A DNA stretch of 64,000 nt from Cupriavidus sp. 2SB (GTDB lineage: Bacteria; Pseudomonadota; Gammaproteobacteria; Burkholderiales; Burkholderiaceae), in the NCBI RefSeq assembly GCF_005503625.1, contig NZ_SCMX01000024.1:1-64000 (forward strand), given 5' to 3'. Every line of letters begins with the position of its first letter. Position 1 is the stretch's first letter. Positions 1 to 64,000 of this stretch are shown here, in pieces. The notes beneath the pieces are model-generated. The model saw only the letters and a program-made list of their open reading frames with translations, did no database searches and was not told the DNA's origin. Both the position numbers and the translations under genes were made by a program.

Positions 1-2
1 GC

Positions 3-506
3 TGGTGGCTGCAGGTGGCGGGCAAGGGCGGCCGCCTGCGCGAGGTCCCGCTGCCGGCGACCCTGATGCGGCAGTTGGCCGAGCACCTGATGACACGGTG
101 CCTGCCCGGTGACCCGCGGCAGGCCGGTGGCGCCGCGTTGCTGGGCGGGGCAACCGATCTGGCCCTCCGTGTGCCGTGGGCCAATCGGCGGACCGTCGAT
201 CCGGCCGCGCCGATTGCGGCGAGCACCTTTCATCGACAGATCAAGGCGTTCTTTCGGGGCTGCGCGCAATCCCTCGCGGTCGCGGATCCACCGGCCGCCC
301 GATGCCTGGAGCGCGCCAGTACCCACTGGCTGCGGCATACCCACGCCTCGCATGCGCTTGCCGCCGGGGTGCCGGTCGAGGTCGTGCAGCAGAACCTCGG
401 GCATCGATCGCTGGCCACCACCACGCGCTATGTGCGCACCGAGGCGGCGGCGCGCCGAGCGGCCATGGCGCATTTTTGGGCCGCGCAGTCTACCCAGCGC
501 CCCTGA
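3..506 (+). CDS. Tyrosine recombinase, C-terminal part (cut by window start)
   Basis: The reading frame is open from the first bases of the window, so the gene starts outside it. The visible part carries the end of a tyrosine recombinase catalytic domain: the beta-hairpin lysine in VAGKGGRL, the HWLRHTH box (H-x-x-R), a GHRSLATTTRY segment with the last histidine and the tyrosine nucleophile. It aligns throughout with the C-terminus of the full-length recombinase at 24141-26321 (WWL-V-GKG, STHW-RHTH-SHALAAG, TTTRYV), so the two are paralogues of one large Burkholderiales integrase family. It probably catalyses integration or excision of an element. The transposition module starts just downstream. 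Confidence 0.9.
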   Translation, partial: WWLQVAGKGGRLREVPLPATLMRQLAEHLMTRCLPGDPRQAGGAALLGGATDLALRVPWANRRTVDPAAPIAASTFHRQIKAFFRGCAQSLAVADPPAARCLERASTHWLRHTHASHALAAGVPVEVVQQNLGHRSLATTTRYVRTEAAARRAAMAHFWAAQSTQRP

Positions 507-777
507 AGCGGTACCACCGCGCGGACGTCAACGCATGTCGCCCGTCACAACGATGGGAGCGGGCGGCCGTTTAGGGCTCGCAAGATGATGGCATGTGGGG
601 TTTATTGCGGCGCAGCGTTTTCCTGCGGCTCTCCTGCCTGTTTCCGGCGCAATAGTGGTGCCGTGCAGTGGTCCAGGTCGACGCGGCGGCGTCCCTGTGG
701 GCGTGCGTTGGGCACTCCGCATGCTCGTGTGAGATTTCATTGCGCGCCGCATGCCGCGCCTGACAAGGCGTACAAGG
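507..777. other. Intergenic stretch, no gene seen
   Basis: This stretch lies between the recombinase stop and the AT-rich repeat region. The short open frames across it on both strands lack ribosome-binding sites and protein-like composition. I see no RNA gene or repeat in it. Confidence 0.5.
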
Positions 778-856
778 TTGTATACGACAGCAGTTTATTT
801 TTTAAAACTATTTGTATCGAAGTTCGGTTTTTGTTTAAAGATTAAAATCGATACAA
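778..856. repeat. AT-rich transposon-end-like repeats
   Basis: The motif TTGTATCGA occurs directly at 812-820 and inverted (TCGATACAA) at 848-856; a related copy TTGTATACG is at 778-786. The stretch is much richer in A and T than its surroundings and lies upstream of a Tn7/Tn5053-like transposition operon. Elements of that class end in TGT and carry several transposase-binding sites near each end, so a boundary near 779 is plausible. No matching opposite end was found, so this is an inference. Confidence 0.4.
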
Positions 857-882
857 CGAAATTACGTTTTACTGTTACGCAC

Positions 883-918
883 AAAAAATCGCCGGCATGG
901 AAATGCCGGCGATTTTTT
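883..918. terminator. Perfect hairpin, likely bidirectional terminator
   Basis: A 16-bp perfect inverted repeat (883-898 and 903-918) has a GGAA loop, a GC-rich core GCCGGC, and A and T runs at its outer ends. It can terminate transcription in both directions and would insulate the transposition operon from upstream genes. Confidence 0.75.
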
Positions 919-1154
919 CTTGCTATCGCAAAAATGAAGCCTAATCTGAATCGAAATTCTGAACGCCTGTGTCGCCGTCGCGAGCTCCACACTCACGACA
1001 CCGATTCCGGCATGCGTGCGACTTGGTCGCCAGCTTCTTCTTACTCAACCGTGACAGGCTCAGTATGGAAGACGGTTCGGCCCAGGTCAAGGGAACTTTT
1101 TCCCCAAAAAAAGGCGACGTTTACGACGTCGCGACCTGGAAAGGAGCCGCCATC

Positions 1155-1700
1155 ATGCCCAGCGAACACGCTCACCGCTCAGCGACAGATCCTTGGGGCA
1201 CCCTGCGATGGGTGCCCACGGACTGGGACCGAAGCGCGGCCCCAGCGTCCAGCTATGTTGGCCATTGGTTTTCGCCCACCATGGGTCGGGGTATGTGGCT
1301 GCGTGGCCGTCCCGCGCTGGATCTGGTAGGACTCTTCGAGGCTATGGCAGTGCTCGGCCTGATCCAGCGTTATCAGGCGCATCCCGGCCGGATTGAATGG
1401 GGCGACACGGTCCACTGCCAGCAATGCCCGGTGACTTTTCTCCTCGAGCGTGTCGAGCGCCCCGACTGTTTGGTCGTGGCGACGCCTCGCCACTGCACTC
1501 GGGAGCTGCCGAATCCACTGGTGCTCGATGATGCCGACCAGACGCGCTTGTTCGATCGGATCCAGGTCCGTGCGGCGCAGATCCTGCCTACCGTGCGCAA
1601 GGCCATGACGCCTTCGCGCGTTGCGCGACTCGGGACCGATCCCACCTTGCAGCCGCTTGCCGAAACCGTGCGGAAAATTGCCCACGCGCTGCTTCCGTAG
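1155..1700 (+). CDS. TnsA-like protein, apparently lacking catalytic residues
   Basis: This protein of 181 residues precedes tniA, the place where heteromeric transposons carry the TnsA endonuclease. The start at 1155 is favoured by an AAGGAG ribosome-binding site 9 bases upstream. The layout resembles TnsA-like proteins: a GHWFSPTMGRGMW segment like their G-x-F-x-S-x-x-MGR signature, then a helix, a region like the YQ-x-QP-x-I strand (RYQAHPGRIEW) and CPVTFLLER where the family has TPDFLVER. By my alignment the nuclease glutamate, aspartate and EVK lysine are all absent, so it would not cut DNA. It may be a structural relic or an unrelated small protein. The alignment was made by eye and is tentative. 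Confidence 0.45.
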   Translation: MPSEHAHRSATDPWGTLRWVPTDWDRSAAPASSYVGHWFSPTMGRGMWLRGRPALDLVGLFEAMAVLGLIQRYQAHPGRIEWGDTVHCQQCPVTFLLERVERPDCLVVATPRHCTRELPNPLVLDDADQTRLFDRIQVRAAQILPTVRKAMTPSRVARLGTDPTLQPLAETVRKIAHALLP

Positions 1701-1889
1701 CCAATACGGCAAACCACTGACGATGCCACCCCGCAGGGGCGTGCGACAGCGGACATTCACCCCAATAATGGCGCCCGATAACGGCAGCACGCCACCTTCT
1801 CGCGTTTGCGGCTAGCGCTCGTGCTCGCATTAGGGGGCGAGATTGAAGCATGTAACGCAGGTACAGCGTCCCTGCATCGGAGACCGTTC

Positions 1890-3851
1890 ATGTCGTCTAC
1901 CCTCAGTCCCGGTTCCCTCTATCACTACCAGGGTCGGCAATACCAGTTGGAGGCGGTACTGGGCGAGTCCGAGTTGTTGGGGCGAGACCTGGAGTCGGGC
2001 GCACGGGCGGTGCATCCGATCGACGCGCATCCCGGATGGGCTCGCCCTGCCACAGGCCGCACGCATCACGCACGACGCGTGGGCGGTGCCGTCCAGCGCA
2101 AGGAGACCTTGCGCGTGCACATGTATCTGAAGGGCGTCGCGCAATGCAATGTCGGCTTCTTGCCCAACGCGGACACGCAACGGGCCATTGACCAGATTGC
2201 CGCCAAGCTTGAGGATCCGTCGCCGCCATCGAACCATACCCTCTACGATTGGGCCCGAAAGTGGTGGAGATCAGGTGGCGTCTCTGAGGGCATCGCTTCA
2301 CGTTCGCACGAGCGCGGTGGTAAGGGAGGCAGCCGCTTGCACCCCGCGTGCGAAGCGTTGATCCAGGCCGAAATCGACAAACTGCTCACGCCACGAGACT
2401 CCAAACTGCGCCAAGAGTCGATAACCGAAGTGCTGGGACGCATCAACGAGCGGATACGGGCCCATAACGCCGAAGGGTTGGCTCTCGGGGTCGAGGCAGA
2501 CTGGCCCCTGGTTTCGTCTGCGACCTTTTATCGGCGATATGCGCTACGCCCCGAGTATGACAAGGTCCGCGCCAAGTACGGAAAGGCTTATGCTGATCGC
2601 TTGTTTCAAATGTCGCAACACGATCCAGCCACGGATCCTGAGCGCGCATTGCAACTGGGTGAGTTGGATCACACGACGCTGAACGTCATCGTGCGCGACG
2701 CGCTGACTGGGGAGCGAATCGGCAGGCCCACACTCACCGCCCTCATATGCGTGACGACGCGGATGGTGCCCGGCTGGCAGATTGGTCTGCGCCCCCCGCG
2801 TACCGACGCGGTTCTGCAGACGCTGCGCCACGCCATGCTGGACAAGACCCCAAAGGATGCGGCGGTCATCGCAGAACTTGGCGTCAATCCATGTCAGGGC
2901 TTGATCGAGTTCTGGCGCACCGATCGTGCCAGCGAGATGAAAACTCCCGAGGTCGAGAAGGCGTGCGATACCCTGCTGATTGCCTACGAGCTTTGTCCCG
3001 CAAGGCGTCCGGAACTCAAGCCCCATATCGAACGGTTCTTCAAGACGGTCAAGGAAACGTTTATAGCTACTCTGCCGGGCGCCACGCTATCGATCCGCAT
3101 CCGAGGCAAGGAGGTCGAGGTTAAGGACACGGGACTCACGCTGGAAGAGCTCCAGCGTGAGTTCGAGCGGTGGTTGAACCGGGTCTATGCGCAGATGCCG
3201 CATGAGGGTCTATACAAGGCGTCGCCGCTCACGGCGTGGCAACGCTGCTGCCGGCTACATCCCCCGCAGCCGGTAGGGGCGGCAGCGGTGATCCACGCAA
3301 CCCGGCCGACCGATCAATACAGCCTGAGCAAGAGTGGGTTGCGGATGTTTGGCAACCAGCGCTACGCTAGCCGTGAGCTCAATACCTGGCGTCATCAGTA
3401 TGGGGCGAAACTGAAGGTAGTCGTGCGGGTGGATACCGAGGATATTGGCCATGTCTGGGTCGAACACCCCGGCACTGGACTCGAATACGAAGTATCCAAT
3501 GTCTGCCCCACCTACGCCAAAGGGGTCACGCTCAAGGCGCACGACCTGGCCCGCAAGTTGAAGCTCTTTCGCAACCGCGATCTGGCGCAGGAGCGTGATG
3601 CCAGCAAGGCGCGTGCCGACCTCGCAGCAGTGCTCGCCGACCTGGCAGCCAGCCCGCGCATGCGCGACAGGCAGCGCGCAGCCGCAGCACGGCCTACGTC
3701 TCCAAAGGCGCACGACGTTCCGCCCTCCGCCGCGTCTACGCGGACCCCGGGGTCGGACGACGTCCCCTTCGATGCGGCCGATCTCGGCGACGAGTTGCAG
3801 ACGGTCGACGGATCGACCAGTCTCTACGATGACGATGTGGGGCCACTATGA
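1890..3851 (+). CDS. tniA: Mu/TnsB-type DDE transposase TniA
   Basis: This is a transposase of 653 residues of the TniA/TnsB/MuA class, which joins element ends to target DNA. The catalytic triad is visible: D260 in ELDHT, D345 in RTDRASE and E381 in KPHIERF. The last two are separated by 35 residues, the canonical DD(35)E spacing. An N-terminal helix-turn-helix region and a C-terminal Mu-like beta-barrel region (around RMFGNQRYASREL) flank the rve domain. The start at 1890 has GGAGA upstream; an in-frame start at 1806 is less likely. Its stop overlaps the tniB start by 4 bases (ATGA), indicating translational coupling. Confidence 0.9.
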   Translation: MSSTLSPGSLYHYQGRQYQLEAVLGESELLGRDLESGARAVHPIDAHPGWARPATGRTHHARRVGGAVQRKETLRVHMYLKGVAQCNVGFLPNADTQRAIDQIAAKLEDPSPPSNHTLYDWARKWWRSGGVSEGIASRSHERGGKGGSRLHPACEALIQAEIDKLLTPRDSKLRQESITEVLGRINERIRAHNAEGLALGVEADWPLVSSATFYRRYALRPEYDKVRAKYGKAYADRLFQMSQHDPATDPERALQLGELDHTTLNVIVRDALTGERIGRPTLTALICVTTRMVPGWQIGLRPPRTDAVLQTLRHAMLDKTPKDAAVIAELGVNPCQGLIEFWRTDRASEMKTPEVEKACDTLLIAYELCPARRPELKPHIERFFKTVKETFIATLPGATLSIRIRGKEVEVKDTGLTLEELQREFERWLNRVYAQMPHEGLYKASPLTAWQRCCRLHPPQPVGAAAVIHATRPTDQYSLSKSGLRMFGNQRYASRELNTWRHQYGAKLKVVVRVDTEDIGHVWVEHPGTGLEYEVSNVCPTYAKGVTLKAHDLARKLKLFRNRDLAQERDASKARADLAAVLADLAASPRMRDRQRAAAARPTSPKAHDVPPSAASTRTPGSDDVPFDAADLGDELQTVDGSTSLYDDDVGPL

Positions 3852-4813
3852 AGAGACGCGACTATAGTGAGGTCGATGCGGTGAGTCGGGCGATTGACGA
3901 CGTGATCGTGGCCTACCAGCCTTTCACGGATGTGGTAGAAGCGGTCATCCGCTTTGCGGAGTCGCCCATTCAGCGCGGCTTGAAGATTGTCGGCGAGAGC
4001 CGCGTGGGTAAGTCGACGGTGGCCAGTCTGGTCTGTCGGGAACTGAATGCACGCGCGCCCGCAGGTCAAGTATGGGCGTTGGTGATCGAAATTCCCACCA
4101 ATCCGACGGAGAAGACCATTGTCGAATTGCTCCTCTTTGCCCTGGGGAACGAGCGTGCAGATGGCACCGAGGTCAAGCTGTCCACGCAGTTCATCAAAAT
4201 CGCCCGGGAATGCGGGCTCAAGCTGGTGTTGATCGACGAGTTCCACCATTTTGTGGAGGGGCGGGCGGGCGTGACGCACCTGGCGCGCGCGGCGAATTCG
4301 CTCAAACGTCTCATGAATAGCACGAAGCCAGTCTCTTACGTGGTCGTGGGCCTGCACAAGCTGCTGCGCATCACCGCCACGTGCGAACAACTGCGAGGGC
4401 GCCTCACGGCGACCCGAGAGTTGGGGGCGCTCGGCCAGGCGATGCTAGACAACGTGGCAGACGCGAACGTTCGCGACGTGTCGTTCCGGAACTTTCTCAA
4501 CGTGCTGCGGGCCTTGACGCGGGTGTTGCCGTTTCCGAACGCAAGCGAGTTGTATGGCCCTGAGCTGGGCCGACGTATGCTGTCGGCGGCGCAAGGTCGG
4601 CTGGGTTACATCAAACCGTTACTCATCGGTGCTGTCGAGTTGGCTCACCAGCGTGATGAGCGGCTGCTTTCCAGCGAACTGCTCGAGGCGGTATTCACAC
4701 GCGATATCTGGAGTGATGGCGTCGGCAGCAAGAACCCTTTCAACCCGCACTTTAAATTTGAAGACCAACTCGATGGACCGGGGGAACCGTTTGCGCCGGA
4801 TGGCGACTGGTGA
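3848..4813 (+). CDS. tniB: Transposition ATPase TniB (TnsC-like)
   Basis: This AAA+ ATPase of 321 residues is the target-selection or activator partner of TniA. Walker A is GESRVGKST (K55) and Walker B is LVLIDEFHHF. The following segment (LMNSTKPVSYVVVGLHKLLRI) and a sensor-type arginine region fit the TniB/TnsC family. In such systems the ATPase binds target DNA and directs the transposase. It overlaps tniA by 4 bases and is followed by tniQ after 9 bases, so the three form one operon. Confidence 0.9.
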   Translation: MKRRDYSEVDAVSRAIDDVIVAYQPFTDVVEAVIRFAESPIQRGLKIVGESRVGKSTVASLVCRELNARAPAGQVWALVIEIPTNPTEKTIVELLLFALGNERADGTEVKLSTQFIKIARECGLKLVLIDEFHHFVEGRAGVTHLARAANSLKRLMNSTKPVSYVVVGLHKLLRITATCEQLRGRLTATRELGALGQAMLDNVADANVRDVSFRNFLNVLRALTRVLPFPNASELYGPELGRRMLSAAQGRLGYIKPLLIGAVELAHQRDERLLSSELLEAVFTRDIWSDGVGSKNPFNPHFKFEDQLDGPGEPFAPDGDW

Positions 4814-4822
4814 GGATGCAGC

Positions 4823-6181
4823 ATGCAAGCCGTCAATCTTGTCTATGACTTTCCTGTGCAGCCGGATGAAACCGACAGCAGCTTTCGGCAGCGTGTCCGG
4901 GGCGTCCGATCCAGCGCCATATCGATGCCGCCGGGCGAAAGGCACGCAACCAGCTTGGTCGGGGAGGTCGAGTCGCTGAGTGTGGCTTTTCGTGAGCAGA
5001 TGGGGGGGCAGTGTTGCCCACTATGCCTTGCAGAAAAATCATACTGGCGTGCTGAATGGGAGATTCGTGCTGTACGAGCCTGCCTGTTACATGATTGCTA
5101 CCTTACGAGTCATTGTTCGGCCTGCGGGCGTCTGCTTGACTGGCATCGGCGCAACGGGCGTTTCAACTGCCTGTGCGGCATGCCGCTGTTCTGCTGCCGT
5201 CCAGTGGCCGCGTCTGCCGAGGCACTGGCCTTGACGCGCTTTGTACTGGGTGAGCAACAACCCGCCCGGGAGCTGGTAACGTTGGACCTAGAGGGCCGGT
5301 GTCGTTTGGTGCGTGTACTCGGTATGGCGCGGCGCTCGATGCAAGGTGTCGTGCAATCGGGCAGCGGTTTAGTGGGGCTTCAATGGGAAGCTATTGCCGA
5401 CGCCGCCGGTGCCGTACTTGGTACGGGTATTGATCCTGTCAAGTTCCTGTTCTGTCAATTCGCTACCGCTCTGGATCCCGATGGTGGCGAAACCCACCGT
5501 GCGGTGGCATCGGAATTGTTTCGGATCATCGAACGCGAGGTTTCCACTCGACTTGCTCAGCGGGTCCGTCACTGGAGTGCCTATCCCGATGGGTTTGATG
5601 ATGATGACCGGGTGTACCTTTGCTGGGTGCCGCATATCCTCTGCAGTTACCCGATCGTGAATGAAAAGTTCCTGCGCCGACATCTTGCCATTCCGAGGGA
5701 GCAGGCGTGCCACAAGGCGACACGAGTGCCGCTCCGCCAAGTGCTGGATGTACGAGGTCGCTGTATCGAGCGACTGTCAATCCCCATACTACGCGAACGG
5801 TGGGGCTTGCCGGCAGTTCAAGTTGCAAAGTTGTTGCGGGCATATGGGGTGCGACGACTGTGGGGGCCTCCTTCATTCTCGGCGGCGGATGTCGAGCACC
5901 TGCAGAATCAATTCAAGTGGCACGAAGGCGACGCGCATCCCCAATATTACACATACGACGAGGCGAGAGCGCAGCGAGCTTCGGTTGCACACCTGGACCA
6001 GTTATTGTGTAGTGACGGCGCGCGGAGCAGCGCAGATGTAGTCATCTGGCGCTGCGCCGGAAGATGCCAGTTTCTGGTCACACGGGCTGCCATCATGGCG
6101 GTCGTAGCGGCGCGCAAGCAGCTACGAGTGGAGCGGTTCACCGTCGTAAGAAGCAAGAAGAAAGATCGACCAGTCGCCTGA
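4823..6181 (+). CDS. tniQ: Target-site protein TniQ (TnsD-like)
   Basis: This protein of 452 residues has the TniQ N-terminal zinc region: CPLCLAEKSYWR, then RACLLHDCYLTSHCSACG and a further CLCG. TniQ/TnsD proteins recruit the transposition complex to a DNA or protein target. The C-terminal half (VRLRQVLDVRGRCIE-like region onward) has helix-turn-helix-like segments, which suits sequence-specific targeting by DNA binding rather than by a CRISPR complex; no cas genes are present. It starts 9 bases after tniB. Confidence 0.85.
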   Translation: MQAVNLVYDFPVQPDETDSSFRQRVRGVRSSAISMPPGERHATSLVGEVESLSVAFREQMGGQCCPLCLAEKSYWRAEWEIRAVRACLLHDCYLTSHCSACGRLLDWHRRNGRFNCLCGMPLFCCRPVAASAEALALTRFVLGEQQPARELVTLDLEGRCRLVRVLGMARRSMQGVVQSGSGLVGLQWEAIADAAGAVLGTGIDPVKFLFCQFATALDPDGGETHRAVASELFRIIEREVSTRLAQRVRHWSAYPDGFDDDDRVYLCWVPHILCSYPIVNEKFLRRHLAIPREQACHKATRVPLRQVLDVRGRCIERLSIPILRERWGLPAVQVAKLLRAYGVRRLWGPPSFSAADVEHLQNQFKWHEGDAHPQYYTYDEARAQRASVAHLDQLLCSDGARSSADVVIWRCAGRCQFLVTRAAIMAVVAARKQLRVERFTVVRSKKKDRPVA

Positions 6182-6190
6182 GCGTCGGGG

Positions 6191-6379
6191 ATGCTATCGT
6201 CGTTCGCCAAAGTGCTCGCAGAGATGCCATTCAACGAGGGCCAGATCGTGAGCCACCTCCAACTGCGACTGGCTAGCGTCAAGAAGGAAGCCGGCATCGC
6301 GAACTCGATCGAGGCGAAATGACTGGAAGCACTGTCGGGCGGTCCAGCCGCTATTGCACAACTGGTCAAGGCATCCTAG
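6191..6379 (+). pseudogene. Small ORF after tniQ interrupted by one TGA
   Basis: Ten bases after tniQ an ATG opens a protein-like frame (MLSSFAKVLAEMPFNEGQIV, onward to SIEAK). TGA stops it at 6320-6322, and the same frame continues protein-like (LEALSGGPAAIAQLVKAS) to TAG at 6377. Codon choice is GC-biased like the neighbours. It looks like one gene of about 62 codons broken by a single in-frame stop, or a 43-residue protein followed by chance coding bias. No family is recognised. The 190 bases after it, up to the gajB stop, show nothing further. Confidence 0.4.
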
Positions 6380-6568
6380 ATCCTGAAAGTGCTTCGAGCA
6401 TAGGCCGCTGCTGGATGCCTTACAAATCTGCACATGCTCGCGGATTTCGTCCGTTGAGAAGGTCAAAGTTAGCCTCGATAGACGGCAGCCGCAGCACTGC
6501 GGGCCGGGAAGAAGCCGACGCAATCTGGCATTTTTTATTTTGAGCCGCATTGAAGTTTGAGTCCGCCG

Positions 6569-7639
6569 CTATGGAGTCCAATACGGCAATGCTGACGCGC
6601 CCGCATTGTCCATGACGATGGCCACGCTTTGCGCCGCTCGAGTAACGGCCACGTAAAAACTCGCTGCAGGGACTGGCTCTAGAGTGGATCCCTGGCGCAC
6701 GAAGGCTGTGATGCCGGCCGTCGGAACGATGAGCACACGATCAAACGTTGATCCCTTCGCGACCTTGAAGTTCATGAAATCCAAATCGAACTCCTTGCCG
6801 GATCCTGCCATGCTCCGCAGGCATTGAGGTGCGAATCGCTCCACGTAAGCCCCCACGTGCTTTTTCATGAGGAGGAATACCCCGTCGTGTTCTGTTTGTA
6901 CTTCGTTGCGTGACACGGTCGAAGGAAACGCCCAGTTTGCATCGAAAATCGTGTCTGAAAATTCCGCGATCTTCGGGTGGCACCGCCAAGTTTCCACACT
7001 TTCAGTGATGGTCAACTTCCCGAGTGTCTCTCTCTCTCGGAACCACTTTACCGCTTCGGCATAGGCATACCGCTTATTTTTGGTACCACGGGGGTTCGTG
7101 GCCAGAACTGATTGCCGTATATCGCCGACCATCCGAATCTGAATTGACGAATGCAATAGCGCATCGGCGATCTCCCAGTCATGCGCGCTCAAGTCTTGCA
7201 CCTCGTCAATCAGTATCTCATCGTACAAGCTCTCCAATCGATGTAGTAAGGCGCCTTTGCTGGCACCTAGCAGTTCGTTGGCGAGGCGCCCGAGTTCACA
7301 TGCGTAGGCTGCGCCGCTGCGGTCGAGAAATCGCGACAAGCCTTTCGCGTACCTGTCCGGTCGCCCCTCAAAACTGAACCCCAGAACCCGCGCTCCGGGA
7401 AACTTGAAGGGGAGAAACGGCTTTGCAAAATGTCGTAACAGGAAGGTGAACCATCCCATGACTTCGATGCCCAGGTGATCGCCCGCTCGTTGCCCGAGCC
7501 GGCGTCGGAGTTCCTCCTGATTTGCCTGGGTAAAGGTCAGGACGAGGACGCGGCGCTCCGGAAGAAGCCGTGCGCAATGCTCGACGATACCTTGGGTCTT
7601 CCGCGAGCCAGCAACGGCCAGAGTGAGCTGGTTAGCCAT
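6569..7639 (-). CDS. gajB: UvrD-like helicase of a Gabija-type system (GajB-like)
   Basis: This UvrD/Rep-like DNA helicase of 356 residues lies directly downstream of an OLD-family nuclease and overlaps its end by 8 bases. Visible motifs are an N-terminal nucleotide-binding loop AVAGSRKTQ, Walker B LIDEVQDLS, a glutamine/arginine motif MVGDIRQSV, and the C-terminal motifs AKGSTFDRVLIV and FYVAVTRAAQ. Paired with GajA-like nucleases, such helicases form Gabija anti-phage systems. It is shorter than well-known GajB proteins (near 490 residues), and its P-loop has SRKT where GSGKT or GTGKT is usual. The assignment rests on motifs and gene pairing. Confidence 0.8.
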   Translation of the reverse strand: MANQLTLAVAGSRKTQGIVEHCARLLPERRVLVLTFTQANQEELRRRLGQRAGDHLGIEVMGWFTFLLRHFAKPFLPFKFPGARVLGFSFEGRPDRYAKGLSRFLDRSGAAYACELGRLANELLGASKGALLHRLESLYDEILIDEVQDLSAHDWEIADALLHSSIQIRMVGDIRQSVLATNPRGTKNKRYAYAEAVKWFRERETLGKLTITESVETWRCHPKIAEFSDTIFDANWAFPSTVSRNEVQTEHDGVFLLMKKHVGAYVERFAPQCLRSMAGSGKEFDLDFMNFKVAKGSTFDRVLIVPTAGITAFVRQGSTLEPVPAASFYVAVTRAAQSVAIVMDNAGASALPYWTP

Positions 7640-9233
7640 GGATGAACGCCGCGGCCTGGCGCATGTACTTGGGTGGCGTAAGCTTGCTCGTTGCGTTGGC
7701 GATGCGGAACGCCGTCTCGGTTTTCTCCCGGCTCATCCATTTGTGTAGATCTGCGCTCGCCGTGATGCCAAGTAGGCTGCGCAATGTCGCCTCGCCATTG
7801 TGGTGGATGATTTGCGGTTCCAGGGTGTGGCCGTGGGCGACTTCCCCAATGAACAGCTCACGCCTTCCCGGACTGAGCCACGCATCAACGCTTGTGGACA
7901 GCTCGGCCGGGTCCGTGCCATCGTTGTCGCGCATGGCGGCCACCGGTTTATCCAGCGCGGCGCAGAATTCAAGGCAGCGCGCCAGCGACAATCCCCGCAT
8001 GCTGATCACGTCGATGCCCAATTCCATAGGGCGCTTCCCAAACAGGTCCTTGAAGAATCGCTCGAAAACGATCTCGTCGGAGGGCCCTTCCACGAGGACG
8101 ATCTTCTTGGCCAAGGCCATGCGCAACGTGTCATAGCCGGGAAGGCGCTGAAAATACGAGACGGTTTCGGGATCTAGCGTCGTAATCTTCGACGTCTTGC
8201 CGTGTGCCAGGAGCAGAATGGCATCGAGACCAAGGCGGTTCAGAACGAAGGTGCTGTGCGTGGTGATGAACAGCTGCTGATGGTCGCCAGTGAGCGCCTC
8301 GATCCGCGAGAGGAGCGTGGTCAGGCTGGTATGGGAAAGGTGATTCTCTGGCTCCTCGATCATGACGAACGCGGCGTGGCCGGCATTGCGGTTCAGGGCC
8401 AGCGAGATCTTGATCGCGGCCTGTTGGCCCTGTCCGGACATCGAGAACGGTACATCGTTGACATGGGGGGTCACCACGCCGTCCCAGGCGGTTCGCGCGC
8501 TTTGATCCATGGCCAGCGAGATCGGCTGATCGTGCAAGGAGGCGTGGATCGTGCCGATGCGCTTGTTGATCGCGTCCAGCGCCGTGGTCGACATAGTCGC
8601 CTTCAGCTCGCGGTAGGCCAGGGACACGGCGGCACGCTCCGGCGGGTCGAGATGGTCGCCAAGGATCTGTCGCAGGTGATAGTCAACGCCGCTCGAGGAG
8701 CGAACGGTCCGCGAGTCGATAATGGCCGCCGCCAATTGCCGGGGGCGATTGGTGATGCGCTCGTCGGCGAAGGAGCGCCAGTCAACAAGGTAGAACTCGA
8801 CCGGCAACAGGGAGGAAGGCTTGGCCATCCACTCGGCCAGCTCGTCCGCATAGTCGGGATTCGGCATGATCCGCAGCGACAGGCCTGGGCAGGCCAGGGT
8901 CGGCACGTCGGTATTGATAGCGCCGCAAAGCCGTTGCAACTCGGGCTTGTCCGCGAAGTACAGTTCGATGTGGATCTCGGGAAACCGAGGCCGTTCACCG
9001 CGCTCGATCTTGGCAACGAAATCGGCCACCACTCCGGCGTTAAACCAGTGCGGGTTTAGCTCTTCGCTTGCGCTGCGGCCACCGATGCGCCCGGTAAGGG
9101 CGAGCGCGATGGCTTCCATCAGTGTCGATTTGCCGGCTTCGTTGCCCCCCACTATCAGATTGAGCTTTGGGTTGGGCGACAGCGTGAAGTCCGTGTAGAT
9201 ACGGTATCCGCGGATCTTGATTTTGGTAATCAA
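7632..9233 (-). CDS. gajA: OLD-family ATPase-TOPRIM nuclease (GajA-like)
   Basis: This protein of about 533 residues has an N-terminal ABC-type ATPase domain: Walker A GGNEAGKST (K35), the signature-like segment FSMSGQGQQAAIK and Walker B FVMIEEPENHLS. Its C-terminal TOPRIM domain has LVEGPSDEIVFE and the acidic MRDNDG. This is the OLD nuclease layout of GajA, the DNA-cutting subunit of Gabija. I chose a TTG start at 9233 because a TATAAT box at 9270-9265 lies just upstream and would exclude the longer frame to 9311; it leads directly into ITKIKIRGYRIY, a typical OLD beginning. An antisense open frame of 285 codons inside it is a shadow. Confidence 0.85.
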   Translation of the reverse strand: MITKIKIRGYRIYTDFTLSPNPKLNLIVGGNEAGKSTLMEAIALALTGRIGGRSASEELNPHWFNAGVVADFVAKIERGERPRFPEIHIELYFADKPELQRLCGAINTDVPTLACPGLSLRIMPNPDYADELAEWMAKPSSLLPVEFYLVDWRSFADERITNRPRQLAAAIIDSRTVRSSSGVDYHLRQILGDHLDPPERAAVSLAYRELKATMSTTALDAINKRIGTIHASLHDQPISLAMDQSARTAWDGVVTPHVNDVPFSMSGQGQQAAIKISLALNRNAGHAAFVMIEEPENHLSHTSLTTLLSRIEALTGDHQQLFITTHSTFVLNRLGLDAILLLAHGKTSKITTLDPETVSYFQRLPGYDTLRMALAKKIVLVEGPSDEIVFERFFKDLFGKRPMELGIDVISMRGLSLARCLEFCAALDKPVAAMRDNDGTDPAELSTSVDAWLSPGRRELFIGEVAHGHTLEPQIIHHNGEATLRSLLGITASADLHKWMSREKTETAFRIANATSKLTPPKYMRQAAAFIHG

Positions 9234-9264
9234 CCGACACCCCGCCTCGAAGTTTGTTGGGAGG

Positions 9265-9270
9265 ATTATA
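9265..9270 (-). promoter_or_regulatory. -10 box of the gajA-gajB promoter
   Basis: TATAAT is read on the minus strand 32 bases before the proposed TTG start of gajA. No good -35 hexamer stands at the right distance, so this may be a weak or activator-dependent promoter. Confidence 0.45.
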
Positions 9271-9697
9271 GGGCACATGCCGACGGGGTGATCGCCCGTT
9301 TGCATGGACACTTGGAGGCAGGCGTGAGCAAGCTGAACCTTTGGCGAACCGACGTCAGGCGCAGTCCATTCAACTCAAAATCACTGCAAGATAAGTCGTC
9401 CTATTCTGCTCGCGTGCTGGTGCATAGGGCGCTGGGTTGTGGAGACTGCGCGGCATCGTGTCATCAAGGCCCGGGTGCTCACGGCATTCCTCGGCCCCAG
9501 CGCAGTTTCGCTGTGGGTTACCTACGGCCACTTGTGAGTCCACGAGAAGCCACGGCTAATCGATCTTCCCAAATCTGCATCTTTCTTTGATACGACAGTC
9601 CCAATGTGGCAAGGATTTGTGAGAATCCTTAGTGAGTTCAGTGATTCATCGATTCGCAATGCCTTGATTTTTATGGGGAACGTGTTGGCGGCGTCTT

Positions 9698-9770
9698 TGA
9701 GAATGGACAGACAATTGTCCATTCTCAGAGTAATGGCCCAAATTCTCAAGGTACCTTGCAACGATTCTCA
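9698..9770. repeat. Phased ATTCTCA repeats with a 12-bp inverted copy
   Basis: ATTCTCA occurs at 9721, 9742 and 9764, spaced 21 and 22 bases apart, about two helical turns. The first is part of TGTCCATTCTCA (9716-9727), which pairs perfectly with TGAGAATGGACA at 9698-9709 across 6 bases. A single GAGAAT also lies at 9621. This could be an array of transposase-binding sites at an element end (TGT-type terminus) or the operator of a DNA-binding regulator. The ends do not match the repeats at 778-856. The rest of the 9.27-9.94 kb gap shows no gene. Confidence 0.5.
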
Positions 9771-9939
9771 GAGTTAGTGCTCAAATTTGCGCGCGGCTAG
9801 CGTGGCGAGAAGGCTTGGGTGCTGGGTGGTGAGATGCGCATCAATTCGCCATGATGGGGACCGTGCTGCGTCGATGGTTCTTACGGAGAAAGTGTCGGCG
9901 GCATCTGGACGCAATCTCACAGTATGTTTTTGCGTCTCA

Positions 9940-9968
9940 TTGTCTTCAGTGTACGTGTTATGTATAAT
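9940..9968 (+). promoter_or_regulatory. Promoter with embedded TACGTGTTAT operator
   Basis: A -35 TTGTCT (9940-9945) and a -10 TATAAT (9963-9968) are separated by 17 bases. The spacer contains TACGTGTTAT (9952-9961), a decamer shared with three other promoter regions in the window. It drives the gene at 10021 and probably topB and the HD protein downstream. Confidence 0.65.
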
Positions 9969-10020
9969 TCCAGCGCACAGACGTAGACGTACCCGATCAA
10001 CCCAAACAAGGAGGTCATCC

Positions 10021-10983
10021 ATGCTGCCCATGGACGCCAAAAAGAACGCCGACTCCTATTCGTATCCCAATGGGATGCTGAACTCGGGATACGTCGGCGG
10101 CGTGCTTCGCAACCCAGATCCTGTCAACGGCATCTGCTATATCCAGCAGACCCGAAACGAGAATCACATGTTGCCGATCGCGTTCGACCCAAAGAAAACG
10201 CCGCTTCCTCGCAACATTCAGGAAGGGGACCTGATCTTCGCAATCTGCCACGCTTCGGGTGAGCGCAAGGAAGACCAGCGCATCGTCCACATGAAGAGCA
10301 TCTCGTTCGAACAGCCGAACACCATGCACCTGGACAAGCGCTTCGCCGATGACCTGCTACGCAAATGGGGTTCGCTCGTCCACGCCGCGGCGAAGGACTC
10401 AGGCACCCCGGATTCGATTCGCAAGCTGGAAGAGGAGTTTGGCCGCCCGAGTGATACTCAGGCTCGGCTCGACAGCATAGACTGGCGTGTTCTTGGGCTG
10501 AATAAGAACGCTACCAACACCGTCCGGCTCGCCGGCTTCATTCAGGCCAAAAGTCTGGAGCAGAATCGTGTCGGCCCCGATGGCAAGCCCCTGAACGATC
10601 GACTGGTCGTCCTGCTTCGCCAGACAAAGGACCCGGACAAGTCGATCGCGATCCGCTGGTACAGCAAGAACCTGCGGCCCTTGGCCGAGAAGCTGCATCG
10701 CGGTATCCCTATTTCCGTGAGTGGTGAGTTCCGACTGGACGTGAAGGCCATTGCGCCGCCCGATCCGGACAGCGGCATTGCACCGGTTTCGTCGATTCCA
10801 TTCATCCAGGCGAAGGATTTCCCTTCCCCTGTCGCACCGGGTTCCGATCTCATTCGGGTCATTCCCAGCTGGGCCGCTGAACTCTTCGAACGCCCCACGC
10901 AACGCGAAGTCGAAGCCAGCGCCACGTCATCGGACGCCGAGCGCCAAGCGCTTTTCGCCGCTATTCAACCATCTGCAACCTGA
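10021..10983 (+). CDS. Plasmid protein with SSB-like OB-fold region
   Basis: This protein of 320 residues starts at 10021, set by the strong AAGGAGG site 7 bases upstream; an earlier in-frame ATG is ignored. I do not recognise the whole protein. Its central region (NTVRLAGFIQAKSLEQN, then RLVVLLRQTKDPDKSIAIRW and GIPISVSGEFRL) has the strand pattern of a single-stranded-DNA-binding OB fold. The tail is Ser/Ala/Glu rich. It is followed by topoisomerase III, so a role in single-stranded DNA handling is plausible. This role is inferred, not shown. Confidence 0.75.
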   Translation: MLPMDAKKNADSYSYPNGMLNSGYVGGVLRNPDPVNGICYIQQTRNENHMLPIAFDPKKTPLPRNIQEGDLIFAICHASGERKEDQRIVHMKSISFEQPNTMHLDKRFADDLLRKWGSLVHAAAKDSGTPDSIRKLEEEFGRPSDTQARLDSIDWRVLGLNKNATNTVRLAGFIQAKSLEQNRVGPDGKPLNDRLVVLLRQTKDPDKSIAIRWYSKNLRPLAEKLHRGIPISVSGEFRLDVKAIAPPDPDSGIAPVSSIPFIQAKDFPSPVAPGSDLIRVIPSWAAELFERPTQREVEASATSSDAERQALFAAIQPSAT

Positions 10984-11188
10984 CAGGGGGATGTGAGCCG
11001 CACGGGCGCCGCGCAACGCGGCGTCCTCTCCGATCGCTCGATCTGAGATGAGCCGCGCTCATTGCTTCGCCTGGCGGCCCAACCCCGTTCCCGTCACTAG
11101 CAGGACCTTCCGAGACCTAAATCTGGGTCACCTGGCCCACCAAACTCACTCGCGGACCTCAAGCGCCGCTCACAGGACAGACCAGCCG

Positions 11189-13858
11189 ATGGGCAAACAC
11201 CTCATCATTGCCGAGAAGCCTTCAGTTGCAAAAGATATCGCCCTCTCCCTGGGAGGGTTCGGGCGCGTTGAGAACTGGCTGGAGAGCCCCGAGGCCGTCA
11301 TTACGGCCGCGCAAGGCCATCTCGTCGAGGTGTTCTCAAGCGAGATGGCGACGTCAGGAAAGAGCCTAGAGACGTTGCCGGTGATTCCATCGAAGTTCGA
11401 GCTCCGCGTCATCGAACTAGCGAACAAGCCGCAAGCCTTTCAGCAGATCAAGCGTTTGATGGCTCGCAACGATATTGACCGCATCGTCAATGCTTGTGAT
11501 TCCGGGAGAGAAGGAGAGCTGATCTTCCGCCTCATTTACGACCTGGCCGAATGCAAGAAGCCCGTCATGCGCATGTGGTTCAACTCGATGACGAGCGAAG
11601 CAATTCGAGACGCCTACCGAGGGATGCTGCCAGCCTCTCGGTTCGATGCCCTGGCGGACGCCGCCTACTGCCGGACTGAGGGCGACTACCTGGTCGGGAT
11701 CAACGGCTCGCGAGGTGTTACCCGCCTGTACGAGCGTCAGACGTCGAAAGCCGAGATCCGTTCGGTCGGGCGGGTCCAGACACCGACGGGCGCGCTTGTA
11801 TACGATCGCGAGGTGGCGATCCGGACCTTTAAAGCGAAGGACTACTGGGAAGTGCACGGACAGTTCCGTGTCGCAGCCGGCAGCTACATCGGAAAATGGA
11901 TCGCACCGGAGCGTGAAATCCCGCCTGACGCGCCGGAAGGCGGCTCAGATGGCCAGGCCGAGCTCGACCACCAGTATCGGCTTTTTGAGAAGGGCAGGGC
12001 AGAAGCAATCCTCACTCGCTGCACCGGCGTTGCCCCGTCCGTCGTAAAGCAAGAATCGAAGCCGGCGACCAAAGGCTCCCCGAAACTCTATGACCTGACC
12101 CTGCTTCAGCGCGAGGCAAACAAGAAACTCGGGTTGACTTCGAAGCAGACGGACACTATCGCGCAGGCCCTGTACGAGAAACACAAGGTCACGACCTATC
12201 CCCGAACAGATTCCTGCTTCTTGCCAGAGGACTACATAGCTAAGGCCACATCTGTCATTGGGGCCCTGGTAGAGACGCCATACCGTGACCATGCTACTCG
12301 CATCCTCTCGAACGGTTGGGTCAAGCCTGACAAGCGAATCTTCGACAACTCGAAGATCAGCGATCACTTCGCGATCATCCCGACCGGCAAGATCCCTGAA
12401 GGGCTCTCCCCCGATGAAGAGAAGGTCTATGACCTTGTCGTGAAGCGATTCTTGAGCGTCTTCCACCCAGCGGCTCAGTACGAAGTAACGACGCGGCTTA
12501 CGATTGTCGCTGGCCAGCACTTCAAGTCCAGTGGCCGCGTTCTGGTCCATCCAGGTTGGCTCGCCGTCTACGGCACCCAGATCCAAGATGATGACACGAA
12601 GATCCCGGCATTGACAAAGTATGTCCCAGGTGAGTCCGTGTCAACCGAGGGCATGGAGCTGAAGACTCTCAAGACGAAGCCTCCTGTGCGCTATACCGAA
12701 GACACACTTCTCGGTGCTATGGAAGGCGCCGGAAAACTCGTTGACGACGAGGAACTCCGGGAGGCCATGAAGGAGCGCGGGCTGGGAGCGCCATCAACAC
12801 GCTCCGCCATTATTGAGGGGCTTCTTGCGACCAGGGATGGCCGCGATCGGCCAATGGAGCCCTATCTCCGACGAGACGGGAAGACCCTTGTGCCGAGCCA
12901 GAAGCTAATGAGCTTGATCGCATTCCTGCGAGAGAATGGCCTCGACCGCCTCACGTCGCCGGCTTTGACTGGCGAATGGGAACACAAGCTTCGCCTGATG
13001 GAACGAGGCGAGTACCTGCGGCCGGCCTTCAATTCGGAGATCTCCGAATTCACACGCCATATCATCAAAGCCATCAGAGAGCAGGCCGCTCAGGTTGTAG
13101 TGAAAAAGCTCAATGGAAAGTGTCCGAACTGTGGTGGCGAAATTTCGGTTGGCGCCCGATCGTTCGACTGCGAGTCTGGCTGCGGACTCCGGTTCTGGCG
13201 TGAGATCGCCGGACGCCCCTTGAAGCCTCAGGAGGTTGAAGCTCTTCTTGCCAAAGGGACGGTCGAAAACCTCTCGGGGTTCGTCAGCTCCAGCAAGAAG
13301 CGCTTCACGGCGGGGCTAACGCTCACGGAGGACTTCAAACTGAAGTTTGTGTTCGATGAGACCGCGCAGTCAAAGGACGCGTCCGGAGCGCCGGTGCATT
13401 GTCCCTCGTGCGAAAGACTGATGCGCAGGTTCAAAGGAGCAAACGGTTTCTTCTGGTCATGCACAGATCGTGAGAACTGCAAGACAACCTTAGACGACAA
13501 GGCAGGCAACCCAGTGGCCAATGCCGCTGCCCGGCCGTGTCCAAAGTGCGGTCACGACATGAACCGCATTCCCTGGCAGAAGCGCCATTTCTGGGCTTGC
13601 TCAGATCGGGAGCAATGCAAGCACACCATGGACGACAAGGATGGTGTCCCGGTGGAGAAGGCACAGTCGTTTCCTTGCCCTAACTGTTCGAAGCCCATGT
13701 ATCGCCGCCAGCGCCGCAACCAGAAAGGTCATTTCTGGGGATGCAGTGGTTACCAGAAAGACGGTAGCGGCTGCAGCTGCATGCTCGAAGACAGAGACGG
13801 GAAACCGGTCCCAAAGGCCACCGCTCGGGGTATCCAAGACGATAGGACATTCCTGTGA
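11189..13858 (+). CDS. topB: DNA topoisomerase III
   Basis: This type IA topoisomerase of 889 residues opens with the TOPRIM motif HLIIAEKPSVAKDIA and has the CDSGREGELIFR acidic motif. Its active-site tyrosine lies in TTYPRTDS (Y337). Four C-terminal zinc-binding segments follow (CPNCGGEI, CPSCERLM, CPKCGHDM, CPNCSKPM, each with a downstream C-x-x-x-x-C-type pair). It cuts and passes single strands and often sits in plasmid and ICE DNA-processing operons. ATG at 11189 begins the conserved N-terminus; the frame runs 47 codons further upstream but is not protein-like there. It overlaps the next gene by 4 bases (GTGA). Confidence 0.95.
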   Translation: MGKHLIIAEKPSVAKDIALSLGGFGRVENWLESPEAVITAAQGHLVEVFSSEMATSGKSLETLPVIPSKFELRVIELANKPQAFQQIKRLMARNDIDRIVNACDSGREGELIFRLIYDLAECKKPVMRMWFNSMTSEAIRDAYRGMLPASRFDALADAAYCRTEGDYLVGINGSRGVTRLYERQTSKAEIRSVGRVQTPTGALVYDREVAIRTFKAKDYWEVHGQFRVAAGSYIGKWIAPEREIPPDAPEGGSDGQAELDHQYRLFEKGRAEAILTRCTGVAPSVVKQESKPATKGSPKLYDLTLLQREANKKLGLTSKQTDTIAQALYEKHKVTTYPRTDSCFLPEDYIAKATSVIGALVETPYRDHATRILSNGWVKPDKRIFDNSKISDHFAIIPTGKIPEGLSPDEEKVYDLVVKRFLSVFHPAAQYEVTTRLTIVAGQHFKSSGRVLVHPGWLAVYGTQIQDDDTKIPALTKYVPGESVSTEGMELKTLKTKPPVRYTEDTLLGAMEGAGKLVDDEELREAMKERGLGAPSTRSAIIEGLLATRDGRDRPMEPYLRRDGKTLVPSQKLMSLIAFLRENGLDRLTSPALTGEWEHKLRLMERGEYLRPAFNSEISEFTRHIIKAIREQAAQVVVKKLNGKCPNCGGEISVGARSFDCESGCGLRFWREIAGRPLKPQEVEALLAKGTVENLSGFVSSSKKRFTAGLTLTEDFKLKFVFDETAQSKDASGAPVHCPSCERLMRRFKGANGFFWSCTDRENCKTTLDDKAGNPVANAAARPCPKCGHDMNRIPWQKRHFWACSDREQCKHTMDDKDGVPVEKAQSFPCPNCSKPMYRRQRRNQKGHFWGCSGYQKDGSGCSCMLEDRDGKPVPKATARGIQDDRTFL

Positions 13859-16302
13859 ACTCAAAGAACCGGATCTTTCGTGCTGCTGTGCTCGTCTTCG
13901 GCTTCTGGTGGATGGTCTTCACCCTCTTGGAGTTTGGTGGCGCCCCGTTAGAAGTCATCAGAAACTGGGGATACGTTTCCTACTCTTTTGGGTACTGGTT
14001 CGCTGGCTCAATTGGCGGCCTGGCTCTCGGGATCTGGCTCATCTGGTTTGAGCGGGTCCAGGCGGTGAACCGCCTATTCAAAGGCATGGGAGGAAACGCT
14101 ATCAATGGCATCCAGTCAACGCTCGGACTGGTCCCAATGCTCGCCCCCCCGTCAGCACGCATCGATAGCGAATCCAAGCGGCTCCCAATGCAAAGCAAGG
14201 CGGTGAAGGATTGGCTGGAGCTCGCCAAGACCAATCATCCTCAGCATGCGGCATTCTTCCTTGCAGTGTGGGATATCTACTCCGCAAACAAGGAGCATCC
14301 CGCTACGCATAGGAAGGGTGGCCACGCGAACCGGAAACTCTGGCAGCACTGTCTAGCCGTTACCGAGACTGCCTTCGTAGAGAGCTCGACATGGAAATAC
14401 GATGGCGTGTACGTGAAAAAGCGCGGTAAGGCTAAGATACTGCTTCTCAGCAAGCGCAATCCCGAGTACGAGTTCGACGCAGCGGACCCACTTATCCCCA
14501 TCATTGCGCTTGCGCATGATTTCGGGAAGCTCGAGGCATATAAGATTGGGGACGATGGCCAGATCGTTACTTTGGAGGAAGGGTCGAGCACCGATCACGA
14601 CGACGATCGCGTGTTTCACGATTCCCTTGGCGCCCGGATGCTCGCGCGACTTCCCGAGTACTGGCAGCTTCCCCCACGAGACCGCCGAGCCATTAACTTT
14701 GTGATTGGCCATTACCACCACCCCAGCGCCTTCCCCGTTGATGCGAACGGCTTCGCCCTTGACGATCGCATGTCCGCGCTGATGGAGTTCCTGATCTACG
14801 TCGACAAGAAGACGGGTATGCAGGAAAGTGGCCGCGACCTGCTCGAAGAGGACGACGAGATTACCGAGGAGCAATCGGAGTCGATCTACAAGGCCTTTGT
14901 CGAGGTCATCACCCAGTTTGGCCGCGTGAATGGCACCGGCAATAAGAGCACCGACGCCAGTTTGAAGATCGCCCAAAAGCACGACGGCTTGATCGTCGTG
15001 AAGGAGCTTGAGTTGCGTCGACTCATCTTGGCGAAGCTGGGCATATCGCTGGACGACAGTGACTCGCGCTACCGGGTAACCATGAGCCTGCTGTACACCT
15101 TGGGCGAGAAGGGGCTTCTGTATGACAAGCACAATGGAATTGACTTCTCGCGCTACCACCCCATGCATTCGGTGTCGTTCCGCAGCAGCAAGAACGGTCA
15201 GCATATCGCTACGTGGGAACCCGTCATCATCTTCCGACCGCTGACGAAGACGCAGGAGTTCGCAGAACTTGGTGGTCTGCCAAACTTTGGCTCACGAATG
15301 GTGATCAACAAGCCCATCTACACGCACAACCCTGGTATTCGCGATGCTGAGGCATTGCGCGAGCTGGTGCGGCGTGCGTTTGGCGAAGATGTGGCCCGCA
15401 ACATCTACATATCGGGCCGCCAGGAAACTAAAACGGAAACAAGGGTTCGAGAACAGAAGGTCGAAACGGCAGGCGGCGAACCTGAAGGACTCGAACCGAT
15501 GGCGCCAACAAGCCTTGCGGCAGTTCCGGCAGAATCCTCCTCTGCAGCCCTCAAGCCGTCAATGGCGGAGCAAGAGCTGGCACCTGCCGGGCGGTCTCGC
15601 GTCATCACGGAGAATCAGTCGCCGCCAGCTCCAACGGAGCCGCTTAGGAACGATGCGGCAACAGAACATGTGGATGCGGACGATATCCCGTCGCTCGAGG
15701 ACACTGCCGCGCTCGAAGGCGCGATCGCATGCCCGGAGATTGGTGGAAGCGCGGACGAAGCTGATCCTTTCAGCGGGTTGCTACCTTCCTCACCAGGCGC
15801 CGGAAACAATGGTGACGCTTCCGTATTTGATGGCAACGACTTTGCCGACTTTCCGGCGGCGCCAAAACCGGCCGCGGACAACGAGAGTGCGGCGCCTGGT
15901 CAACCCATGCCTGAAGGCGATGAGCGGCCCATCATCGCTGACAGACCCGGTGTCGCGATTCCCGACAAGGATCGACCGAATGCCATGAAACGCCGCACCA
16001 CCGAGGAAACCAAAGAAGCCCTTGCCGCTTTCGATAACTTCGCACCACCGACGTTCGCCGCACGAACGTCAAAGCGTGCAGCCCGCCGAGAAAATTCGGA
16101 AGACGCGCTGACGACCATGCTCGCGCTTATTGGAAGCAGCAAGCTGCCCGTGTGCGGGCGGATGAACGGATACGCCTACGTCTTGGTTTCGGACGTCGCG
16201 GACGTCGCACCTACCATCGATCTCGAGCAACTTGTCAAAGCGCGCGGACTGCCCACCGCCGAGCCGGCCGCTGGCAAGAAAATGGTTGGAATTCCGGAGT
16301 AG
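13855..16302 (+). CDS. Membrane-anchored HD-domain protein
   Basis: This protein of 815 residues starts at GTG overlapping the topB stop. Two N-terminal membrane segments (near residues 8-28 and 40-62) precede a metal-dependent HD domain: a first histidine in LWQHCLAV, the HD pair H221-D222 in LAHDFGKLEAYK, and later histidines in FHDSLGARML and IGHYHHP. After about residue 430 comes a winged-helix-like segment, then a low-complexity Ala/Pro/Glu-rich linker and a short conserved-looking C-terminus. MobH relaxases also carry an HD-type domain and travel with topB, so a relaxase-like role is possible. The membrane anchor is unusual for that family and I leave it open. Confidence 0.75.
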   Translation: MNSKNRIFRAAVLVFGFWWMVFTLLEFGGAPLEVIRNWGYVSYSFGYWFAGSIGGLALGIWLIWFERVQAVNRLFKGMGGNAINGIQSTLGLVPMLAPPSARIDSESKRLPMQSKAVKDWLELAKTNHPQHAAFFLAVWDIYSANKEHPATHRKGGHANRKLWQHCLAVTETAFVESSTWKYDGVYVKKRGKAKILLLSKRNPEYEFDAADPLIPIIALAHDFGKLEAYKIGDDGQIVTLEEGSSTDHDDDRVFHDSLGARMLARLPEYWQLPPRDRRAINFVIGHYHHPSAFPVDANGFALDDRMSALMEFLIYVDKKTGMQESGRDLLEEDDEITEEQSESIYKAFVEVITQFGRVNGTGNKSTDASLKIAQKHDGLIVVKELELRRLILAKLGISLDDSDSRYRVTMSLLYTLGEKGLLYDKHNGIDFSRYHPMHSVSFRSSKNGQHIATWEPVIIFRPLTKTQEFAELGGLPNFGSRMVINKPIYTHNPGIRDAEALRELVRRAFGEDVARNIYISGRQETKTETRVREQKVETAGGEPEGLEPMAPTSLAAVPAESSSAALKPSMAEQELAPAGRSRVITENQSPPAPTEPLRNDAATEHVDADDIPSLEDTAALEGAIACPEIGGSADEADPFSGLLPSSPGAGNNGDASVFDGNDFADFPAAPKPAADNESAAPGQPMPEGDERPIIADRPGVAIPDKDRPNAMKRRTTEETKEALAAFDNFAPPTFAARTSKRAARRENSEDALTTMLALIGSSKLPVCGRMNGYAYVLVSDVADVAPTIDLEQLVKARGLPTAEPAAGKKMVGIPE

Positions 16303-16305
16303 CAG

Positions 16306-16602
16306 ATGGATCTCGAGAAGCCAACCAACGCTCGCGAGCAGATGCCTTCGGTTACCGAGTTCATCGATTCCCTGCGGAAGACATTCGGCAAGGAAGAGAT
16401 CGACGCGTCGATCAAAACGGGGCTTCGTAACGGATCGTTCTTTGCCATCGAGAATGGCTACGTCGTCGGCACGCCTCCCCCGCATGCCTTGCTCGAGTAC
16501 GAACGACGCCAGAAGGCCGCGGAGCGGCAGGTTCATTCGGACGAGAGCTCCCACAACCCCACGAATAGCGGGGCGTTGGTGCGTCCCCAACAATCGATTT
16601 AG
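16306..16602 (+). CDS. Small unknown protein coupled to the HD gene
   Basis: This protein of 98 residues starts 3 bases after the HD-domain gene. It is hydrophilic with a short helical N-terminus (SVTEFIDSLRKTFGKEEIDA) and a polar tail. I recognise no family. Position suggests it works with the HD protein or topB. Confidence 0.6.
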   Translation: MDLEKPTNAREQMPSVTEFIDSLRKTFGKEEIDASIKTGLRNGSFFAIENGYVVGTPPPHALLEYERRQKAAERQVHSDESSHNPTNSGALVRPQQSI

Positions 16603-16620
16603 ACTATTTAGGCGTGTGCG

Positions 16621-16633
16621 TACGTGTTATGCT
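16621..16633 (+). promoter_or_regulatory. TACGTGTTAT element upstream of the protease gene
   Basis: The shared decamer is at 16621-16630 and overlaps a possible -10 box TATGCT (16628-16633). The leader to the start codon would be about 160 bases and contains a GC-rich hairpin-prone stretch near 16675-16700. No good -35 is seen. Confidence 0.45.
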
Positions 16634-16793
16634 TCGCGCAGATGACGCAAAGTGGACATGCGGCATCCGGCAGGAGGCGGCCCCCTCCCATACGGGGGTG
16701 TTGGAGTCATGACGGGAGGCCGTTATCACATCTGCCAAATTCAGCATAAATGGGAAGAAGTCGGTTCATATAACAACAGGAGAAGTCGTCGCT

Positions 16794-18500
16794 ATGCGCA
16801 TTCAGCGTACTTTGTCAAACAAGAAAGGGGCTCTGGCACTGGCCGTCTTGGTCGCTGCCCTCGCAGGTTGTGGTGGTGGTGATGGCGCGGAAACGCCTCA
16901 GGCCCAGGCCAACCCGCAGTTTCCCAACTCACCGGCGACCGGCACACCGGAGTCACCGACCACGCCGGTCACGCCGGGCAAACCCACCAGCCTGGTGGCG
17001 CCGTCCTGCCTGAACTGCGGCGCGGTTGACTCGAGTACGTACGCCGGCACCGGCGTCGGCGTGTGGCAGGCCACGAATGCCACCTCAGCTGCCGCCGATG
17101 TGCCCGTCAGCATTGATGGCCTAACCGGTCAGGACGTGACGCTTGTCTTCACGAACGAGAGCGGCGTCGCGCAGCCCATGCCTGCGATTTCGCTGACGGC
17201 CTCCCGCTTCCCGTCGGTCGCAGCAAGCCAGCTGCGTTGGCAAGACCCCGCCACCGATGCCAAGCAACGCATCGGCGAGTTCAACCGAAACGGCTGGGCA
17301 GCCCTTGCCGGTAGCCAAGGCACCGGACCGCGATACTCGATGTCCAGCGGGCCGAGCAAGTCCGTTGTGAATGACACGCGCGACTGGTTTAACGAGGACA
17401 ACTCGGTCCGATCAACAACCTTGGTTCGCCAGGCAACGACGACCGACGGTGTCACGGTGAACTTCTGGGTGGAGAACTCCGAGAACGGCCCGACGAAAGT
17501 GAGTTCAGCGATCATCGACCAGCTCGCCGACCGCTTTGCATCTGCCGGCAAGGTCTACGACATGCTGAAGGATGTCGGCGGCCCGCTGTGGGGCTCGCAC
17601 AACTACTCGAACCTTATTTCGGGCACTGGCCAGCCGATCGATATCGTCATTCTGAACTTCGATCACAACAACGCCCCGTACGGGATGACAGGCTACTTCT
17701 ACGCGCGAAATGCCATTGCTAAGAGCGCGTCGAACCCGTACAGCAACGAATCCCTGTCGCTGTATCTGGACTCGGAAACGCTGTACCTAGACGGAGCCAC
17801 CGGCCTGACGGAAGTGGTGATGACGATGGCGCATGAAGGCACCCATGCTCAGAATTTCTATCGGCGTGGCGTTCTCGGCGGCGTGCAGTATATGTTCGCG
17901 ACTTGGCTGGAAGAAGCCACTGCGATGATGATGGAAGACTTCGCCAGCGCAACGCTCGATCCCGGCCACAACCCCATCCGAGACGTTCGCTTCTATGACT
18001 ACGTCAAGTACAAGGGCGGCAGCTACAACTGCAGCCTGCTGGACTGGACGCCGTTCAGCGCATCGTGCGATAGCTACTCCGTGTCTGGCTCGTTCGGCGG
18101 GTTCTTGAATCGCCAACTTGGCTTACGCCTTTACAAGTCCTTGCTGGGGAACATGAGTTCGACGAATTCGGTCGACGTGCTGGATACCGTCATCAAGACG
18201 AATTTCCCCGGCACGAGCTTCGTGGGGCAATTCCGCCGATTCTCGGCAACGGCGGGAGCGTTGATTCCTGCAGCGACGAGCCCCAACGGCTTTGGTTTCC
18301 CGGCTCGCTCCGACAACGGGTACAACATTCCGGCCATCGATCCGACGGCCTACGCGCCGTACCGGACGCTCACTCAGACGGTGCCCACCACGCTCCAGGC
18401 ATATGCGAGCCTGCCCGTCGTGCGGCAAGCTGTGAAGGGTCGATACACCGAGACGGTTAAAGTACCGGCCGGCACGACTCTTGCCGTTGTGATCCATTAA
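16794..18500 (+). CDS. Lipoprotein zinc metallopeptidase, M30 (hyicolysin)-like
   Basis: This protein of 568 residues has a lipoprotein signal peptide ending in the lipobox LAGC, followed by a Gly/Pro/Thr-rich linker, so it should be anchored in a membrane facing the periplasm or outside. The active site is HEGTH (H347, E348, H351), an HExxH motif, followed by TWLEEATAMMMED, where a downstream glutamate fits the third zinc ligand of M30-like peptidases. A GGAG site precedes the ATG. Its cargo-like function on this plasmid is unknown; the neighbouring genes do not explain it. The shared TACGTGTTAT element lies upstream. Confidence 0.8.
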   Translation: MRIQRTLSNKKGALALAVLVAALAGCGGGDGAETPQAQANPQFPNSPATGTPESPTTPVTPGKPTSLVAPSCLNCGAVDSSTYAGTGVGVWQATNATSAAADVPVSIDGLTGQDVTLVFTNESGVAQPMPAISLTASRFPSVAASQLRWQDPATDAKQRIGEFNRNGWAALAGSQGTGPRYSMSSGPSKSVVNDTRDWFNEDNSVRSTTLVRQATTTDGVTVNFWVENSENGPTKVSSAIIDQLADRFASAGKVYDMLKDVGGPLWGSHNYSNLISGTGQPIDIVILNFDHNNAPYGMTGYFYARNAIAKSASNPYSNESLSLYLDSETLYLDGATGLTEVVMTMAHEGTHAQNFYRRGVLGGVQYMFATWLEEATAMMMEDFASATLDPGHNPIRDVRFYDYVKYKGGSYNCSLLDWTPFSASCDSYSVSGSFGGFLNRQLGLRLYKSLLGNMSSTNSVDVLDTVIKTNFPGTSFVGQFRRFSATAGALIPAATSPNGFGFPARSDNGYNIPAIDPTAYAPYRTLTQTVPTTLQAYASLPVVRQAVKGRYTETVKVPAGTTLAVVIH

Positions 18501-18543
18501 TAGCAGGAAGCCTTAGCAGCTAGCGACTGGCGTTCAGAAGTCG

Positions 18544-18578
18544 AAAGGCCCCACGACCTCACGGTTCGTGGGGCCTTT
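18544..18578 (+). terminator. Rho-independent terminator after the protease gene
   Basis: AAAGGCCCCACGA pairs with TCGTGGGGCCTTT around a 9-base loop, with a short T run at the 3' side. Confidence 0.85.
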
Positions 18579-18796
18579 GTGCTTCAGGGGGGAAGTTTCG
18601 GCGCTTCAACGCATTCCCCTCGTACAGCGAGGAACCACGTCATGCCGCTGCGTTCACCACAACGTTCCGCTGGCTCCTACCACCTCTAATCCGGCGCAGG
18701 ATGCGCTCCAGTCCGCGACATACTTTGCCCCAAAGGTATGACCCGACGATCAGTCCCACAAGGAGGCTGTAAACTCCCTTGGCGTGCCTTCCGCCT

Positions 18797-19021
18797 ATGA
18801 TCGTCGATCAACCACTGGTGGAACTCCCAACCTACTCCCAAGCGCAGCCAAAGGAAAGTTCCGAGCACGAAAACAAGCTCTGCTTGCGATGCATGGACAC
18901 GACAACACCGGGACATCCTGTAACGCGTATACTCAAAAAAGGCCTTGAAAACGCGCGTCATCATGGCAATATCACGGGCAGTGTCGCGCCCGAGCAGATC
19001 GCCAGTGCGTTGGCACGCTAA
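18797..19021 (+). CDS. Possible small unknown protein
   Basis: This frame of 74 residues (starting MIVDQPLVELPTY) ends 23 bases before the HU-like gene. It is hydrophilic and protein-like with one CLRC pair. No strong ribosome-binding site and no family are seen. An opposite-strand frame at 18686-18964 competes and is less convincing. Confidence 0.35.
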   Translation: MIVDQPLVELPTYSQAQPKESSEHENKLCLRCMDTTTPGHPVTRILKKGLENARHHGNITGSVAPEQIASALAR

Positions 19022-19044
19022 ACCTCTGAGACTACGAACCGAAA

Positions 19045-19488
19045 ATGGCTACCAAAGCTAAGACGACTGCCAAGGCCGCTGCGAAGCCGGCCGCCAAGCC
19101 TGCGGCCAAGAAGGCTGCTGTGAAGACTCCTGCGAAGGCAGCACCGAAGGCCGCCGCTGCGGCACCGGTGGTCAAGCCGCTAAAGGAGACGTTTAACAAG
19201 TCGAGTCTGCTCGCCCACCTGATCGCCCAGACTGAACTGGACAAGAAGACCGTGCAGACTGTGCTGGCTCATCTCGAGAACACCATCGTGAGCGCCATCC
19301 ACAAAAAGGGCGCTGGGGAGTTCACTTTGCCGGGCCTGTTCAAGGTGGCCGCTATCCAGGTTCCTGCCACGAAAAAGCGTTTCGGAAAGAATCCCTTCAC
19401 TGGTGTAGACCAATGGTTCGCCGCCAAGCCGGCATCGGTCAAGGTGAAGGTGCGTCCGCTGAAGAAGCTCAAGGACGCCGCAGCCTAA
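19045..19488 (+). CDS. HU-like DNA-binding protein with Lys/Ala/Pro-rich N-terminal tail
   Basis: This protein of 147 residues begins with about 45 residues of Ala, Lys and Pro repeats like histone H1 tails. A nucleoid HU/IHF domain follows: KSSLLAHLIAQTELDKKTVQ, the strand segment GEFTLPGLFKV, and FGKNPFTG where HU has its DNA-inserting loop. It should bend or coat DNA. Tailed HU proteins are known in Burkholderiales, and plasmid copies can limit disturbance of the host nucleoid. A terminator follows directly. Confidence 0.9.
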   Translation: MATKAKTTAKAAAKPAAKPAAKKAAVKTPAKAAPKAAAAAPVVKPLKETFNKSSLLAHLIAQTELDKKTVQTVLAHLENTIVSAIHKKGAGEFTLPGLFKVAAIQVPATKKRFGKNPFTGVDQWFAAKPASVKVKVRPLKKLKDAAA

Positions 19489-19510
19489 TCACAGGCAGCA
19501 CGTTCAGAAC

Positions 19511-19535
19511 AGGGCGACCGATGGTCGCCCTTTTT
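19511..19535 (+). terminator. Terminator after the HU-like gene
   Basis: AGGGCGACC pairs with GGTCGCCC around a GAT loop, followed by five T residues. Confidence 0.85.
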
Positions 19536-19580
19536 CGCTTTTGTGGAGGCCGTGTTTCCACCAGCCTTTCCAGATTGGCT

Positions 19581-19775
19581 TTAGGAGCCAGGGGCTCCAA
19601 ACATCTTGCGCACCATCGGTCCGACGCCGTCGGCAGCTTCCAATCGGATCATCTGCTGCCCGCCTCCCGCCCAGGATCTCACACGCCGTTCCGTCGTATC
19701 GACGACATCAACAACCCGCCCCCTGAGCACTTGCCGTAGCACGCCGGAGCGACAGTAGATTGTCGCTCCCACCAA
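19581..19775 (-). CDS. Possible small unknown protein
   Basis: This frame of 64 residues (VGATIYCRSGVLRQVLRGRV and onward) has a protein-like charge pattern and starts at TTG or GTG near 19775. There is no clear ribosome-binding site or family. The following stretch to 20127 shows no convincing gene. Confidence 0.3.
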   Translation of the reverse strand: MVGATIYCRSGVLRQVLRGRVVDVVDTTERRVRSWAGGGQQMIRLEAADGVGPMVRKMFGAPGS

Positions 19776-20127
19776 CTGCAGTCCGGCTGGACCACAACCT
19801 GCGGCGGGCCCGGGTAGACAACGTCAGGTTCGGATTGATCATCCCATCCCAGTAGAGCACGGCGATCGCGCAGCTCCCGTGCGACGCGACGGGCTGATGG
19901 TCGTGGCTCGGTGAAAAGGAGATTGAGGGAAAAGCTGTCCCAGATTCGGCTCGCGAGAATGATCCAGGGTGCCCGGCATGAATGGATTCACTAATCCTTG
20001 AGGCGGGAGTACGCTGGCGTCACCGAATAGCCGTGCCATCCCAGGCACACACGGACAATGCGGCCTCTGCGGTAGCTCGCACGGTCTCCTGTCCGGGCCT
20101 GCCCAGCGTGAGCCCGAGCTTGCTGGC

Positions 20128-20469
20128 TCACTGCATAGCCGAATAGAGCCACCAGATATTGACGTGTGCCCCGGAGGCAGGCGGCGTCTTCTTCTGCCAG
20201 GTCAGGTGTGGCGTCGACGAGAGCAGGCGAAATTCTTTGTGGATGGGGACAGGGAGCATGAAGAACGATCGGCCGTGCAGCGGCACGGCCATCCTCCCTG
20301 AATTCCCAGCGGGCAAGCCACTCAGCCCTTGCGGGCCCGGCAACGCTTCATCTAGGAGATCTGGGCGAGCCTGCTCCGGCTGCTGACCTCGACTTTTTAC
20401 GATCGCAGAAGCCCTGACCTGACGTGTTGCTTCGGGGGAACTCTCAGGGAAGCGCCGCGCATGTTCCAT
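20128..20469 (-). CDS. Possible unknown protein
   Basis: This frame of 113 residues starts at ATG 20469 with GAGAGG 3 bases upstream and a TATATATA-rich promoter-like stretch at 20479-20488. No motif or family is recognised. A perfect 9-bp hairpin (20508-20529) lies further upstream and may regulate it. I am not sure it is expressed. Confidence 0.35.
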   Translation of the reverse strand: MEHARRFPESSPEATRQVRASAIVKSRGQQPEQARPDLLDEALPGPQGLSGLPAGNSGRMAVPLHGRSFFMLPVPIHKEFRLLSSTPHLTWQKKTPPASGAHVNIWWLYSAMQ

Positions 20470-20638
20470 GACCTCTCTATATATATAGGGCGTGAAATCG
20501 CCCACGGGCGCACCACTGACGTGGTGCGCGCGGGGTTTATTACGGCCGCTCGCATTTTGACGTTTGGCTCAGGGCGCGGCACGATCACTGCACTCGGTCG
20601 GGCTGATCCTGCCGACGCACTATTTAAGGCAAGTCAAC

Positions 20639-20989
20639 ATGGTTAATCCAATTTACCCACACACATCGCTGGACGCGATGCAACTCATCACCTTCAAGTA
20701 CGCCAACGGCTCCAGCATGATGGCCGAGCTGCTGCCCCAGCCGCGGGTCGGCGGCGCCACGATCACACGGGTCGATGTCCAGATCATCAGCGCCCGCTGG
20801 TCCAACGTCGTTCAGCACTCGCTGCCGACGCTGGTGCAGGCCGGAACCCGGGCGTTTCTCGACGCCCAGAAAGATGCTGCGCAGCAGAGCACGACTCACA
20901 TCGCCGAGATCCTTGTCACGGGCGAGGAATTCCTCACCAAGCATGACATGCTGCAGATCTCGGGCAACCTGCCGGTGACAGTCGTCTGA
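20639..20989 (+). CDS. Unknown protein of 116 residues
   Basis: The protein starts MVNPIYPHTSLDAMQLITF at ATG 20639; the upstream in-frame extension is not protein-like. It has alternating hydrophobic strands and a long amphipathic helix (LPTLVQAGTRAFLDAQKDAA). I recognise no family. A weak terminator follows. Confidence 0.6.
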   Translation: MVNPIYPHTSLDAMQLITFKYANGSSMMAELLPQPRVGGATITRVDVQIISARWSNVVQHSLPTLVQAGTRAFLDAQKDAAQQSTTHIAEILVTGEEFLTKHDMLQISGNLPVTVV

Positions 20990-21020
20990 CGAGGGCCACG
21001 CTCTACTGGGAAAAAGCTGG

Positions 21021-21042
21021 CCGGCGTCAGCCGGTTTTTTTT
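21021..21042 (+). terminator. Short terminator hairpin with long T run
   Basis: CCGGC pairs with GCCGG across GTCA and is followed by eight T residues. Confidence 0.6.
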
Positions 21043-21282
21043 CGGGCGTCGCACGCCGCCCGGCACTGGGCTCATACCGGCCCCGAACTGGAAAGCGACA
21101 TGGAAACCACTAGCAGCCCCATGCGTTGGCCGTTTTTCTTGGTACGTACAAGTCGCCAGAAAATGCATTATAAGGCATTTATGCTTGTTTTTGATGCTTT
21201 TACACTGTGCATGATAACCGTACTTATCAAGCACACGGAAAATAAGGTACGGGTCACCTAGCACTCAGCACACGCCCCCGCC

Positions 21283-21288
21283 TATAAT
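21283..21288 (+). promoter_or_regulatory. -10 box upstream of the KAP-HNH operon
   Basis: TATAAT stands 73 bases before the KAP gene start. The -35 region is poor. The AT-rich stretch 21120-21240 upstream includes AATGC/GCATT inverted repeats and may bind a regulator. Confidence 0.4.
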
Positions 21289-21361
21289 GTGACCCATTCG
21301 CGTGTGTACCGCGCTGGCGCTGGGCCGGCGGGCCGCACGGCTATTCCTGACAGGGGTCCCC

Positions 21362-22786
21362 ATGGCTGAAGTCGCCACCTCCGTGCTTGTGCAACGCCCG
21401 CCGCTGGCGGACATCAAGGTACCGTTCGAAGGCGACCTACTAGAGCGCGGGCCGGTCGCTCATCGGCTGACCGCCTACTTGCAGCGCCTTCAGGTGGGGG
21501 CCGTGATCGCGATCGACGCGCCCTGGGGTGAAGGCAAGACCTGGTTCGGCCGGCACTGGGCCAAGAAGCTGGAGAACGATGGCCACCGCCTGGCGTTCAT
21601 CGATGCCTTTGGGCAGGACTACGCGGAAGATGCCTTCATGGTGTTGTCGGCGGCGGTCCTCAAGCTTTGTGCCGAAGACGCCACAACGGTCGAGGAGGTC
21701 AAGCGCCGCGCCGGCGAAGTCATGCGCGCGTTGCTGCCGGTCGCAACGAAGGCGGCCATCCATCTCGCCGCCACCGCCCTCGGCGCCGGGGCGATGGTGA
21801 CCGCACTCAACCAGGTAGCCGGCCTGAGCGTCGACGGTGATGAATTCGCGGCGGTCGCCAAGCAGGCCGGCGGCAAGGCTGGCGACGTGACCGCCGAGTG
21901 GGTGAAACGTCGTCTCGGTCAATGGGAGGCCGAGCAGAGGAGCGTGGAAGGGTTCCGTCAGATCCTCGCGGAGTTTGCCCAGCGGACATTCAAGGAGACG
22001 GGCAAGCCCGTCGTCGTCGTCGTGGACGAACTCGACCGCTGTCGACCCGCCTTCGCTGTAGCGCTGCTGGAGCGCATTAAGCATTTCTTCGACGTGCCGC
22101 ACCTGGTGTTTGTCCTGCTGATGAACCGCGATCAACTGGAAAAGGCCATCCGTGGCGTGTACGGAGCCGAGACCGACGCCACGGCCTATCTGGGCAAATT
22201 CCTGCACCTGTCGTTGCGTCTGCCCAAGGTACAGGAGCGCGACTTAAACACGGATCACCCAACGCGCCGATTTGTCAGGTCGGTCGCGGCCGATCTTGGT
22301 CTTCGAGACGGGGACTTTGTGGCTTACTTCGCGGCGACTGCGGTCCTATTCAATCTGTCCCTGCGCGAGATCGAGCGCGGCTGCACCCTCTTTGCACTCA
22401 CCGACGGTAGACAGGAGGCGCTGCGACCCTATCTGATCGCGCTCAAACTCAAGCGCCCCGACCTTTATCACGGCTTAAAAGATCCTCTTGGCGCAGATGG
22501 AGCGCATCGCGAATGCTCCGCATTCTTAGATGAAGAATTGGCCAGGCTGGTCCGGGAATTGAGCAGGCAGTGGCAGAAACCCGTGGCGCGGCATGACTTG
22601 GGCTTTCTCGGGTCGTATTTAGATGGCCTGCTTTGCTTTCACGGCATTTTCGTGGGACGTCGTGGTGCCATGACGGAGGAGGATTCCCGAAAGGCCAACG
22701 AGGCCATGCACGGCATTTTCGGCCCACGTGAGCCGGAGCGCGCGTTCGCCCGGGCATTGAGCGCCATCGACCTGGACGTCCAGTAA
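21362..22786 (+). CDS. KAP-family P-loop NTPase
   Basis: This protein of 474 residues has Walker A APWGEGKTWF (K59) and Walker B VVVVDELDRCRP (D222, E223), the DELDR form typical of KAP NTPases. A predicted hydrophobic segment (near residues 125-150, AAIHLAATALGAGAMVTAL) lies between them, as in many KAP proteins with membrane insertions. F-plasmid PifA, a phage-exclusion protein, belongs to this family. The start at 21362 lies downstream of a TATAAT box; a GTG at 21302 is too close to it. The HNH gene follows after 42 bases, so the two are probably co-transcribed and act together. Confidence 0.9.
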   Translation: MAEVATSVLVQRPPLADIKVPFEGDLLERGPVAHRLTAYLQRLQVGAVIAIDAPWGEGKTWFGRHWAKKLENDGHRLAFIDAFGQDYAEDAFMVLSAAVLKLCAEDATTVEEVKRRAGEVMRALLPVATKAAIHLAATALGAGAMVTALNQVAGLSVDGDEFAAVAKQAGGKAGDVTAEWVKRRLGQWEAEQRSVEGFRQILAEFAQRTFKETGKPVVVVVDELDRCRPAFAVALLERIKHFFDVPHLVFVLLMNRDQLEKAIRGVYGAETDATAYLGKFLHLSLRLPKVQERDLNTDHPTRRFVRSVAADLGLRDGDFVAYFAATAVLFNLSLREIERGCTLFALTDGRQEALRPYLIALKLKRPDLYHGLKDPLGADGAHRECSAFLDEELARLVRELSRQWQKPVARHDLGFLGSYLDGLLCFHGIFVGRRGAMTEEDSRKANEAMHGIFGPREPERAFARALSAIDLDVQ

Positions 22787-22828
22787 CTTGCGACGACTCC
22801 CGTCCGACGCAAACCACCACCACAACCC

Positions 22829-24157
22829 ATGGCCTTCCGCGACCCTCAAACGTTGCAGCAACTGACCCGCGCTCACTTTCACGCCGCCGCCGACGCGTGG
22901 CGGGCGGGGCGGCGAGCGGCCTCGCTCCGACCCACTACCGACTGGAACGTGGAAATCAACGGGGGATGGTACCCCACCAAGGCGATCACCGGCGTCGCCC
23001 ATGAACTGGCGGGCTTTGGCGAATTGACTCGCGAAACGCTCGCCGGGGATGCCGCCCGCCGCCGGTTGAAGGCGCTCGGCTTCGAGCTTGATCGCCGCCT
23101 GTCGAAGCGGGCCGTGAAAGCTGCGCACGTCGAAGCCGCCGCCCGCGACCTGCTTGCCGCCGGCCAGACCGAAGCCTTCGATTTCCGCGGCAACCGGTGG
23201 CTCGTGCAGGTTGGAGATCACTGGTACGGATACCGGAATCTGGTGCGCCGGGCCGCTCATTGGGCCGGGCTGCCGGAGATCCGTGATACGAACCTCACCG
23301 AACCACAGGGTGGCCTCTGGCGCGATCGGCTGCGCGAGCTGGGCTTTCGCCTCAGCGTGGAGGAGCGCGAAGGGCCTGCGATCGCGCCCCGCGCTGAAGC
23401 CACCGCCGAAGACCTGACAGTGGACGCCGTGCGCGCCGGCGCCGCGGCCTGGGATGCCAAGGACGCCGCATTCCAGCAGGCGCATGCCTCCACGGGCTAC
23501 AACGTCTGGATCGACGGCGAGCCCTATCCGCCCAAGGCGATCGGGCTGCTGGCCGCCGAATCGCTGGGCCTGGCGCCGCCCACCGGATACGGCTACGGCA
23601 CCATGAACGGGCCGTGGTATCAGAAGCTGGCTGCGCTCGGATTTCCGGTCCTGCGCAAGGGCGAGACGCCGGCTGGCGACGGGGATCGGGAAAGCCGAGC
23701 CGCCGCGGACGTCGAAGCGGTCAAGGCTGACCGGGCGCTGGACGCCACCACAAAGCAGCGCCTGGTAGACGCACGCTTGGGCCAAGGACGCTTTCGCAGC
23801 CAGCTTGAGGGCCATTGGGATGCAGCGTGCGCCGTGACGGGCGTGCGGGTCCGCGCGGTGCTGCGAGCCAGCCACATCCAGCCGTGGGCCACCAGCAACA
23901 ATGACGACCGCCTGGACCCACACAACGGCCTGCTGCTGGTGGCCAACCTCGATGCGCTGTTCGACCGTGGACTGATCAGCTTCGCAGACGACGGCACGTT
24001 GCTGGTCGGCAAGGGACTGCCAGACGATGCCGTGCGCGAGCTCGGCCTGGGTCAGCTGCGCCTGCGGGATGACGCCAAGGGGGATGCTGCCCGGCGTGCC
24101 GCATTCTTGGCCGTGCACCGGGCCAAGTACCGCTACGACGATGCCGCATCAGCCTGA
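22829..24157 (+). CDS. HNH endonuclease with ScoMcrA-like N-terminal repeats
   Basis: This protein of 442 residues has a C-terminal HNH nuclease domain: CAVTGVRVRAVLRASHIQPW, then DPHNGLLLVANLDALFDRG. The N-terminal part holds three similar units, seen best in WNVEINGGWYPTKAITG (unit 1) and YNVWIDGEPYPPKAIG (unit 3). They resemble the N-terminal head domain of ScoMcrA, a modification-dependent restriction enzyme. It therefore probably recognises modified or foreign DNA and cuts it. It follows a KAP NTPase and its end overlaps the recombinase start by 17 bases. Function in phage defence is an inference. Confidence 0.88.
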   Translation: MAFRDPQTLQQLTRAHFHAAADAWRAGRRAASLRPTTDWNVEINGGWYPTKAITGVAHELAGFGELTRETLAGDAARRRLKALGFELDRRLSKRAVKAAHVEAAARDLLAAGQTEAFDFRGNRWLVQVGDHWYGYRNLVRRAAHWAGLPEIRDTNLTEPQGGLWRDRLRELGFRLSVEEREGPAIAPRAEATAEDLTVDAVRAGAAAWDAKDAAFQQAHASTGYNVWIDGEPYPPKAIGLLAAESLGLAPPTGYGYGTMNGPWYQKLAALGFPVLRKGETPAGDGDRESRAAADVEAVKADRALDATTKQRLVDARLGQGRFRSQLEGHWDAACAVTGVRVRAVLRASHIQPWATSNNDDRLDPHNGLLLVANLDALFDRGLISFADDGTLLVGKGLPDDAVRELGLGQLRLRDDAKGDAARRAAFLAVHRAKYRYDDAASA

Positions 24158-26321
24158 ACCGGCCATGGGCACCGCCGCCATCGAGGACCTGGAAACAGCC
24201 CCGTCCAAGCGAAGCCCGCGCCGGCGGCGGCGCTCCGTCACGCGTCGGCAGCTGCATCGCGGGCATTTCGGATTCCTGCGGGCCATCATTCAGGGGCTGC
24301 ACGCACGGGCCATGTGGGAACGGTACCTGATGGAAGAGGGCGAAATCGAGGCCGATCAGGAACTGCTCGCACGCTCCCCGGAGGTTGAGGAGGCCGACTG
24401 CGACACCGATCCCGCCGCGCACGCCTTCGCCGCCCATCCCAAGGTCCGCCGGGTCACGGCGTGGCTGCGCAGCGAGCTCGTCGCCGCCGCGACCCGGGCC
24501 CAGCGCCCCGGTACCGCTCGCCGCCTGAAGCTGGAGGCCAAGGACCTCCGGAGGCTCGGCCAGAAGGGGCTGGGCCTGCCGTCGCTCGAGGAGTTTGTGG
24601 CCGAGACCGGCATGGACGGCTTTGGCGAGTCCGAGCAGCTGGCCGCCTACGAGGAGCGCTACGGCAACGCCCTGAAGCGGGAGTCCAAGCGTGCCCGGAT
24701 GATGCGTCGCCAGCTCGAGGCCATCGACTGGCTCGAGGAACGGTACGCCCAGCCCGTCCTCACGGGCGACGCCTGCCGCGCGTGGCTGGCGGAACCCCTC
24801 GCGGAGCGGCTGGAGGCGGCCGGCGTCCGGACGCTGGAAGATCTGCTCGATCGCATCGACGGCCTGGGCGCCGCCTGGGCGCGCGGCCTGCCGGCGATCG
24901 GCGCCGGCAAGGCGAGGGCAATCGAAGCTTTCCTGGCCACCCACGCGGAGACGCTGCGCCGGTCGGTCGGCAACCACGTGACCGTCCCGCGCCGCAAGCG
25001 CTACGCGCACGAGTTAGCCATGGTCGTCCCCCGCGGCAAGGAAAACGCTCTGGTCCCGCTCGACAAGCTTGTGCTGCCCGCCCATCTGGACGGTCGGGAC
25101 GGCGCCTACCGCCTGCCGCAGGCCCGCTGCCTAATCAACGCCCACAACGACTACGAGGCGGTGCTGTCCTGGCTGCGCTCCAAACCCGGCCTGGCGCCGG
25201 ACCAGATCTTGGGCCTGCGGGAAAAGCGCAAGGATGTCGGCACGGGGCAGGGGCCTTATGACTGGCTGCACTACCTGTCAAACACCCAGCGCGCGTACCG
25301 GAAGGAAGCGGAGCGCTTCCTGCTGTGGTCGATGCTGGCCAGGGGAAAGCCCTTGTCCTCCATGGACACGGATGACTGCATGGCGTACCGGGACTTTCTG
25401 GCCGACCCGCCGGAGGAATGGTGCGGCCCGCGCTCGCGGGAGCGTTGGACACCCCTCTGGCGGCCCTTCGAGGGACCGTTGAATCCCCGCGCCCAGGGCT
25501 ATGCGATCGGCGTCCTAGCCAACCTGTATGCCTACCTCAACGCCAAGAACTACCTGGCCGGCAACCCGTGGCAGGGCATCCACGTGCCGACCAGCGCCAA
25601 ACCGGAGCTGGACGTAGGCCGAAGCCTGACCGAGGACCAGTGGACCTTTGTCAAAGGATGTCTCGCTCGCCTGCCGGCTACGTCCATCCATCGGCGGCTG
25701 CAGGTTGCCTTGCCGCTGCTGTACTCGACCGGCCTGCGCCTGTCGGAGGTGGTCGCCGCCAGAACAGACGACCTGGAGTGGGTCTGCCTGGCCCAGCCCG
25801 GTACCGGCGATCGAGAGGAGGGCTGGTGGCTCAGCGTGATCGGCAAGGGGAACAAGCTGCGCCGCGTTCCGGTACCGGATGCCACGGTCGAGACGTTGGG
25901 CAAATACTTGGAATCCCGGGGGTTCGACCCTGATCCAGCCCGGTGCCGCGGTGTGGCGCTGCTGGGCCACGCAACCGACCAAGCGGAACGGGCAGGGGGG
26001 TGGGCCAAGGTAGACACGGCCCCCGCCGAGGCGGGATTGGCGGCGACCACGTTGTACCGGCAGATCAAGCGGTTCTTCCAGGCGTGTGCACTGGAGCTGG
26101 AAGCGGTCGACCCCCGGGGCGCCACCCGCCTGGCCGCGGCCAGCACACATTGGATGCGACACACCCATATTTCCCATGCGCTGGCTGCCGGCGCACCACT
26201 CGAGACAGTCAAGCAGAACGCGGGCCACGCTTCGCTCGATACCACCACCCGGTACGTCACTACCGAGGATGCGCGGCGTATGGCGGCAATGAAACGCTTC
26301 TTTGAAGGAGACAATGCATGA
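24141..26321 (+). CDS. Large tyrosine recombinase (integrase)
   Basis: This protein of 726 residues is far longer than typical phage integrases. The long N-terminal part includes a helix-hairpin-helix-like region (RTLEDLLDRIDGLG, then LPAIGAGKARAIEAF), like the DUF3701-containing integrases of Burkholderiales. A core-binding domain follows, then the catalytic domain: R533 in STGLRLSEVV, K569 in IGKGNK, H670-x-x-R673 in HWMRHTH, H696 in AGHASLDTTTRY and nucleophile Y705. All catalytic residues are present. It overlaps the HNH gene by 17 bases and the nucleotidyltransferase by 4 bases, so it belongs to the KAP-HNH operon. A paralogue is truncated at the window start. Confidence 0.93.
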   Translation: MPHQPEPAMGTAAIEDLETAPSKRSPRRRRRSVTRRQLHRGHFGFLRAIIQGLHARAMWERYLMEEGEIEADQELLARSPEVEEADCDTDPAAHAFAAHPKVRRVTAWLRSELVAAATRAQRPGTARRLKLEAKDLRRLGQKGLGLPSLEEFVAETGMDGFGESEQLAAYEERYGNALKRESKRARMMRRQLEAIDWLEERYAQPVLTGDACRAWLAEPLAERLEAAGVRTLEDLLDRIDGLGAAWARGLPAIGAGKARAIEAFLATHAETLRRSVGNHVTVPRRKRYAHELAMVVPRGKENALVPLDKLVLPAHLDGRDGAYRLPQARCLINAHNDYEAVLSWLRSKPGLAPDQILGLREKRKDVGTGQGPYDWLHYLSNTQRAYRKEAERFLLWSMLARGKPLSSMDTDDCMAYRDFLADPPEEWCGPRSRERWTPLWRPFEGPLNPRAQGYAIGVLANLYAYLNAKNYLAGNPWQGIHVPTSAKPELDVGRSLTEDQWTFVKGCLARLPATSIHRRLQVALPLLYSTGLRLSEVVAARTDDLEWVCLAQPGTGDREEGWWLSVIGKGNKLRRVPVPDATVETLGKYLESRGFDPDPARCRGVALLGHATDQAERAGGWAKVDTAPAEAGLAATTLYRQIKRFFQACALELEAVDPRGATRLAAASTHWMRHTHISHALAAGAPLETVKQNAGHASLDTTTRYVTTEDARRMAAMKRFFEGDNA

Positions 26322-26845
26322 CCCTGCTCCTGAACAACCAGCAGATGCGGTTCCTCCAGGCCATGGATGACGTCGGTGTGAAGTATCTGGTGATTGGCGG
26401 CTGGGCGTTGCGAGCTCACGGCGTCAATCGTCGAACCCATGACCTCGACGTGTGGGTGAGTCGATCAGGTGACAATCCAGAGCGGATTCACAAAGTTTTA
26501 TGCGGCATGTGCGGGCCAGGTGCAGATCGTTTCCTGGGGCCGCTACACGAACCTTTGAAACGGCTGGCGATGCCTGACGCGGCAAATCCTGAGATCGACA
26601 TCCTGACTTCCATCGGCGAGCTGGATTTCGATGCTGTCTACGCCGCAAGCAATATGGCAAACATCGGGACTATGCCGCTCCGCGTACCCAGTGCCGCCGA
26701 TCTATTGCGAACGAAACAAGTCGCAATTGCCTCGACGCAGGAGCGTATCGACAAAGCTGAATGGCATGGGCAAGAGCTCCACCAGGCCGAACTGCAGATG
26801 GCGAAGGACCAGGCTGATATCAATCTCTTGCAACATAAGCTATAA
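26318..26845 (+). CDS. AbiEii-like nucleotidyltransferase
   Basis: This protein of 175 residues carries the pol-beta-type nucleotidyltransferase motif GGWALRAHGVNRRTHDLDVW (G-G then D-x-D). Such proteins include AbiEii/MenA toxins of abortive infection and antibiotic adenylyltransferases. The length and the C-terminal helix region fit the short AbiEii-like group. Its ATG overlaps the recombinase stop (ATGA), so translation is coupled. No separate antitoxin gene is visible beside it, unlike AbiE. A role as the effector or a regulator of the KAP-HNH module is possible but unproved. Confidence 0.82.
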   Translation: MTLLLNNQQMRFLQAMDDVGVKYLVIGGWALRAHGVNRRTHDLDVWVSRSGDNPERIHKVLCGMCGPGADRFLGPLHEPLKRLAMPDAANPEIDILTSIGELDFDAVYAASNMANIGTMPLRVPSAADLLRTKQVAIASTQERIDKAEWHGQELHQAELQMAKDQADINLLQHKL

Positions 26846-27014
26846 GTTCGCCACCTCGACAACGTGAACGGTCATCCGTGTCCAGCACGCTAGAGCTTCC
26901 CCACCTCGAATAGGTAGATGGGATCGCGCACGGGCTTAGGCAAGCCGTTTACTTAGCGTGGAACCTTGCGAGGAAACCGGCTAGGATTGACCTTCTTTAA
27001 CTACAGGGAAACCT

Positions 27015-27245
27015 ATGAAATACGAATACACCTTTATGGACATGACCCACGCTGTCGAGGGCGAACCCGAAACCGCCACCATGCTCCTTCAGATCACCAC
27101 GGACGTGCCGGTACCTCACCTGGACAAGGGCAATACGGTGCGCCCCAAGAACGCACCAGTTGCCTGGCTCGTCGATCGAGTGTCCATGAACCTGGAAAAG
27201 CTCGGCGAAGGCGTTATCGGCATCGCCGTCTTCGTAGTTCGCTAA
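27015..27245 (+). CDS. Small unknown protein
   Basis: This protein of 76 residues (MKYEYTFMDMTHAVEGEPET) has an alternating strand pattern and ends in a hydrophobic strand IGIAVFVVR. A weak GGGAAA site precedes the ATG. No family is recognised. The 169 bases before it show no gene. Confidence 0.5.
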   Translation: MKYEYTFMDMTHAVEGEPETATMLLQITTDVPVPHLDKGNTVRPKNAPVAWLVDRVSMNLEKLGEGVIGIAVFVVR

Positions 27246-27310
27246 GTCGAAAACAACCGCTCTACCACCACGCGGCAAGATAGGGCGGTGCTGAAGCCTC
27301 TCTCCCGATC

Positions 27311-27808
27311 ATGTCTTTTTACTCGCTCGAACTTCCCGTTTTCCAGGAGCTCGCCACCACATCATCCCCGATGCTGGTAACGGTCGACTCGCCCGAGTGG
27401 GCGAGGAACGCGTCAGAGCAATTGGGCTACTATTTCAAGCGCGAACTGGGGTTCGATTTTCCTCCGATGGAAGCCAGCGAACGAAGGGGGCATTCCAGCT
27501 TTGCGCCATACGAGATCTACCTCTTTCACGAGACCGCGTACGACCTCCTAGAGGAAGACGGTCCCGTTTCTAATCGCGTATTCGGCGCATGTGGACTACG
27601 ACACGCCACCTTCGAGAACGAAACCGAGCCCCGGTGGGAAATGCAATGGGTATGGCTGCACCCGTTTTTCCGGCATCGCGGCCACCTGGCCAAAGTCTGG
27701 CCGTTTCTCCGTCAGCGATACGGAGACTTCCTCATCCAAAGGCCGTTGTCTCCTGGCATGGAAACATTCATCGCCAAACACGATACCGCTCACCGCCCGC
27801 TTGACTAA
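27311..27808 (+). CDS. GNAT-like N-acetyltransferase fold protein
   Basis: This protein of 165 residues has in its second half a GNAT-like pattern: the strand VFGACGLRHATFE, the strand MQWVWLHPFFRHRG, then a helix LAKVWPFLRQRYG. It matches the WVHP-x-x-R-x-x-G acetyl-CoA-binding layout seen in ESCO-type and other acetyltransferases. The substrate is unknown and the neighbours do not suggest one. Assignment is by motif only. Confidence 0.6.
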   Translation: MSFYSLELPVFQELATTSSPMLVTVDSPEWARNASEQLGYYFKRELGFDFPPMEASERRGHSSFAPYEIYLFHETAYDLLEEDGPVSNRVFGACGLRHATFENETEPRWEMQWVWLHPFFRHRGHLAKVWPFLRQRYGDFLIQRPLSPGMETFIAKHDTAHRPLD

Positions 27809-27930
27809 GCAGCGCCCTTAACTGTGTATAAGTTCACCGGCCAGACGACGTCACGCGTTAGGAAAACCGTCTCTTGAGGAAGAAGATCAAGGGCTGAAAA
27901 TGGAGATCCAACAAACAACGGAAGCACCCA

Positions 27931-28158
27931 ATGCTCAAACGAATCAAGCGCTGGTACGTAGGTGAGTGGATTATTGAACCGGGTACCTTAGTCGGCGACA
28001 CGGCGTCTCCCATCTGGCCATCAGCGTATAGGGAGTATCACTGGACTGCTAGGACAGTGCGGTTCGCCGCCAGGGCGATCAAGAGGCGGGGCGGCAACGT
28101 CCTAGTCGTCCTCAGCTGCCTCGCCTCGTGTGTGGCCATCGCCGACTACGCTTTTTAG
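27931..28158 (+). CDS. Small putative membrane protein
   Basis: This protein of 75 residues has a basic N-terminus (MLKRIKRWYVGEW) and a C-terminal hydrophobic segment (NVLVVLSCLASCVAIADY) that could span a membrane. No family is recognised. The stretch 28159-28448 after it holds no gene that I can support. Confidence 0.5.
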   Translation: MLKRIKRWYVGEWIIEPGTLVGDTASPIWPSAYREYHWTARTVRFAARAIKRRGGNVLVVLSCLASCVAIADYAF

Positions 28159-28448
28159 TAGGCGGACCCGCCGCTAGCCCCTCGGCCGGTCCACGGACGG
28201 CCCGGCGTCGATTGACGCTCTTCGCACTGAAATCGAGGCTTCCTTGTGCTTGTAGAAGCTTCAACTTGGACCATGAAGCCCGGCATCCTCATGTGATCTA
28301 TTGTTGTTGTCTAGGCTAAGTTGAAATGTCCAAGCGGACTTCCTGATTTAGCCCCTACAAGTTGTTGGATACATAACATTTATTACGTTAAATTCGAGGA
28401 CGAGGCCGACGTGCCAACGGCACTCTCTCGCCTGGCCGTTGCGTTTGA

Positions 28449-28571
28449 ACCTACAATGAGCGCCACCCGCACAAAGCCCTGAAATATCGCTCACCGCGCG
28501 AGTTCAGACGGACTGCAGTGTCATCAACCTAGCGGTGTCTGCGTGTCCTGAGGTACAGGGGCAACTCCAGT
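28449..28571 (+). mobile_element. Remnant of an IS3-family element (3' end)
   Basis: The frame from 28452 reads YNERHPHKALKYRSPREFRR and ends at TAG 28530-28532. This is the C-terminal signature of IS3-family transposases. About 40 bases later comes GTACAGGGGCAACTCCA (to 28569), typical of the terminal repeat of IS3-family members. The 5' part of the element is missing. Confidence 0.75.
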
Positions 28572-28596
28572 CATTCCAAACTGGTTTTTCGGACTG

Positions 28597-28728
28597 ATGA
28601 TGTTGCTAGCGTTTGCACTGTGTGCATTTGGAGCGGTGCTTACCGATACCAAATCCGCCCGCATTGTTCAAAGTACCATGGCCGTGGTGGGGTTCACGGG
28701 GATTGCATGTTTTATCTTGAAGCCGTAG
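28597..28728 (+). CDS. Tiny hydrophobic protein
   Basis: This frame of 43 residues (MMLLAFALCAFGAVLTDTKS, then AVVGFTGIACFILKP) has two hydrophobic segments. It begins just outside the IS remnant. There is no clear ribosome-binding site; it could be a real membrane peptide or chance. Confidence 0.35.
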   Translation: MMLLAFALCAFGAVLTDTKSARIVQSTMAVVGFTGIACFILKP

Positions 28729-28841
28729 TGGCGGTGCAAGACCACTGCGGCTACGTCATCCAGCGCGACCCGCGCTGACAACAACACCGGCGCATGCGCG
28801 TCCCGCACCGGCCGGCAAGCCGGAAGACACAAAGGAGCAGC

Positions 28842-29018
28842 ATGGAGTACCAGATCGTGAAGGTGGGCGAGCCAATGGGTGTGAATGCAGCTATTACCGA
28901 GTTGATGAAGCTCGTAAATGCCGCGACTGCCAACGGCTGGAAGCCTACAGGCGGCGTTTCTATCACGATGGTTGGCGGTGTCACAGTCGGCTGCCAAGCA
29001 ATGGTCCGCGAGGACTGA
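28842..29018 (+). CDS. DUF1737-like small protein
   Basis: This protein of 58 residues (MEYQIVKVGEPMGVNAAITE, then LVNAATANGWKPTGGVSI) fits the DUF1737 pattern of a strand, a helix and GW-x-P-x-GG. AAAGGAG stands 7 bases before the ATG. The domain has no known function. A terminator follows. Confidence 0.75.
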   Translation: MEYQIVKVGEPMGVNAAITELMKLVNAATANGWKPTGGVSITMVGGVTVGCQAMVRED

Positions 29019-29061
29019 GCAAACCGCCACAATTGACGCCAGCAGCGAGCGTCACGGTAGG

Positions 29062-29085
29062 GCCGCCCGTAAGGCGGCTTTTTTT
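29062..29085 (+). terminator. Terminator after the DUF1737-like gene
   Basis: GCCGCC pairs with GGCGGC across CGTAA and is followed by seven T residues. Confidence 0.85.
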
Positions 29086-29279
29086 ACGACACGCGCCCCT
29101 GCCGATAACTGTGCTTATCGGCATGGCGGCAAACACGCTTTTCCAGGCTGTGAGAGCTTATGTTAAATAATATCTGTGCTTACGCTTTGTAGACTGCAAC
29201 GCCGGTCAACGCCTTTGCCTGCATCGCCGCCTGCCACCTTTGCTCTGGGGCTGTGCGCTATTAAGCTGCCCTCCGCGGG

Positions 29280-29996
29280 TCAAGCCGGTGCACCGCCTTC
29301 AGCACCTCGGCGCTTTTGCCTTACAGGGATCTGCGGCTTCAGCTTGCCAACCTGGCCGTCGAGGATAAAGTTCCGGTGGCAGAAAGCTTCAACGATCTCC
29401 ATCATCGTCGCTAGTTGCTCTGGCCGCGGCTTCCAACCCCGATGTGCTGCTGCACCGCCGGCATCGGCAAGAATAGCCAACGCCTCTTTCTCCGCCTCCC
29501 CCACTTTTCCGGAGACGTAAAGAGCGTTTAGTTTCTCTTGAAAAGTCTTAGCTGGGTCGATGCCCAAAAGCTCTGTCGCGCGGTCGAAAGCTGTTCTCAT
29601 TCCTGTAGCAGAGAGAACCGGCAGATCAGCGTCCAAGCCGGAATACACCTCCTGTAGGATGCTGTGCAGGACATTGTCGATGGCGCCTAGCTCGTCCAGC
29701 CACGAAGGACGGATGCGTTTCAAGGGAGATGGCCAGTACGAATATTCGGCCTCGTAAACTTCCTGTAGATGGCCGGCGGCATCGTAGTGATAATTGACGT
29801 TCTCGGAGAAGACCTCAGCACTCTGAAAGTAAACACTGTCGCAACCCCGGCATTTCAGAATGCGATAGTCAATTTGCCCCCAGATGGGATGTTCATCGTC
29901 CTGCCATTTATGTTGATAAGTGGCGACGATCTCGGCATTCTTCCCTGCCCCGCATTCAGGACAGTGTCCCTTGATTATCGTTTCTACGACGGACAT
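29280..29996 (-). CDS. DUF4145-domain protein
   Basis: This protein of 238 residues has an N-terminal zinc-ribbon-like part (GHCPECGAGKN and LKCRGCDSVYF). A helical DUF4145 region follows: LSATGMRTAFDRATELLGI, then the NALYVSGKVGEAEKEALAIL helix and GGAAAHRG. DUF4145 proteins are frequent in defence and mobile regions, sometimes fused to restriction subunits, but this one stands alone. No function can be assigned. Confidence 0.85.
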   Translation of the reverse strand: MSVVETIIKGHCPECGAGKNAEIVATYQHKWQDDEHPIWGQIDYRILKCRGCDSVYFQSAEVFSENVNYHYDAAGHLQEVYEAEYSYWPSPLKRIRPSWLDELGAIDNVLHSILQEVYSGLDADLPVLSATGMRTAFDRATELLGIDPAKTFQEKLNALYVSGKVGEAEKEALAILADAGGAAAHRGWKPRPEQLATMMEIVEAFCHRNFILDGQVGKLKPQIPVRQKRRGAEGGAPA

Positions 29997-30166
29997 TAGT
30001 TTTTCTCTCTAGTGTTTCTAGACGAAGCCTGGGTGCACGCGACGTTCGGATCGGCGAACATTATAGACACCGCGTCGCACAGATCACATCCACCGTAGGA
30101 CCAGCGCCGATACCGCGAGCCCTTTCAGACGCCGAAGATTCCATTATCAAGACAGCGGAGGCGATC

Positions 30167-30391
30167 ATGTCCGGAAAAAACATCCATGTAGTACCCGCCG
30201 GTGAACAAGGTTGGGCCGTCGAGGCCGCTGGGGGCGGAAGGCGTGAGACTTTTGATACACAGGAAGCCGCGATTCAGGCCGGCACCGAGCGCGCCAAGGC
30301 CGACAAGGTTGAACTGCTTATCCACGGCCGCGACGGCCAGATTCGAGAGCGCAACTCCTTCGGCAACGACCCGCGTAATATCCCGGGCTAA
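30167..30391 (+). CDS. DUF2188-domain protein
   Basis: This protein of 74 residues has the DUF2188 pattern: HVVPAGEQGWAVEAAGGGR, a helix TQEAAIQAGTERAK, then ELLIHGRDGQIRERNSFGND. A GGAGG site lies 5 bases before ATG. The domain is common and functionally unknown. Here it precedes the end-joining genes. Confidence 0.85.
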   Translation: MSGKNIHVVPAGEQGWAVEAAGGGRRETFDTQEAAIQAGTERAKADKVELLIHGRDGQIRERNSFGNDPRNIPG

Positions 30392-30557
30392 CCTAAGCCC
30401 TTGATCAACACTTTTCTGCCGGTGAGTTCCCCGGCGGCCCGCCTCTGCGGATGCGCTACGTCGGTGGGTGGCGGGTAAGGTAATGCGCTTTTCGCCTACT
30501 GTCGGCGACAGTTGGATTGACTACTCTGCTGGTATCCCCCCATTTCAGGAGTGCAAG

Positions 30558-31460
30558 ATGGCTGCGCGCTCTATCGCCTCGCTGTCGATCAGCTTCGGTC
30601 TCGTTTCGATACCAGTAAAGGTGTTCTCCGCAACCGAGAGCAAAGCTGCGATCGGGTTCAACCTCCTGCACAAAGGGTGTGGATCTAGGTTGCGGCAACA
30701 GTACATCTGCCAGCGCGAAGGTGTGGTGGTCGATCGAGCTGACATGGTGAAAGGTTACGAGTTCGAGAAGGACAAGTACGTCATCTTCGAGCCCGATGAA
30801 CTGAAAGCCCTCGAAGAAGCCACTCAGCACACCATCGACATCATTGCCTTCATGCCGTTGGCTGCGATCGACCCAATCTACTACGACAAGGCGTACTACC
30901 TGGGGCCAGACAAACGCGGCGGCAAGCCTTACAGCCTGCTATCGGAAGCGCTGCGCGCGACTGGCAAATGCGCGTTGGCTAAATGGAACTGGAAGGGCAA
31001 GCAATACATGGTGCAAATCCGCGTCGGCGACGATGGTCTGATCCTGCAGCAGCTCCTTTACGCAGACGAAGTTCGCTCGATGGCGGATCTGCACGTTGAA
31101 ACCGTCGGCGTGTCCAAGGCAGAACTTTCGCTCGCCGAACAACTGATTGAGCAAAACTCGGTCGCCGGATACGAGCCGTCCGAGTACACCGACGAGGAAA
31201 AGCAACGCATCCTCGCGCAAATCGACAAAAAGATTGCAGGCCAGGACATCACGGTGGCATCCGAAGCGCCCGGGGCCGCTACCGGCGCCGAGGTCATCGA
31301 TCTGATGGATGCGCTTCGAAAGAGCATTGGCTCCACTAAGGCGGCGCCTGCCGCGAAGAGCGAGGCTAAGGAAACCACTAAGGCCCCGGCGCGTCGAAGC
31401 GCGAAGCGTGCGGAGCCCGCGCCAGTTGCACCGGCAAAGAAGACAAGGAAGCAAGCGTGA
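30558..31460 (+). CDS. ku: Ku protein for non-homologous end joining
   Basis: This bacterial Ku of 300 residues begins MAARSIASLSISFGLVSIPV at ATG 30558 (upstream AGGAG). It has the Ku core around KGYEFEKDKYVIFEPDELKA and DPIYYDKAYYLGPDKRG, and a basic Ala/Lys/Pro-rich tail that may contact DNA. It binds double-strand ends and recruits LigD, encoded two genes downstream. The next gene overlaps by one base. Confidence 0.95.
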   Translation: MAARSIASLSISFGLVSIPVKVFSATESKAAIGFNLLHKGCGSRLRQQYICQREGVVVDRADMVKGYEFEKDKYVIFEPDELKALEEATQHTIDIIAFMPLAAIDPIYYDKAYYLGPDKRGGKPYSLLSEALRATGKCALAKWNWKGKQYMVQIRVGDDGLILQQLLYADEVRSMADLHVETVGVSKAELSLAEQLIEQNSVAGYEPSEYTDEEKQRILAQIDKKIAGQDITVASEAPGAATGAEVIDLMDALRKSIGSTKAAPAAKSEAKETTKAPARRSAKRAEPAPVAPAKKTRKQA

Positions 31461-32254
31461 TGCGTACCTACTCCTTACGCGAGGTCCTTGACCTTATCGG
31501 CATACCGCGAAGCGCTGTAATGGGCCTCGTCGCCGCCGGAGTGGTCGCGCCTGAGCGAGGCGGACATGGCGAGTATTGTTTTGGCTTCCGCGATCTGGTT
31601 GTGTTGCGGACCGCCGCGGCGTTACGGAAATCGCATATCTCCGCAGGCCGCATCAAGGAGTCGTTGCTTCGTACCAAAGCTATCACCGACAGCGCGTCTG
31701 CTGCGTCGTTGCGTGCCGAAGGTCGAAACATCGTAGCCCGCGCCAGAGGCGACGAGTGGCTGGCAGACTCCGGGCAAATGCGGTTTCAGCTATCGCAAAC
31801 ACGGGAACCCGCTGACGTCGTCACGCATCGGGATAACGACGCGACAGAAGCATACCGGCTCTACGAGGCCGGCAGGCTATTCGAACGGCAAGCGCGGCAT
31901 GCGGAGGCTGAGGACGCTTACCGCAAGGCGCTTAAGCTCGATCCCTCATTGCACGCGGCGTGGGTAGACCTCAGTGCTTTGCTTTGCGACCATGGCAATT
32001 GTGGAGAAGCATTAAGGCTGCTGGCAGAGGCACGTATTCGATTTCCGGAAAGTACCGCACTGCTCTTCAATCAGGCACTGGCATTGGAAGACCTCGGTGA
32101 TTGCATTGGCGCGCAGCATGCCTACCACGATTGCCTGCGTCTAGACCCATTGAATGCCGATGCCCATTTCAACCTGGGCCGACTGTACGACTGCGCGGGT
32201 CGCCCTCAGGAGGCTTTGCGCCACTATAACCAGTATCGGATGATCACGAACTGA
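31460..32254 (+). CDS. MerR-type HTH protein fused to TPR repeats
   Basis: This protein of 264 residues has an N-terminal MerR-like winged helix (YSLREVLDLIGIPRSAVMGL, with FGFRDLVVLRTAAALRKSHI). Three tetratricopeptide repeats lie at about residues 125-264, for example AYRLYEAGRLFERQARHAEA and NADAHFNLGRLYDCAGR. Its start overlaps the ku stop and ligD follows after 17 bases. It is therefore part of the end-joining operon and could regulate it or scaffold the proteins. Confidence 0.85.
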   Translation: MRTYSLREVLDLIGIPRSAVMGLVAAGVVAPERGGHGEYCFGFRDLVVLRTAAALRKSHISAGRIKESLLRTKAITDSASAASLRAEGRNIVARARGDEWLADSGQMRFQLSQTREPADVVTHRDNDATEAYRLYEAGRLFERQARHAEAEDAYRKALKLDPSLHAAWVDLSALLCDHGNCGEALRLLAEARIRFPESTALLFNQALALEDLGDCIGAQHAYHDCLRLDPLNADAHFNLGRLYDCAGRPQEALRHYNQYRMITN

Positions 32255-32271
32255 GACAGGGAGTCGAGGGC

Positions 32272-34746
32272 ATGACATCCCGCACGCGTACCCTCGACCG
32301 ATACGACCAAAAGCGCGACTTCTCAATCACGCCCGAGCCGTCCGGTCGCGCCAGGCGCACCCGAAGCGAGGCACGCGCCCTAACCTTCGTTATCCAGAAA
32401 CACTGGGCTCGACGCCTTCACTACGATTTCCGGCTAGAGCTTGACGGCGTATTGCTCAGTTGGGCAGTACCCAAGGGGCCCAGCTTCGACCCCGCGGAGA
32501 AGCGCATCGCGATCCATGTCGAGGACCACCCACTGGATTACGCGACGTTCGAGGGTGACATTCCTCGCGGCCAATATGGCGCCGGCTCGGTCATCGTCTG
32601 GGACCGCGGAACGTGGCAGCCAGTCGGCGATCCGCACCAAGGTCTCGTGGACGGCAAGCTCCTTTTCGACTTGCATGGCCGCAAGCTGGCTGGGCGGTGG
32701 GAACTGGTGCGCATCGCGAAGCCCGGCGACAAATCCGAGCAATGGATCCTGTTCAAGAAACGCGACGCCTGGGCGCGCCCCTTATCGGATTTCGACGTAC
32801 TGACCGCCATGCCCGATAGCGTGTCGGCGGAGCCAGATCTCGCCTCCCTCACGCTGTTAGCGAATGGCGACACGAGCAACAGCGTCCAGAACGCACCGCG
32901 TTCCGGGCTTCCTGCCCAGCTCGCGCCGCAGCTTGCAACGCTTTCGCCCACCGTACCGGTCGGGCCTGAATGGATCATCGAGACAAAGTTCGACGGCTAT
33001 CGTCTTTTGGCCCGCATACAGCATGGGGTAGTGAGACTTTTCACGCGAAACGGTCACGATTGGACCAGCAAGTTCCGGACGCTCGCGCGGGATCTGTCGA
33101 CGCTGCATATCGAGGAGGCGTGGCTGGACGGCGAAATAGTGGTGCTACGAAACGACCTGCCTGACTTCAACGCCCTCCAGAACGCGATCAACGCGAACCG
33201 CAACGACGAGATCGTCTATTTCCTGTTCGACATTCCATACTGGAACGGCCGCGACCTTCGGCAGCTGCGCCTAGACGCCCGACGGGCACACCTTGCGACG
33301 ATTCTTGCTGAGTGCCCCAGTAGGCTACGGTTCAGCGATGCTTTCGATGCGCCCGCGCCGCAAATGTTCAAGGCTGCCTGCGAACTGCAACTTGAGGGAC
33401 TAATGTTCAAGCGCGCCGACGCGCCATACGTATCTGCCCGCACACCCACCTGGCTCAAGGCTAAGTGCAAGCTCCGGCAGGAGTTCGTCGTGGGGGGCTA
33501 CTCCGAAAGGTCAGGCGGGGGCGACGAAGTGGGCAAGCTTTACCTGGGCGTGTACGACGGCAGGGAGCTTCGCTACGTCGGTGGAGTTGGTACTGGATGG
33601 GACGGCGCGACTGCAGCAGAGCTGCGTCGGAGTCTGGAAAAGTCTGTGGTACCGGACATGCCGTTCGACATTTACACGAAAGCCAAGCGCTGGGGCCGTG
33701 GCGGCGATGGCCCGGTCCACTGGGTAAAGCCAAAGATGGTGGTGGAGGTCGAATTCTCCGAGTGGACTCCCGAGGGTCACGTCCGTCACGCGTCCTTCAA
33801 GGGTGTTCGCAAGGACAAGCCACCGATGCAGATCCGCCGCGAGGCCATTCAGACCGCGGTGGCGCCGCAGGGTGTGACTTCGGTGAAGGTCACAAGTCCC
33901 GGCCGTGTCATTGACGAAAGCAGCGGGATCACGAAGCTCGAGCTGGTGCGCTACTACGAGAGCATTTCGGAAAGAATGCTGCCGCACTTGAAGGACCGCC
34001 CACTTTCACTGGTGCGCGCGCCTGAAGGCATCGGAAAACCACAGTTTTTCCAGAAGCACGCAGAGACCGCTATTCCCGGACTGACGGAGCTGCCGGCGTC
34101 CTTGTGGCCCGGCCACGGCTCGCTGCTCGCTGCGAACTCCCCGGAAGCGATTGTCGCAGCCGCGCAGATGAACGTGATCGAATTCCACACCTGGAACTCC
34201 GTTGCACGTCGCATCGATACCCCTGACCGCTTCATTCTCGACCTAGACCCGGGCGAAGGGGTCTCCTGGCTCACGATGCAGGAAGCCGCGCTGCTCGTTA
34301 AGACGCTGCTCGACGAGCTGGGCCTGCGTTCCTGGCTGAAGACCAGCGGTGGCAAAGGCCTGCATGTGGTCGTCCCTTTGACGGGGCGGCAGAACTACGA
34401 AACGGTGAAGGATTTCTCTCGCGCCATCGTGCTGCACATCGCGTCTGTTCTACCGGAGCGCTTTAGCTCGAAATCGGGGCCGGCCAACCGCAAGGGCAAG
34501 ATCTTCGTCGACTACTTGCGGAATGGCCATGCTCAGACGACGGCCGCTGCGTTCTCCGCACGGGCTAGGCCCGGCATGGGCGTATCGATACCTATACCGT
34601 GGGAAGGGCTGCAAGACATCAAAAGCGGAGCCAACTGGAATATTCGCAACGCCCGTGAGTATCTGAGCTTCGAGCGCGAGGACCCTTGGCGAGACTTTTG
34701 GTCGACAAGACAATCGGTGGCGAGAGGTATCAAGCTGTTGCGCTGA
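32272..34746 (+). CDS. ligD: Multidomain DNA ligase D
   Basis: This LigD of 824 residues has all three domains in the order phosphoesterase, ligase, polymerase. The phosphoesterase has HWARRLHYDFRLELDGVL and HVEDHPLDYATFEG. The ligase has the adenylation lysine K239 in ETKFDGYR and LEGLMFKRADAPY. The primase-like polymerase has the acidic motif LDLDPGEGVSW and TSGGKGLHVVVPL. It processes, fills and seals broken DNA ends bound by Ku. Confidence 0.97.
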   Translation: MTSRTRTLDRYDQKRDFSITPEPSGRARRTRSEARALTFVIQKHWARRLHYDFRLELDGVLLSWAVPKGPSFDPAEKRIAIHVEDHPLDYATFEGDIPRGQYGAGSVIVWDRGTWQPVGDPHQGLVDGKLLFDLHGRKLAGRWELVRIAKPGDKSEQWILFKKRDAWARPLSDFDVLTAMPDSVSAEPDLASLTLLANGDTSNSVQNAPRSGLPAQLAPQLATLSPTVPVGPEWIIETKFDGYRLLARIQHGVVRLFTRNGHDWTSKFRTLARDLSTLHIEEAWLDGEIVVLRNDLPDFNALQNAINANRNDEIVYFLFDIPYWNGRDLRQLRLDARRAHLATILAECPSRLRFSDAFDAPAPQMFKAACELQLEGLMFKRADAPYVSARTPTWLKAKCKLRQEFVVGGYSERSGGGDEVGKLYLGVYDGRELRYVGGVGTGWDGATAAELRRSLEKSVVPDMPFDIYTKAKRWGRGGDGPVHWVKPKMVVEVEFSEWTPEGHVRHASFKGVRKDKPPMQIRREAIQTAVAPQGVTSVKVTSPGRVIDESSGITKLELVRYYESISERMLPHLKDRPLSLVRAPEGIGKPQFFQKHAETAIPGLTELPASLWPGHGSLLAANSPEAIVAAAQMNVIEFHTWNSVARRIDTPDRFILDLDPGEGVSWLTMQEAALLVKTLLDELGLRSWLKTSGGKGLHVVVPLTGRQNYETVKDFSRAIVLHIASVLPERFSSKSGPANRKGKIFVDYLRNGHAQTTAAAFSARARPGMGVSIPIPWEGLQDIKSGANWNIRNAREYLSFEREDPWRDFWSTRQSVARGIKLLR

Positions 34747-34800
34747 GGGCGCGTCGCATTCTGAGGCGGCTTCCCCTCGGCGGTCCTTTCTGCTGGCAGC

Positions 34801-35016
34801 CTACTTCTGCCGTGCCGCCGAGACTCTGCGGCGCATCGCGGTCTGAAACGAGACCGGTACACCGGGGTAGATGGTGACAGCCCAATCCCACGCCGCACTT
34901 GCCTCGGTGAAGCGCTGACTTCTGCCAGCAGTGCCGTCCGCGAACAGCGGCGTGGCGTGCCAGTTCTCTCTAATTGGAAGCACGGACACACGGCGAACTT
35001 GCTTGACATGATCCAT
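34801..35016 (-). CDS. Small unknown protein
   Basis: This protein of 71 residues (MDHVKQVRRVSVLPIRENWH) starts at 35016 with GGAG upstream on the minus strand. It contains Trp-rich strands (AAWDWAVTIYPGVPV). No family is recognised. It is convergent with ligD. Confidence 0.5.
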   Translation of the reverse strand: MDHVKQVRRVSVLPIRENWHATPLFADGTAGRSQRFTEASAAWDWAVTIYPGVPVSFQTAMRRRVSAARQK

Positions 35017-35071
35017 TGTTAATGCTCCACCCGTTGCTGGTGATTGCCACGACGAAGAAGACGCCGGGTGT

Positions 35072-35776
35072 TTAATCGTCGACAGCAATGGAATCAAAAG
35101 CAAACTGGACGCGATACCGGACCAGCTCAAGATTTTTCACGGCCTCCGCCGCGTAGCGAACCGGCTCCGGAAAGTCGCCGGCGATGAGCATCCCGCGAGG
35201 CGGCTTCTTGTCTTGGCGAGCGTACCAGCCAAGGTAGCGGGCGATCTGCCCCACCGCGGCGTCTTTGGCATCCCCCACCTTTAATTCGATGACGACGCGG
35301 CGGCCGTTTGCATCTTCCGCAAGGATGTCCACGCGGCCGACATCGATCACAACTTGCCGCTCCACGAATCGCAATCCCTTCTCGAGCGTGCCAAGATTGC
35401 GAATCAAATGTTCTTCCACATCCCGCTCGAAGCTTATAGAAGCCTCGATGCGCTGTTCGATCGCATCGACGGTTTCGACTTCCTGTTCGATCAACGGGTC
35501 TTCACCAACCGGTGCCCACACGTTGGGACCGTGCTTGCTCTCGTCGTAGATAAAGAAGCGCCCATCGTCGGCGCGATAGAGAAACTTCTCTGCCGACTTG
35601 TGATGCAGATATGCCCTCGGCTGATTCACGGCGCAGCCATAGAGATGCGCGGTTAGCGTGCCGGGTGTCCATTTGTCCGGGTATGCAGCGTTGATATGGT
35701 CGCGAATCTCGCGCGACGTGACACCGGTGGGCGAGGATTCAACGAAGTGGCGGACAGCACCTGCCATGGTGGTCAT
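35072..35776 (-). CDS. NucS-like PD-(D/E)xK nuclease
   Basis: This protein of 234 residues has a winged-helix-like N-terminus (SSPTGVTSREIRDHINAAYP). Its C-terminal nuclease domain resembles EndoMS/NucS: a glutamate in DVEEHLIRNLGTLEKGLRFV, D in GRVDILAED, and E-x-K in RRVVIELKVGDAKDAAVGQI, followed by ARYLGWY. NucS-type enzymes cut mismatched or branched DNA. The neighbours are end-joining and SOS genes, so a DNA-repair role is plausible, but a defence nuclease cannot be excluded. A start at 35776 was preferred to the longer frame to 35818. Confidence 0.75.
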   Translation of the reverse strand: MTTMAGAVRHFVESSPTGVTSREIRDHINAAYPDKWTPGTLTAHLYGCAVNQPRAYLHHKSAEKFLYRADDGRFFIYDESKHGPNVWAPVGEDPLIEQEVETVDAIEQRIEASISFERDVEEHLIRNLGTLEKGLRFVERQVVIDVGRVDILAEDANGRRVVIELKVGDAKDAAVGQIARYLGWYARQDKKPPRGMLIAGDFPEPVRYAAEAVKNLELVRYRVQFAFDSIAVDD

Positions 35777-35939
35777 GGGAATTCCTGATTCGTTCGAAGT
35801 TGTCAGAAGGGTGATCAAAATCTAAGAGCCGCACGGCACCTAATGGTGTCATCGGCTCGAGCCGCGAATTGTTAAGGCGGCCGCACTCGGGCTTACCGAG
35901 ACGTGTCCAGTCAGTCTCTTCTATCAAAAGAGGTGGAAA

Positions 35940-35959
35940 TACTGTATGGATATACAGTA
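35940..35959 (+). promoter_or_regulatory. LexA (SOS) box of the imuA-imuB-dnaE2 operon
   Basis: TACTGTATGGATATACAGTA differs from the classic TACTGTATATATATACAGTA at only the two central positions and is 24 bases before the imuA start. It predicts repression by LexA and induction by DNA damage. Confidence 0.93.
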
Positions 35960-35982
35960 CACTTATCCGGACGGAGACCATC

Positions 35983-36687
35983 ATGCTAACCGTCGAACCC
36001 GAAGCAATCCACCCTGCACTTTGGCGAGCCGCTCAGTTGGCTCGCAGTTCCGTACGCACAGTGCCTGCCGGCGACAAATCCCTGTCGTTGGAACTGCCCG
36101 GTGGCGGCTGGCCGATCGGAACGCTGGTCGAAATGCTGGTCCAGCAGCCGGGCATCGGAGAACTGAGTCTGCTGCGCCCTGCTCTGCTGGCTAGCGTCAC
36201 GCGGCCGATCGCGCTCGTGATGCCGCCTCATACTCCGCAAGCACACGCGCTCGCGAACTGGGGCATCGCGCCAGAGCGTCTGATGTGGATTCGCGCGCAG
36301 CGCACTGCCGATGTGTTGTGGGCGACTGAGCAGCTGCTTCGCGCCGGAACCTGTAGCGCCGTTCTTCTCTGGCAGCAGCACGTCCGCAACGACGCGCTGC
36401 GCCGACTCAACCTCGCAGCGCAGTCCGGTGAAACGTTCTTCTGCATGGTGCGGCCGCTAGCCTGCGCCCGCGATGCTTCACCTGCCCCACTACGTGTCGC
36501 CGTTGCTCCCGCTGCCGGTGGCGTCGAGCTCACCTTCATCAAACGCCGCGGCCCGCAACGAGACGAGCCGCTTTTCGTCCCCCTGACACCGTCGCCGATC
36601 CTGCTTCATCGCCATGCCGTACCTGTGGATCTGCCTGCGCCTGCCCCGCTTGTCCCTCGAAGTGTTCCGGCCGAGCTGGTCCACTGA
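35983..36687 (+). CDS. imuA: SOS mutagenesis protein ImuA
   Basis: This RecA-like protein of 234 residues is the first gene of the mutasome cassette. It shows IHPALWRAAQLARSS, then LSLELPGGGWPIGTLVEMLV and PIALVMPPHTPQAHALANWG, typical of ImuA. It partners ImuB and DnaE2 in translesion synthesis. The start at 35983 lies right after the LexA box with GGAGA upstream. Its end overlaps imuB by 74 bases. Confidence 0.9.
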   Translation: MLTVEPEAIHPALWRAAQLARSSVRTVPAGDKSLSLELPGGGWPIGTLVEMLVQQPGIGELSLLRPALLASVTRPIALVMPPHTPQAHALANWGIAPERLMWIRAQRTADVLWATEQLLRAGTCSAVLLWQQHVRNDALRRLNLAAQSGETFFCMVRPLACARDASPAPLRVAVAPAAGGVELTFIKRRGPQRDEPLFVPLTPSPILLHRHAVPVDLPAPAPLVPRSVPAELVH

Positions 36688-38077
36688 GCTGGCCGTCGCG
36701 GTCATGGAAAAAGAGCGCGTCTACGCTGCCACTTCCCTCGCTGCTTCCGCTGGCGTGCGGATGAACATGCGGCGCGGTGGCGTGCAAACGGTTGCGCCCC
36801 ACACCCTGATGCTTGATCGGGCACCAGAAAAAGAAGCGGAGGCGCTTCGGCGTGTTGCGATCGCCTTGCTGCAGTTCTCCCCGAACTTGATTGAGGCGGA
36901 GGAGGAATCGGTTCTGGTCGAGGTATCGACGAGTCTGCGCCTGTTCGGCGGTGTTCGGCGACTGCGATCGCGTATTCGCGATACCGCGCACACCATGGGA
37001 TTCTCGGCGGACATCGGCTGCGCACCGACGGCACAAGCCGCCTGGCTGCATGCGCGGGCGGGCGGCGGCACATCGCTGAAGATTGATCGCTTCGCGCGGA
37101 GGATGGACAAGCTGCCTGTCGGATTGCTTCCTCCGGCCCGCCCCATCGCAGAATGGCTCGACGGGCTCGGCTGTCGCACGCTCGCGCAGCTGCGGCGGCT
37201 GCCCCGAGCTGGCCTGCAGCGCCGATGCGGCAAAGCTCTCAACGAAACGCTCGACCGCGCCCTCGGCGAAGCCGCCGAGGTGTTCGACTGGCTGGAAGCG
37301 CCACCGACCTTCACCGCACGGGTGGAATTACCCGACCGGATCGAGCACGCAGACACCATCCTCGCCTATGGTCAAAGTCTGATTGCCCAACTGATCGGGT
37401 GGCTGGTGTCACAGCACCTTGCGGTCACCCGTCTGCAGTTCGAGCTCGAGCACGAGCGAGGACGAGAGGCGATCGCGCCGACGGTCATGGATGTTTCGCT
37501 CGCAGAACCGAGCTGGAGCGATGGGCACCTCGTCCGTCTGTTGCGCGAGCGACTAGGTCGGCTGGAGCTCGTTGCACCGACGATCGCTGTCCGACTCACG
37601 GTGACGGATGTGCAGCCACTGGCTCCCCCCAGCGAATCGCTTTTTCCCGAGCCCGGCGGCAATCCCGAGGATCATGCCCGCGTCATGGAACTGCTGACGG
37701 CGCGCCTGGGCGCAGACAATATCCTTCGCCCGGAGCCGGTACCGGATTATCGGCCAGAGGTCGCCAACAGCTGGGTGCCGGCAGTTGGCAAGCCCCCGCG
37801 GCCAACGGCGTTGCCGCCCCTGCCCCGCCCTACGTGGCTGCTGGACAAGCCCATCGCTCTGCTCATGCGTGACCACCGACCGTTCTACGGCTCGCCGCTG
37901 CGCATCGTGTCGCCGCCCGAGCGCATCGAGGCAGGCTGGTGGGACGGGCAATTGCAGACCCGCGATTACTACGTTGCGGAAGGCCGCGACCATAGCTTCT
38001 ACTGGATCTATCAGGAGCGCATGGGCAGCCGCGAGGGCGACGAGTCGCGATGGTATCTGCACGGCCTCTTTGGATGA
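36614..38077 (+). CDS. imuB: Y-family polymerase-like protein ImuB
   Basis: This protein of 487 residues begins MPYLWICLRLPRLSLEVFRP and has the Y-family fold with helix-hairpin-helix LDGLGCRTLAQLRRLPRAGL. ImuB proteins lack polymerase acidic residues and act as the clamp-binding bridge between DnaE2 and ImuA; the segment where those residues would be (ELAVAVMEKERVYAATSLAA) fits this. The start overlaps the imuA end by 74 bases, and dnaE2 starts 3 bases after its stop. Confidence 0.92.
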   Translation: MPYLWICLRLPRLSLEVFRPSWSTELAVAVMEKERVYAATSLAASAGVRMNMRRGGVQTVAPHTLMLDRAPEKEAEALRRVAIALLQFSPNLIEAEEESVLVEVSTSLRLFGGVRRLRSRIRDTAHTMGFSADIGCAPTAQAAWLHARAGGGTSLKIDRFARRMDKLPVGLLPPARPIAEWLDGLGCRTLAQLRRLPRAGLQRRCGKALNETLDRALGEAAEVFDWLEAPPTFTARVELPDRIEHADTILAYGQSLIAQLIGWLVSQHLAVTRLQFELEHERGREAIAPTVMDVSLAEPSWSDGHLVRLLRERLGRLELVAPTIAVRLTVTDVQPLAPPSESLFPEPGGNPEDHARVMELLTARLGADNILRPEPVPDYRPEVANSWVPAVGKPPRPTALPPLPRPTWLLDKPIALLMRDHRPFYGSPLRIVSPPERIEAGWWDGQLQTRDYYVAEGRDHSFYWIYQERMGSREGDESRWYLHGLFG

Positions 38078-38080
38078 GCC

Positions 38081-41000
38081 ATGTCGAGCCCACTCGCCGG
38101 CGGCGTACTGCCCGAATATGCCGAGCTTCATTGCCTCTCGAACTTTACGTTCCTGGAGGGCGCGTCCCGCGCCGAAGAACTCGTGGAGCGCGCGGCCGCA
38201 CTCGGCTATAGCGCGATCGCCATCACAGATGAGTGCTCCCTCGCGGGTATTGTCCGCGCGCACACGGAAGCGAAGGCCCACGGACTGAAACTCGTCGTCG
38301 GCGCCTCCTTCCGTCTGGTCAACGCGGATGGCTCCCCTGCCCTTTCCATCGTCATACTGGCCCGCAACCGTGAGGGCTATGGCAACCTCTGCGAGCTCAT
38401 CACGCTTGCCAGAATGCGCGCGTCGAAAGGCGCGTACTGGCTGACGCCTCGCGATCTGGAAGCCCCTGACGAGCCATACGCCCATCTTCGTGGGATGCCC
38501 GACTGCCTCGTGCTGTTTGTGCCCGAGTACGCCGCCCCAGCCGAAATGATCGCCGCGCAGGCGGCGTGGGTGTCCCGCACGTTCTCCGGGCGCGCGTGGA
38601 TGGCATTGACGCTGCACTATCGGCCCTACGACGATCTGCATCGCGCAGCCGTCGAGCAGGCAGCGGCGGCGAACCATCTGCGCCTCGTCGCCGCTGGCCA
38701 TGTGGCCATGCACGTCCGGTCACGCAAGCCTCTGCAGGACGTCATGACTGCAATCCGGCTTGGCAAGCCGGTACCGGCATGCGGCTATGAGCTCTCGCCG
38801 AACGCTGAACGACATCTGCGATCGCGTCTTCGTTTGGCCAACATTTACCCGCACCGGCTCCTGACCGAGTCGCTCCATATTGCGAATCTCTGCCAGTTCT
38901 CCCTGGACGAGCTGCGCTACGAATACCCGGAGGAAGTCGTGCCGGACGGAGTATCGCCGGCGGACTATCTACGCAGTGAAACCTACATCGGCGCGCACCG
39001 GCGCTTCCCAAAAGGCATCCCGCACAATGTGCAGGCGCAGATCGAGCATGAGCTCGCGCTCGTGCGCGACATGGACTACGAGCGGTATTTCCTGACCGTG
39101 TACGACCTGGTACGCTTCGCCCGCTCCAACGGGATTCTGTGTCAGGGCCGCGGCTCGGCCGCAAACTCGGCGGTGTGCTATTGCCTGGGCATCACCGAAG
39201 TGGATCCGGCGCGGGGCAATCTGCTGTTCGAGCGGTTCATCTCGAAAGAGCGTGGCGAGCCGCCCGACATCGACGTGGACTTTGAACACCAGCGACGCGA
39301 AGAGGTCATCCAGTATCTCTACTCGAAGTACGGCCGCGACCGGGCCGCGTTGGCCGCCGCGGTATCGACATACCGGCCACGTGGTGCGCTGCGCGAGTCA
39401 GGCAAGGCGCTCGGCGTCGATCCCGCGATCGTGGACATGGTGGCCAAGGCGCATCACTGGTTCGATAGCAAGGCGGATCTGCTGAAACGGTTTGAAGAGA
39501 GCGGCGTCGACACAGAGAGCGAACTCACACAGCGCTGGGCAAGCATGGCCACGCAGCTGCTCGGCTTCCCGCGCCACTTGTCGCAGCACAGCGGCGGATT
39601 CGTCATTGCCCGGGGCAAGCTGTCACGGCTCGTCCCCATCGAGAATGCCGCGATGCCAGACCGCAGCGTCATCCAGTGGGACAAGGACGACCTGGATGCC
39701 GTGGGACTACTGAAGGTCGACGTGCTTGCCCTCGGCATGCTCTCTGCGATCCATCGGGCCCTCGACCTTGTGTCCGAGCAACGCGGCGAGGTGTTCGAGT
39801 TGCAGGACATCCCGGCCGAAGATCCGGAGACCTACGAAATGCTGTGCCGCGCCGATAGCGTAGGCGTATTTCAGGTCGAATCCCGCGCGCAGATGTCGAT
39901 GCTTCCGCGCCTGCGCCCGCAAACCTTCTACGATCTCGTCATCGAGGTCGCGATCGTGCGCCCCGGCCCGGTACAGGGCGGCATGGTGCATCCCTACCTG
40001 CGGCGCCGGCAGGGCAAGGAACCGGTAAGCTATCCCAGTCCGGAAATGGAGGTGGCCCTGTCTCGGACGCTTGGCGTGCCGATCTTTCAGGAGCAGGTCA
40101 TGCAGGTAGCGATGCTCGCGGCCGGCTTCTCTGCCGGCGAAGCTGACCAGTTACGCCGTGCGATGGCCGCGTGGAAGCGCAAGGGCGGGCTGGAGCGATA
40201 CTACGATCGCATTGTCAGCGGGATGCTCGAGCGCGGCTACGAGCGGGAGTTCGCCGAATCGATCTTCCAGCAGATCCAGGGCTTCGGCGAGTATGGATTT
40301 CCCGAGAGCCATGCCGCGAGTTTCGCCCTTCTTGTCTATGCCAGTGCCTGGCTCAAATGCCACGAGCCTGCCGCGTTCCTCTGCGCCTTGCTCAACAGCC
40401 AGCCGATGGGGTTTTACAGCCCGTCGCAGCTGGTGCAGGATGCCAAGCGCCATGGCGTCACCGTGCTGCCGGCAGACGTCGCTGTAAGTGGCTGGGATTC
40501 TTCGCTGGAGTCAAACGAAACAGGACCTCGCGTGCGCCTCGGGCTGTCGTTGGTGCGCGGCATGCGGGAAGAATCCGCGCGTCGCATCGAGACATGCCGC
40601 GCGGTGCGCAACTTCGACAGCGTCACCGATCTGGCGCGTCGAGCCGAGCTGGACCGCCACGACATGCAGGTACTCGCCGCCAGCGACGCACTGCGCACCC
40701 TCTCTGGGAATCGGCGTCAGGCATTGTGGGAAGCGTCGGCAGCCGTACCAGACAAAGATCTGCTCAAGGTCGCCGACTTGGCGGAGGAATCTCCCGCTTT
40801 GGTACCGCCGACCGAAGGCGAGACCATTCTCGGCGACTACCGATCTATGGGACTCACGCTGCAACGGCATCCCCTCGCGCTACTGCGCCGCCAGCTGGCC
40901 AGTAGACGGTTCGAGACCGCTGCGACGCTTGCTAGCTACGCCGATCGGCAACTCGCACGCGGCGCCGGCATTGTGACGGTTCGGCAACGGCCCGGTACCG

Positions 41001-41230
41001 CCAAAGGCGTGTTGTTCCTGACAATCGAAGACGAGACCGGCAACGTGAACGTCATCGTGTGGCCGTCAGTCCTCGAAAAGTTTAGGAAGCAGATTCTCAA
41101 CGCCTCTCTGCTGGGCGTCTACGGCCAATGGCAAGCCGATGGGGATGTCCGGCATCTGGTGGCGCAATACGCCGTCGACCTTTCTCCCATGCTCGGTGCG
41201 CTGGATACCCGCAGCCGCAATTTCTGCTGA
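38081..41230 (+). CDS. dnaE2: Error-prone DNA polymerase III alpha subunit DnaE2
   Basis: This C-family polymerase of 1049 residues starts with a PHP domain (AELHCLSNFTFLEGASRAEE). The catalytic palm motif PPDIDVDFEHQRR supplies two aspartates, preceded by GRGSAANSAVCYCLGITEVD. The fingers and helix-hairpin-helix region follow, then an OB fold near GVLFLTIEDETGNVNVIVWP. The length is that of DnaE2, the translesion polymerase, rather than replicative DnaE. It is the last gene of the SOS operon. Plasmid carriage would give hosts inducible mutagenesis. Confidence 0.96.
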   Translation: MSSPLAGGVLPEYAELHCLSNFTFLEGASRAEELVERAAALGYSAIAITDECSLAGIVRAHTEAKAHGLKLVVGASFRLVNADGSPALSIVILARNREGYGNLCELITLARMRASKGAYWLTPRDLEAPDEPYAHLRGMPDCLVLFVPEYAAPAEMIAAQAAWVSRTFSGRAWMALTLHYRPYDDLHRAAVEQAAAANHLRLVAAGHVAMHVRSRKPLQDVMTAIRLGKPVPACGYELSPNAERHLRSRLRLANIYPHRLLTESLHIANLCQFSLDELRYEYPEEVVPDGVSPADYLRSETYIGAHRRFPKGIPHNVQAQIEHELALVRDMDYERYFLTVYDLVRFARSNGILCQGRGSAANSAVCYCLGITEVDPARGNLLFERFISKERGEPPDIDVDFEHQRREEVIQYLYSKYGRDRAALAAAVSTYRPRGALRESGKALGVDPAIVDMVAKAHHWFDSKADLLKRFEESGVDTESELTQRWASMATQLLGFPRHLSQHSGGFVIARGKLSRLVPIENAAMPDRSVIQWDKDDLDAVGLLKVDVLALGMLSAIHRALDLVSEQRGEVFELQDIPAEDPETYEMLCRADSVGVFQVESRAQMSMLPRLRPQTFYDLVIEVAIVRPGPVQGGMVHPYLRRRQGKEPVSYPSPEMEVALSRTLGVPIFQEQVMQVAMLAAGFSAGEADQLRRAMAAWKRKGGLERYYDRIVSGMLERGYEREFAESIFQQIQGFGEYGFPESHAASFALLVYASAWLKCHEPAAFLCALLNSQPMGFYSPSQLVQDAKRHGVTVLPADVAVSGWDSSLESNETGPRVRLGLSLVRGMREESARRIETCRAVRNFDSVTDLARRAELDRHDMQVLAASDALRTLSGNRRQALWEASAAVPDKDLLKVADLAEESPALVPPTEGETILGDYRSMGLTLQRHPLALLRRQLASRRFETAATLASYADRQLARGAGIVTVRQRPGTAKGVLFLTIEDETGNVNVIVWPSVLEKFRKQILNASLLGVYGQWQADGDVRHLVAQYAVDLSPMLGALDTRSRNFC

Positions 41231-41285
41231 AGCGGCGAATCAATACCCATGCGCCTTGATAGGATGGCGCACAACGGAGACCCAC

Positions 41286-41972
41286 ATGTGTGTGAACTAC
41301 GCCCCCGTCCAAAGGCAGATCCTTCGCGATATCTTCGGGGTCGAGCCGCCGCCGGGCGAGTGGCGATCCGAAGCCTGGCCTGACTATCCAGCACCCATCA
41401 TCCGCCGGGCCAATGACTCGGATGCGTGGGAGAGCGTGCTGGCGTCCTTCAGCATGGTGCCAAAGAAGGCGATCCCATCAGGCACTCGCTATTTCCCGAC
41501 CGCCAATGCGAGAGTGGAGACGATCGGCCAGCTACGCTCGTTCGCGTCGCACTGGCGTGCGTGTCAATTCGCCCTCATTCCAGCAACTGCGTTCTTCGAG
41601 CCCAACTGGGAGACTGGCAAAGCGGTTCGGTGGAAGATTAGTGTTCCTGGCGGTGAACCATTCGCTATTGCCGGGCTCTGGCGCAAGTGGCCCGATGGCG
41701 CGGTGTCGTTCACGATGCCAACGCTCAATGCCGATAGCCACCCGTTGCTTCGCCGATTCCATAAGCCAGGAAGCGAGAAGCGCGCCGTGGTTGTATTGCC
41801 TAAAGGCGATTGGGATGAATGGCTGCATTGCAGAGACCCAGAGGTAGCTAGGACGCTCCTGCGACTCATGCCCTCCGACCTGCTAGTTGCACAGCCCGCC
41901 CCAATTCCACCCAAATCAGCTATCGCGCCACCATCTGGTCGCGAAACAGACAATTCGAAAACCGGCACATGA
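41286..41972 (+). CDS. yedK: SRAP / YedK-type abasic-site protein
   Basis: This protein of 228 residues has the SRAP domain: catalytic C2 directly after the initiator (MCVNYAPVQ), the segment RYFPTANARVETIG, the glutamate in ATAFFEPNWE and the histidine in DSHPLLRRFHKPGSEKR. SRAP proteins form a thiazolidine crosslink with abasic sites in single-stranded DNA and protect them. It lies 55 bases after dnaE2, so it may be co-induced by SOS. A fragment of a second copy lies downstream. Confidence 0.94.
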   Translation: MCVNYAPVQRQILRDIFGVEPPPGEWRSEAWPDYPAPIIRRANDSDAWESVLASFSMVPKKAIPSGTRYFPTANARVETIGQLRSFASHWRACQFALIPATAFFEPNWETGKAVRWKISVPGGEPFAIAGLWRKWPDGAVSFTMPTLNADSHPLLRRFHKPGSEKRAVVVLPKGDWDEWLHCRDPEVARTLLRLMPSDLLVAQPAPIPPKSAIAPPSGRETDNSKTGT

Positions 41973-42010
41973 ACGAAGACAAAGGGAACGGGTGATTCGT
42001 CGCGCCTTAC

Positions 42011-42305
42011 TAGGACTTTGAGAATCTGCATGCCGCGTCGGTTGAGGCCAAGTATGGCGAAGGCAGCTATACCAAGCCTGACGTCCGCTTCAAGGCGCAA
42101 GACACGCTCGTCGACGTACAAGCGCTCGTAGAGCTTTGCTCATCTTTCGGTACCGATGCGATCAACCGCGCAACTCGAGTGGGACGATTGGCTGACCTGC
42201 CGCGATCCGGAGTAGGCGCGTACCTTCCTTCGCCTCTATCCTGCCGATGCCAAGGCGGCGGAGACTGCGCCGGTACCCACTCGGAAGAAAGCCGTCGACG
42301 CCTAG
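42011..42305 (+). pseudogene. Decayed fragments, including the 3' end of a second SRAP gene
   Basis: From 42177 one frame reads EWDDWLTCRDPE, TAG, then ARTFLRLYPADAKA onward to TAG at 42303-42305. It matches the end of the intact SRAP gene (DEWLHCRDPEVARTLLRLMP), with a stop replacing valine. The stretch before it (42011-42176), in a different frame, is protein-like (DFENLHAASVEAKYGEGSYT) but has a TAG just upstream and no start. Both look like relics of a rearrangement that duplicated or exchanged a SRAP gene. Confidence 0.7.
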
Positions 42306-42763
42306 AGCGTGGGCCACTCGATTTTCTCTTGGGGTCCAGTCTCGTCCTCCCAGGAGATCTTCACCTGGAATTTCCGTTCCGCGAGCCCTAGGTGGGCAGT
42401 TGCAATCAGGTCCACCGCGCACTGCGGTTCCAGCCGCTCCAGCGGGAAGGTGCTGCGCACCTGTGACTCGACCAGAATGCTATTGCCGTCCACGAACTCG
42501 ATGCGCACGTTCCTGGCAGCGGCCCGGCCCCGGTTGAAGACCTTGAAGCGCCTTTCGTTGGCACCGCGCATGGCAAACGCAGTGCTGACGTCAGCCTTTT
42601 TCTCTGCCGCTGCTTCCGCCTCCTCTCTGGCCAGCAGGCGCTCGTTCAGCATCTTCTGGCTCTGATTGACGGCCTTCTGCCGATGGTTGAAGAGCACCGA
42701 CGCGCCGGTACCGACAACGGAAACGATCAGCGCCGCGGCTGCGATGAAGTCGCTCTCAGTCAT
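42302..42763 (-). CDS. Unknown protein with one N-terminal membrane segment
   Basis: This protein of 153 residues has a hydrophobic N-terminal segment (FIAAAALIVSVVGTGASVLF), an Ala/Glu-rich coiled helix and a beta-rich C-terminal part (NVRIEFVDGNSILVESQVRS). It is probably membrane-anchored. No family is recognised. Its start overlaps the zinc-ribbon gene stop by 4 bases. Confidence 0.7.
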   Translation of the reverse strand: MTESDFIAAAALIVSVVGTGASVLFNHRQKAVNQSQKMLNERLLAREEAEAAAEKKADVSTAFAMRGANERRFKVFNRGRAAARNVRIEFVDGNSILVESQVRSTFPLERLEPQCAVDLIATAHLGLAERKFQVKISWEDETGPQEKIEWPTL

Positions 42764-43026
42764 TTCAGCTTGAACCCCGACCCCTTGAAGATATTGGCGA
42801 TCTCTTTCTTGATGTCAGCCACTACCTCTGCCTTCACTTCATCAACATGGGCTTGTATGTGAGCACCGTTCTCACTGACAAGGTTCTCGCGGGAAATCTC
42901 GCGTCCGCAACGCGTGCACTTCAGCAGCTCCGGAACTGGCGCGTTCTCAACGTTAGCGAAGTCAGTGCCGCCACATGTGGGGCACTGCAGTTGGACTGTC
43001 CTGTCGTATTTTCCCTCTTGCAACAT
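42760..43026 (-). CDS. Zinc-ribbon small protein
   Basis: This protein of 88 residues contains CPTCGGTDF and CTRCGREI, a four-cysteine zinc ribbon, followed by a charged helix (AHVDEVKAEVVADIKKEIAN). It is translated before the membrane protein at 42302-42763 with a 4-base overlap, so the two may work together. The start at 43026 is preferred because the upstream extension is not conserved-looking. Confidence 0.7.
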   Translation of the reverse strand: MLQEGKYDRTVQLQCPTCGGTDFANVENAPVPELLKCTRCGREISRENLVSENGAHIQAHVDEVKAEVVADIKKEIANIFKGSGFKLK

Positions 43027-43232
43027 TTCTGATCCCTCTGTGGTGTAGTTCGTCGGCCTGCACGGCACTACAACCATACCAGAAGGTCCGTGGCAGACAC
43101 TTGCTCGACAGCGACCTGACCGCGTTGCTTCTGCTTTATGGTCGCCTCGTCAGATCCACCTGCCTAGATCAAAACCAGTGCGGCTCGTCAAGTGCCCTCT
43201 TTTTCACTTGGTAGCCAGCTGGGCGACCTGCT

Positions 43233-43345
43233 CTATATGGTATTGCATAGTTTTTTCCGCTCAAACCATATAGAAAGTGACGTTTTTCCTTGCACCGCTA
43301 CCATCTAGCCCCTAGAATCGGCTCAAGCTGCATTTTGTGACGTTT
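43233..43345 (+). promoter_or_regulatory. parA promoter region with repeats
   Basis: CTATATGGT (43233-43241) is the inverse of ACCATATAG (43265-43273), and GTGACGTTT occurs at 43277 and 43337. ParA proteins with an N-terminal helix-turn-helix usually repress their own operon through repeats in this position. No exact promoter boxes are assigned. Confidence 0.5.
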
Positions 43346-43364
43346 CATACTAGGAGGGTTGCCT

Positions 43365-44489
43365 ATGACCGCAACTGAGGTAGAAATCGATCCCTATCCC
43401 TATACGGACTTTGCGAGCCTGACATACCCGCCTCAGTTTGCTGCCGAAGCACTAGGGGTTAGCCCACAAACACTCAAGATCATCGAGCGCGACAACGACC
43501 TGAAGATTTCTCGGGTGCCCCGGGGGTCGGTCGAAGTCCGCAATTATTCGCTGAACGATATCTTTCAGATCGCCCGAATCCGGCGAGAGAGCAAGCACAT
43601 CAAGGGCTTCGCGCGGCCCATCACCATTTCGGTCTTCGTCCCGAAGGGCGGTACCGCGAAAACCACCACCACTTGCAACCTGGCCATTCAGTTTTCCCTG
43701 ATGGGTTTGAAGGTGCTGGTGATCGACAATGATCAGCAAGCTGACGTGTCGACCATGATGGGCTATGACCCTGACCTCACGGCTGAAGAACTCATTGACA
43801 TGGGTATCCCTGGCGATAGGTCCATCAATGGGCACATCGGCAACCTGATGCGCGTTGGCAACTTCTACCAACCGATGTCCCTTGAAGAGGTGGTCAAGAA
43901 GCCCTTTGGTGAGCACGGCCCGCACCTAATCCCCGCGGAAGACTCGTTGGACGATATGGACTCTGCTCTGCGCAGCGCCAATGGCTCGGACTTCCGCTAT
44001 TCGCTGTTCTTCGAGCAGGCTCGCACTGGCACCCTGCCCCACTGCAACTTGTCTAGCTATGACGTGATCATCATGGACAACGCGCCGGCGGGTTCGCTGC
44101 TCTCCCGAAACTCGATGGTGGCTGCGGACTTCTTGATCTGCCCGATTCGCATGGACAAGTTCTCATTCCGGGCACTCTCCCGTCTGGCATTCCGGCTGGG
44201 TGAGTTCGCCAAGGATTTCAAGCGTGCGCCGGAGATTGTCGCGATCCCCACAATGTACGTTCGCAACCGGCCGCGTGTTGAGCGGAACATGGCCAGCCTC
44301 ATCAGCCTGTTTCCCGGTAAGGTCACTGAGAGCCGCTTGTACCATTCGGAGGACTATTCCAAGAGCCTCGAGGACGGCGTTCCGCTGTCGCTCTGGCGCC
44401 CCGGCACTGAAAATTCGCTCGGGGCAATGCGGGAAGTCTTCGAGGAGTTGGTCGCGCGCATCCGCGCAGTTACGGAGGTCGCTAAATGA
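43365..44489 (+). CDS. parA: Type Ia plasmid partition ATPase ParA
   Basis: This protein of 374 residues has an N-terminal DNA-binding region (LGVSPQTLKIIERDNDLKIS) and the deviant Walker A PKGGTAKTTTTCNLA (K94, K99, T100). Further motifs are LVIDNDQQADVSTMMG and VIIMDNAPAGSL. The long N-terminus marks type Ia ParA, which both drives segregation and represses its promoter. ATG at 43365 has AGGAGG upstream. Its stop overlaps parB by 4 bases. Confidence 0.94.
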   Translation: MTATEVEIDPYPYTDFASLTYPPQFAAEALGVSPQTLKIIERDNDLKISRVPRGSVEVRNYSLNDIFQIARIRRESKHIKGFARPITISVFVPKGGTAKTTTTCNLAIQFSLMGLKVLVIDNDQQADVSTMMGYDPDLTAEELIDMGIPGDRSINGHIGNLMRVGNFYQPMSLEEVVKKPFGEHGPHLIPAEDSLDDMDSALRSANGSDFRYSLFFEQARTGTLPHCNLSSYDVIIMDNAPAGSLLSRNSMVAADFLICPIRMDKFSFRALSRLAFRLGEFAKDFKRAPEIVAIPTMYVRNRPRVERNMASLISLFPGKVTESRLYHSEDYSKSLEDGVPLSLWRPGTENSLGAMREVFEELVARIRAVTEVAK

Positions 44490-45595
44490 AACAATCCCGA
44501 CGCCTCGGCCACGATGCAGCGCGGCCGCCAGCCGCTGAGGCCCAGCCTCAGCACATCCAGGGGGTTGTTGTACCCGCGGAGATGCCATCGGCCAATCTGA
44601 ATCGGCCGATGGCAGAGATTCTGCGCGAACAGGGAATCTTGGACGAAGATCCCCTTGCCCCCCCTTCCCCGCTGCAGAGCAAGCCGGCACCATCCGCTGC
44701 ACCCGCTCCGGGTCCTTCGCCTCAGACGCCCCCCCTCTCCGGGGGTGCCGTGGGCGTAACCACCCCCCAGAAGGCTCTGCACATCCCCATCGGATCTCAG
44801 CAGATGCTGCCGATGGACAAGATTGATGTCGGCCCACATCAGCCTCGGCTAGTCTTTGATCAAGACGCCCTAGCTTCGCTGACAAGCACCATTGATCTCG
44901 TTGGGCTGAACAATCCGATTACCGTCCGACGCAAGGAAGGCGGTCGTTTTGAGCTCATTGCCGGCGAGCGTCGTTTCAGGGCTTTCCAACTGAAGCACGA
45001 GTCATATATTCCGGGCTTTGTCCGTGACCTTAGCGAGAAGGAAGCCGCGATCCTCGCAATGACAGACAACGATGCCCGGGAAGACCTGTCTGATTTCGAA
45101 CGCGCCCTGGGTTATCAGCGGCTACTGAAGTTGGGGCATTGCCTCAACCAAATGGACATCTCCCGGTGCGTCGGTCGAAGCATGGCCACCGTCAGTCGGT
45201 GCTTGGCTTACTTCAAGTTGCCGCAGGTAGTGATCGACATGCTCACGCAAAACCCACGGCTGATTGGCACAAAGGTTGTGGCCGATTTCGTCGCGTTCCA
45301 TGAACAGGGATGCACTGAACTGGTGACCGCGGCCGTTGTTAAGATAGAAAAGGGCTTGTCCCAAGAGAACGCCCTGAACTGGCTGAAGGCCGAGGCCCGG
45401 AAGCTCAAGAACCCGGCGGCTGTCGTGATACCACGCCGCCTGCAGATGTCCGGGAAACCAGTCGCTGACGCCAAGATCGACGGGCGTAACCTCATTCTGA
45501 AGTGTCCGAAAGACGTCAATCCGGAGCTGCTACTTCGCACGATCGAGAAGTTCCTCTCCGAAGCTGCTGCGGATGACCTTGAAGAGGCGGCATAG
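44486..45595 (+). CDS. parB: Centromere-binding protein ParB
   Basis: This protein of 369 residues has the ParB/Srx CTPase-type N-domain: IDVGPHQPRLVFDQDALASL, the GERRFRAFQLKH box, and a helix-turn-helix (NQMDISRCVGRSMATVSRCL). A dimerisation region lies at the C-terminus. A Pro/Ala-rich linker occurs near residues 55-90. It binds parS-like palindromes located directly after the gene. ATG overlaps the parA stop. Confidence 0.94.
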   Translation: MKQSRRLGHDAARPPAAEAQPQHIQGVVVPAEMPSANLNRPMAEILREQGILDEDPLAPPSPLQSKPAPSAAPAPGPSPQTPPLSGGAVGVTTPQKALHIPIGSQQMLPMDKIDVGPHQPRLVFDQDALASLTSTIDLVGLNNPITVRRKEGGRFELIAGERRFRAFQLKHESYIPGFVRDLSEKEAAILAMTDNDAREDLSDFERALGYQRLLKLGHCLNQMDISRCVGRSMATVSRCLAYFKLPQVVIDMLTQNPRLIGTKVVADFVAFHEQGCTELVTAAVVKIEKGLSQENALNWLKAEARKLKNPAAVVIPRRLQMSGKPVADAKIDGRNLILKCPKDVNPELLLRTIEKFLSEAAADDLEEAA

Positions 45596-45605
45596 CCTGG
45601 CTCGA

Positions 45606-46398
45606 TTTCACCGTGAAAAGCCCGCGCATGCGGGCTTTTTTTTGCTCTCGACTAACTCCGCAGGGTGACTAGAGCACGAGTGCATTTCCGAAATCCTGGG
45701 CTAGAACGGACTAAGACTATCCCGAGCGCCCAGGGGAAAGCGCAGCGGTGAACTCACGGTAACACGCCGTGGGATTCGCGAGACTTTTCACCGTGAAAAC
45801 TGGCTGGTGCGGGTATCCATTCGTGCCGCTCGCTCCACCGAGCGCTTTTCACGGTGAAATCTGCCGCGACGGTGCCGCGAGCGGAAGCCTCAAACACAGT
45901 AACGAGGAGCCTCAGAACACTGGTTGAACCCGGATTTCCGACTAATACTTCGCCGGGTGAACAGCCTCGTCCTCGAGGGCCAGTCGTCCATTGGAGCGGA
46001 TTTCACGGTGAAAACCATCGCTGTGAATTGCGCCTCAGCGTCTGAAACCATCGCCAACCTTCGGTGCGAACAGTGTTGTTTTCACGGTGAAAAGTCAAAA
46101 GGCAACAGAGCAAACATGTCCCCGTGGCCAGGGAAGCATTTCAGGAACGGCGAATTGATTGCAGCGGATTCTTCGGAGCGTTCCCGCAAGCAGGTCAAAG
46201 CGACCCCGAAAACTCCTACCGTTTCAGACGAAACCGTTCATAGCACTGAGTCGCGCAGCAATCGAACTCCAGCGCCCACTTTGAGCACGCCATCGCTCTG
46301 CACGCAGCTCACTTCACAATAGTTACACATTGCGTCACTCTGGCGACACTGCGTTTTCACGGTGAAATCGACGGCTTCATTATTTTTCACGGTGAAAA
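45606..46398. repeat. Cluster of seven parS-like palindromes (TTTTCACGGTGAAAA)
   Basis: Copies of TTTTCACGGTGAAAA or its complement with 13-15 matching bases lie at 45606, 45785, 45846, 46001, 46079, 46354 and 46384. They sit in a gene-poor region just downstream of parB, as expected for the partition centromere. The odd-length palindrome resembles chromosomal parS but is distinct, so it is probably specific to this ParB. The region between them has no supported gene. Confidence 0.85.
45616..45643 (+). terminator. Terminator of the parAB operon
   Basis: AAGCCCGC pairs with GCGGGCTT around GCAT, followed by eight T residues. It overlaps the right half of the first parS-like site. Confidence 0.88.
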
Positions 46399-46732
46399 CG
46401 CTCGGGCTCGCGCAACGGGCATACATCCAACGTATTGCTACGTGTTGTGTAGTGATTATGCAATTGCAAGGCGCAGCGCGGTTCGCGAATGCCGGGAGTA
46501 ACTTCTCGCTCGCTACTCCGACCACCTTAGCCTAGTCGGTCAAGCGTGATCCGCTCGAGATTAGATGTCGGCCTGCCAAGGTTGCACTTAACAAGGACAC
46601 CAAGAGTGAACACCTGGCATATCGAGAAAGAGGCGGGAGGTTTCGGGCCTCGCGTAGGGAAGCACTAGCAAGCTCGACGAACTAACTGCGCGCACTCTGG
46701 CGGCGGTCTTTCGCATGCGTGAGGAGGGGAGG
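46399..46732. other. Intergenic stretch, no gene seen
   Basis: Between the last parS-like site and the end of the rep gene I see no gene, hairpin or repeat, apart from TACGTGTTGT (46439-46448), one base different from the shared promoter decamer. Confidence 0.5.
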
Positions 46733-48070
46733 TCAGGCAGCGTTCTGTTCCTCTGCCTGTCGCTTCACGTACTGGGCCAGTTCGACCTTCAATGCCTTAC
46801 GCGCCATAATTGCCGCCTCATCCGGCCTAGCCTTTACCTTCTGCCGCCGCGCAGCCATTTGGAACGTCGTCTCCTTGTACAGTCCATCAAGGACCGCAAG
46901 TCGCTCCTCGTCCGTCATCGAGGCGAAGATAGCCAGACCCTGTTCAATGTCGCGCTCAAGATTGCGCTGAAACTCGATCTCAGCGACTGAAACCATTGGC
47001 TTACTCCGGACCGCTTCGGTTGGGCTACCTAACGCCGCCTCGCGCTCCATTTCGCTAAGTGCCCAGCCCTCTTTGATTGCGGTCATGAGGTAGGCACCGG
47101 GCGACTTCACGCCTCCAACTTTGACCCGATACCTCACCAGCTCAATCGCCGCACGGATTCGCTCATCCGTGTTCACTTCGCGATTGCTGATGATCTCATT
47201 GATCTGCCTGGTGCTCAGCCCAAAGCCCTTCACGAGAGTCTCATACAGATCCTTCAGCTCATGTGGTTGCGCAAAATCCAAAACGAGCTTGCCCTCTGCG
47301 TTGTCCCTAAGCTTGAATCGAATCGCTGCGACGCGTCGCGAGCCCTGCGCGGTCTTCGTTTCGTACTCAACGTAGAGATCGGTCAGTTCATTGATTTGGG
47401 CAATGTTCTTATCCAGGACCAACCGCTTGAACTGCTTGTACTCGGTGAGTGATTTGACAGCGTCAGCATTGACCCACTTCCTGACGTCTTCGATCGGAAG
47501 CCAATTCGTAGTACCCATGAATCGAAGAGCGCCCAAACGCTCATACAGGATGTACGCGTAGTGGCTGAGTGCTGCAGACATGCGCAAGGATAGATAGGTA
47601 TAGCGCTTCGGATCTTTGAGCTGTCGACGGATCATCTCGTCGACCTTGAACACAACGCGCCCGCCTGCGATCCCTACGGAACCAAGAAGCGGCACTGACA
47701 CCCATTGCGGGTCGCCGCCGCCATCGCGCTCAACCGAGACTTGAACCGATGAGCTCTGGCACTCGCGCAGGGCCTTCTTTAGGTGCGCGACGTTGTTCGA
47801 TGTTTCGAACTTAGCAAGCCATTTGAAATAGCCGAGCTCGATATCGTAATGCTCAAGATCCGGGTTCTCCGACACCGTGAGCCACAACGCGTTGATGGCC
47901 CGCCTTGCCACGAGGGACATAGGGGTGACGTCAATCAGAACATTGGTTTTGCGGTACCCAATGTCGCGCGTGGATTCCGTTATTGCGGTATTAGGCCCGA
48001 GCTCCTCGCGGACAGCGTTGAAGATATCGAAACCCAGCTGCTCCTGGATGTTTTTTGGGAGGTTAGACAT
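46733..48070 (-). CDS. repA: Replication initiator, Rep_3 family
   Basis: This protein of about 445 residues has the two-winged-helix pattern of Rep_3 initiators: ESTRDIGYRKTNVLIDVTPM, a region with SLRMSAALSHYAYILYERLG, and the second wing around EYKQFKRLVLDKNIAQINEL. It should bind the iterons upstream and open the origin. The start at 48070 (MSNLPKNIQ) is preferred; a GTG at 48091 is possible and neither has a good ribosome-binding site. Inverse iterons cover its upstream region, which suggests autorepression. The C-terminal extension after about residue 330 is longer than in small-plasmid Rep proteins. Confidence 0.9.
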   Translation of the reverse strand: MSNLPKNIQEQLGFDIFNAVREELGPNTAITESTRDIGYRKTNVLIDVTPMSLVARRAINALWLTVSENPDLEHYDIELGYFKWLAKFETSNNVAHLKKALRECQSSSVQVSVERDGGGDPQWVSVPLLGSVGIAGGRVVFKVDEMIRRQLKDPKRYTYLSLRMSAALSHYAYILYERLGALRFMGTTNWLPIEDVRKWVNADAVKSLTEYKQFKRLVLDKNIAQINELTDLYVEYETKTAQGSRRVAAIRFKLRDNAEGKLVLDFAQPHELKDLYETLVKGFGLSTRQINEIISNREVNTDERIRAAIELVRYRVKVGGVKSPGAYLMTAIKEGWALSEMEREAALGSPTEAVRSKPMVSVAEIEFQRNLERDIEQGLAIFASMTDEERLAVLDGLYKETTFQMAARRQKVKARPDEAAIMARKALKVELAQYVKRQAEEQNAA

Positions 48071-48129
48071 GGCAGAGTGCGCCCAATGCACTAAGAGACT
48101 GGCGTAATATCTCCGTAATGGTGTAACGA

Positions 48130-48425
48130 GTCAAGTATACGATTGCACCTTTGCGGAACACCGTTGCCACGAGGCACCAATCAATGACACCGCCGGACCA
48201 ACTGATGCCACCATAACTGAGTGCCTCTCCCCGGAAACGTATATTGGGCGCGGCTTTCTGGGATATGCGCACATCAGGCCAACGGTTAACACCTTCCACC
48301 AATTCATTGCACCTTGGCACCAATGAATTGCACCATACGGAGCCAATTTCTTACACCTTTGCGGCCCAATGCGGTACACCAATCCCCCAACAGATATCAC
48401 CTTGGCACCAACAGTTAACACTTTG
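48130..48425. repeat. First iteron array (inverse orientation), beside repA
   Basis: About ten imperfect units of 21-23 bases with the pattern CCAA-N4-TT-N-CACC run through this stretch. At 48269-48421 seven units are directly tandem (for example CACCAATTCATTGCACC, CACCAATGAATTGCACC). They reach toward the repA start, so RepA binding could both initiate replication and repress repA. Confidence 0.85.
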
Positions 48426-48477
48426 CTGCTCGTAAGTCATTGAATTATTTGGGTAAAACGAGGCCCGTATACGTGGG

Positions 48478-48551
48478 TTGTTTACGTAAACAAAGCTGCT
48501 AGCTCTCCGCAGAAAAATGCGGAACGTCAGAACCACCGATACTTATCCACA
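48478..48551. other. Origin core: palindrome and DnaA box
   Basis: TTGTTTACGTAAACAA (48478-48493) is a perfect 16-bp palindrome in an AT-rich stretch. TTATCCACA (48543-48551) is a consensus DnaA box. Both lie between two iteron arrays of opposite orientation, so the replication origin is probably centred here. Confidence 0.75.
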
Positions 48552-48675
48552 GCCATCGGCACTTGCGACTTTGTCACCCCGACCCATATCGCAGTACCGT
48601 GTAATCAGTTGGGCCGCATAGGGTCCCGCACACGGAGATGCATCAACTCGACGCAAACGTTCCTCCATGATCTCG

Positions 48676-49226
48676 TGGCGCAATGCATTGGCCCGCAAAG
48701 CCCAGCGGAACGGTGCCATTGGTTGGCCCGCAATTCGCCGATCGCTTACCGCCCTTGTACAACGCACTGGTCTGCAAGTTGGCTAGGCGCATGGTGCAGT
48801 TGATTGGTCCGCAGAAGATATCTCACGCGATGGTGTAGTCGATTGGTCCGCAACGCGACCTTCTATGGTGCAACGAATTGGTCCGCAAGACGCCAGAACC
48901 TAGCAGCGCAGTTCGTTAGTCCGCAGAAACGCTAGTGCGTCCCCGACTATCGCTCAGGCAATATGGTGTAACTGATTGGTCCGCAACCGCGCGAACGCCG
49001 GCTATGGTGCGGTGGATTGGTCCGCAACCATGTCGAATCAACGCCGTTAGCAGCTCTGCCTAGGGTCAAATGCGAAAAGGTGGCAGGTGTTGGTCCGCAA
49101 AATGTGACGAAAAATATGCACTCGCCTCGAAAGGTGCAATGAATTGGTCCGCAAAGCTTGGCCACAAGTTTTCCGTACCTCTTACAGCACCTGCCCTCCG
49201 CAAAGGTGCAATGAGTTGGCCCGCAA
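48676..49226. repeat. Second iteron array (twelve units)
   Basis: Twelve units of 22-23 bases end in TTGGTCCGCAA or close variants, many with GGTGCAATGAATTGG. Starts are near 48676, 48712, 48755, 48792, 48831, 48866, 48904, 48964, 49005, 49078, 49132 and 49204. They are the reverse complement of the first array's motif. Units near 48904 and 48755 are degenerate. Confidence 0.9.
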
Positions 49227-49320
49227 TTCTTCACAGCGGGTGGCAGCGGGCAGGGCTCTGACAAAAACAAAAGAGATGCAGCGATAGGAAGCACTCACTA
49301 AATCTCCGCAATTGCGCTAC

Positions 49321-49450
49321 GGTCCACCAAACCGATGCACCTTGCCCGCGAGAGCACGTTTGCGGCCCAAAACGCATCACCCTAGGTAGTGCTTCATGGC
49401 GCACCTCCGCAAACTTTTGCGGGTCTGCGGGCCAAATGGTTACACCTTTC
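49321..49450. repeat. Third group of inverse iterons
   Basis: Three further units in the first orientation are CACCAAACCGATGCACC, TTTGCGGCCCAAAACGCATC and TGCGGGCCAAATGGTTACACC shortened by its last base. They close the origin region. Confidence 0.7.
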
Positions 49451-49668
49451 ATCGCAGCCACGAGGCTTGGACAGCCCCGAGCATCAGTGCGGGGGGGGAA
49501 GGCGAGTTCGGGATCGGATCTTCGCTTGCCTACCGACTGAACGAGGGGGCGAAACACGTTTCTCGAACGTGCTATGCGCATTGCACCAACCGCCTTGTTC
49601 GGCAGCGTTCCTGCGGGTCTTACTGGCCGAAGCACTGCGCAATAGGTAATGCGCCCTGGGCAGTGCTC

Positions 49669-49699
49669 AATACCCAATGCGCAATGCGCATTGGGTATT
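49669..49699. repeat. Perfect 14-bp inverted repeat
   Basis: AATACCCAATGCGC (49669-49682) pairs with GCGCATTGGGTATT (49686-49699) around AAT. A weaker GCACTGC/GCAGTGC pair flanks it on the left. It could be an operator or a structured origin element; it has no T run. Confidence 0.6.
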
Positions 49700-49719
49700 C
49701 ACCTATGAACGCGTCTTCG

Positions 49720-49734
49720 TTTTCACTGTGAAAA
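49720..49734. repeat. Isolated parS-like site
   Basis: TTTTCACTGTGAAAA is one base different from the parS-like consensus at its centre. It lies beyond the origin and 132 bases before the next gene. Confidence 0.6.
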
Positions 49735-49866
49735 GTGAAGCTACCACGGTATGCCGGCCGCGGAACTGTAATCAGTGATACACGTTGTTGTCAGCCATAT
49801 CGAAGTACCAGGGCAACCCGCAAGTTTGCCTCGGACAGCCAACCTTAGAGCTCCCAGGAGAACCTC

Positions 49867-50352
49867 ATGTCAATCGCATTGATCCTCAAAGCCGGCGAAG
49901 GCTCCATCTTCCCGAACCACGCAAAGACGTCCGACAAGGACCCGCTGTTCCTTGGGTGGATGGAGTTTCCCCTCGACGAACAGAAGAAAAACTCCCTCCG
50001 CCTCGATGTCGCTGTCTGGCGGAAAAGTAACGGCGGCAAAGACTTCTACTCGCTGTCCATCGGCGGTATTCCTGCCACCCTCTTCAAGGAAGAGAAGCAG
50101 GACAGGCCGGAAAGCTGCCCTGACTACGCCGGCAGCTTTGGCTTCGGCCGAGAGATGCGAATCGCCGGCTGGCGCAAGAAAACGAAGGAGGGCGACAACC
50201 CTTACATCAGCATCTCGGTAGTCGAGAAGAAGGCCGCCGCGAACAGTGAACCTGCGCAAGCGCCGGCAGCCGCCAAGGAGCAAAAGGCTCCCCCCAGGCA
50301 ACCGGCCCCGTCGCAAGAAGCAACCGGACACCCTGGATTTGACTTCATCTAA
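49867..50352 (+). CDS. DUF736-like plasmid protein
   Basis: This protein of 161 residues has short strands and a GWRKKTKEGDNPYISISV segment similar to the W-K-K-x-S-x-x-G-x-x-Y-x-S-V pattern of DUF736. A Pro/Ala/Lys-rich tail ends in GHPGFDFI, reminiscent of acidic or aromatic SSB-type tails. ATG at 49867 has AGGAG upstream. It follows the origin and has its own terminator. Function is unknown; a DNA-metabolism role is only suggested. Confidence 0.65.
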   Translation: MSIALILKAGEGSIFPNHAKTSDKDPLFLGWMEFPLDEQKKNSLRLDVAVWRKSNGGKDFYSLSIGGIPATLFKEEKQDRPESCPDYAGSFGFGREMRIAGWRKKTKEGDNPYISISVVEKKAAANSEPAQAPAAAKEQKAPPRQPAPSQEATGHPGFDFI

Positions 50353-50361
50353 CCGCAACAT

Positions 50362-50392
50362 GCCCCACGACATTTCGTGGGGCTTTTTTTTT
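50362..50392 (+). terminator. Terminator after the DUF736-like gene
   Basis: GCCCCACGA pairs with TCGTGGGGC around CATT, followed by nine T residues. Confidence 0.9.
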
Positions 50393-50480
50393 CCCCTTTT
50401 CCACGGATCGAACGAAGCAGCCCATACCTATAATCGCGCGTTCACCATTTGAGGGCGGGCCAGAGGTCCGAGAGCGGACA

Positions 50481-53078
50481 GTGGAGGAGAAGAGACCATC
50501 ACAAGGCAGGTACGGCCGATCGGCGCGACGCCTTGCCATTGCTACAGGCGTCCTGTCGAGCCTATTGATTACGAGCATCTCCGTCCACGAAGTGATCGAC
50601 TTCAGGCGGCGGGAATACGCTGAAGCACGAGAGAGCCTGGCCGTCTTTTCATCCGCCCTGACCCGACAGGCGGCAGAAATCCTGCGGAGCCAAAAAACAG
50701 TAGTTAGGCAGGTGGCTCGTACGTTGAATGGCGACAGCAATGCTTCCAACGTCCACGAGCGCATTGCAATCGCAAGGGCCACAACGGCGAACACCTGCGT
50801 TGCCCGACTCTTCCTATACACCTTGACTGGTGCACTTGAGCTCGATACCTCAGGCACTCCCGAGCCACAAGCTCCTCTCGGGCCGAGCAAAGAGCTCCTG
50901 ACTCAAGCAGTCAGCTACATCGTCGATGGACCAGTTCCGGGTCTGCCGTACCAAATCTCAATCTCTGAAGGCCTACTTGGCGGCAACGGCCAATACCGCT
51001 GGCTCGCAACATCCTGGATTGACTTCGACCCCTTCGCGCAGACAGTGGCCGCGATCACACGCGATACCGGTTACCAAGTCGCACTTGCCACTGAAGACGG
51101 TCGCATCCTCTATCGCTTTCCAGAGTCCGCTCGCTTTGATTCCCAGGAGATTCGCCAAGGAGCGTTCGATGCATGGGGCAAAGCCGCGAGCCACGCTCCG
51201 AGTCGCGAGCTTCCCGCCGGCGCAGGCGTTGAGAGCGTCATAACACGGATCGAGGGCGCACCGCTTGCTTTACAGATCGCATTGCCGACGCAGACAGTGG
51301 ACACGGCCTGGCGGCGCCGCGCATCGTACCTCGCTGTACTTTCAACAGCCGGCATGGGCCTGATCTGGCTTATCATTGCGACAATCCTCCGCCAGGTTAA
51401 GCAAACAGAACGTGTCGCCGAGTCCGCGGAACGCGGCGAAGCCATGTTCGTCGACGTCTTGTCGCGGCTACGTGATGCCGTCATTGCTACCGACACAAAG
51501 GGCACGATTCGCTTTGCGAACTCGAATGCCTTTATTGCTCTAGCTGCCACCTCAAAGCATCAATTGATTGGCCAGCAGATTCAGACCTTGCTCCCTCCTG
51601 AGGTATGGAAGGGCTCGCCTTTAGGCACGGGCGGAAATCCACGCCAAGAGGCATCACACGAGTGGGCGGGCTCCTTGCCAACCCTTGCAGGATCTTCGTT
51701 CGATGCCGAAGTCCGCATCTGCGGCAACGGCCTCCACGGAACCGATGGTCTCGTAATTACAATTCATGACGCCAGCGAGAGAAAGGCCTTCGAGGCTCGA
51801 GTTGTTGAGGCGGCTACCATCGATCCGGTCACGAACGTCTCAAACATGCACGCGTTTCGCGACAGACTTGATCGACTATTCTTGTCCGAGAGCGATCGCG
51901 ACCAATTCCACGCCGTTTTGGCGGTGCAGCTCTCCGCTCCTCAAGGTGCACCGCTTGATGACTCGATTTGCGCATTGGCGGCAGATCGATTGACCACGAG
52001 CATTCGCGATTCCGACTCAGTCGCTTCGGAGGGCGGCGGTCGCTTCTTTGTACTGGCAAGAAATGTGTCCGAGCCGATTGACGTTGCGATCATTGCACGT
52101 CGGATAGCTGCATGCTATGAAGCGCCGCTTACGCCAGGCGGAGAGACGCTGCGGCTTCGCGCACGGACAGGCATCGCGCTGTTCCCCGTCGATGCGGAAA
52201 CCAGTGACGCCTTGGTCGCTTCGGCTAAGAAGGCCGCGGCAACAGCAAACGCCGAGCATTTTGTCTATGCGAATGAAGCTTGTTCACGGCAACTCGAAAG
52301 TTTGCGCGAGCAAGCCGATGCCCTGAGAACGTCGTTCGGCGCCGACAACTTGAAGCTGAACTACGCCCCGATGGTCTGTCTGAAGAGTAACGTCATCGTC
52401 GGCGCTATCGTAACGCCACTGGTCAGCAGCAATGGGCGGTACATCCCACTCGCTCGTCAGAGCGCCATACTTGAAGAGACGCGCATCTCTGCCCTGGCCG
52501 ACGGGTGCGTGCTGAGATCGTTGCTCGCAGATCTTCGCGCCTGCCAAGCTATTCCCGCCCCACGCTTGCTGATCGTGCCTGTCCACCGCGATAGCTTCAC
52601 GAGGCCCGGATTTCTCAACACATTGCGAGAAGCGGTCGACGCTCTTCCGACGAAATGGGCGCTCGGCGTCAGCATTCTGGAACCCGTTGAATCAGAACAC
52701 TGGACACAGGCCACGGTAGCGATCAGTGATCTCGCGACGTTCGGCGTCCAGGTGTTCCTATCTGACTATGGCAACGGCTTAGCGTCATTGTCGCGCCTCA
52801 TTGCTTCCGGAGTACAAGGCGCAATCCTCGACCGATCCCAAGCGCCGTTTATGGCTGGGCAGGACGATGCCTTCGCCTTCGTTACCGCCGCCACGGCCGT
52901 TGCGGCTAATCTCGGCATCAAGCTCGTGGCCACGGGCGTCAAGGACGCTGAAGTCGCTTCGATGCTAGCAAAAATGGGAGTGTCGTACGCCTGCGGTCCC
53001 CTTTATGGGACCAGCTACACGGCACCAGTCCTACCCGAACCTGCGATTCGAGAGTCACAAACGACGAATGCGCGTTAG
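50481..53078 (+). CDS. Degenerate PAS-GGDEF-EAL membrane protein
   Basis: This protein of 865 residues has two membrane segments (near residues 15-35 and 280-305) around a periplasmic sensor domain. A PAS region (RDAVIATDTKGTIRFANSNA), a GGDEF domain and an EAL domain follow. Both catalytic signatures are lost: GGDEF is GGGRF (518-522), EAL is IVT (643-645), and the DDFGTGYSSL motif reads SDYGNGLASL. It probably binds c-di-GMP or partners rather than making or degrading it. The start is GTG. An intact paralogue follows after 54 bases. Confidence 0.88.
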   Translation: MEEKRPSQGRYGRSARRLAIATGVLSSLLITSISVHEVIDFRRREYAEARESLAVFSSALTRQAAEILRSQKTVVRQVARTLNGDSNASNVHERIAIARATTANTCVARLFLYTLTGALELDTSGTPEPQAPLGPSKELLTQAVSYIVDGPVPGLPYQISISEGLLGGNGQYRWLATSWIDFDPFAQTVAAITRDTGYQVALATEDGRILYRFPESARFDSQEIRQGAFDAWGKAASHAPSRELPAGAGVESVITRIEGAPLALQIALPTQTVDTAWRRRASYLAVLSTAGMGLIWLIIATILRQVKQTERVAESAERGEAMFVDVLSRLRDAVIATDTKGTIRFANSNAFIALAATSKHQLIGQQIQTLLPPEVWKGSPLGTGGNPRQEASHEWAGSLPTLAGSSFDAEVRICGNGLHGTDGLVITIHDASERKAFEARVVEAATIDPVTNVSNMHAFRDRLDRLFLSESDRDQFHAVLAVQLSAPQGAPLDDSICALAADRLTTSIRDSDSVASEGGGRFFVLARNVSEPIDVAIIARRIAACYEAPLTPGGETLRLRARTGIALFPVDAETSDALVASAKKAAATANAEHFVYANEACSRQLESLREQADALRTSFGADNLKLNYAPMVCLKSNVIVGAIVTPLVSSNGRYIPLARQSAILEETRISALADGCVLRSLLADLRACQAIPAPRLLIVPVHRDSFTRPGFLNTLREAVDALPTKWALGVSILEPVESEHWTQATVAISDLATFGVQVFLSDYGNGLASLSRLIASGVQGAILDRSQAPFMAGQDDAFAFVTAATAVAANLGIKLVATGVKDAEVASMLAKMGVSYACGPLYGTSYTAPVLPEPAIRESQTTNAR

Positions 53079-53103
53079 AATTCATAACACGTACTTGTAA
53101 TAT
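53075..53103 (+). promoter_or_regulatory. Promoter with embedded ATAACACGTA element
   Basis: TTAGAA (53075-53080) and TAATAT (53098-53103) stand 17 bases apart. Between them, the reverse complement of the shared decamer (ATAACACGTA, 53084-53093) occupies the spacer. It would control the intact GGDEF-EAL gene at 53133. Confidence 0.55.
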
Positions 53104-53132
53104 CCTTCGCAAACTTTCACCCTCGAATCGAC

Positions 53133-55799
53133 ATGCCCAGTGTTTCCATGACAGAACGACACGGTCGAAGCAAAAAGGCCACCACGCGGGTCTTCTTGCC
53201 GCTCGTCTATGTTGGCGCCGTCATCGGCACACTAGTGACTGGCCTCGTAGCGTACGAGATCAACGACAGTCGAACGCAGGCGCTGAATGATGCGTCCAGG
53301 GATCTAACTGTCCTTTCGTCTGCTTCTGCAGCACAGCTAAAGAGCTATCTGGACTCGATAGGTGAAGTGCTATCGGCGGCGGGCTTGGCGAGTCAATCAC
53401 TGCTGACGGCGGGCCCTGGAGGCGCGGACAACGCGCTCAGTCAAGTTCGTGCAGCCGCAGTCGGCACCGCAATCGAAGGTATCGTGGTTGTTGGGAAGGC
53501 CGGCGTCCCTGTGCTGCATACGTACGACGATCCGGTTCCGGCCTCATTTCTGCCAGGTCAACTCGCCGTGCAGAAGCTTGAGTATCAGAGCACTGCGGGC
53601 ACAGAGATCGTTGGCCCGATACTGTCAGACTCGGGCGACCGGGTTAAGGTGTATGCGGTAAAGCGAATCAACGACCAAACAGGCGCGTTTCTCGGGGCTG
53701 TACTGACACCCCTTGATATTTCCTCGATCGCACTTGTTGGCAAGGAGGCTCTTCGCAAAGATGGTGTGACCGTCGCGGTGCTGGGAGCCGAGAGGGGAAA
53801 CCTAGTTGCGCGCCTACCAGATCCCGGCGTCCTCCGTTACTTGAAACAGTACACGGAGACGGAGATCAGTCCGCAGATGGCGGGCAAGCACTCGGGGGTG
53901 GCAGTTGGCGCGAGCGCTGTTGACGGTGTCCGACGGCTGATGGCATTCGAGCGTGTCAAGGACTACCCACTTTTGGTCGTTACCTCGATGGACGAGCAAG
54001 TCGTCAATAGCGAATGGCACGCTGATGCGAAGCGAATCATAGGTATCGGTTACGCTTCACTAAGCGTGATTGCACTACTCCTGGTTGTAATGCATCGCCA
54101 GCTGAGACAGCTCATGCACCGGACAGAAGCGGTAACCGAAAGTGAGCAGCGCTTCGACCGCGTTGTTCAGCGTCTTACCGATGGCCTCTATGTACGCGAC
54201 AAGGCAGGGAAGCTTCTCGTGGCCAATCGGCAGTTCGCGACGTTCTTCGGCGCGTCTGACGAAAGGGCGCTGGTCGGTGCCGACCTGGCGACAATCAACC
54301 CCCAAGCTACTTCAAAGTCCATCGCACGCCTCAATGATCAGGTGTTCTCGTCGCGTGGGAAACCCTACATCCTTGAGTTGGAGACGGAAACCCATGATGG
54401 GCGAATGGTGCCGATGGAGTACACGCTGAGTGCCGTAGAGATTGGTGGCGTCGACTACATACTTGGCCAGATGCGCGACATCACTGCACGGCGCCAGTAC
54501 GAGAGCCGACTGGTAAAGCAAGCGACGTTTGACGAGATCACCGGTTTGCCGAATCGCCGGCTGTACATGGATCGACTCTCGAATGCCCTGCACCGTGCGA
54601 AGCGCGATGGTCGGAACGTGGCCGTAATGTTCGTTGACCTCGACCATTTCAAGAGAGTGAACGACACGCTGGGCCACCGCACCGGCGACCAGCTCCTCGT
54701 TGCCGCGGCCGAGCGGCTTACGTCCCTTGTGCGCGATGGCGATACGATTGCCCGCTTCGGGGGCGATGAGTTCGTTGTTTTGCTTGCAGAGGTCACCTCA
54801 CCGCTGGAATGTCGTTTGCTCGCTGAGCGCATCGTCGAGGAGTTCCGGACGCCGTTCGAGCTGGCAGGCCGGCGGGTCTCTGTTACAGCGTCGGTTGGTG
54901 TAGCCGTAGCTCCGGGGGATGGAGCCGAGCCAGATCTGCTGCTGCAGCACGCTGATACCGCAATGTACGAGGCGAAATCTGGCGGCAGGAGCGGTTTCCG
55001 GTTCTTCAACAATGAGATGAACGTACGCGTTCACGAGATGCTGCAGATTGACGGTGAAATTCGATGCGCACTGGAGCGCAATGAGATGCGCGTCTTGTAC
55101 CAGCCGATCGTTGATCCTATTGCCCGCAAAGTTGTTAAGGCAGAGGCTCTTGCGCGATGGGAGTCCACGCGTCTCGGGTCCGTGTCTCCCGACAAATTCA
55201 TTCCTGCGGCCGAAGAGAACGGCACGATCGCGCAAATCGGTGATTGGGTCTTGTCCGAGGCTTGCAGGACTGCCGCCTTATGGGCCAGGGACTTGCCTGA
55301 GCCGATCGCCGTCAGCGTGAACGTCAGCGCAAAGCAGTTCAACGATCCGAGATTTGTCGACAGCGTCTTCTCGGCACTTGATGAATCCGGGCTTCCAGCT
55401 CATCTGTTGGAGTTGGAGCTCACGGAACGTATTCTGATCTCAGACGATGAGACCGCATTCGAAACGATCGCTGCGCTGCGAGAGATGGGTGTCGGCCTGT
55501 CGCTGGACGATTTTGGCACTGGCTACTCGTCACTGAGTTACTTGACCAGATTCCCTCTGAACACTATCAAGATCGATCGAGCGTTCGTCAGTGGCCTGGC
55601 GGAAGATTCGCAGACTCAGAACCTGACAAAGGCGATCATCGCTCTGGCAAAGAGCCTGGACCTTCAGCTAGTTGCCGAGGGCGTCGAGACGGCCGACCAA
55701 GCAAGAGTTCTGATCGCCTACGGGTGTGATCTCCAGCAAGGTTATCTCTATGGGCGACCGGCAGAGCCGTCGGCAATCCTGAATCCGAGTTGGGGGTAA
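53133..55799 (+). CDS. Sensor diguanylate cyclase/phosphodiesterase (PAS-GGDEF-EAL)
   Basis: This protein of 888 residues has an N-terminal membrane segment, a periplasmic cache-like sensor and a second membrane segment near residue 305. PAS (DGLYVRDKAGKLLVANRQFA), GGDEF and EAL domains follow. The active sites are intact: GGDEF at residues 543-547, EAL at 671-673, DDFGTGYSSLSYL and KIDRAFV. It can therefore make or degrade c-di-GMP, a messenger for biofilm and motility. It is a paralogue of the degenerate protein upstream, and the pair may form a regulatory complex. Confidence 0.95.
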   Translation: MPSVSMTERHGRSKKATTRVFLPLVYVGAVIGTLVTGLVAYEINDSRTQALNDASRDLTVLSSASAAQLKSYLDSIGEVLSAAGLASQSLLTAGPGGADNALSQVRAAAVGTAIEGIVVVGKAGVPVLHTYDDPVPASFLPGQLAVQKLEYQSTAGTEIVGPILSDSGDRVKVYAVKRINDQTGAFLGAVLTPLDISSIALVGKEALRKDGVTVAVLGAERGNLVARLPDPGVLRYLKQYTETEISPQMAGKHSGVAVGASAVDGVRRLMAFERVKDYPLLVVTSMDEQVVNSEWHADAKRIIGIGYASLSVIALLLVVMHRQLRQLMHRTEAVTESEQRFDRVVQRLTDGLYVRDKAGKLLVANRQFATFFGASDERALVGADLATINPQATSKSIARLNDQVFSSRGKPYILELETETHDGRMVPMEYTLSAVEIGGVDYILGQMRDITARRQYESRLVKQATFDEITGLPNRRLYMDRLSNALHRAKRDGRNVAVMFVDLDHFKRVNDTLGHRTGDQLLVAAAERLTSLVRDGDTIARFGGDEFVVLLAEVTSPLECRLLAERIVEEFRTPFELAGRRVSVTASVGVAVAPGDGAEPDLLLQHADTAMYEAKSGGRSGFRFFNNEMNVRVHEMLQIDGEIRCALERNEMRVLYQPIVDPIARKVVKAEALARWESTRLGSVSPDKFIPAAEENGTIAQIGDWVLSEACRTAALWARDLPEPIAVSVNVSAKQFNDPRFVDSVFSALDESGLPAHLLELELTERILISDDETAFETIAALREMGVGLSLDDFGTGYSSLSYLTRFPLNTIKIDRAFVSGLAEDSQTQNLTKAIIALAKSLDLQLVAEGVETADQARVLIAYGCDLQQGYLYGRPAEPSAILNPSWG

Positions 55800-55844
55800 G
55801 TTACGAAGACTGCGTATCGTCGAAGCATTGGAGCCCGTGGGGTC

Positions 55845-56933
55845 CTATCGCAGTCCTCGCGCGGCACCTGTGGTGCCTGCTGCCACGCCGTGCCGGCCGC
55901 TCGAGTCGGTATCGGCCACTCGGCAAAACATCTCTCCTTGCGTTCTCACAAGCATGAGGAGTGACTCAGGGGTCAAGAATGGGTCATTCCGTAGCATCTG
56001 CCGCATGAGCAACGTGCTGAGTGAATAGGTGTCCCCGGCCATAATTGGCACCCCTCGTACTGCCTTGCCCTTGCAGTTGACCGACAAGAAGACCTTGGAG
56101 CCCTGATTCTCCAGGGTGAACCACTTCTCGTTTGCGGCACCATGCCCCTTGCCCTCAAACTTCGGTACCCATTGCATGAGCGTCGCCAGGACAAGCGGCA
56201 ATTCTCGCTGCGACAGCTGAATCGATACCTTGTCTGCCCAGTTGTATTGCCGAGAATTGCCACTGGTTTGAGCCACCTCGATACGAACAGTTGCTTGGCC
56301 GGCGCGGGATACGTCAGTGGAGAAGCATGCCGCGGCACTTCCGCCATATACGTGCTGGCTGATGATCTCTTTGCCTTGGCCAGACTGCCTTGCCGGTTCT
56401 TCCACGCCCGGCTCCTCGGACAGAGAGGGAGAGCTCATCGGCGGGGGAATGCTCTCCCTCCTGCTCGGTTCCATCGGCCGCCCAGCCGGGATAGCCTCAG
56501 CGCCGGTGCCGGAGGGTCGAGTAGGGCTAGACTCCTGGCGGCGCCGACGAAAACCTGAGCGCTCCAGCTCGAGAAACTCGGCCATGGTCAGCCTGACGTA
56601 ACGGGAGTCATCCCCCTCGTTACCGGTCTCATCCCATCGCTTGAGTCGAGCCGCAAATTGGGGACCTTCGCGCTTGCCGATCTCGATCAACACGCGTAGG
56701 GAAGGGATGCGGACGTTCAGGCGCTGTAGTCGTTGCTTCAGCTTCGGTGTAATCGAGAAGAAGATGCCTTGAAGGAACTTCAGTGCTTGCTCATTGCCGT
56801 GCTTTACATCTGCAACGGCTTGCGTGATGCGGTCTCCCTCGATGTCGTAGACGGACATGAGCATGCGGACATCGGGCGCAGGGATCTTGAGTTGCTGCAA
56901 GTCCGCACACAACGCCGCGGTATCCAGTGACAT
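55845..56933 (-). CDS. Unknown plasmid protein of 362 residues
   Basis: I do not recognise this protein. The N-terminal 130 residues are helical (LCADLQQLKIPAPDVRMLMS, with ITPKLKQRLQRLNVRIPSLR). A low-complexity Pro/Ser/Glu linker follows (about 135-190). A beta-rich C-terminal domain contains KVSIQLSQRELPLVLATLMQ and EKWFTLENQGSKVFLSVNCK. It has its own promoter carrying the shared decamer. A nucleic-acid-binding role is possible but nothing here proves it. Confidence 0.8.
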   Translation of the reverse strand: MSLDTAALCADLQQLKIPAPDVRMLMSVYDIEGDRITQAVADVKHGNEQALKFLQGIFFSITPKLKQRLQRLNVRIPSLRVLIEIGKREGPQFAARLKRWDETGNEGDDSRYVRLTMAEFLELERSGFRRRRQESSPTRPSGTGAEAIPAGRPMEPSRRESIPPPMSSPSLSEEPGVEEPARQSGQGKEIISQHVYGGSAAACFSTDVSRAGQATVRIEVAQTSGNSRQYNWADKVSIQLSQRELPLVLATLMQWVPKFEGKGHGAANEKWFTLENQGSKVFLSVNCKGKAVRGVPIMAGDTYSLSTLLMRQMLRNDPFLTPESLLMLVRTQGEMFCRVADTDSSGRHGVAAGTTGAARGLR

Positions 56934-56966
56934 TTCCGTTTCTCCGTCGAGTCGTACATTGACTTG

Positions 56967-57006
56967 ACTATAGCAAAGATACAGTTAGTTTATCAATACG
57001 TGTTAT
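56967..57006 (-). promoter_or_regulatory. Promoter of the 362-residue protein with TACGTGTTAT beside it
   Basis: On the minus strand TTGATA (56996-56991) and TATAGT (56972-56967) are 18 bases apart. TACGTGTTAT (56997-57006) abuts the -35 box. This is the fourth copy of the decamer in the window. The stretch 57007-57224 shows no gene. Confidence 0.6.
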
Positions 57007-57224
57007 AGCGTCTAGTTAATTCTGAAGCGTTCCCCCGTAGGACGCTGCAACCTTTGCTAGGCGCACCCCGAACTTGGTAGGCCAGTCGGTCCAGGCATCT
57101 CGAAAATCAAAGCGTGCCTGGTATTGGGCTAGTGATAGACAGAGAACAAGACCTTGGCACTGTAGTAGGGATTCGCGTAAACAATGGAAACGTTGTCCTC
57201 AAAGACCCAGGAAAACTGGGTACC

Positions 57225-57373
57225 TTACTCCCGCCGAGCAAATCCTATGGCCCTTAGCTGGTCCTCGACGCGACCGATATCTTCGCGGGCGCGAGCCGTA
57301 TCGTATGAGGGGACATCTCGCCCAAGATGCGTGGCGTGCCGTCAGGCGAATCGACAAAAGCGAGGTTCCGTCT
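57225..57373 (-). pseudogene. Frameshifted coding remnant
   Basis: On the minus strand, after the DUF6538 gene stop, one frame reads NLAFVDSPDGTPRILGE. A second frame then continues protein-like (DVPSYDTARAREDIGRVEDQ, onward to RAIGFARRE and TAA at 57227-57225). Neither has a start codon. This looks like a small decayed gene with one frameshift. No family is recognised. Confidence 0.35.
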
Positions 57374-58078
57374 CTAACGGTTCACGTGCGCTTGAAGTTC
57401 CGCTTCCACTGCAGCTCGGTCGACCGCAGCAAATCTCTCGTTCCAATCGGTCTTCGCGTGATCTTCCAGGGCCTTCGTCACTGGGCATTGGTGTGCATTT
57501 CCATAGCCCATTAGGTGCCTCAGTATCCCGTCTGGATTAACGAAGCCGGACGACGCTGAGGAAAGGGAGGTCTCCGCGCCGCGCCCACAAAGCGGGCAGG
57601 GAACCCGCCGATCGTGGCTCGCAGCACCCGAATGTTGCACGATTTCGTCGAGAAACAACTTCCACCATTCGCGCCCTTCTTTGGTAGATGTGACTCTGTA
57701 CCTGCCTTCGTAGAACTCGGAGATGTGGATGGGCAGCATCTCCTCTATGGCCACGTATGCAACCTCTAGCTGCCTTCGCAATGACTCTTCGTCGTCGCGT
57801 TGCGGCATGGAGGGCCTCCTTGTACGGCATATATCCAATGTCTGGGAACTGGCAGTATCCGGCGCCTCCCCGGCGCGCAGCGCTTCGAATTGCCGCTGTA
57901 GGCTGGCAGCGAGCTGAGCCGCGAGCGCATTTGCCTCTCGCTTGCTGGCAGTTCTGAGGCTCCGCTCAATATGGCTGGGGTGTCCCTCAAAATGCTGCCG
58001 GAGGTCTTCGGGGATCTTGATCCGGAATTGGAAGTATCGGCTGTTGGGCCGTAGCCTGAGATAGGACGGATGCTTCAT
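57374..58078 (-). CDS. DUF6538-domain protein without integrase catalytic domain
   Basis: This protein of 234 residues begins at ATG 58078, fixed by GAGGAGG 6 bases upstream; the longer frame to 58219 is not used. The N-terminus (LRLRPNSRYFQFRIKIPEDL and RSLRTASKREANALAAQLAA) is the DUF6538 domain, normally the DNA-binding start of tyrosine integrases. There is no catalytic domain. Instead the C-terminal half has CPLCGRG and later HQCP, a possible zinc site, and ends after a helix. It may be a DNA-binding regulator or decoy derived from an integrase. Confidence 0.8.
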   Translation of the reverse strand: MKHPSYLRLRPNSRYFQFRIKIPEDLRQHFEGHPSHIERSLRTASKREANALAAQLAASLQRQFEALRAGEAPDTASSQTLDICRTRRPSMPQRDDEESLRRQLEVAYVAIEEMLPIHISEFYEGRYRVTSTKEGREWWKLFLDEIVQHSGAASHDRRVPCPLCGRGAETSLSSASSGFVNPDGILRHLMGYGNAHQCPVTKALEDHAKTDWNERFAAVDRAAVEAELQAHVNR

Positions 58079-58331
58079 GGCTGCCTCCTCATGATTCCAA
58101 ATGCTAGGTTGTCCTTGGGACAACCGGTAGGGAATTTGGTGGGACAGCGCGCGAACCGCAAGAACCACTTTGGGGGCCAGAACCCGACCTTGGCTTCTGG
58201 CCCCCAACTTTGAACTCACGGCTTACGGTTAGAAGCAGTCATAGGACAAACGCGAACTATCGTGGAGAGGCGCAAAAGCGAAAGGCCCCTACGATCGAGC
58301 GATTCGCGGCACTCGCGCAACAATTGTGCGG

Positions 58332-58997
58332 CTACCAGATCTCGACTTCTAGCGCGGCATTGAGCTCATGCTCAATGTCGATGCGGGTTCCGTGCAGCAG
58401 AAAATCTTCGTACTTCAGCAAACCGAGGCCGCCCATCACCATTGGAGTGCCAACCTCCATAGCGGCAGCCATCAACTTGATCTCTTCGATGTCGCTCAGT
58501 TCCGGCGTTACCACTCCATTCTTCCAGGCCAGGAGCTTGCGATAGCTGACTGCGACTTTGGTGCACGCTTCGGCAAGCGTCTTTGACCAAGTGGCCGCAA
58601 TAAACTCGCCAACGATGAACTCGGGCGACCCGAAAACATCAGCACTGACCACCGAGTGGAGGTAGAGGGCCGCCTCATTCGCTCGTGTGACATCAGCCGT
58701 GCTTGGGCCTGCAAACAGGCCTGATCCCGAGATCAGCGAGTAGTCTTCCCACTTGAAAACGTCGGCGAGGAGAAACACTCTGAAGCCAGAACAGTCCAGA
58801 AACGAACTGATTGCGTCTATTCTCCTTCGCGTCAGAACGTCATAGAGATCATGGGGCTTGGTATGCGTGGGCTCATCGAAACAACTCATGAGGAGGTCGG
58901 CACTCACGCCACATGAGTGAGCCGCGGCATCGAAGTCGATGCCGAGAGCTTGGGATTGATCGATGATTGCCTGGTAAAGGCGAAGTCCTGTTTGCAC
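58332..58997 (-). CDS. Unknown protein next to an HDOD gene
   Basis: This protein of 221 residues is mainly helical (LRLYQAIIDQSQALGIDFDA, with FIVGEFIAATWSKTLAEACT). It starts at GTG 58997, 13 bases after the HDOD gene stop, so the two are probably co-transcribed. No family is recognised. The 250 bases between it and the DUF6538 gene have no other gene. Confidence 0.7.
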   Translation of the reverse strand: MQTGLRLYQAIIDQSQALGIDFDAAAHSCGVSADLLMSCFDEPTHTKPHDLYDVLTRRRIDAISSFLDCSGFRVFLLADVFKWEDYSLISGSGLFAGPSTADVTRANEAALYLHSVVSADVFGSPEFIVGEFIAATWSKTLAEACTKVAVSYRKLLAWKNGVVTPELSDIEEIKLMAAAMEVGTPMVMGGLGLLKYEDFLLHGTRIDIEHELNAALEVEIW

Positions 58998-59010
58998 GGG
59001 AAACGGTTTC

Positions 59011-59832
59011 TCAGCTCGAAATCACGATCGCATCAACTGCATCTCGCACGGGGCCACGAAGACGTTCCAGCCGCTCTTGCGAGAGGCCCAGCGCCGATGC
59101 CAGTTTGCTGTCAAGCGATGCCATGATCAGTTCTTCCCTTACTCCTGACAGGGTGTACCACGAGTACTCGGAAGACGCACGCAGTATCTTACCGAGGATT
59201 GCTGCGCGGTCAGGCTCGGGGAAGTCCGCGATTGCAGTCCTAACGCTTTGCGGGAATCGCCAGCGGAGCAAGAGTTCCGCAGTGACATCGTTGTGGGAAA
59301 ACCCAAGGATTTCTCGCTCCACGCTTACGCGTTTGGCCAGATCCAGAGGGTGCACCAGAGTGCCAATCTGTTTGGCTTCCGCTGGGAGTCTCAGCTGGAT
59401 GAGTAGGACGCCGAGCCCTTGCATGAGCCCGGCGGTGAAGGCCTCTTCGGCGTCCACGCCAAGGGTGCCGGCAATCTCTGCCCCCATGTACGCACTGGTG
59501 AGGCCGTGCCGCCAGTAGTTGCCCATGCTTATCCCAGCCACCTGTGGGAAGGCACTCATAACCCCAGACGTGATCACCGTGGTGCGGAGTGTTTGCAGGC
59601 CAACCAGATTCACTGCACGTTCCACGCTGGCGATTCGGCCGCTTTCTCCGTAAAAGCTGGAGTTCGCGACACGGATGACCTTTGCGGCAATGGTTTGATC
59701 CCGCCGAACGAGATCGATGATATCGGACAGGTCAGTTTTCTCGTACCGCGTCATTTCGACAAGGTCGTACACCACCTGCGGAATCGTTGGCAGCTTGACG
59801 GTTTGGTCAAAGACCTTGTTGAGGGGCATCAT
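59011..59832 (-). CDS. HDOD-domain signalling protein
   Basis: This protein of 273 residues has the HDOD pattern: LPTIPQVVYDLVEMTRYEKT, IAAKVIRVANSSFYG, SVERAVNLVGLQTLRTTVIT and GLMQGLGVLLIQLR, where a true HD metal site would be. HDOD proteins are non-catalytic relatives of HD hydrolases, often linked to c-di-GMP and stress signalling. Two GGDEF-EAL genes lie 3 kb upstream, so a common pathway is plausible. The start at 59832 (MMPLNKVFDQ) has a weak CTGGAG site. Confidence 0.9.
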   Translation of the reverse strand: MMPLNKVFDQTVKLPTIPQVVYDLVEMTRYEKTDLSDIIDLVRRDQTIAAKVIRVANSSFYGESGRIASVERAVNLVGLQTLRTTVITSGVMSAFPQVAGISMGNYWRHGLTSAYMGAEIAGTLGVDAEEAFTAGLMQGLGVLLIQLRLPAEAKQIGTLVHPLDLAKRVSVEREILGFSHNDVTAELLLRWRFPQSVRTAIADFPEPDRAAILGKILRASSEYSWYTLSGVREELIMASLDSKLASALGLSQERLERLRGPVRDAVDAIVISS

Positions 59833-59887
59833 AAAACTCCAGCAGGGCGGCGAGGTGGGGGCGTGATTTCCGGGGTTTGAGGGTCCG

Positions 59888-60560
59888 TCATGTGCCAAGC
59901 CGAGCGATTGCAGCCTCCAGGTCACGTTGGCCAGGCCGACGTGTTGCCTCAATGAACGGCTCGATGAACTGACCAACATTGCGCAAGATCGCCTGCAGCG
60001 AGAAATGCTCCACCCAGTCCGAGAAGACAACTTCGTCTAGTGGTTCGCAGGAAACCGTCACGTCGGACGCCCGGAGAACGGGAGCTCGGGAAAGGTCCAT
60101 CAACTTCATGTTCCTTTCATACGTAGCCCGGCCTGCTGCCGAAGCAATGGCACCGAGAGTCTTCTTCTTTAAATCGACCTTGCCGGCCTCGACATGTGCA
60201 TAGAAGCTCTCAATGGAGCCGCCATGCTGTCCAAACACCTTGAGTGCGGTTGAGATACCTACCCGCGGAAGACCTTCTATGGTATCAGACGCGTCGCCCG
60301 CCAATGCCTTGGCCTGAAGGTAGGTCCAAGGGTCTGGCGTCCCGACATGGTCATGCAAGTCGTCTGCTGTGGCGATCAGCTTTTTTGCGCGTGAATCGAA
60401 CCAACCGATGCCGTGTCCGACGGTGGGTGCGCAGCAGCACGGACAACGACCAGAGAGTGCCGCTGATCGCTTGTACCTCCATCCCTTGCGCGGTCAGGGT
60501 GTGAGAGTACTGATTTGCGTAACCAACTGCAGATCCATCCACGATCATGATTGCGGCCAT
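59888..60560 (-). pseudogene. 5'-3' exonuclease (FEN-like) with internal deletion and frameshift
   Basis: The N-terminus is present from ATG 60560 (AIMIVDGSAVGYANQYSHTL, SGTLWSLSVLLRTH). The C-terminal helix-hairpin-helix part is present from about 60420 (GIGWFDSRAKKLIATADDLH, then YLQAKALAGDASDTIEGLPR). The central part of about 90-100 residues, with most catalytic aspartates, is missing. The two parts are in different frames: the first frame ends a few codons later, and the second continues one base shifted. Intact homologues of this T5-exonuclease/PolA-N family occur on phages and plasmids. The gene is inactive. Confidence 0.78.
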
Positions 60561-60729
60561 CAGTGTTGCTCCCTCTACGCCTTTCACGTTTGATGTGTTC
60601 CCTTGTGCGACGCGCACAACTGGAGTATGCGTACATGATACTGCGGAAATGCGAGGGGTTATAGCTTGATGAGCTGCATCCCCTACGGGCAAGGCCTCGC
60701 ATGGCCTCCATCACAGGGAGATTCATAAC

Positions 60730-61938
60730 ATGGACATGTCCGTAGGAACGCAAGAACAAGCAATTCGCTTCATCACGCCGAAGTTCCTGGAAGGTGCCCC
60801 GGCCGGAAAGCCCAATCAGGTTGGTTTGTCGCCAGAGGTCGAATCCATGCTTGCCCGCGATGCGGTGGTGGCGGTCGGGGTCTCAGGCGGCAAGGATTCG
60901 GATGCCTGCGCTATTGCGGTGGCAAGGCACTTGGATCAGATCGGCCACAAGGGACCGCGGCTGCTGGTGCATTCCGACCTAGGCCGTATCGAGTGGAAGG
61001 ATAGCCTGCCGAGCTGCGAGCGGTTGGCACATCGATTGGGTTGGGAACTGCTGGTGGTTCGTCGGCAGGCTGGCGATATGCTGGACCGCTGGGAAGTACG
61101 GTGGCAGAAAAGTGTCTCGCGGTACGAGGACATGTCCTGTGTGAAGCTCATCCTTCCCTGGAGCACGCCGTCGATGCGATTCTGCACGAGCGAAATGAAG
61201 ACACACCTCATATCCAGTGCGTTGCGAAAGCGCTTCCCGCAGGGAGACATTCTCAACGTGACGGGGATTCGCCGACAGGAAAGCAAGAACCGCAGCAAGA
61301 TGCCGATCTGGGCGCCGAACTCCGGACTGACCCGCAAGAGTGGGGTTGGGATGACGTGGAACGCCATCATCGACTGGCCTGTCCAGGACGTGGTGCATGC
61401 GATCCATGATGCGGAACTCGAGCTCCATGAGGCTTACACGAAGTACGGTATGTCAAGGGTCTCATGTTCGTTCTGCATAATGTCATCCGAGGCCGATCTG
61501 ATAGCCTCCGCGATGTGCGAGGACAACCACGAGCCATACATCCGCATGGTGGAACTGGAGGCAAGGTCGTCATTTGCCTTCCAGGGGAACCGGTGGTTGT
61601 CCGACGTGGCGCCCCACGTCCTGCCGCCGTCGCTGCGAATCCGGGCCGACAAGGCCAAGGCAGTTGCGGCACAGCGACAGGTGATAGAGGCCGCGATCCC
61701 GGAACATCTACTCTATACGGCTGGTTGGCCGACGTGCCTTCCCTCGCGGGAAGAGGCGGGGCTCCTGGCTGGTGTTCGCACGGAGGTTTCGGCGCTACTC
61801 GGGCTCAACGCCCAGTGCCTCGATGCCACCAGCGTGCTGAACCGTTACGGCAGTTTGCTGGAGCTGAAAGTGGCCAAGGGCAAAGCTGGCTCGGCGGAGG
61901 ATACCTATCCCCAGCAGACGGAGCTTTGTTTTGGTTGA
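60730..61938 (+). CDS. PAPS-reductase-like PP-loop protein
   Basis: This protein of 402 residues has the PP-loop SGGKDS (S52-S57) in VAVGVSGGKDSDACAIAV, typical of N-type ATP pyrophosphatases. Cysteine segments include WSTPSMRFCTSEMKTH and SCSFCIMSS, and a VTGIRRQESKNRSKMP loop is present. The closest named families are phosphoadenosine-phosphosulfate reductase and DndC, the latter making DNA phosphorothioates. No other dnd or cysteine-synthesis genes are nearby, so a sulfate-assimilation or full Dnd role is unlikely. Similar free-standing genes occur on phages and plasmids. A GGGAG site precedes the ATG. Confidence 0.85.
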   Translation: MDMSVGTQEQAIRFITPKFLEGAPAGKPNQVGLSPEVESMLARDAVVAVGVSGGKDSDACAIAVARHLDQIGHKGPRLLVHSDLGRIEWKDSLPSCERLAHRLGWELLVVRRQAGDMLDRWEVRWQKSVSRYEDMSCVKLILPWSTPSMRFCTSEMKTHLISSALRKRFPQGDILNVTGIRRQESKNRSKMPIWAPNSGLTRKSGVGMTWNAIIDWPVQDVVHAIHDAELELHEAYTKYGMSRVSCSFCIMSSEADLIASAMCEDNHEPYIRMVELEARSSFAFQGNRWLSDVAPHVLPPSLRIRADKAKAVAAQRQVIEAAIPEHLLYTAGWPTCLPSREEAGLLAGVRTEVSALLGLNAQCLDATSVLNRYGSLLELKVAKGKAGSAEDTYPQQTELCFG

Positions 61939-61983
61939 CGTGAAACCAAACCCAATATGGATGTGCGATGACAGAGACCGAAT

Positions 61984-62199
61984 TTGACGCCGCTTGTCGG
62001 CTTTGCCAAACGCTGGATACAAGGGCCAGTGACGTCGGAGTTCTTGAAGAAGGCCGATGAAAAGCGATTCATTTGGATTCGCGACGACTTCCTGACTGTT
62101 GAGTGTGTAGTGAGAACCGGCGAGAAGCTGGCTTTCTTGATGCACGTGGCCAAAGTCAAGAAGGAGGTGCGGGAAACTGGGTACGTGTTCTTCGCGTAG
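61984..62199 (+). CDS. Small unknown protein
   Basis: This frame of 71 residues (from TTG 61984; ADEKRFIWIRDDFLTVECVV) has a strand-rich protein-like pattern and ends GYVFFA. A competing 30-codon frame starts at ATG 61968. No family is recognised. A terminator follows. Confidence 0.45.
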   Translation: MTPLVGFAKRWIQGPVTSEFLKKADEKRFIWIRDDFLTVECVVRTGEKLAFLMHVAKVKKEVRETGYVFFA

Positions 62200-62231
62200 T
62201 CGGAACGCATCTGTTGCGTGAAACTCCCTCC

Positions 62232-62271
62232 AAGCCCGCTGACGCGACTTAGGTCGTGCAGCGGGCTTTTC
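62232..62271 (+). terminator. Terminator
   Basis: AAGCCCGCTG pairs with CAGCGGGCTT, extended inward by a GCGAC/GTCGT stem around TTAG, followed by a short T run. Confidence 0.8.
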
Positions 62272-62438
62272 TCTTTGGCGCTGGCGTGCGCCGGCCGGGC
62301 TGGGGGACGCCAACTGGATCGCCCCCCCCCAACAGTCGGCTCATCCCACCCGTGCCGAGGTTCGTGCAACCGCGTGTGGTGCATCTCTCTCCATCTGATC
62401 AATCGCGGCGCCGTCCGCACACCACAAGGAGAAGGGAA

Positions 62439-62807
62439 ATGACACTTAACCAATCGGAACAGCAAGGCCTGAAGAGCGCGATCTTGGTCCATGAATCCCA
62501 GGCTGGCGTGGTCGAGCATTGCTTCTGCACGAAGGAACAAGCCGAGGCGACGCTGCGCGCATCCCCCGACGCCGATACCGGCGCAAGCATGTTCGTCACT
62601 GAAGAAGCTCTCGAGGCGGAGATGGTGTACTCGACATCTCCAGATCTGCGAGCACGCGTTGAGGCTGCCAAGTCCAAACTTCAATTCGATATCGCTGTCC
62701 GCGACGCGCTGAATCGAAACGGTGTGCCGGCTGACCGCATCCTTCGGGTTGCAGTCTACAAAGCAATCAAGGAGCTGCGGGAGACCGTGCTTCGTCCGGT
62801 GTGCTAA
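62439..62807 (+). CDS. Small unknown protein
   Basis: This protein of 122 residues (MTLNQSEQQGLKSAILVHES) starts at ATG 62439 with AAGGAG 8 bases upstream. It has a long C-terminal helix (SKLQFDIAVRDALNRNGVPA, with VAVYKAIKELRETV). No family is recognised. It belongs to a run of short plasmid genes. Confidence 0.65.
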   Translation: MTLNQSEQQGLKSAILVHESQAGVVEHCFCTKEQAEATLRASPDADTGASMFVTEEALEAEMVYSTSPDLRARVEAAKSKLQFDIAVRDALNRNGVPADRILRVAVYKAIKELRETVLRPVC

Positions 62808-62831
62808 AGCCTATCGATCTCAGGAGAGACT

Positions 62832-63191
62832 GTGAAATCAACGATCATTGATTGCCTCGCGGAACTCGGCTGGCAGAAGGACAGCATTGTCGATGCCTTC
62901 AGCAAGACGTTCGAAACTGTCGTTGCACCGAAGAAGGCCAGCGTTTGGCTGAGTTTCGATCAGGAGGGCAATCGCTGGTGGCTCCGCAACGGTGAGTTCA
63001 CCAGTGCCGGAGAGAACGTACTGGCGGCCTGCCATGCGATCATTCCCATCGGGATGCCTCCCAATGAAATCCAGAAAGCTGTCGAGGCGCTTGTTGCCGA
63101 GATGGAGTACAGGATAACTGGAGCGTACTCGGTTCGCCTTCTACGTCAACGGGACGCAGATACCGCACCCAGCTCCACATCGCCGTTCTGA
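62832..63191 (+). CDS. Small unknown protein
   Basis: This protein of 119 residues starts at GTG 62832 with AGGAGA upstream. It contains strands around SVWLSFDQEGNRWWLRNGEF, a pattern like small DNA- or ligand-binding domains, and a helix KAVEALVAEMEYRITGAYSV. No family is recognised. It follows the previous gene after 24 bases. Confidence 0.6.
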   Translation: MKSTIIDCLAELGWQKDSIVDAFSKTFETVVAPKKASVWLSFDQEGNRWWLRNGEFTSAGENVLAACHAIIPIGMPPNEIQKAVEALVAEMEYRITGAYSVRLLRQRDADTAPSSTSPF

Positions 63192-63201
63192 AGAGCTCCC
63201 C

Positions 63202-63236
63202 CCCTCCCTACGCTACCAAGCGTTCGGAGGGCTTTT
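63202..63236 (+). terminator. Terminator
   Basis: CCCTCC pairs with GGAGGG outside an inner CGCT/AGCG stem, followed by five T residues. Confidence 0.7.
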
Positions 63237-63335
63237 TCATGGTCGACTCCAGAGGAGGTGTCAACTGGACCGCCCCTCAATATGTCCCGGCGTTGCTCAT
63301 CTCCAGCAGCAACTCAACCCTACAAGGAGTCGGAC

Positions 63336-63776
63336 ATGAATCAACAGGAGAATATGGTGCCAGCAGTGACTGGCCAGGTGATGCAGGGCTACGCGGACTC
63401 GCCAGTGATTCTGGCGCCCTCTGGCCGGTTCATTACGGACAATCGAAACCGCAAGGTGGCTGAGGTATTCCAGCCGGGAGATTCCCCCGCGGAAGCCGAA
63501 GTGATGAAGCGGCGAATTGTAGGCTCGTTCAACGCGCTGCCAGACTTGGTTGGTGTTCTTCTTCGGGCGGACAAAGAGGGCAGCTTGTGGCAGGCCCTCT
63601 ACAACGAGGGAATCACTGACGCCTACGATGAAGCACTGTCGCAGGCAGTGAAGGCATTGGGCGAGGAAGGCCTTACGACCGTCGCGCACCGTTACGATCT
63701 CGACCTCGAAGCCATCCGGGCCAAAACCGATCCAGATCGGGGCATGAATACCCCTGAGCCGCCGGCGATCGCGTGA
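63336..63776 (+). CDS. Unknown protein
   Basis: This protein of 146 residues (MNQQENMVPAVTGQVMQGYA) starts at ATG 63336, set by AAGGAG 8 bases upstream; the longer frame to 63258 lacks one. It contains ILAPSGRFITDNRNRKVAEV and a helical second half (LVGVLLRADKEGSLWQALYN). No family is recognised. Confidence 0.65.
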   Translation: MNQQENMVPAVTGQVMQGYADSPVILAPSGRFITDNRNRKVAEVFQPGDSPAEAEVMKRRIVGSFNALPDLVGVLLRADKEGSLWQALYNEGITDAYDEALSQAVKALGEEGLTTVAHRYDLDLEAIRAKTDPDRGMNTPEPPAIA

Positions 63777-63795
63777 CACATTAACCAGCAGCATG

Positions 63796-63821
63796 CCCAC
63801 CGCTCTCTTTGAGGCGGTGGG
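63796..63821 (+). terminator. Terminator
   Basis: CCCACCGC pairs with GCGGTGGG around a 10-base loop and is followed by ATTTCTATTT. Confidence 0.75.
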
Positions 63822-63931
63822 ATTTCTATTTCCTTCCGTGCAGTGACGCTAGGCAGTGGCACGCCTATATCTCCCTGGTACGCATATCCCATAGCAAGTC
63901 CAACCCTGAACTAACAAAGGAGAACTCCGCT

Positions 63932-64000
63932 ATGGGTTTCAAATCGCAGATCGCACTTTACAAGGCATTCTTGGTCGCCGGCTTCAGTCTGGCGAAGCTT
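63932..64000 (+). CDS. Start of a gene cut by the window end
   Basis: ATG at 63932 with AAAGGAG upstream opens a frame (MGFKSQIALYKAFLVAGFSL) that runs to the window edge. The first 23 residues suggest a short amphipathic or membrane N-terminus. No family can be given. Confidence 0.6.
   Translation, partial: MGFKSQIALYKAFLVAGFSLAKL

Follow-up and report, generated by a model that had tools for sequence, protein, structure and literature searches.

The operon at positions 21,362 to 26,845 of the window (the whole stretch of 64,000 nucleotides analysed here) is real and partly recurrent, yet its four genes do not form a fixed defence system. We consider it fairly probable that it belongs to a site-specific recombination locus, involved in multimer or cointegrate resolution, of a pMOL30-like conjugative plasmid, with an exchangeable slot for defence-like genes. 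In this explanation, a tyrosine recombinase with a DUF3701 domain would bind and recombine a core of about 30 bp, which lies directly upstream of the promoter driving the operon to which the recombinase itself belongs. The exchangeable slot would be the stretch from this promoter to the recombinase gene, occupied in the window by an ATPase of the KAP family (PDC-S20) together with an HNH nuclease bearing putative repeat-type recognition domains, and on other plasmids by one of these, another gene or none. The simplest route of slot exchange would be homologous recombination between two conserved flanks, the promoter and the recombinase gene.

The operon comprises four open reading frames on the forward strand, which encode a KAP P-loop NTPase of 474 amino acids (21362..22786; PF07693, KAP_NTPase, 4e-31), an HNH nuclease of 442 amino acids with three N-terminal repeats followed by HNH_2 (22829..24157; PF13391, 9e-14), a giant tyrosine recombinase of 726 amino acids (24141..26321; DUF3701, PF12482, 1.8e-19; Phage_integrase, PF00589, 2.5e-13) and a small nucleotidyltransferase-like protein of 175 amino acids with a GG...DLDVWV motif and weak distant relatives (26318..26845). 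A gap of 42 bases separates the KAP and HNH genes, the HNH and recombinase genes overlap by 17 bases (counted with the first ATG of the recombinase), and the recombinase and nucleotidyltransferase-like genes overlap by 4 bases. These coordinates and spacings bear out the original prediction, and the single transcript that it proposed for the four genes is likely; a simple sigma-70 scan, which misses the conserved TATAAT upstream, found no promoter-like site within the operon. The observation is confirmed, and its original interpretation is partly supported.

The recombination core (21206..21235, forward strand) immediately precedes the operon promoter and consists of the arm TGTGCATGATAA, the 6-bp spacer CCGTAC and the arm TTATCAAGCACA. 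At a fixed distance from it stands the conserved motif AAAATAAGGTACGGGT (21239..21254, forward strand), a candidate accessory binding site in which most columns are near-invariant across 17 loci, and further downstream TATAAT (21283..21288, forward strand), the probable -10 box of the operon, with position-specific conservation at +72 to +77 from the core. The same order is found across the 17 loci, with AAAATAAGGTACG at fixed spacing after the core and then a TATAAT-like box, and the inner TGATAA-N6-TTATCA of the core is invariant in 17/17; on the left-hand side of these loci, no accessory motif is conserved beyond a T-run at -13 to -10. Within the window the core match is unique (0 expected in 100 shuffles), and the core pattern matches 13 of 60 Cupriavidus genomes compared with 0 matches for the reversed-pattern control. 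Within a locus, the outer arm halves agree at 77 of 102 positions, more than between loci (49.8 after permutation; p = 5e-5), which would be expected if a single protein binds both arms. By these sequence features, 21206-21235 is built like a tyrosine-recombinase core and adjoins the operon promoter. Solitary cores (TGATAA-TCTTTC-TTCTCA) without an adjacent recombinase operon were found at L114 (G041:C179) and L115 (G058:C1), and may be relics or places of secondary integration.

DUF3701 is the defining domain of the TnpR/Tn4401 subgroup among the simple tyrosine recombinases (PMC8138268). The recombinase has the features of this subgroup, with DUF3701 located N-terminal to the core-binding and catalytic domains and with catalytic pentad and tyrosine intact; residues R533, K569, H670, R673, H696 and Y705 are invariant in 12 homologues. 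A genus-wide search of Cupriavidus returned a close family with 60-92% identity as well as more distant relatives. Klebsiella accounts for 578 of the 1305 plasmid records with a recombinase relative, and these Klebsiella relatives are taken to be mostly Tn4401. More distant homologues adjoin TniA/TniB/TniQ/TnsD transposition genes. The window itself holds TniA/TniB/TniQ-like transposition genes (1806-6181, forward strand) beside a Gabija system (6572-9311, reverse strand) with a GajB-like UvrD helicase (2.7e-136) and a GajA-like OLD nuclease (6.5e-212). A related TniA/TniB/TniQ-like set in Cupriavidus sp. EM10 (L059) adjoins a DUF3701 recombinase 48-49% identical, and from this neighbourhood the DUF3701 family may also serve Tni-type transposons.

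The locus is plasmid-borne and not part of a chromosomal defence island, as indicated by its identity with an EM10 plasmid and by the ParA/ParB/Rep3 genes at 43.4-48.1 kb. The window region is 99.9% identical to p352-2 of EM10, a conjugative plasmid of rep_cluster_332, the replicon cluster that it shares with pMOL30 of C. metallidurans CH34. Backbone genes of the window are ParA and ParB (43359..45595, forward strand; ParA-type ATPase PF13614, ParB as annotated in EM10) and a Rep3-type replication initiator (46733..48091, reverse strand; PF01051 and PF21205). The recombinase likewise adjoins ParA/ParB or Rep on plasmids from Variovorax, Hydrogenophaga, Azoarcus and Cupriavidus. The loci with ParA/ParB/Rep as backbone neighbours are L035, L036, L038, L040, L148, L149, L150, L157, L160, L161, L189 and g178. 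From the par/rep context and the exact natural junctions described below, the natural inference is that the recombinase probably keeps plasmid copies separate through multimer or cointegrate resolution. Between the right end of the module and ParA/ParB, the window also contains a cluster of Ku, LigD, ImpB/MucB-type and error-prone DNA polymerase (DnaE2-like) genes (30468-41230, forward strand), which is a plasmid-borne end-joining and mutagenesis set.

The order of core, KAP and/or HNH or nothing, and giant tyrosine recombinase recurs at 18 independent loci, which are mostly on plasmids and often have ParA/ParB/Rep adjacent. HNH occupies the slot at seven loci (the pMOL30 group, USMAHM13, USMAA2-4, L034, L037, L040 and L041), KAP at five (L035, L036, L038, L113 with a decayed recombinase, and L189, the second locus of USMAA2-4), both at one, which is the window alone, a 199-aa protein at one (L042), and none or a small ORF at four (L039, L043, g178 and WXY105 p2). 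L042 (G000:C155) is a second such locus of the window genome, with the core TGATAA-TCTTTC-TTATCA, a recombinase 65% identical and ParA/ParB nearby; its slot protein belongs to no known family. KAP or HNH is found immediately upstream of the recombinase at 13/18 loci, compared with one KAP match in the whole 6.98-Mb genome, and this association therefore exceeds chance. The tight coupling is also repeated across loci: at KAP/recombinase junctions the overlap is 1 or 4 bases, or else the genes are 6 bases apart, and at HNH/recombinase junctions the overlap is 4 bases. Since the upstream gene varies and the nucleotidyltransferase-like gene is present only in the window and EM10 among the loci compared, the conserved unit is the slot plus the recombinase. 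The recombinase had originally been regarded as an unusual extra in a defence transcript; instead, this recombinase, of a resolvase-like DUF3701 type that is common on plasmids beside ParA/ParB/Rep, is what stays constant, and the variable guests are the defence-like genes, which explains the presence of a giant recombinase in an apparent defence operon.

HNH identity is independent of recombinase identity, and hence the slot content turns over: the Spearman coefficient is -0.02 for 28 pairs among eight HNH-bearing loci, and is descriptive, as the pairs are non-independent. Between the window and pMOL30 (L032) the recombinases are 92% identical and the HNH proteins 37%, and between USMAHM13 and USMAA2-4 (L148-L149) the values are 96% and 40%; for L037, recombinase identity is 70%, yet HNH identity 75%. 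KAP identity tends to rise with recombinase identity, although not significantly (rho 0.77, p 0.07, 6 pairs), so that KAP may be partly co-inherited. The core and promoter beside the slot remain similar across loci, and the turnover fits an exchange via homologous recombination between conserved flanks; rapid divergence of HNH in place is the alternative to slot exchange.

Natural recombination has taken place at the core. In pMOL30, the P141 flank is followed by TGTGCATGATAA-CCGTAC-TTATCAAGCACA, HNH and recombinase. BS1 p1 has pMOL30's left flank and spacer, then TTAGCAAAGCA and a 71.5-kb stretch with czc genes (length computed from core positions 50220 and 343092 on the 364,407-bp circle), which terminates in TGTGCATGATAA-CTACAC-TTATCAAGCACA, HNH and recombinase. 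The same two junctions are present in C. pauculus CCUG 12507, where the right spacer is CTCTTA; contig C54 of C. pauculus, considered as an empty attachment site, proved to be the left junction of this island. With pMOL30 as reference, the metal-resistance island thus sits exactly at the core in two strains with both junctions exact, and its ends were not found in pMOL30. The same HNH-recombinase module recurs behind differing left flanks and spacers. The island represents a site-specific integration at the core, which the DUF3701 recombinase itself presumably performed. Another recombinase could have inserted the island, but none is annotated inside it (in an incomplete gene table). The czc cluster of the island (BS1 p1, L183/L152) encodes cobalt-zinc-cadmium efflux, and core insertion is a likely entry route for this metal-resistance determinant. 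In C. campinensis (L153:9064-12502), the P141 flank and the core are separated by another segment, roughly 3.4 kb long and containing three hypothetical genes, which suggests repeated insertions at this position.

The module of the window spans from the core at 21206 to a dif-like (XerCD) site, TGGATACATAACATTTATTACGTTAAAT (28366..28393, forward strand; arms TGGATACATAA-CATTTA-TTACGTTAAAT), and contains a further ORF of 165 aa (27311..27808, forward strand; phrog_36762, 1.3e-35). These two ends lend themselves to the reading of a self-mobile defence element, in which the recombinase acts as integrase, the core and the dif-like site are the left and right attachment sites, and the 7.2 kb of 21206-28393 move as a unit. 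In its favour, the homologous pMOL30-type module of 11.58 kb is sharp-ended at core and dif-like site in several contexts, terminating in three of them exactly after GATGCACATAA-CGTCTA-TTATGTTAAAT, and the right end of the window module is joined exactly to a truncated insertion sequence. The latter is a transposase 3' remnant cut at the dif-like site (28398..28570, forward strand; 174-bp match to a longer sequence in the same contig and other genomes), whose assignment to the IS3 family is inferred from its reading frame; the sequence right of 28394, considered as a conserved flank, proved to be this remnant. However, no clean empty site for the module was found. Of the mobility suggested in the original prediction, the recombination of the locus in nature holds. 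The entry of islands at the core accounts for the differing left contexts, the boundaries vary independently (pMOL30 and C. campinensis have a common right flank but differ on the left), and most relatives lack the right end and are located in plasmid backbones. Moreover, dif-like sites occur in 57/60 genomes, mostly one to four per genome and approximately one per replicon; this near-ubiquity speaks against the motif as a second site of the recombinase, and the module probably ends on the right at the XerCD dif site of the plasmid itself. We therefore regard a self-mobile element as unlikely. Because the right end is dif-like instead of a second core, XerCD may take part in recombination at the locus. 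Four closely similar plasmids of another genus have the whole region in common, and the ends could not be mapped from them.

Both slot guests resemble components of phage defence or restriction. KAP matches the PDC-S20 profiles of PADLOC at 1.6e-71 over residues 19-373, in a library that gives no curated cut-off, and the slot KAP relatives at other loci are also PDC-S20. Its description as a phage-blocking protein of the PifA type survives in so far as PDC-S20 is a phage-defence candidate; this match scores far above that to PifA (2e-13), and the protein has 474 aa compared with about 720 aa. QatABCD does not apply either, since QatA reaches 51 bits against a cut-off of 600 and QatB, QatC and QatD were not found among the KAP neighbours scanned. 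Sequence comparison found no solved relative of KAP, and PDC-S20 is not mentioned in the literature searched. The HNH domain (residues 297-408) has as its best relative VcaM4I (6yex, 2.3e-27), a modification-dependent restriction enzyme (PMC7897488). The predicted ScoMcrA-like character holds as a resemblance to type IV restriction enzymes, but the match to ScoMcrA itself is weak, and the curated PT-DNA restriction model of the ScoMcrA type gives 19.9 bits against a cut-off of 180. The N-terminus of HNH consists of repeats of about 80 aa with a G-x-x-Y/F-P-x-K motif; reading of the sequences gives three repeats for the window HNH and between one and three for those of other loci, and HNH of L037 is without the middle repeat. 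Pfam gave no match in HNH outside HNH_2, an EVE/PUA reader domain included. A structure model of low confidence (pLDDT 62) renders the repeats plausibly, and Foldseek recovers with it only VcaM4I and, weakly, ScoMcrA. By sequence, the repeats look like modular target recognition. Downstream in the pMOL30 module lies a further PADLOC candidate, the PDC-S26 nuclease. KAP and HNH would, by these resemblances, guard plasmid and host against phages or incoming DNA.

Alternatively, KAP and HNH could be partners of the recombinase that regulate or assist recombination, or could act in plasmid addiction or competition, instead of in phage defence. The tight translational coupling kept at many loci and the recurrence of the same two families in the same slot are consistent with such a role. 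However, the slot gene is missing at g178, L039 and L043, HNH changes without a change in the recombinase, and KAP relatives are found away from DUF3701-type recombinases (L191 and L192), all of which leaves it quite improbable. Some loci have an empty slot, and the recombinase therefore does not need the slot genes; any functional link between the two is putative.

The fourth gene is, within the preferred explanation of a plasmid recombination locus with an exchangeable slot, a late local addition to the operon. It had been described as AbiEii-like, a description that is not upheld: no AbiEii domain is matched in Pfam at E 0.01, an AbiEi partner was not found among its neighbours (the recombinase and ORFs with a hypothetical annotation), the gene is missing at other loci, and it is accordingly not assigned to AbiEii or the type IV toxin-antitoxin systems. 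Its best Pfam hit is a sub-threshold match to an aminoglycoside-2''-adenylyltransferase (PF10706, 18.0 bits, cut-off 21), and a single-sequence model of the protein (pLDDT 44) was discarded. The conserved co-occurrence of the four families, named in the original prediction itself as a point on which the system would stand or fall, does not hold, as the complete set was found only in the window genome and its near-twin, p352-2 of EM10; the fixed four-gene system is ruled out by this co-occurrence across loci. A single four-component defence system with recombinase and nucleotidyltransferase as effectors, for which the one coupled operon speaks, is very improbable, because elsewhere HNH and KAP separately accompany the recombinase and the nucleotidyltransferase never does.

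The core and AAAATAAGGTACG together form a sequence signature by which large betaproteobacterial plasmids can be searched for variable KAP/HNH genes. In pMOL30-type plasmids the core is the entry place of the czc metal-resistance island. Should the guests prove protective, new immune genes could be sought in plasmid maintenance loci. A bolder and rather doubtful extension is that core and recombinase actively exchange defence genes or islands between co-resident plasmids, with the number and sequence of the HNH repeats setting the target, in which case large plasmids would hold a dedicated recombinase-linked socket for swapping anti-phage or anti-plasmid genes.

Several known systems share parts of this organization. 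The TnpR type of Tn4401 is alike in DUF3701, in its core-binding and catalytic domains and in being a simple (Xer-like) tyrosine recombinase, whereas the recombinase described here has 726 aa, is a par/rep-adjacent backbone gene of large plasmids and not part of a Tn3-family transposon, and has other genes between its site and itself. TnpI with its IRS in Tn4430 and Tn5401 is similar in layout: its core, an inverted repeat interrupted by a short spacer, directly precedes the recombinase operon, and the promoter is adjacent, but here the accessory motif is on the right at a fixed distance and a transposase is absent. The KAP domain is common to PDC-S20, PifA of the F plasmid and QatA, the latter two being more distant; the KAP described here differs in being linked to a recombinase. 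VcaM4I (EVE-HNH) and ScoMcrA also have their HNH domain at the C-terminal side, whereas the N-terminus here is made up of between one and three repeats, each of about 80 aa, and, as far as tested, not of an EVE or sulphur-binding domain. Xer/dif modules of Acinetobacter plasmids are variable modules bordered by recombination sites with 6-bp spacers; the present locus differs in having its own recombinase and its own core on one side, and a dif-like site on the other side only. In BIM elements of C. metallidurans, the recombinase is paired with a partner protein with a predicted SMC domain (PMC3414803); the partners of the present recombinase family are KAP or HNH. The nearest parallel is offered by Tn3-family transposons, in which toxin-antitoxin pairs immediately precede the resolvase gene and adjoin res (PMC7157771). 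These pairs are likewise guests that are located by the resolution site and use the promoters there; the guests described here differ in encoding a KAP ATPase and a restriction-like HNH nuclease and in residing in plasmid backbones.
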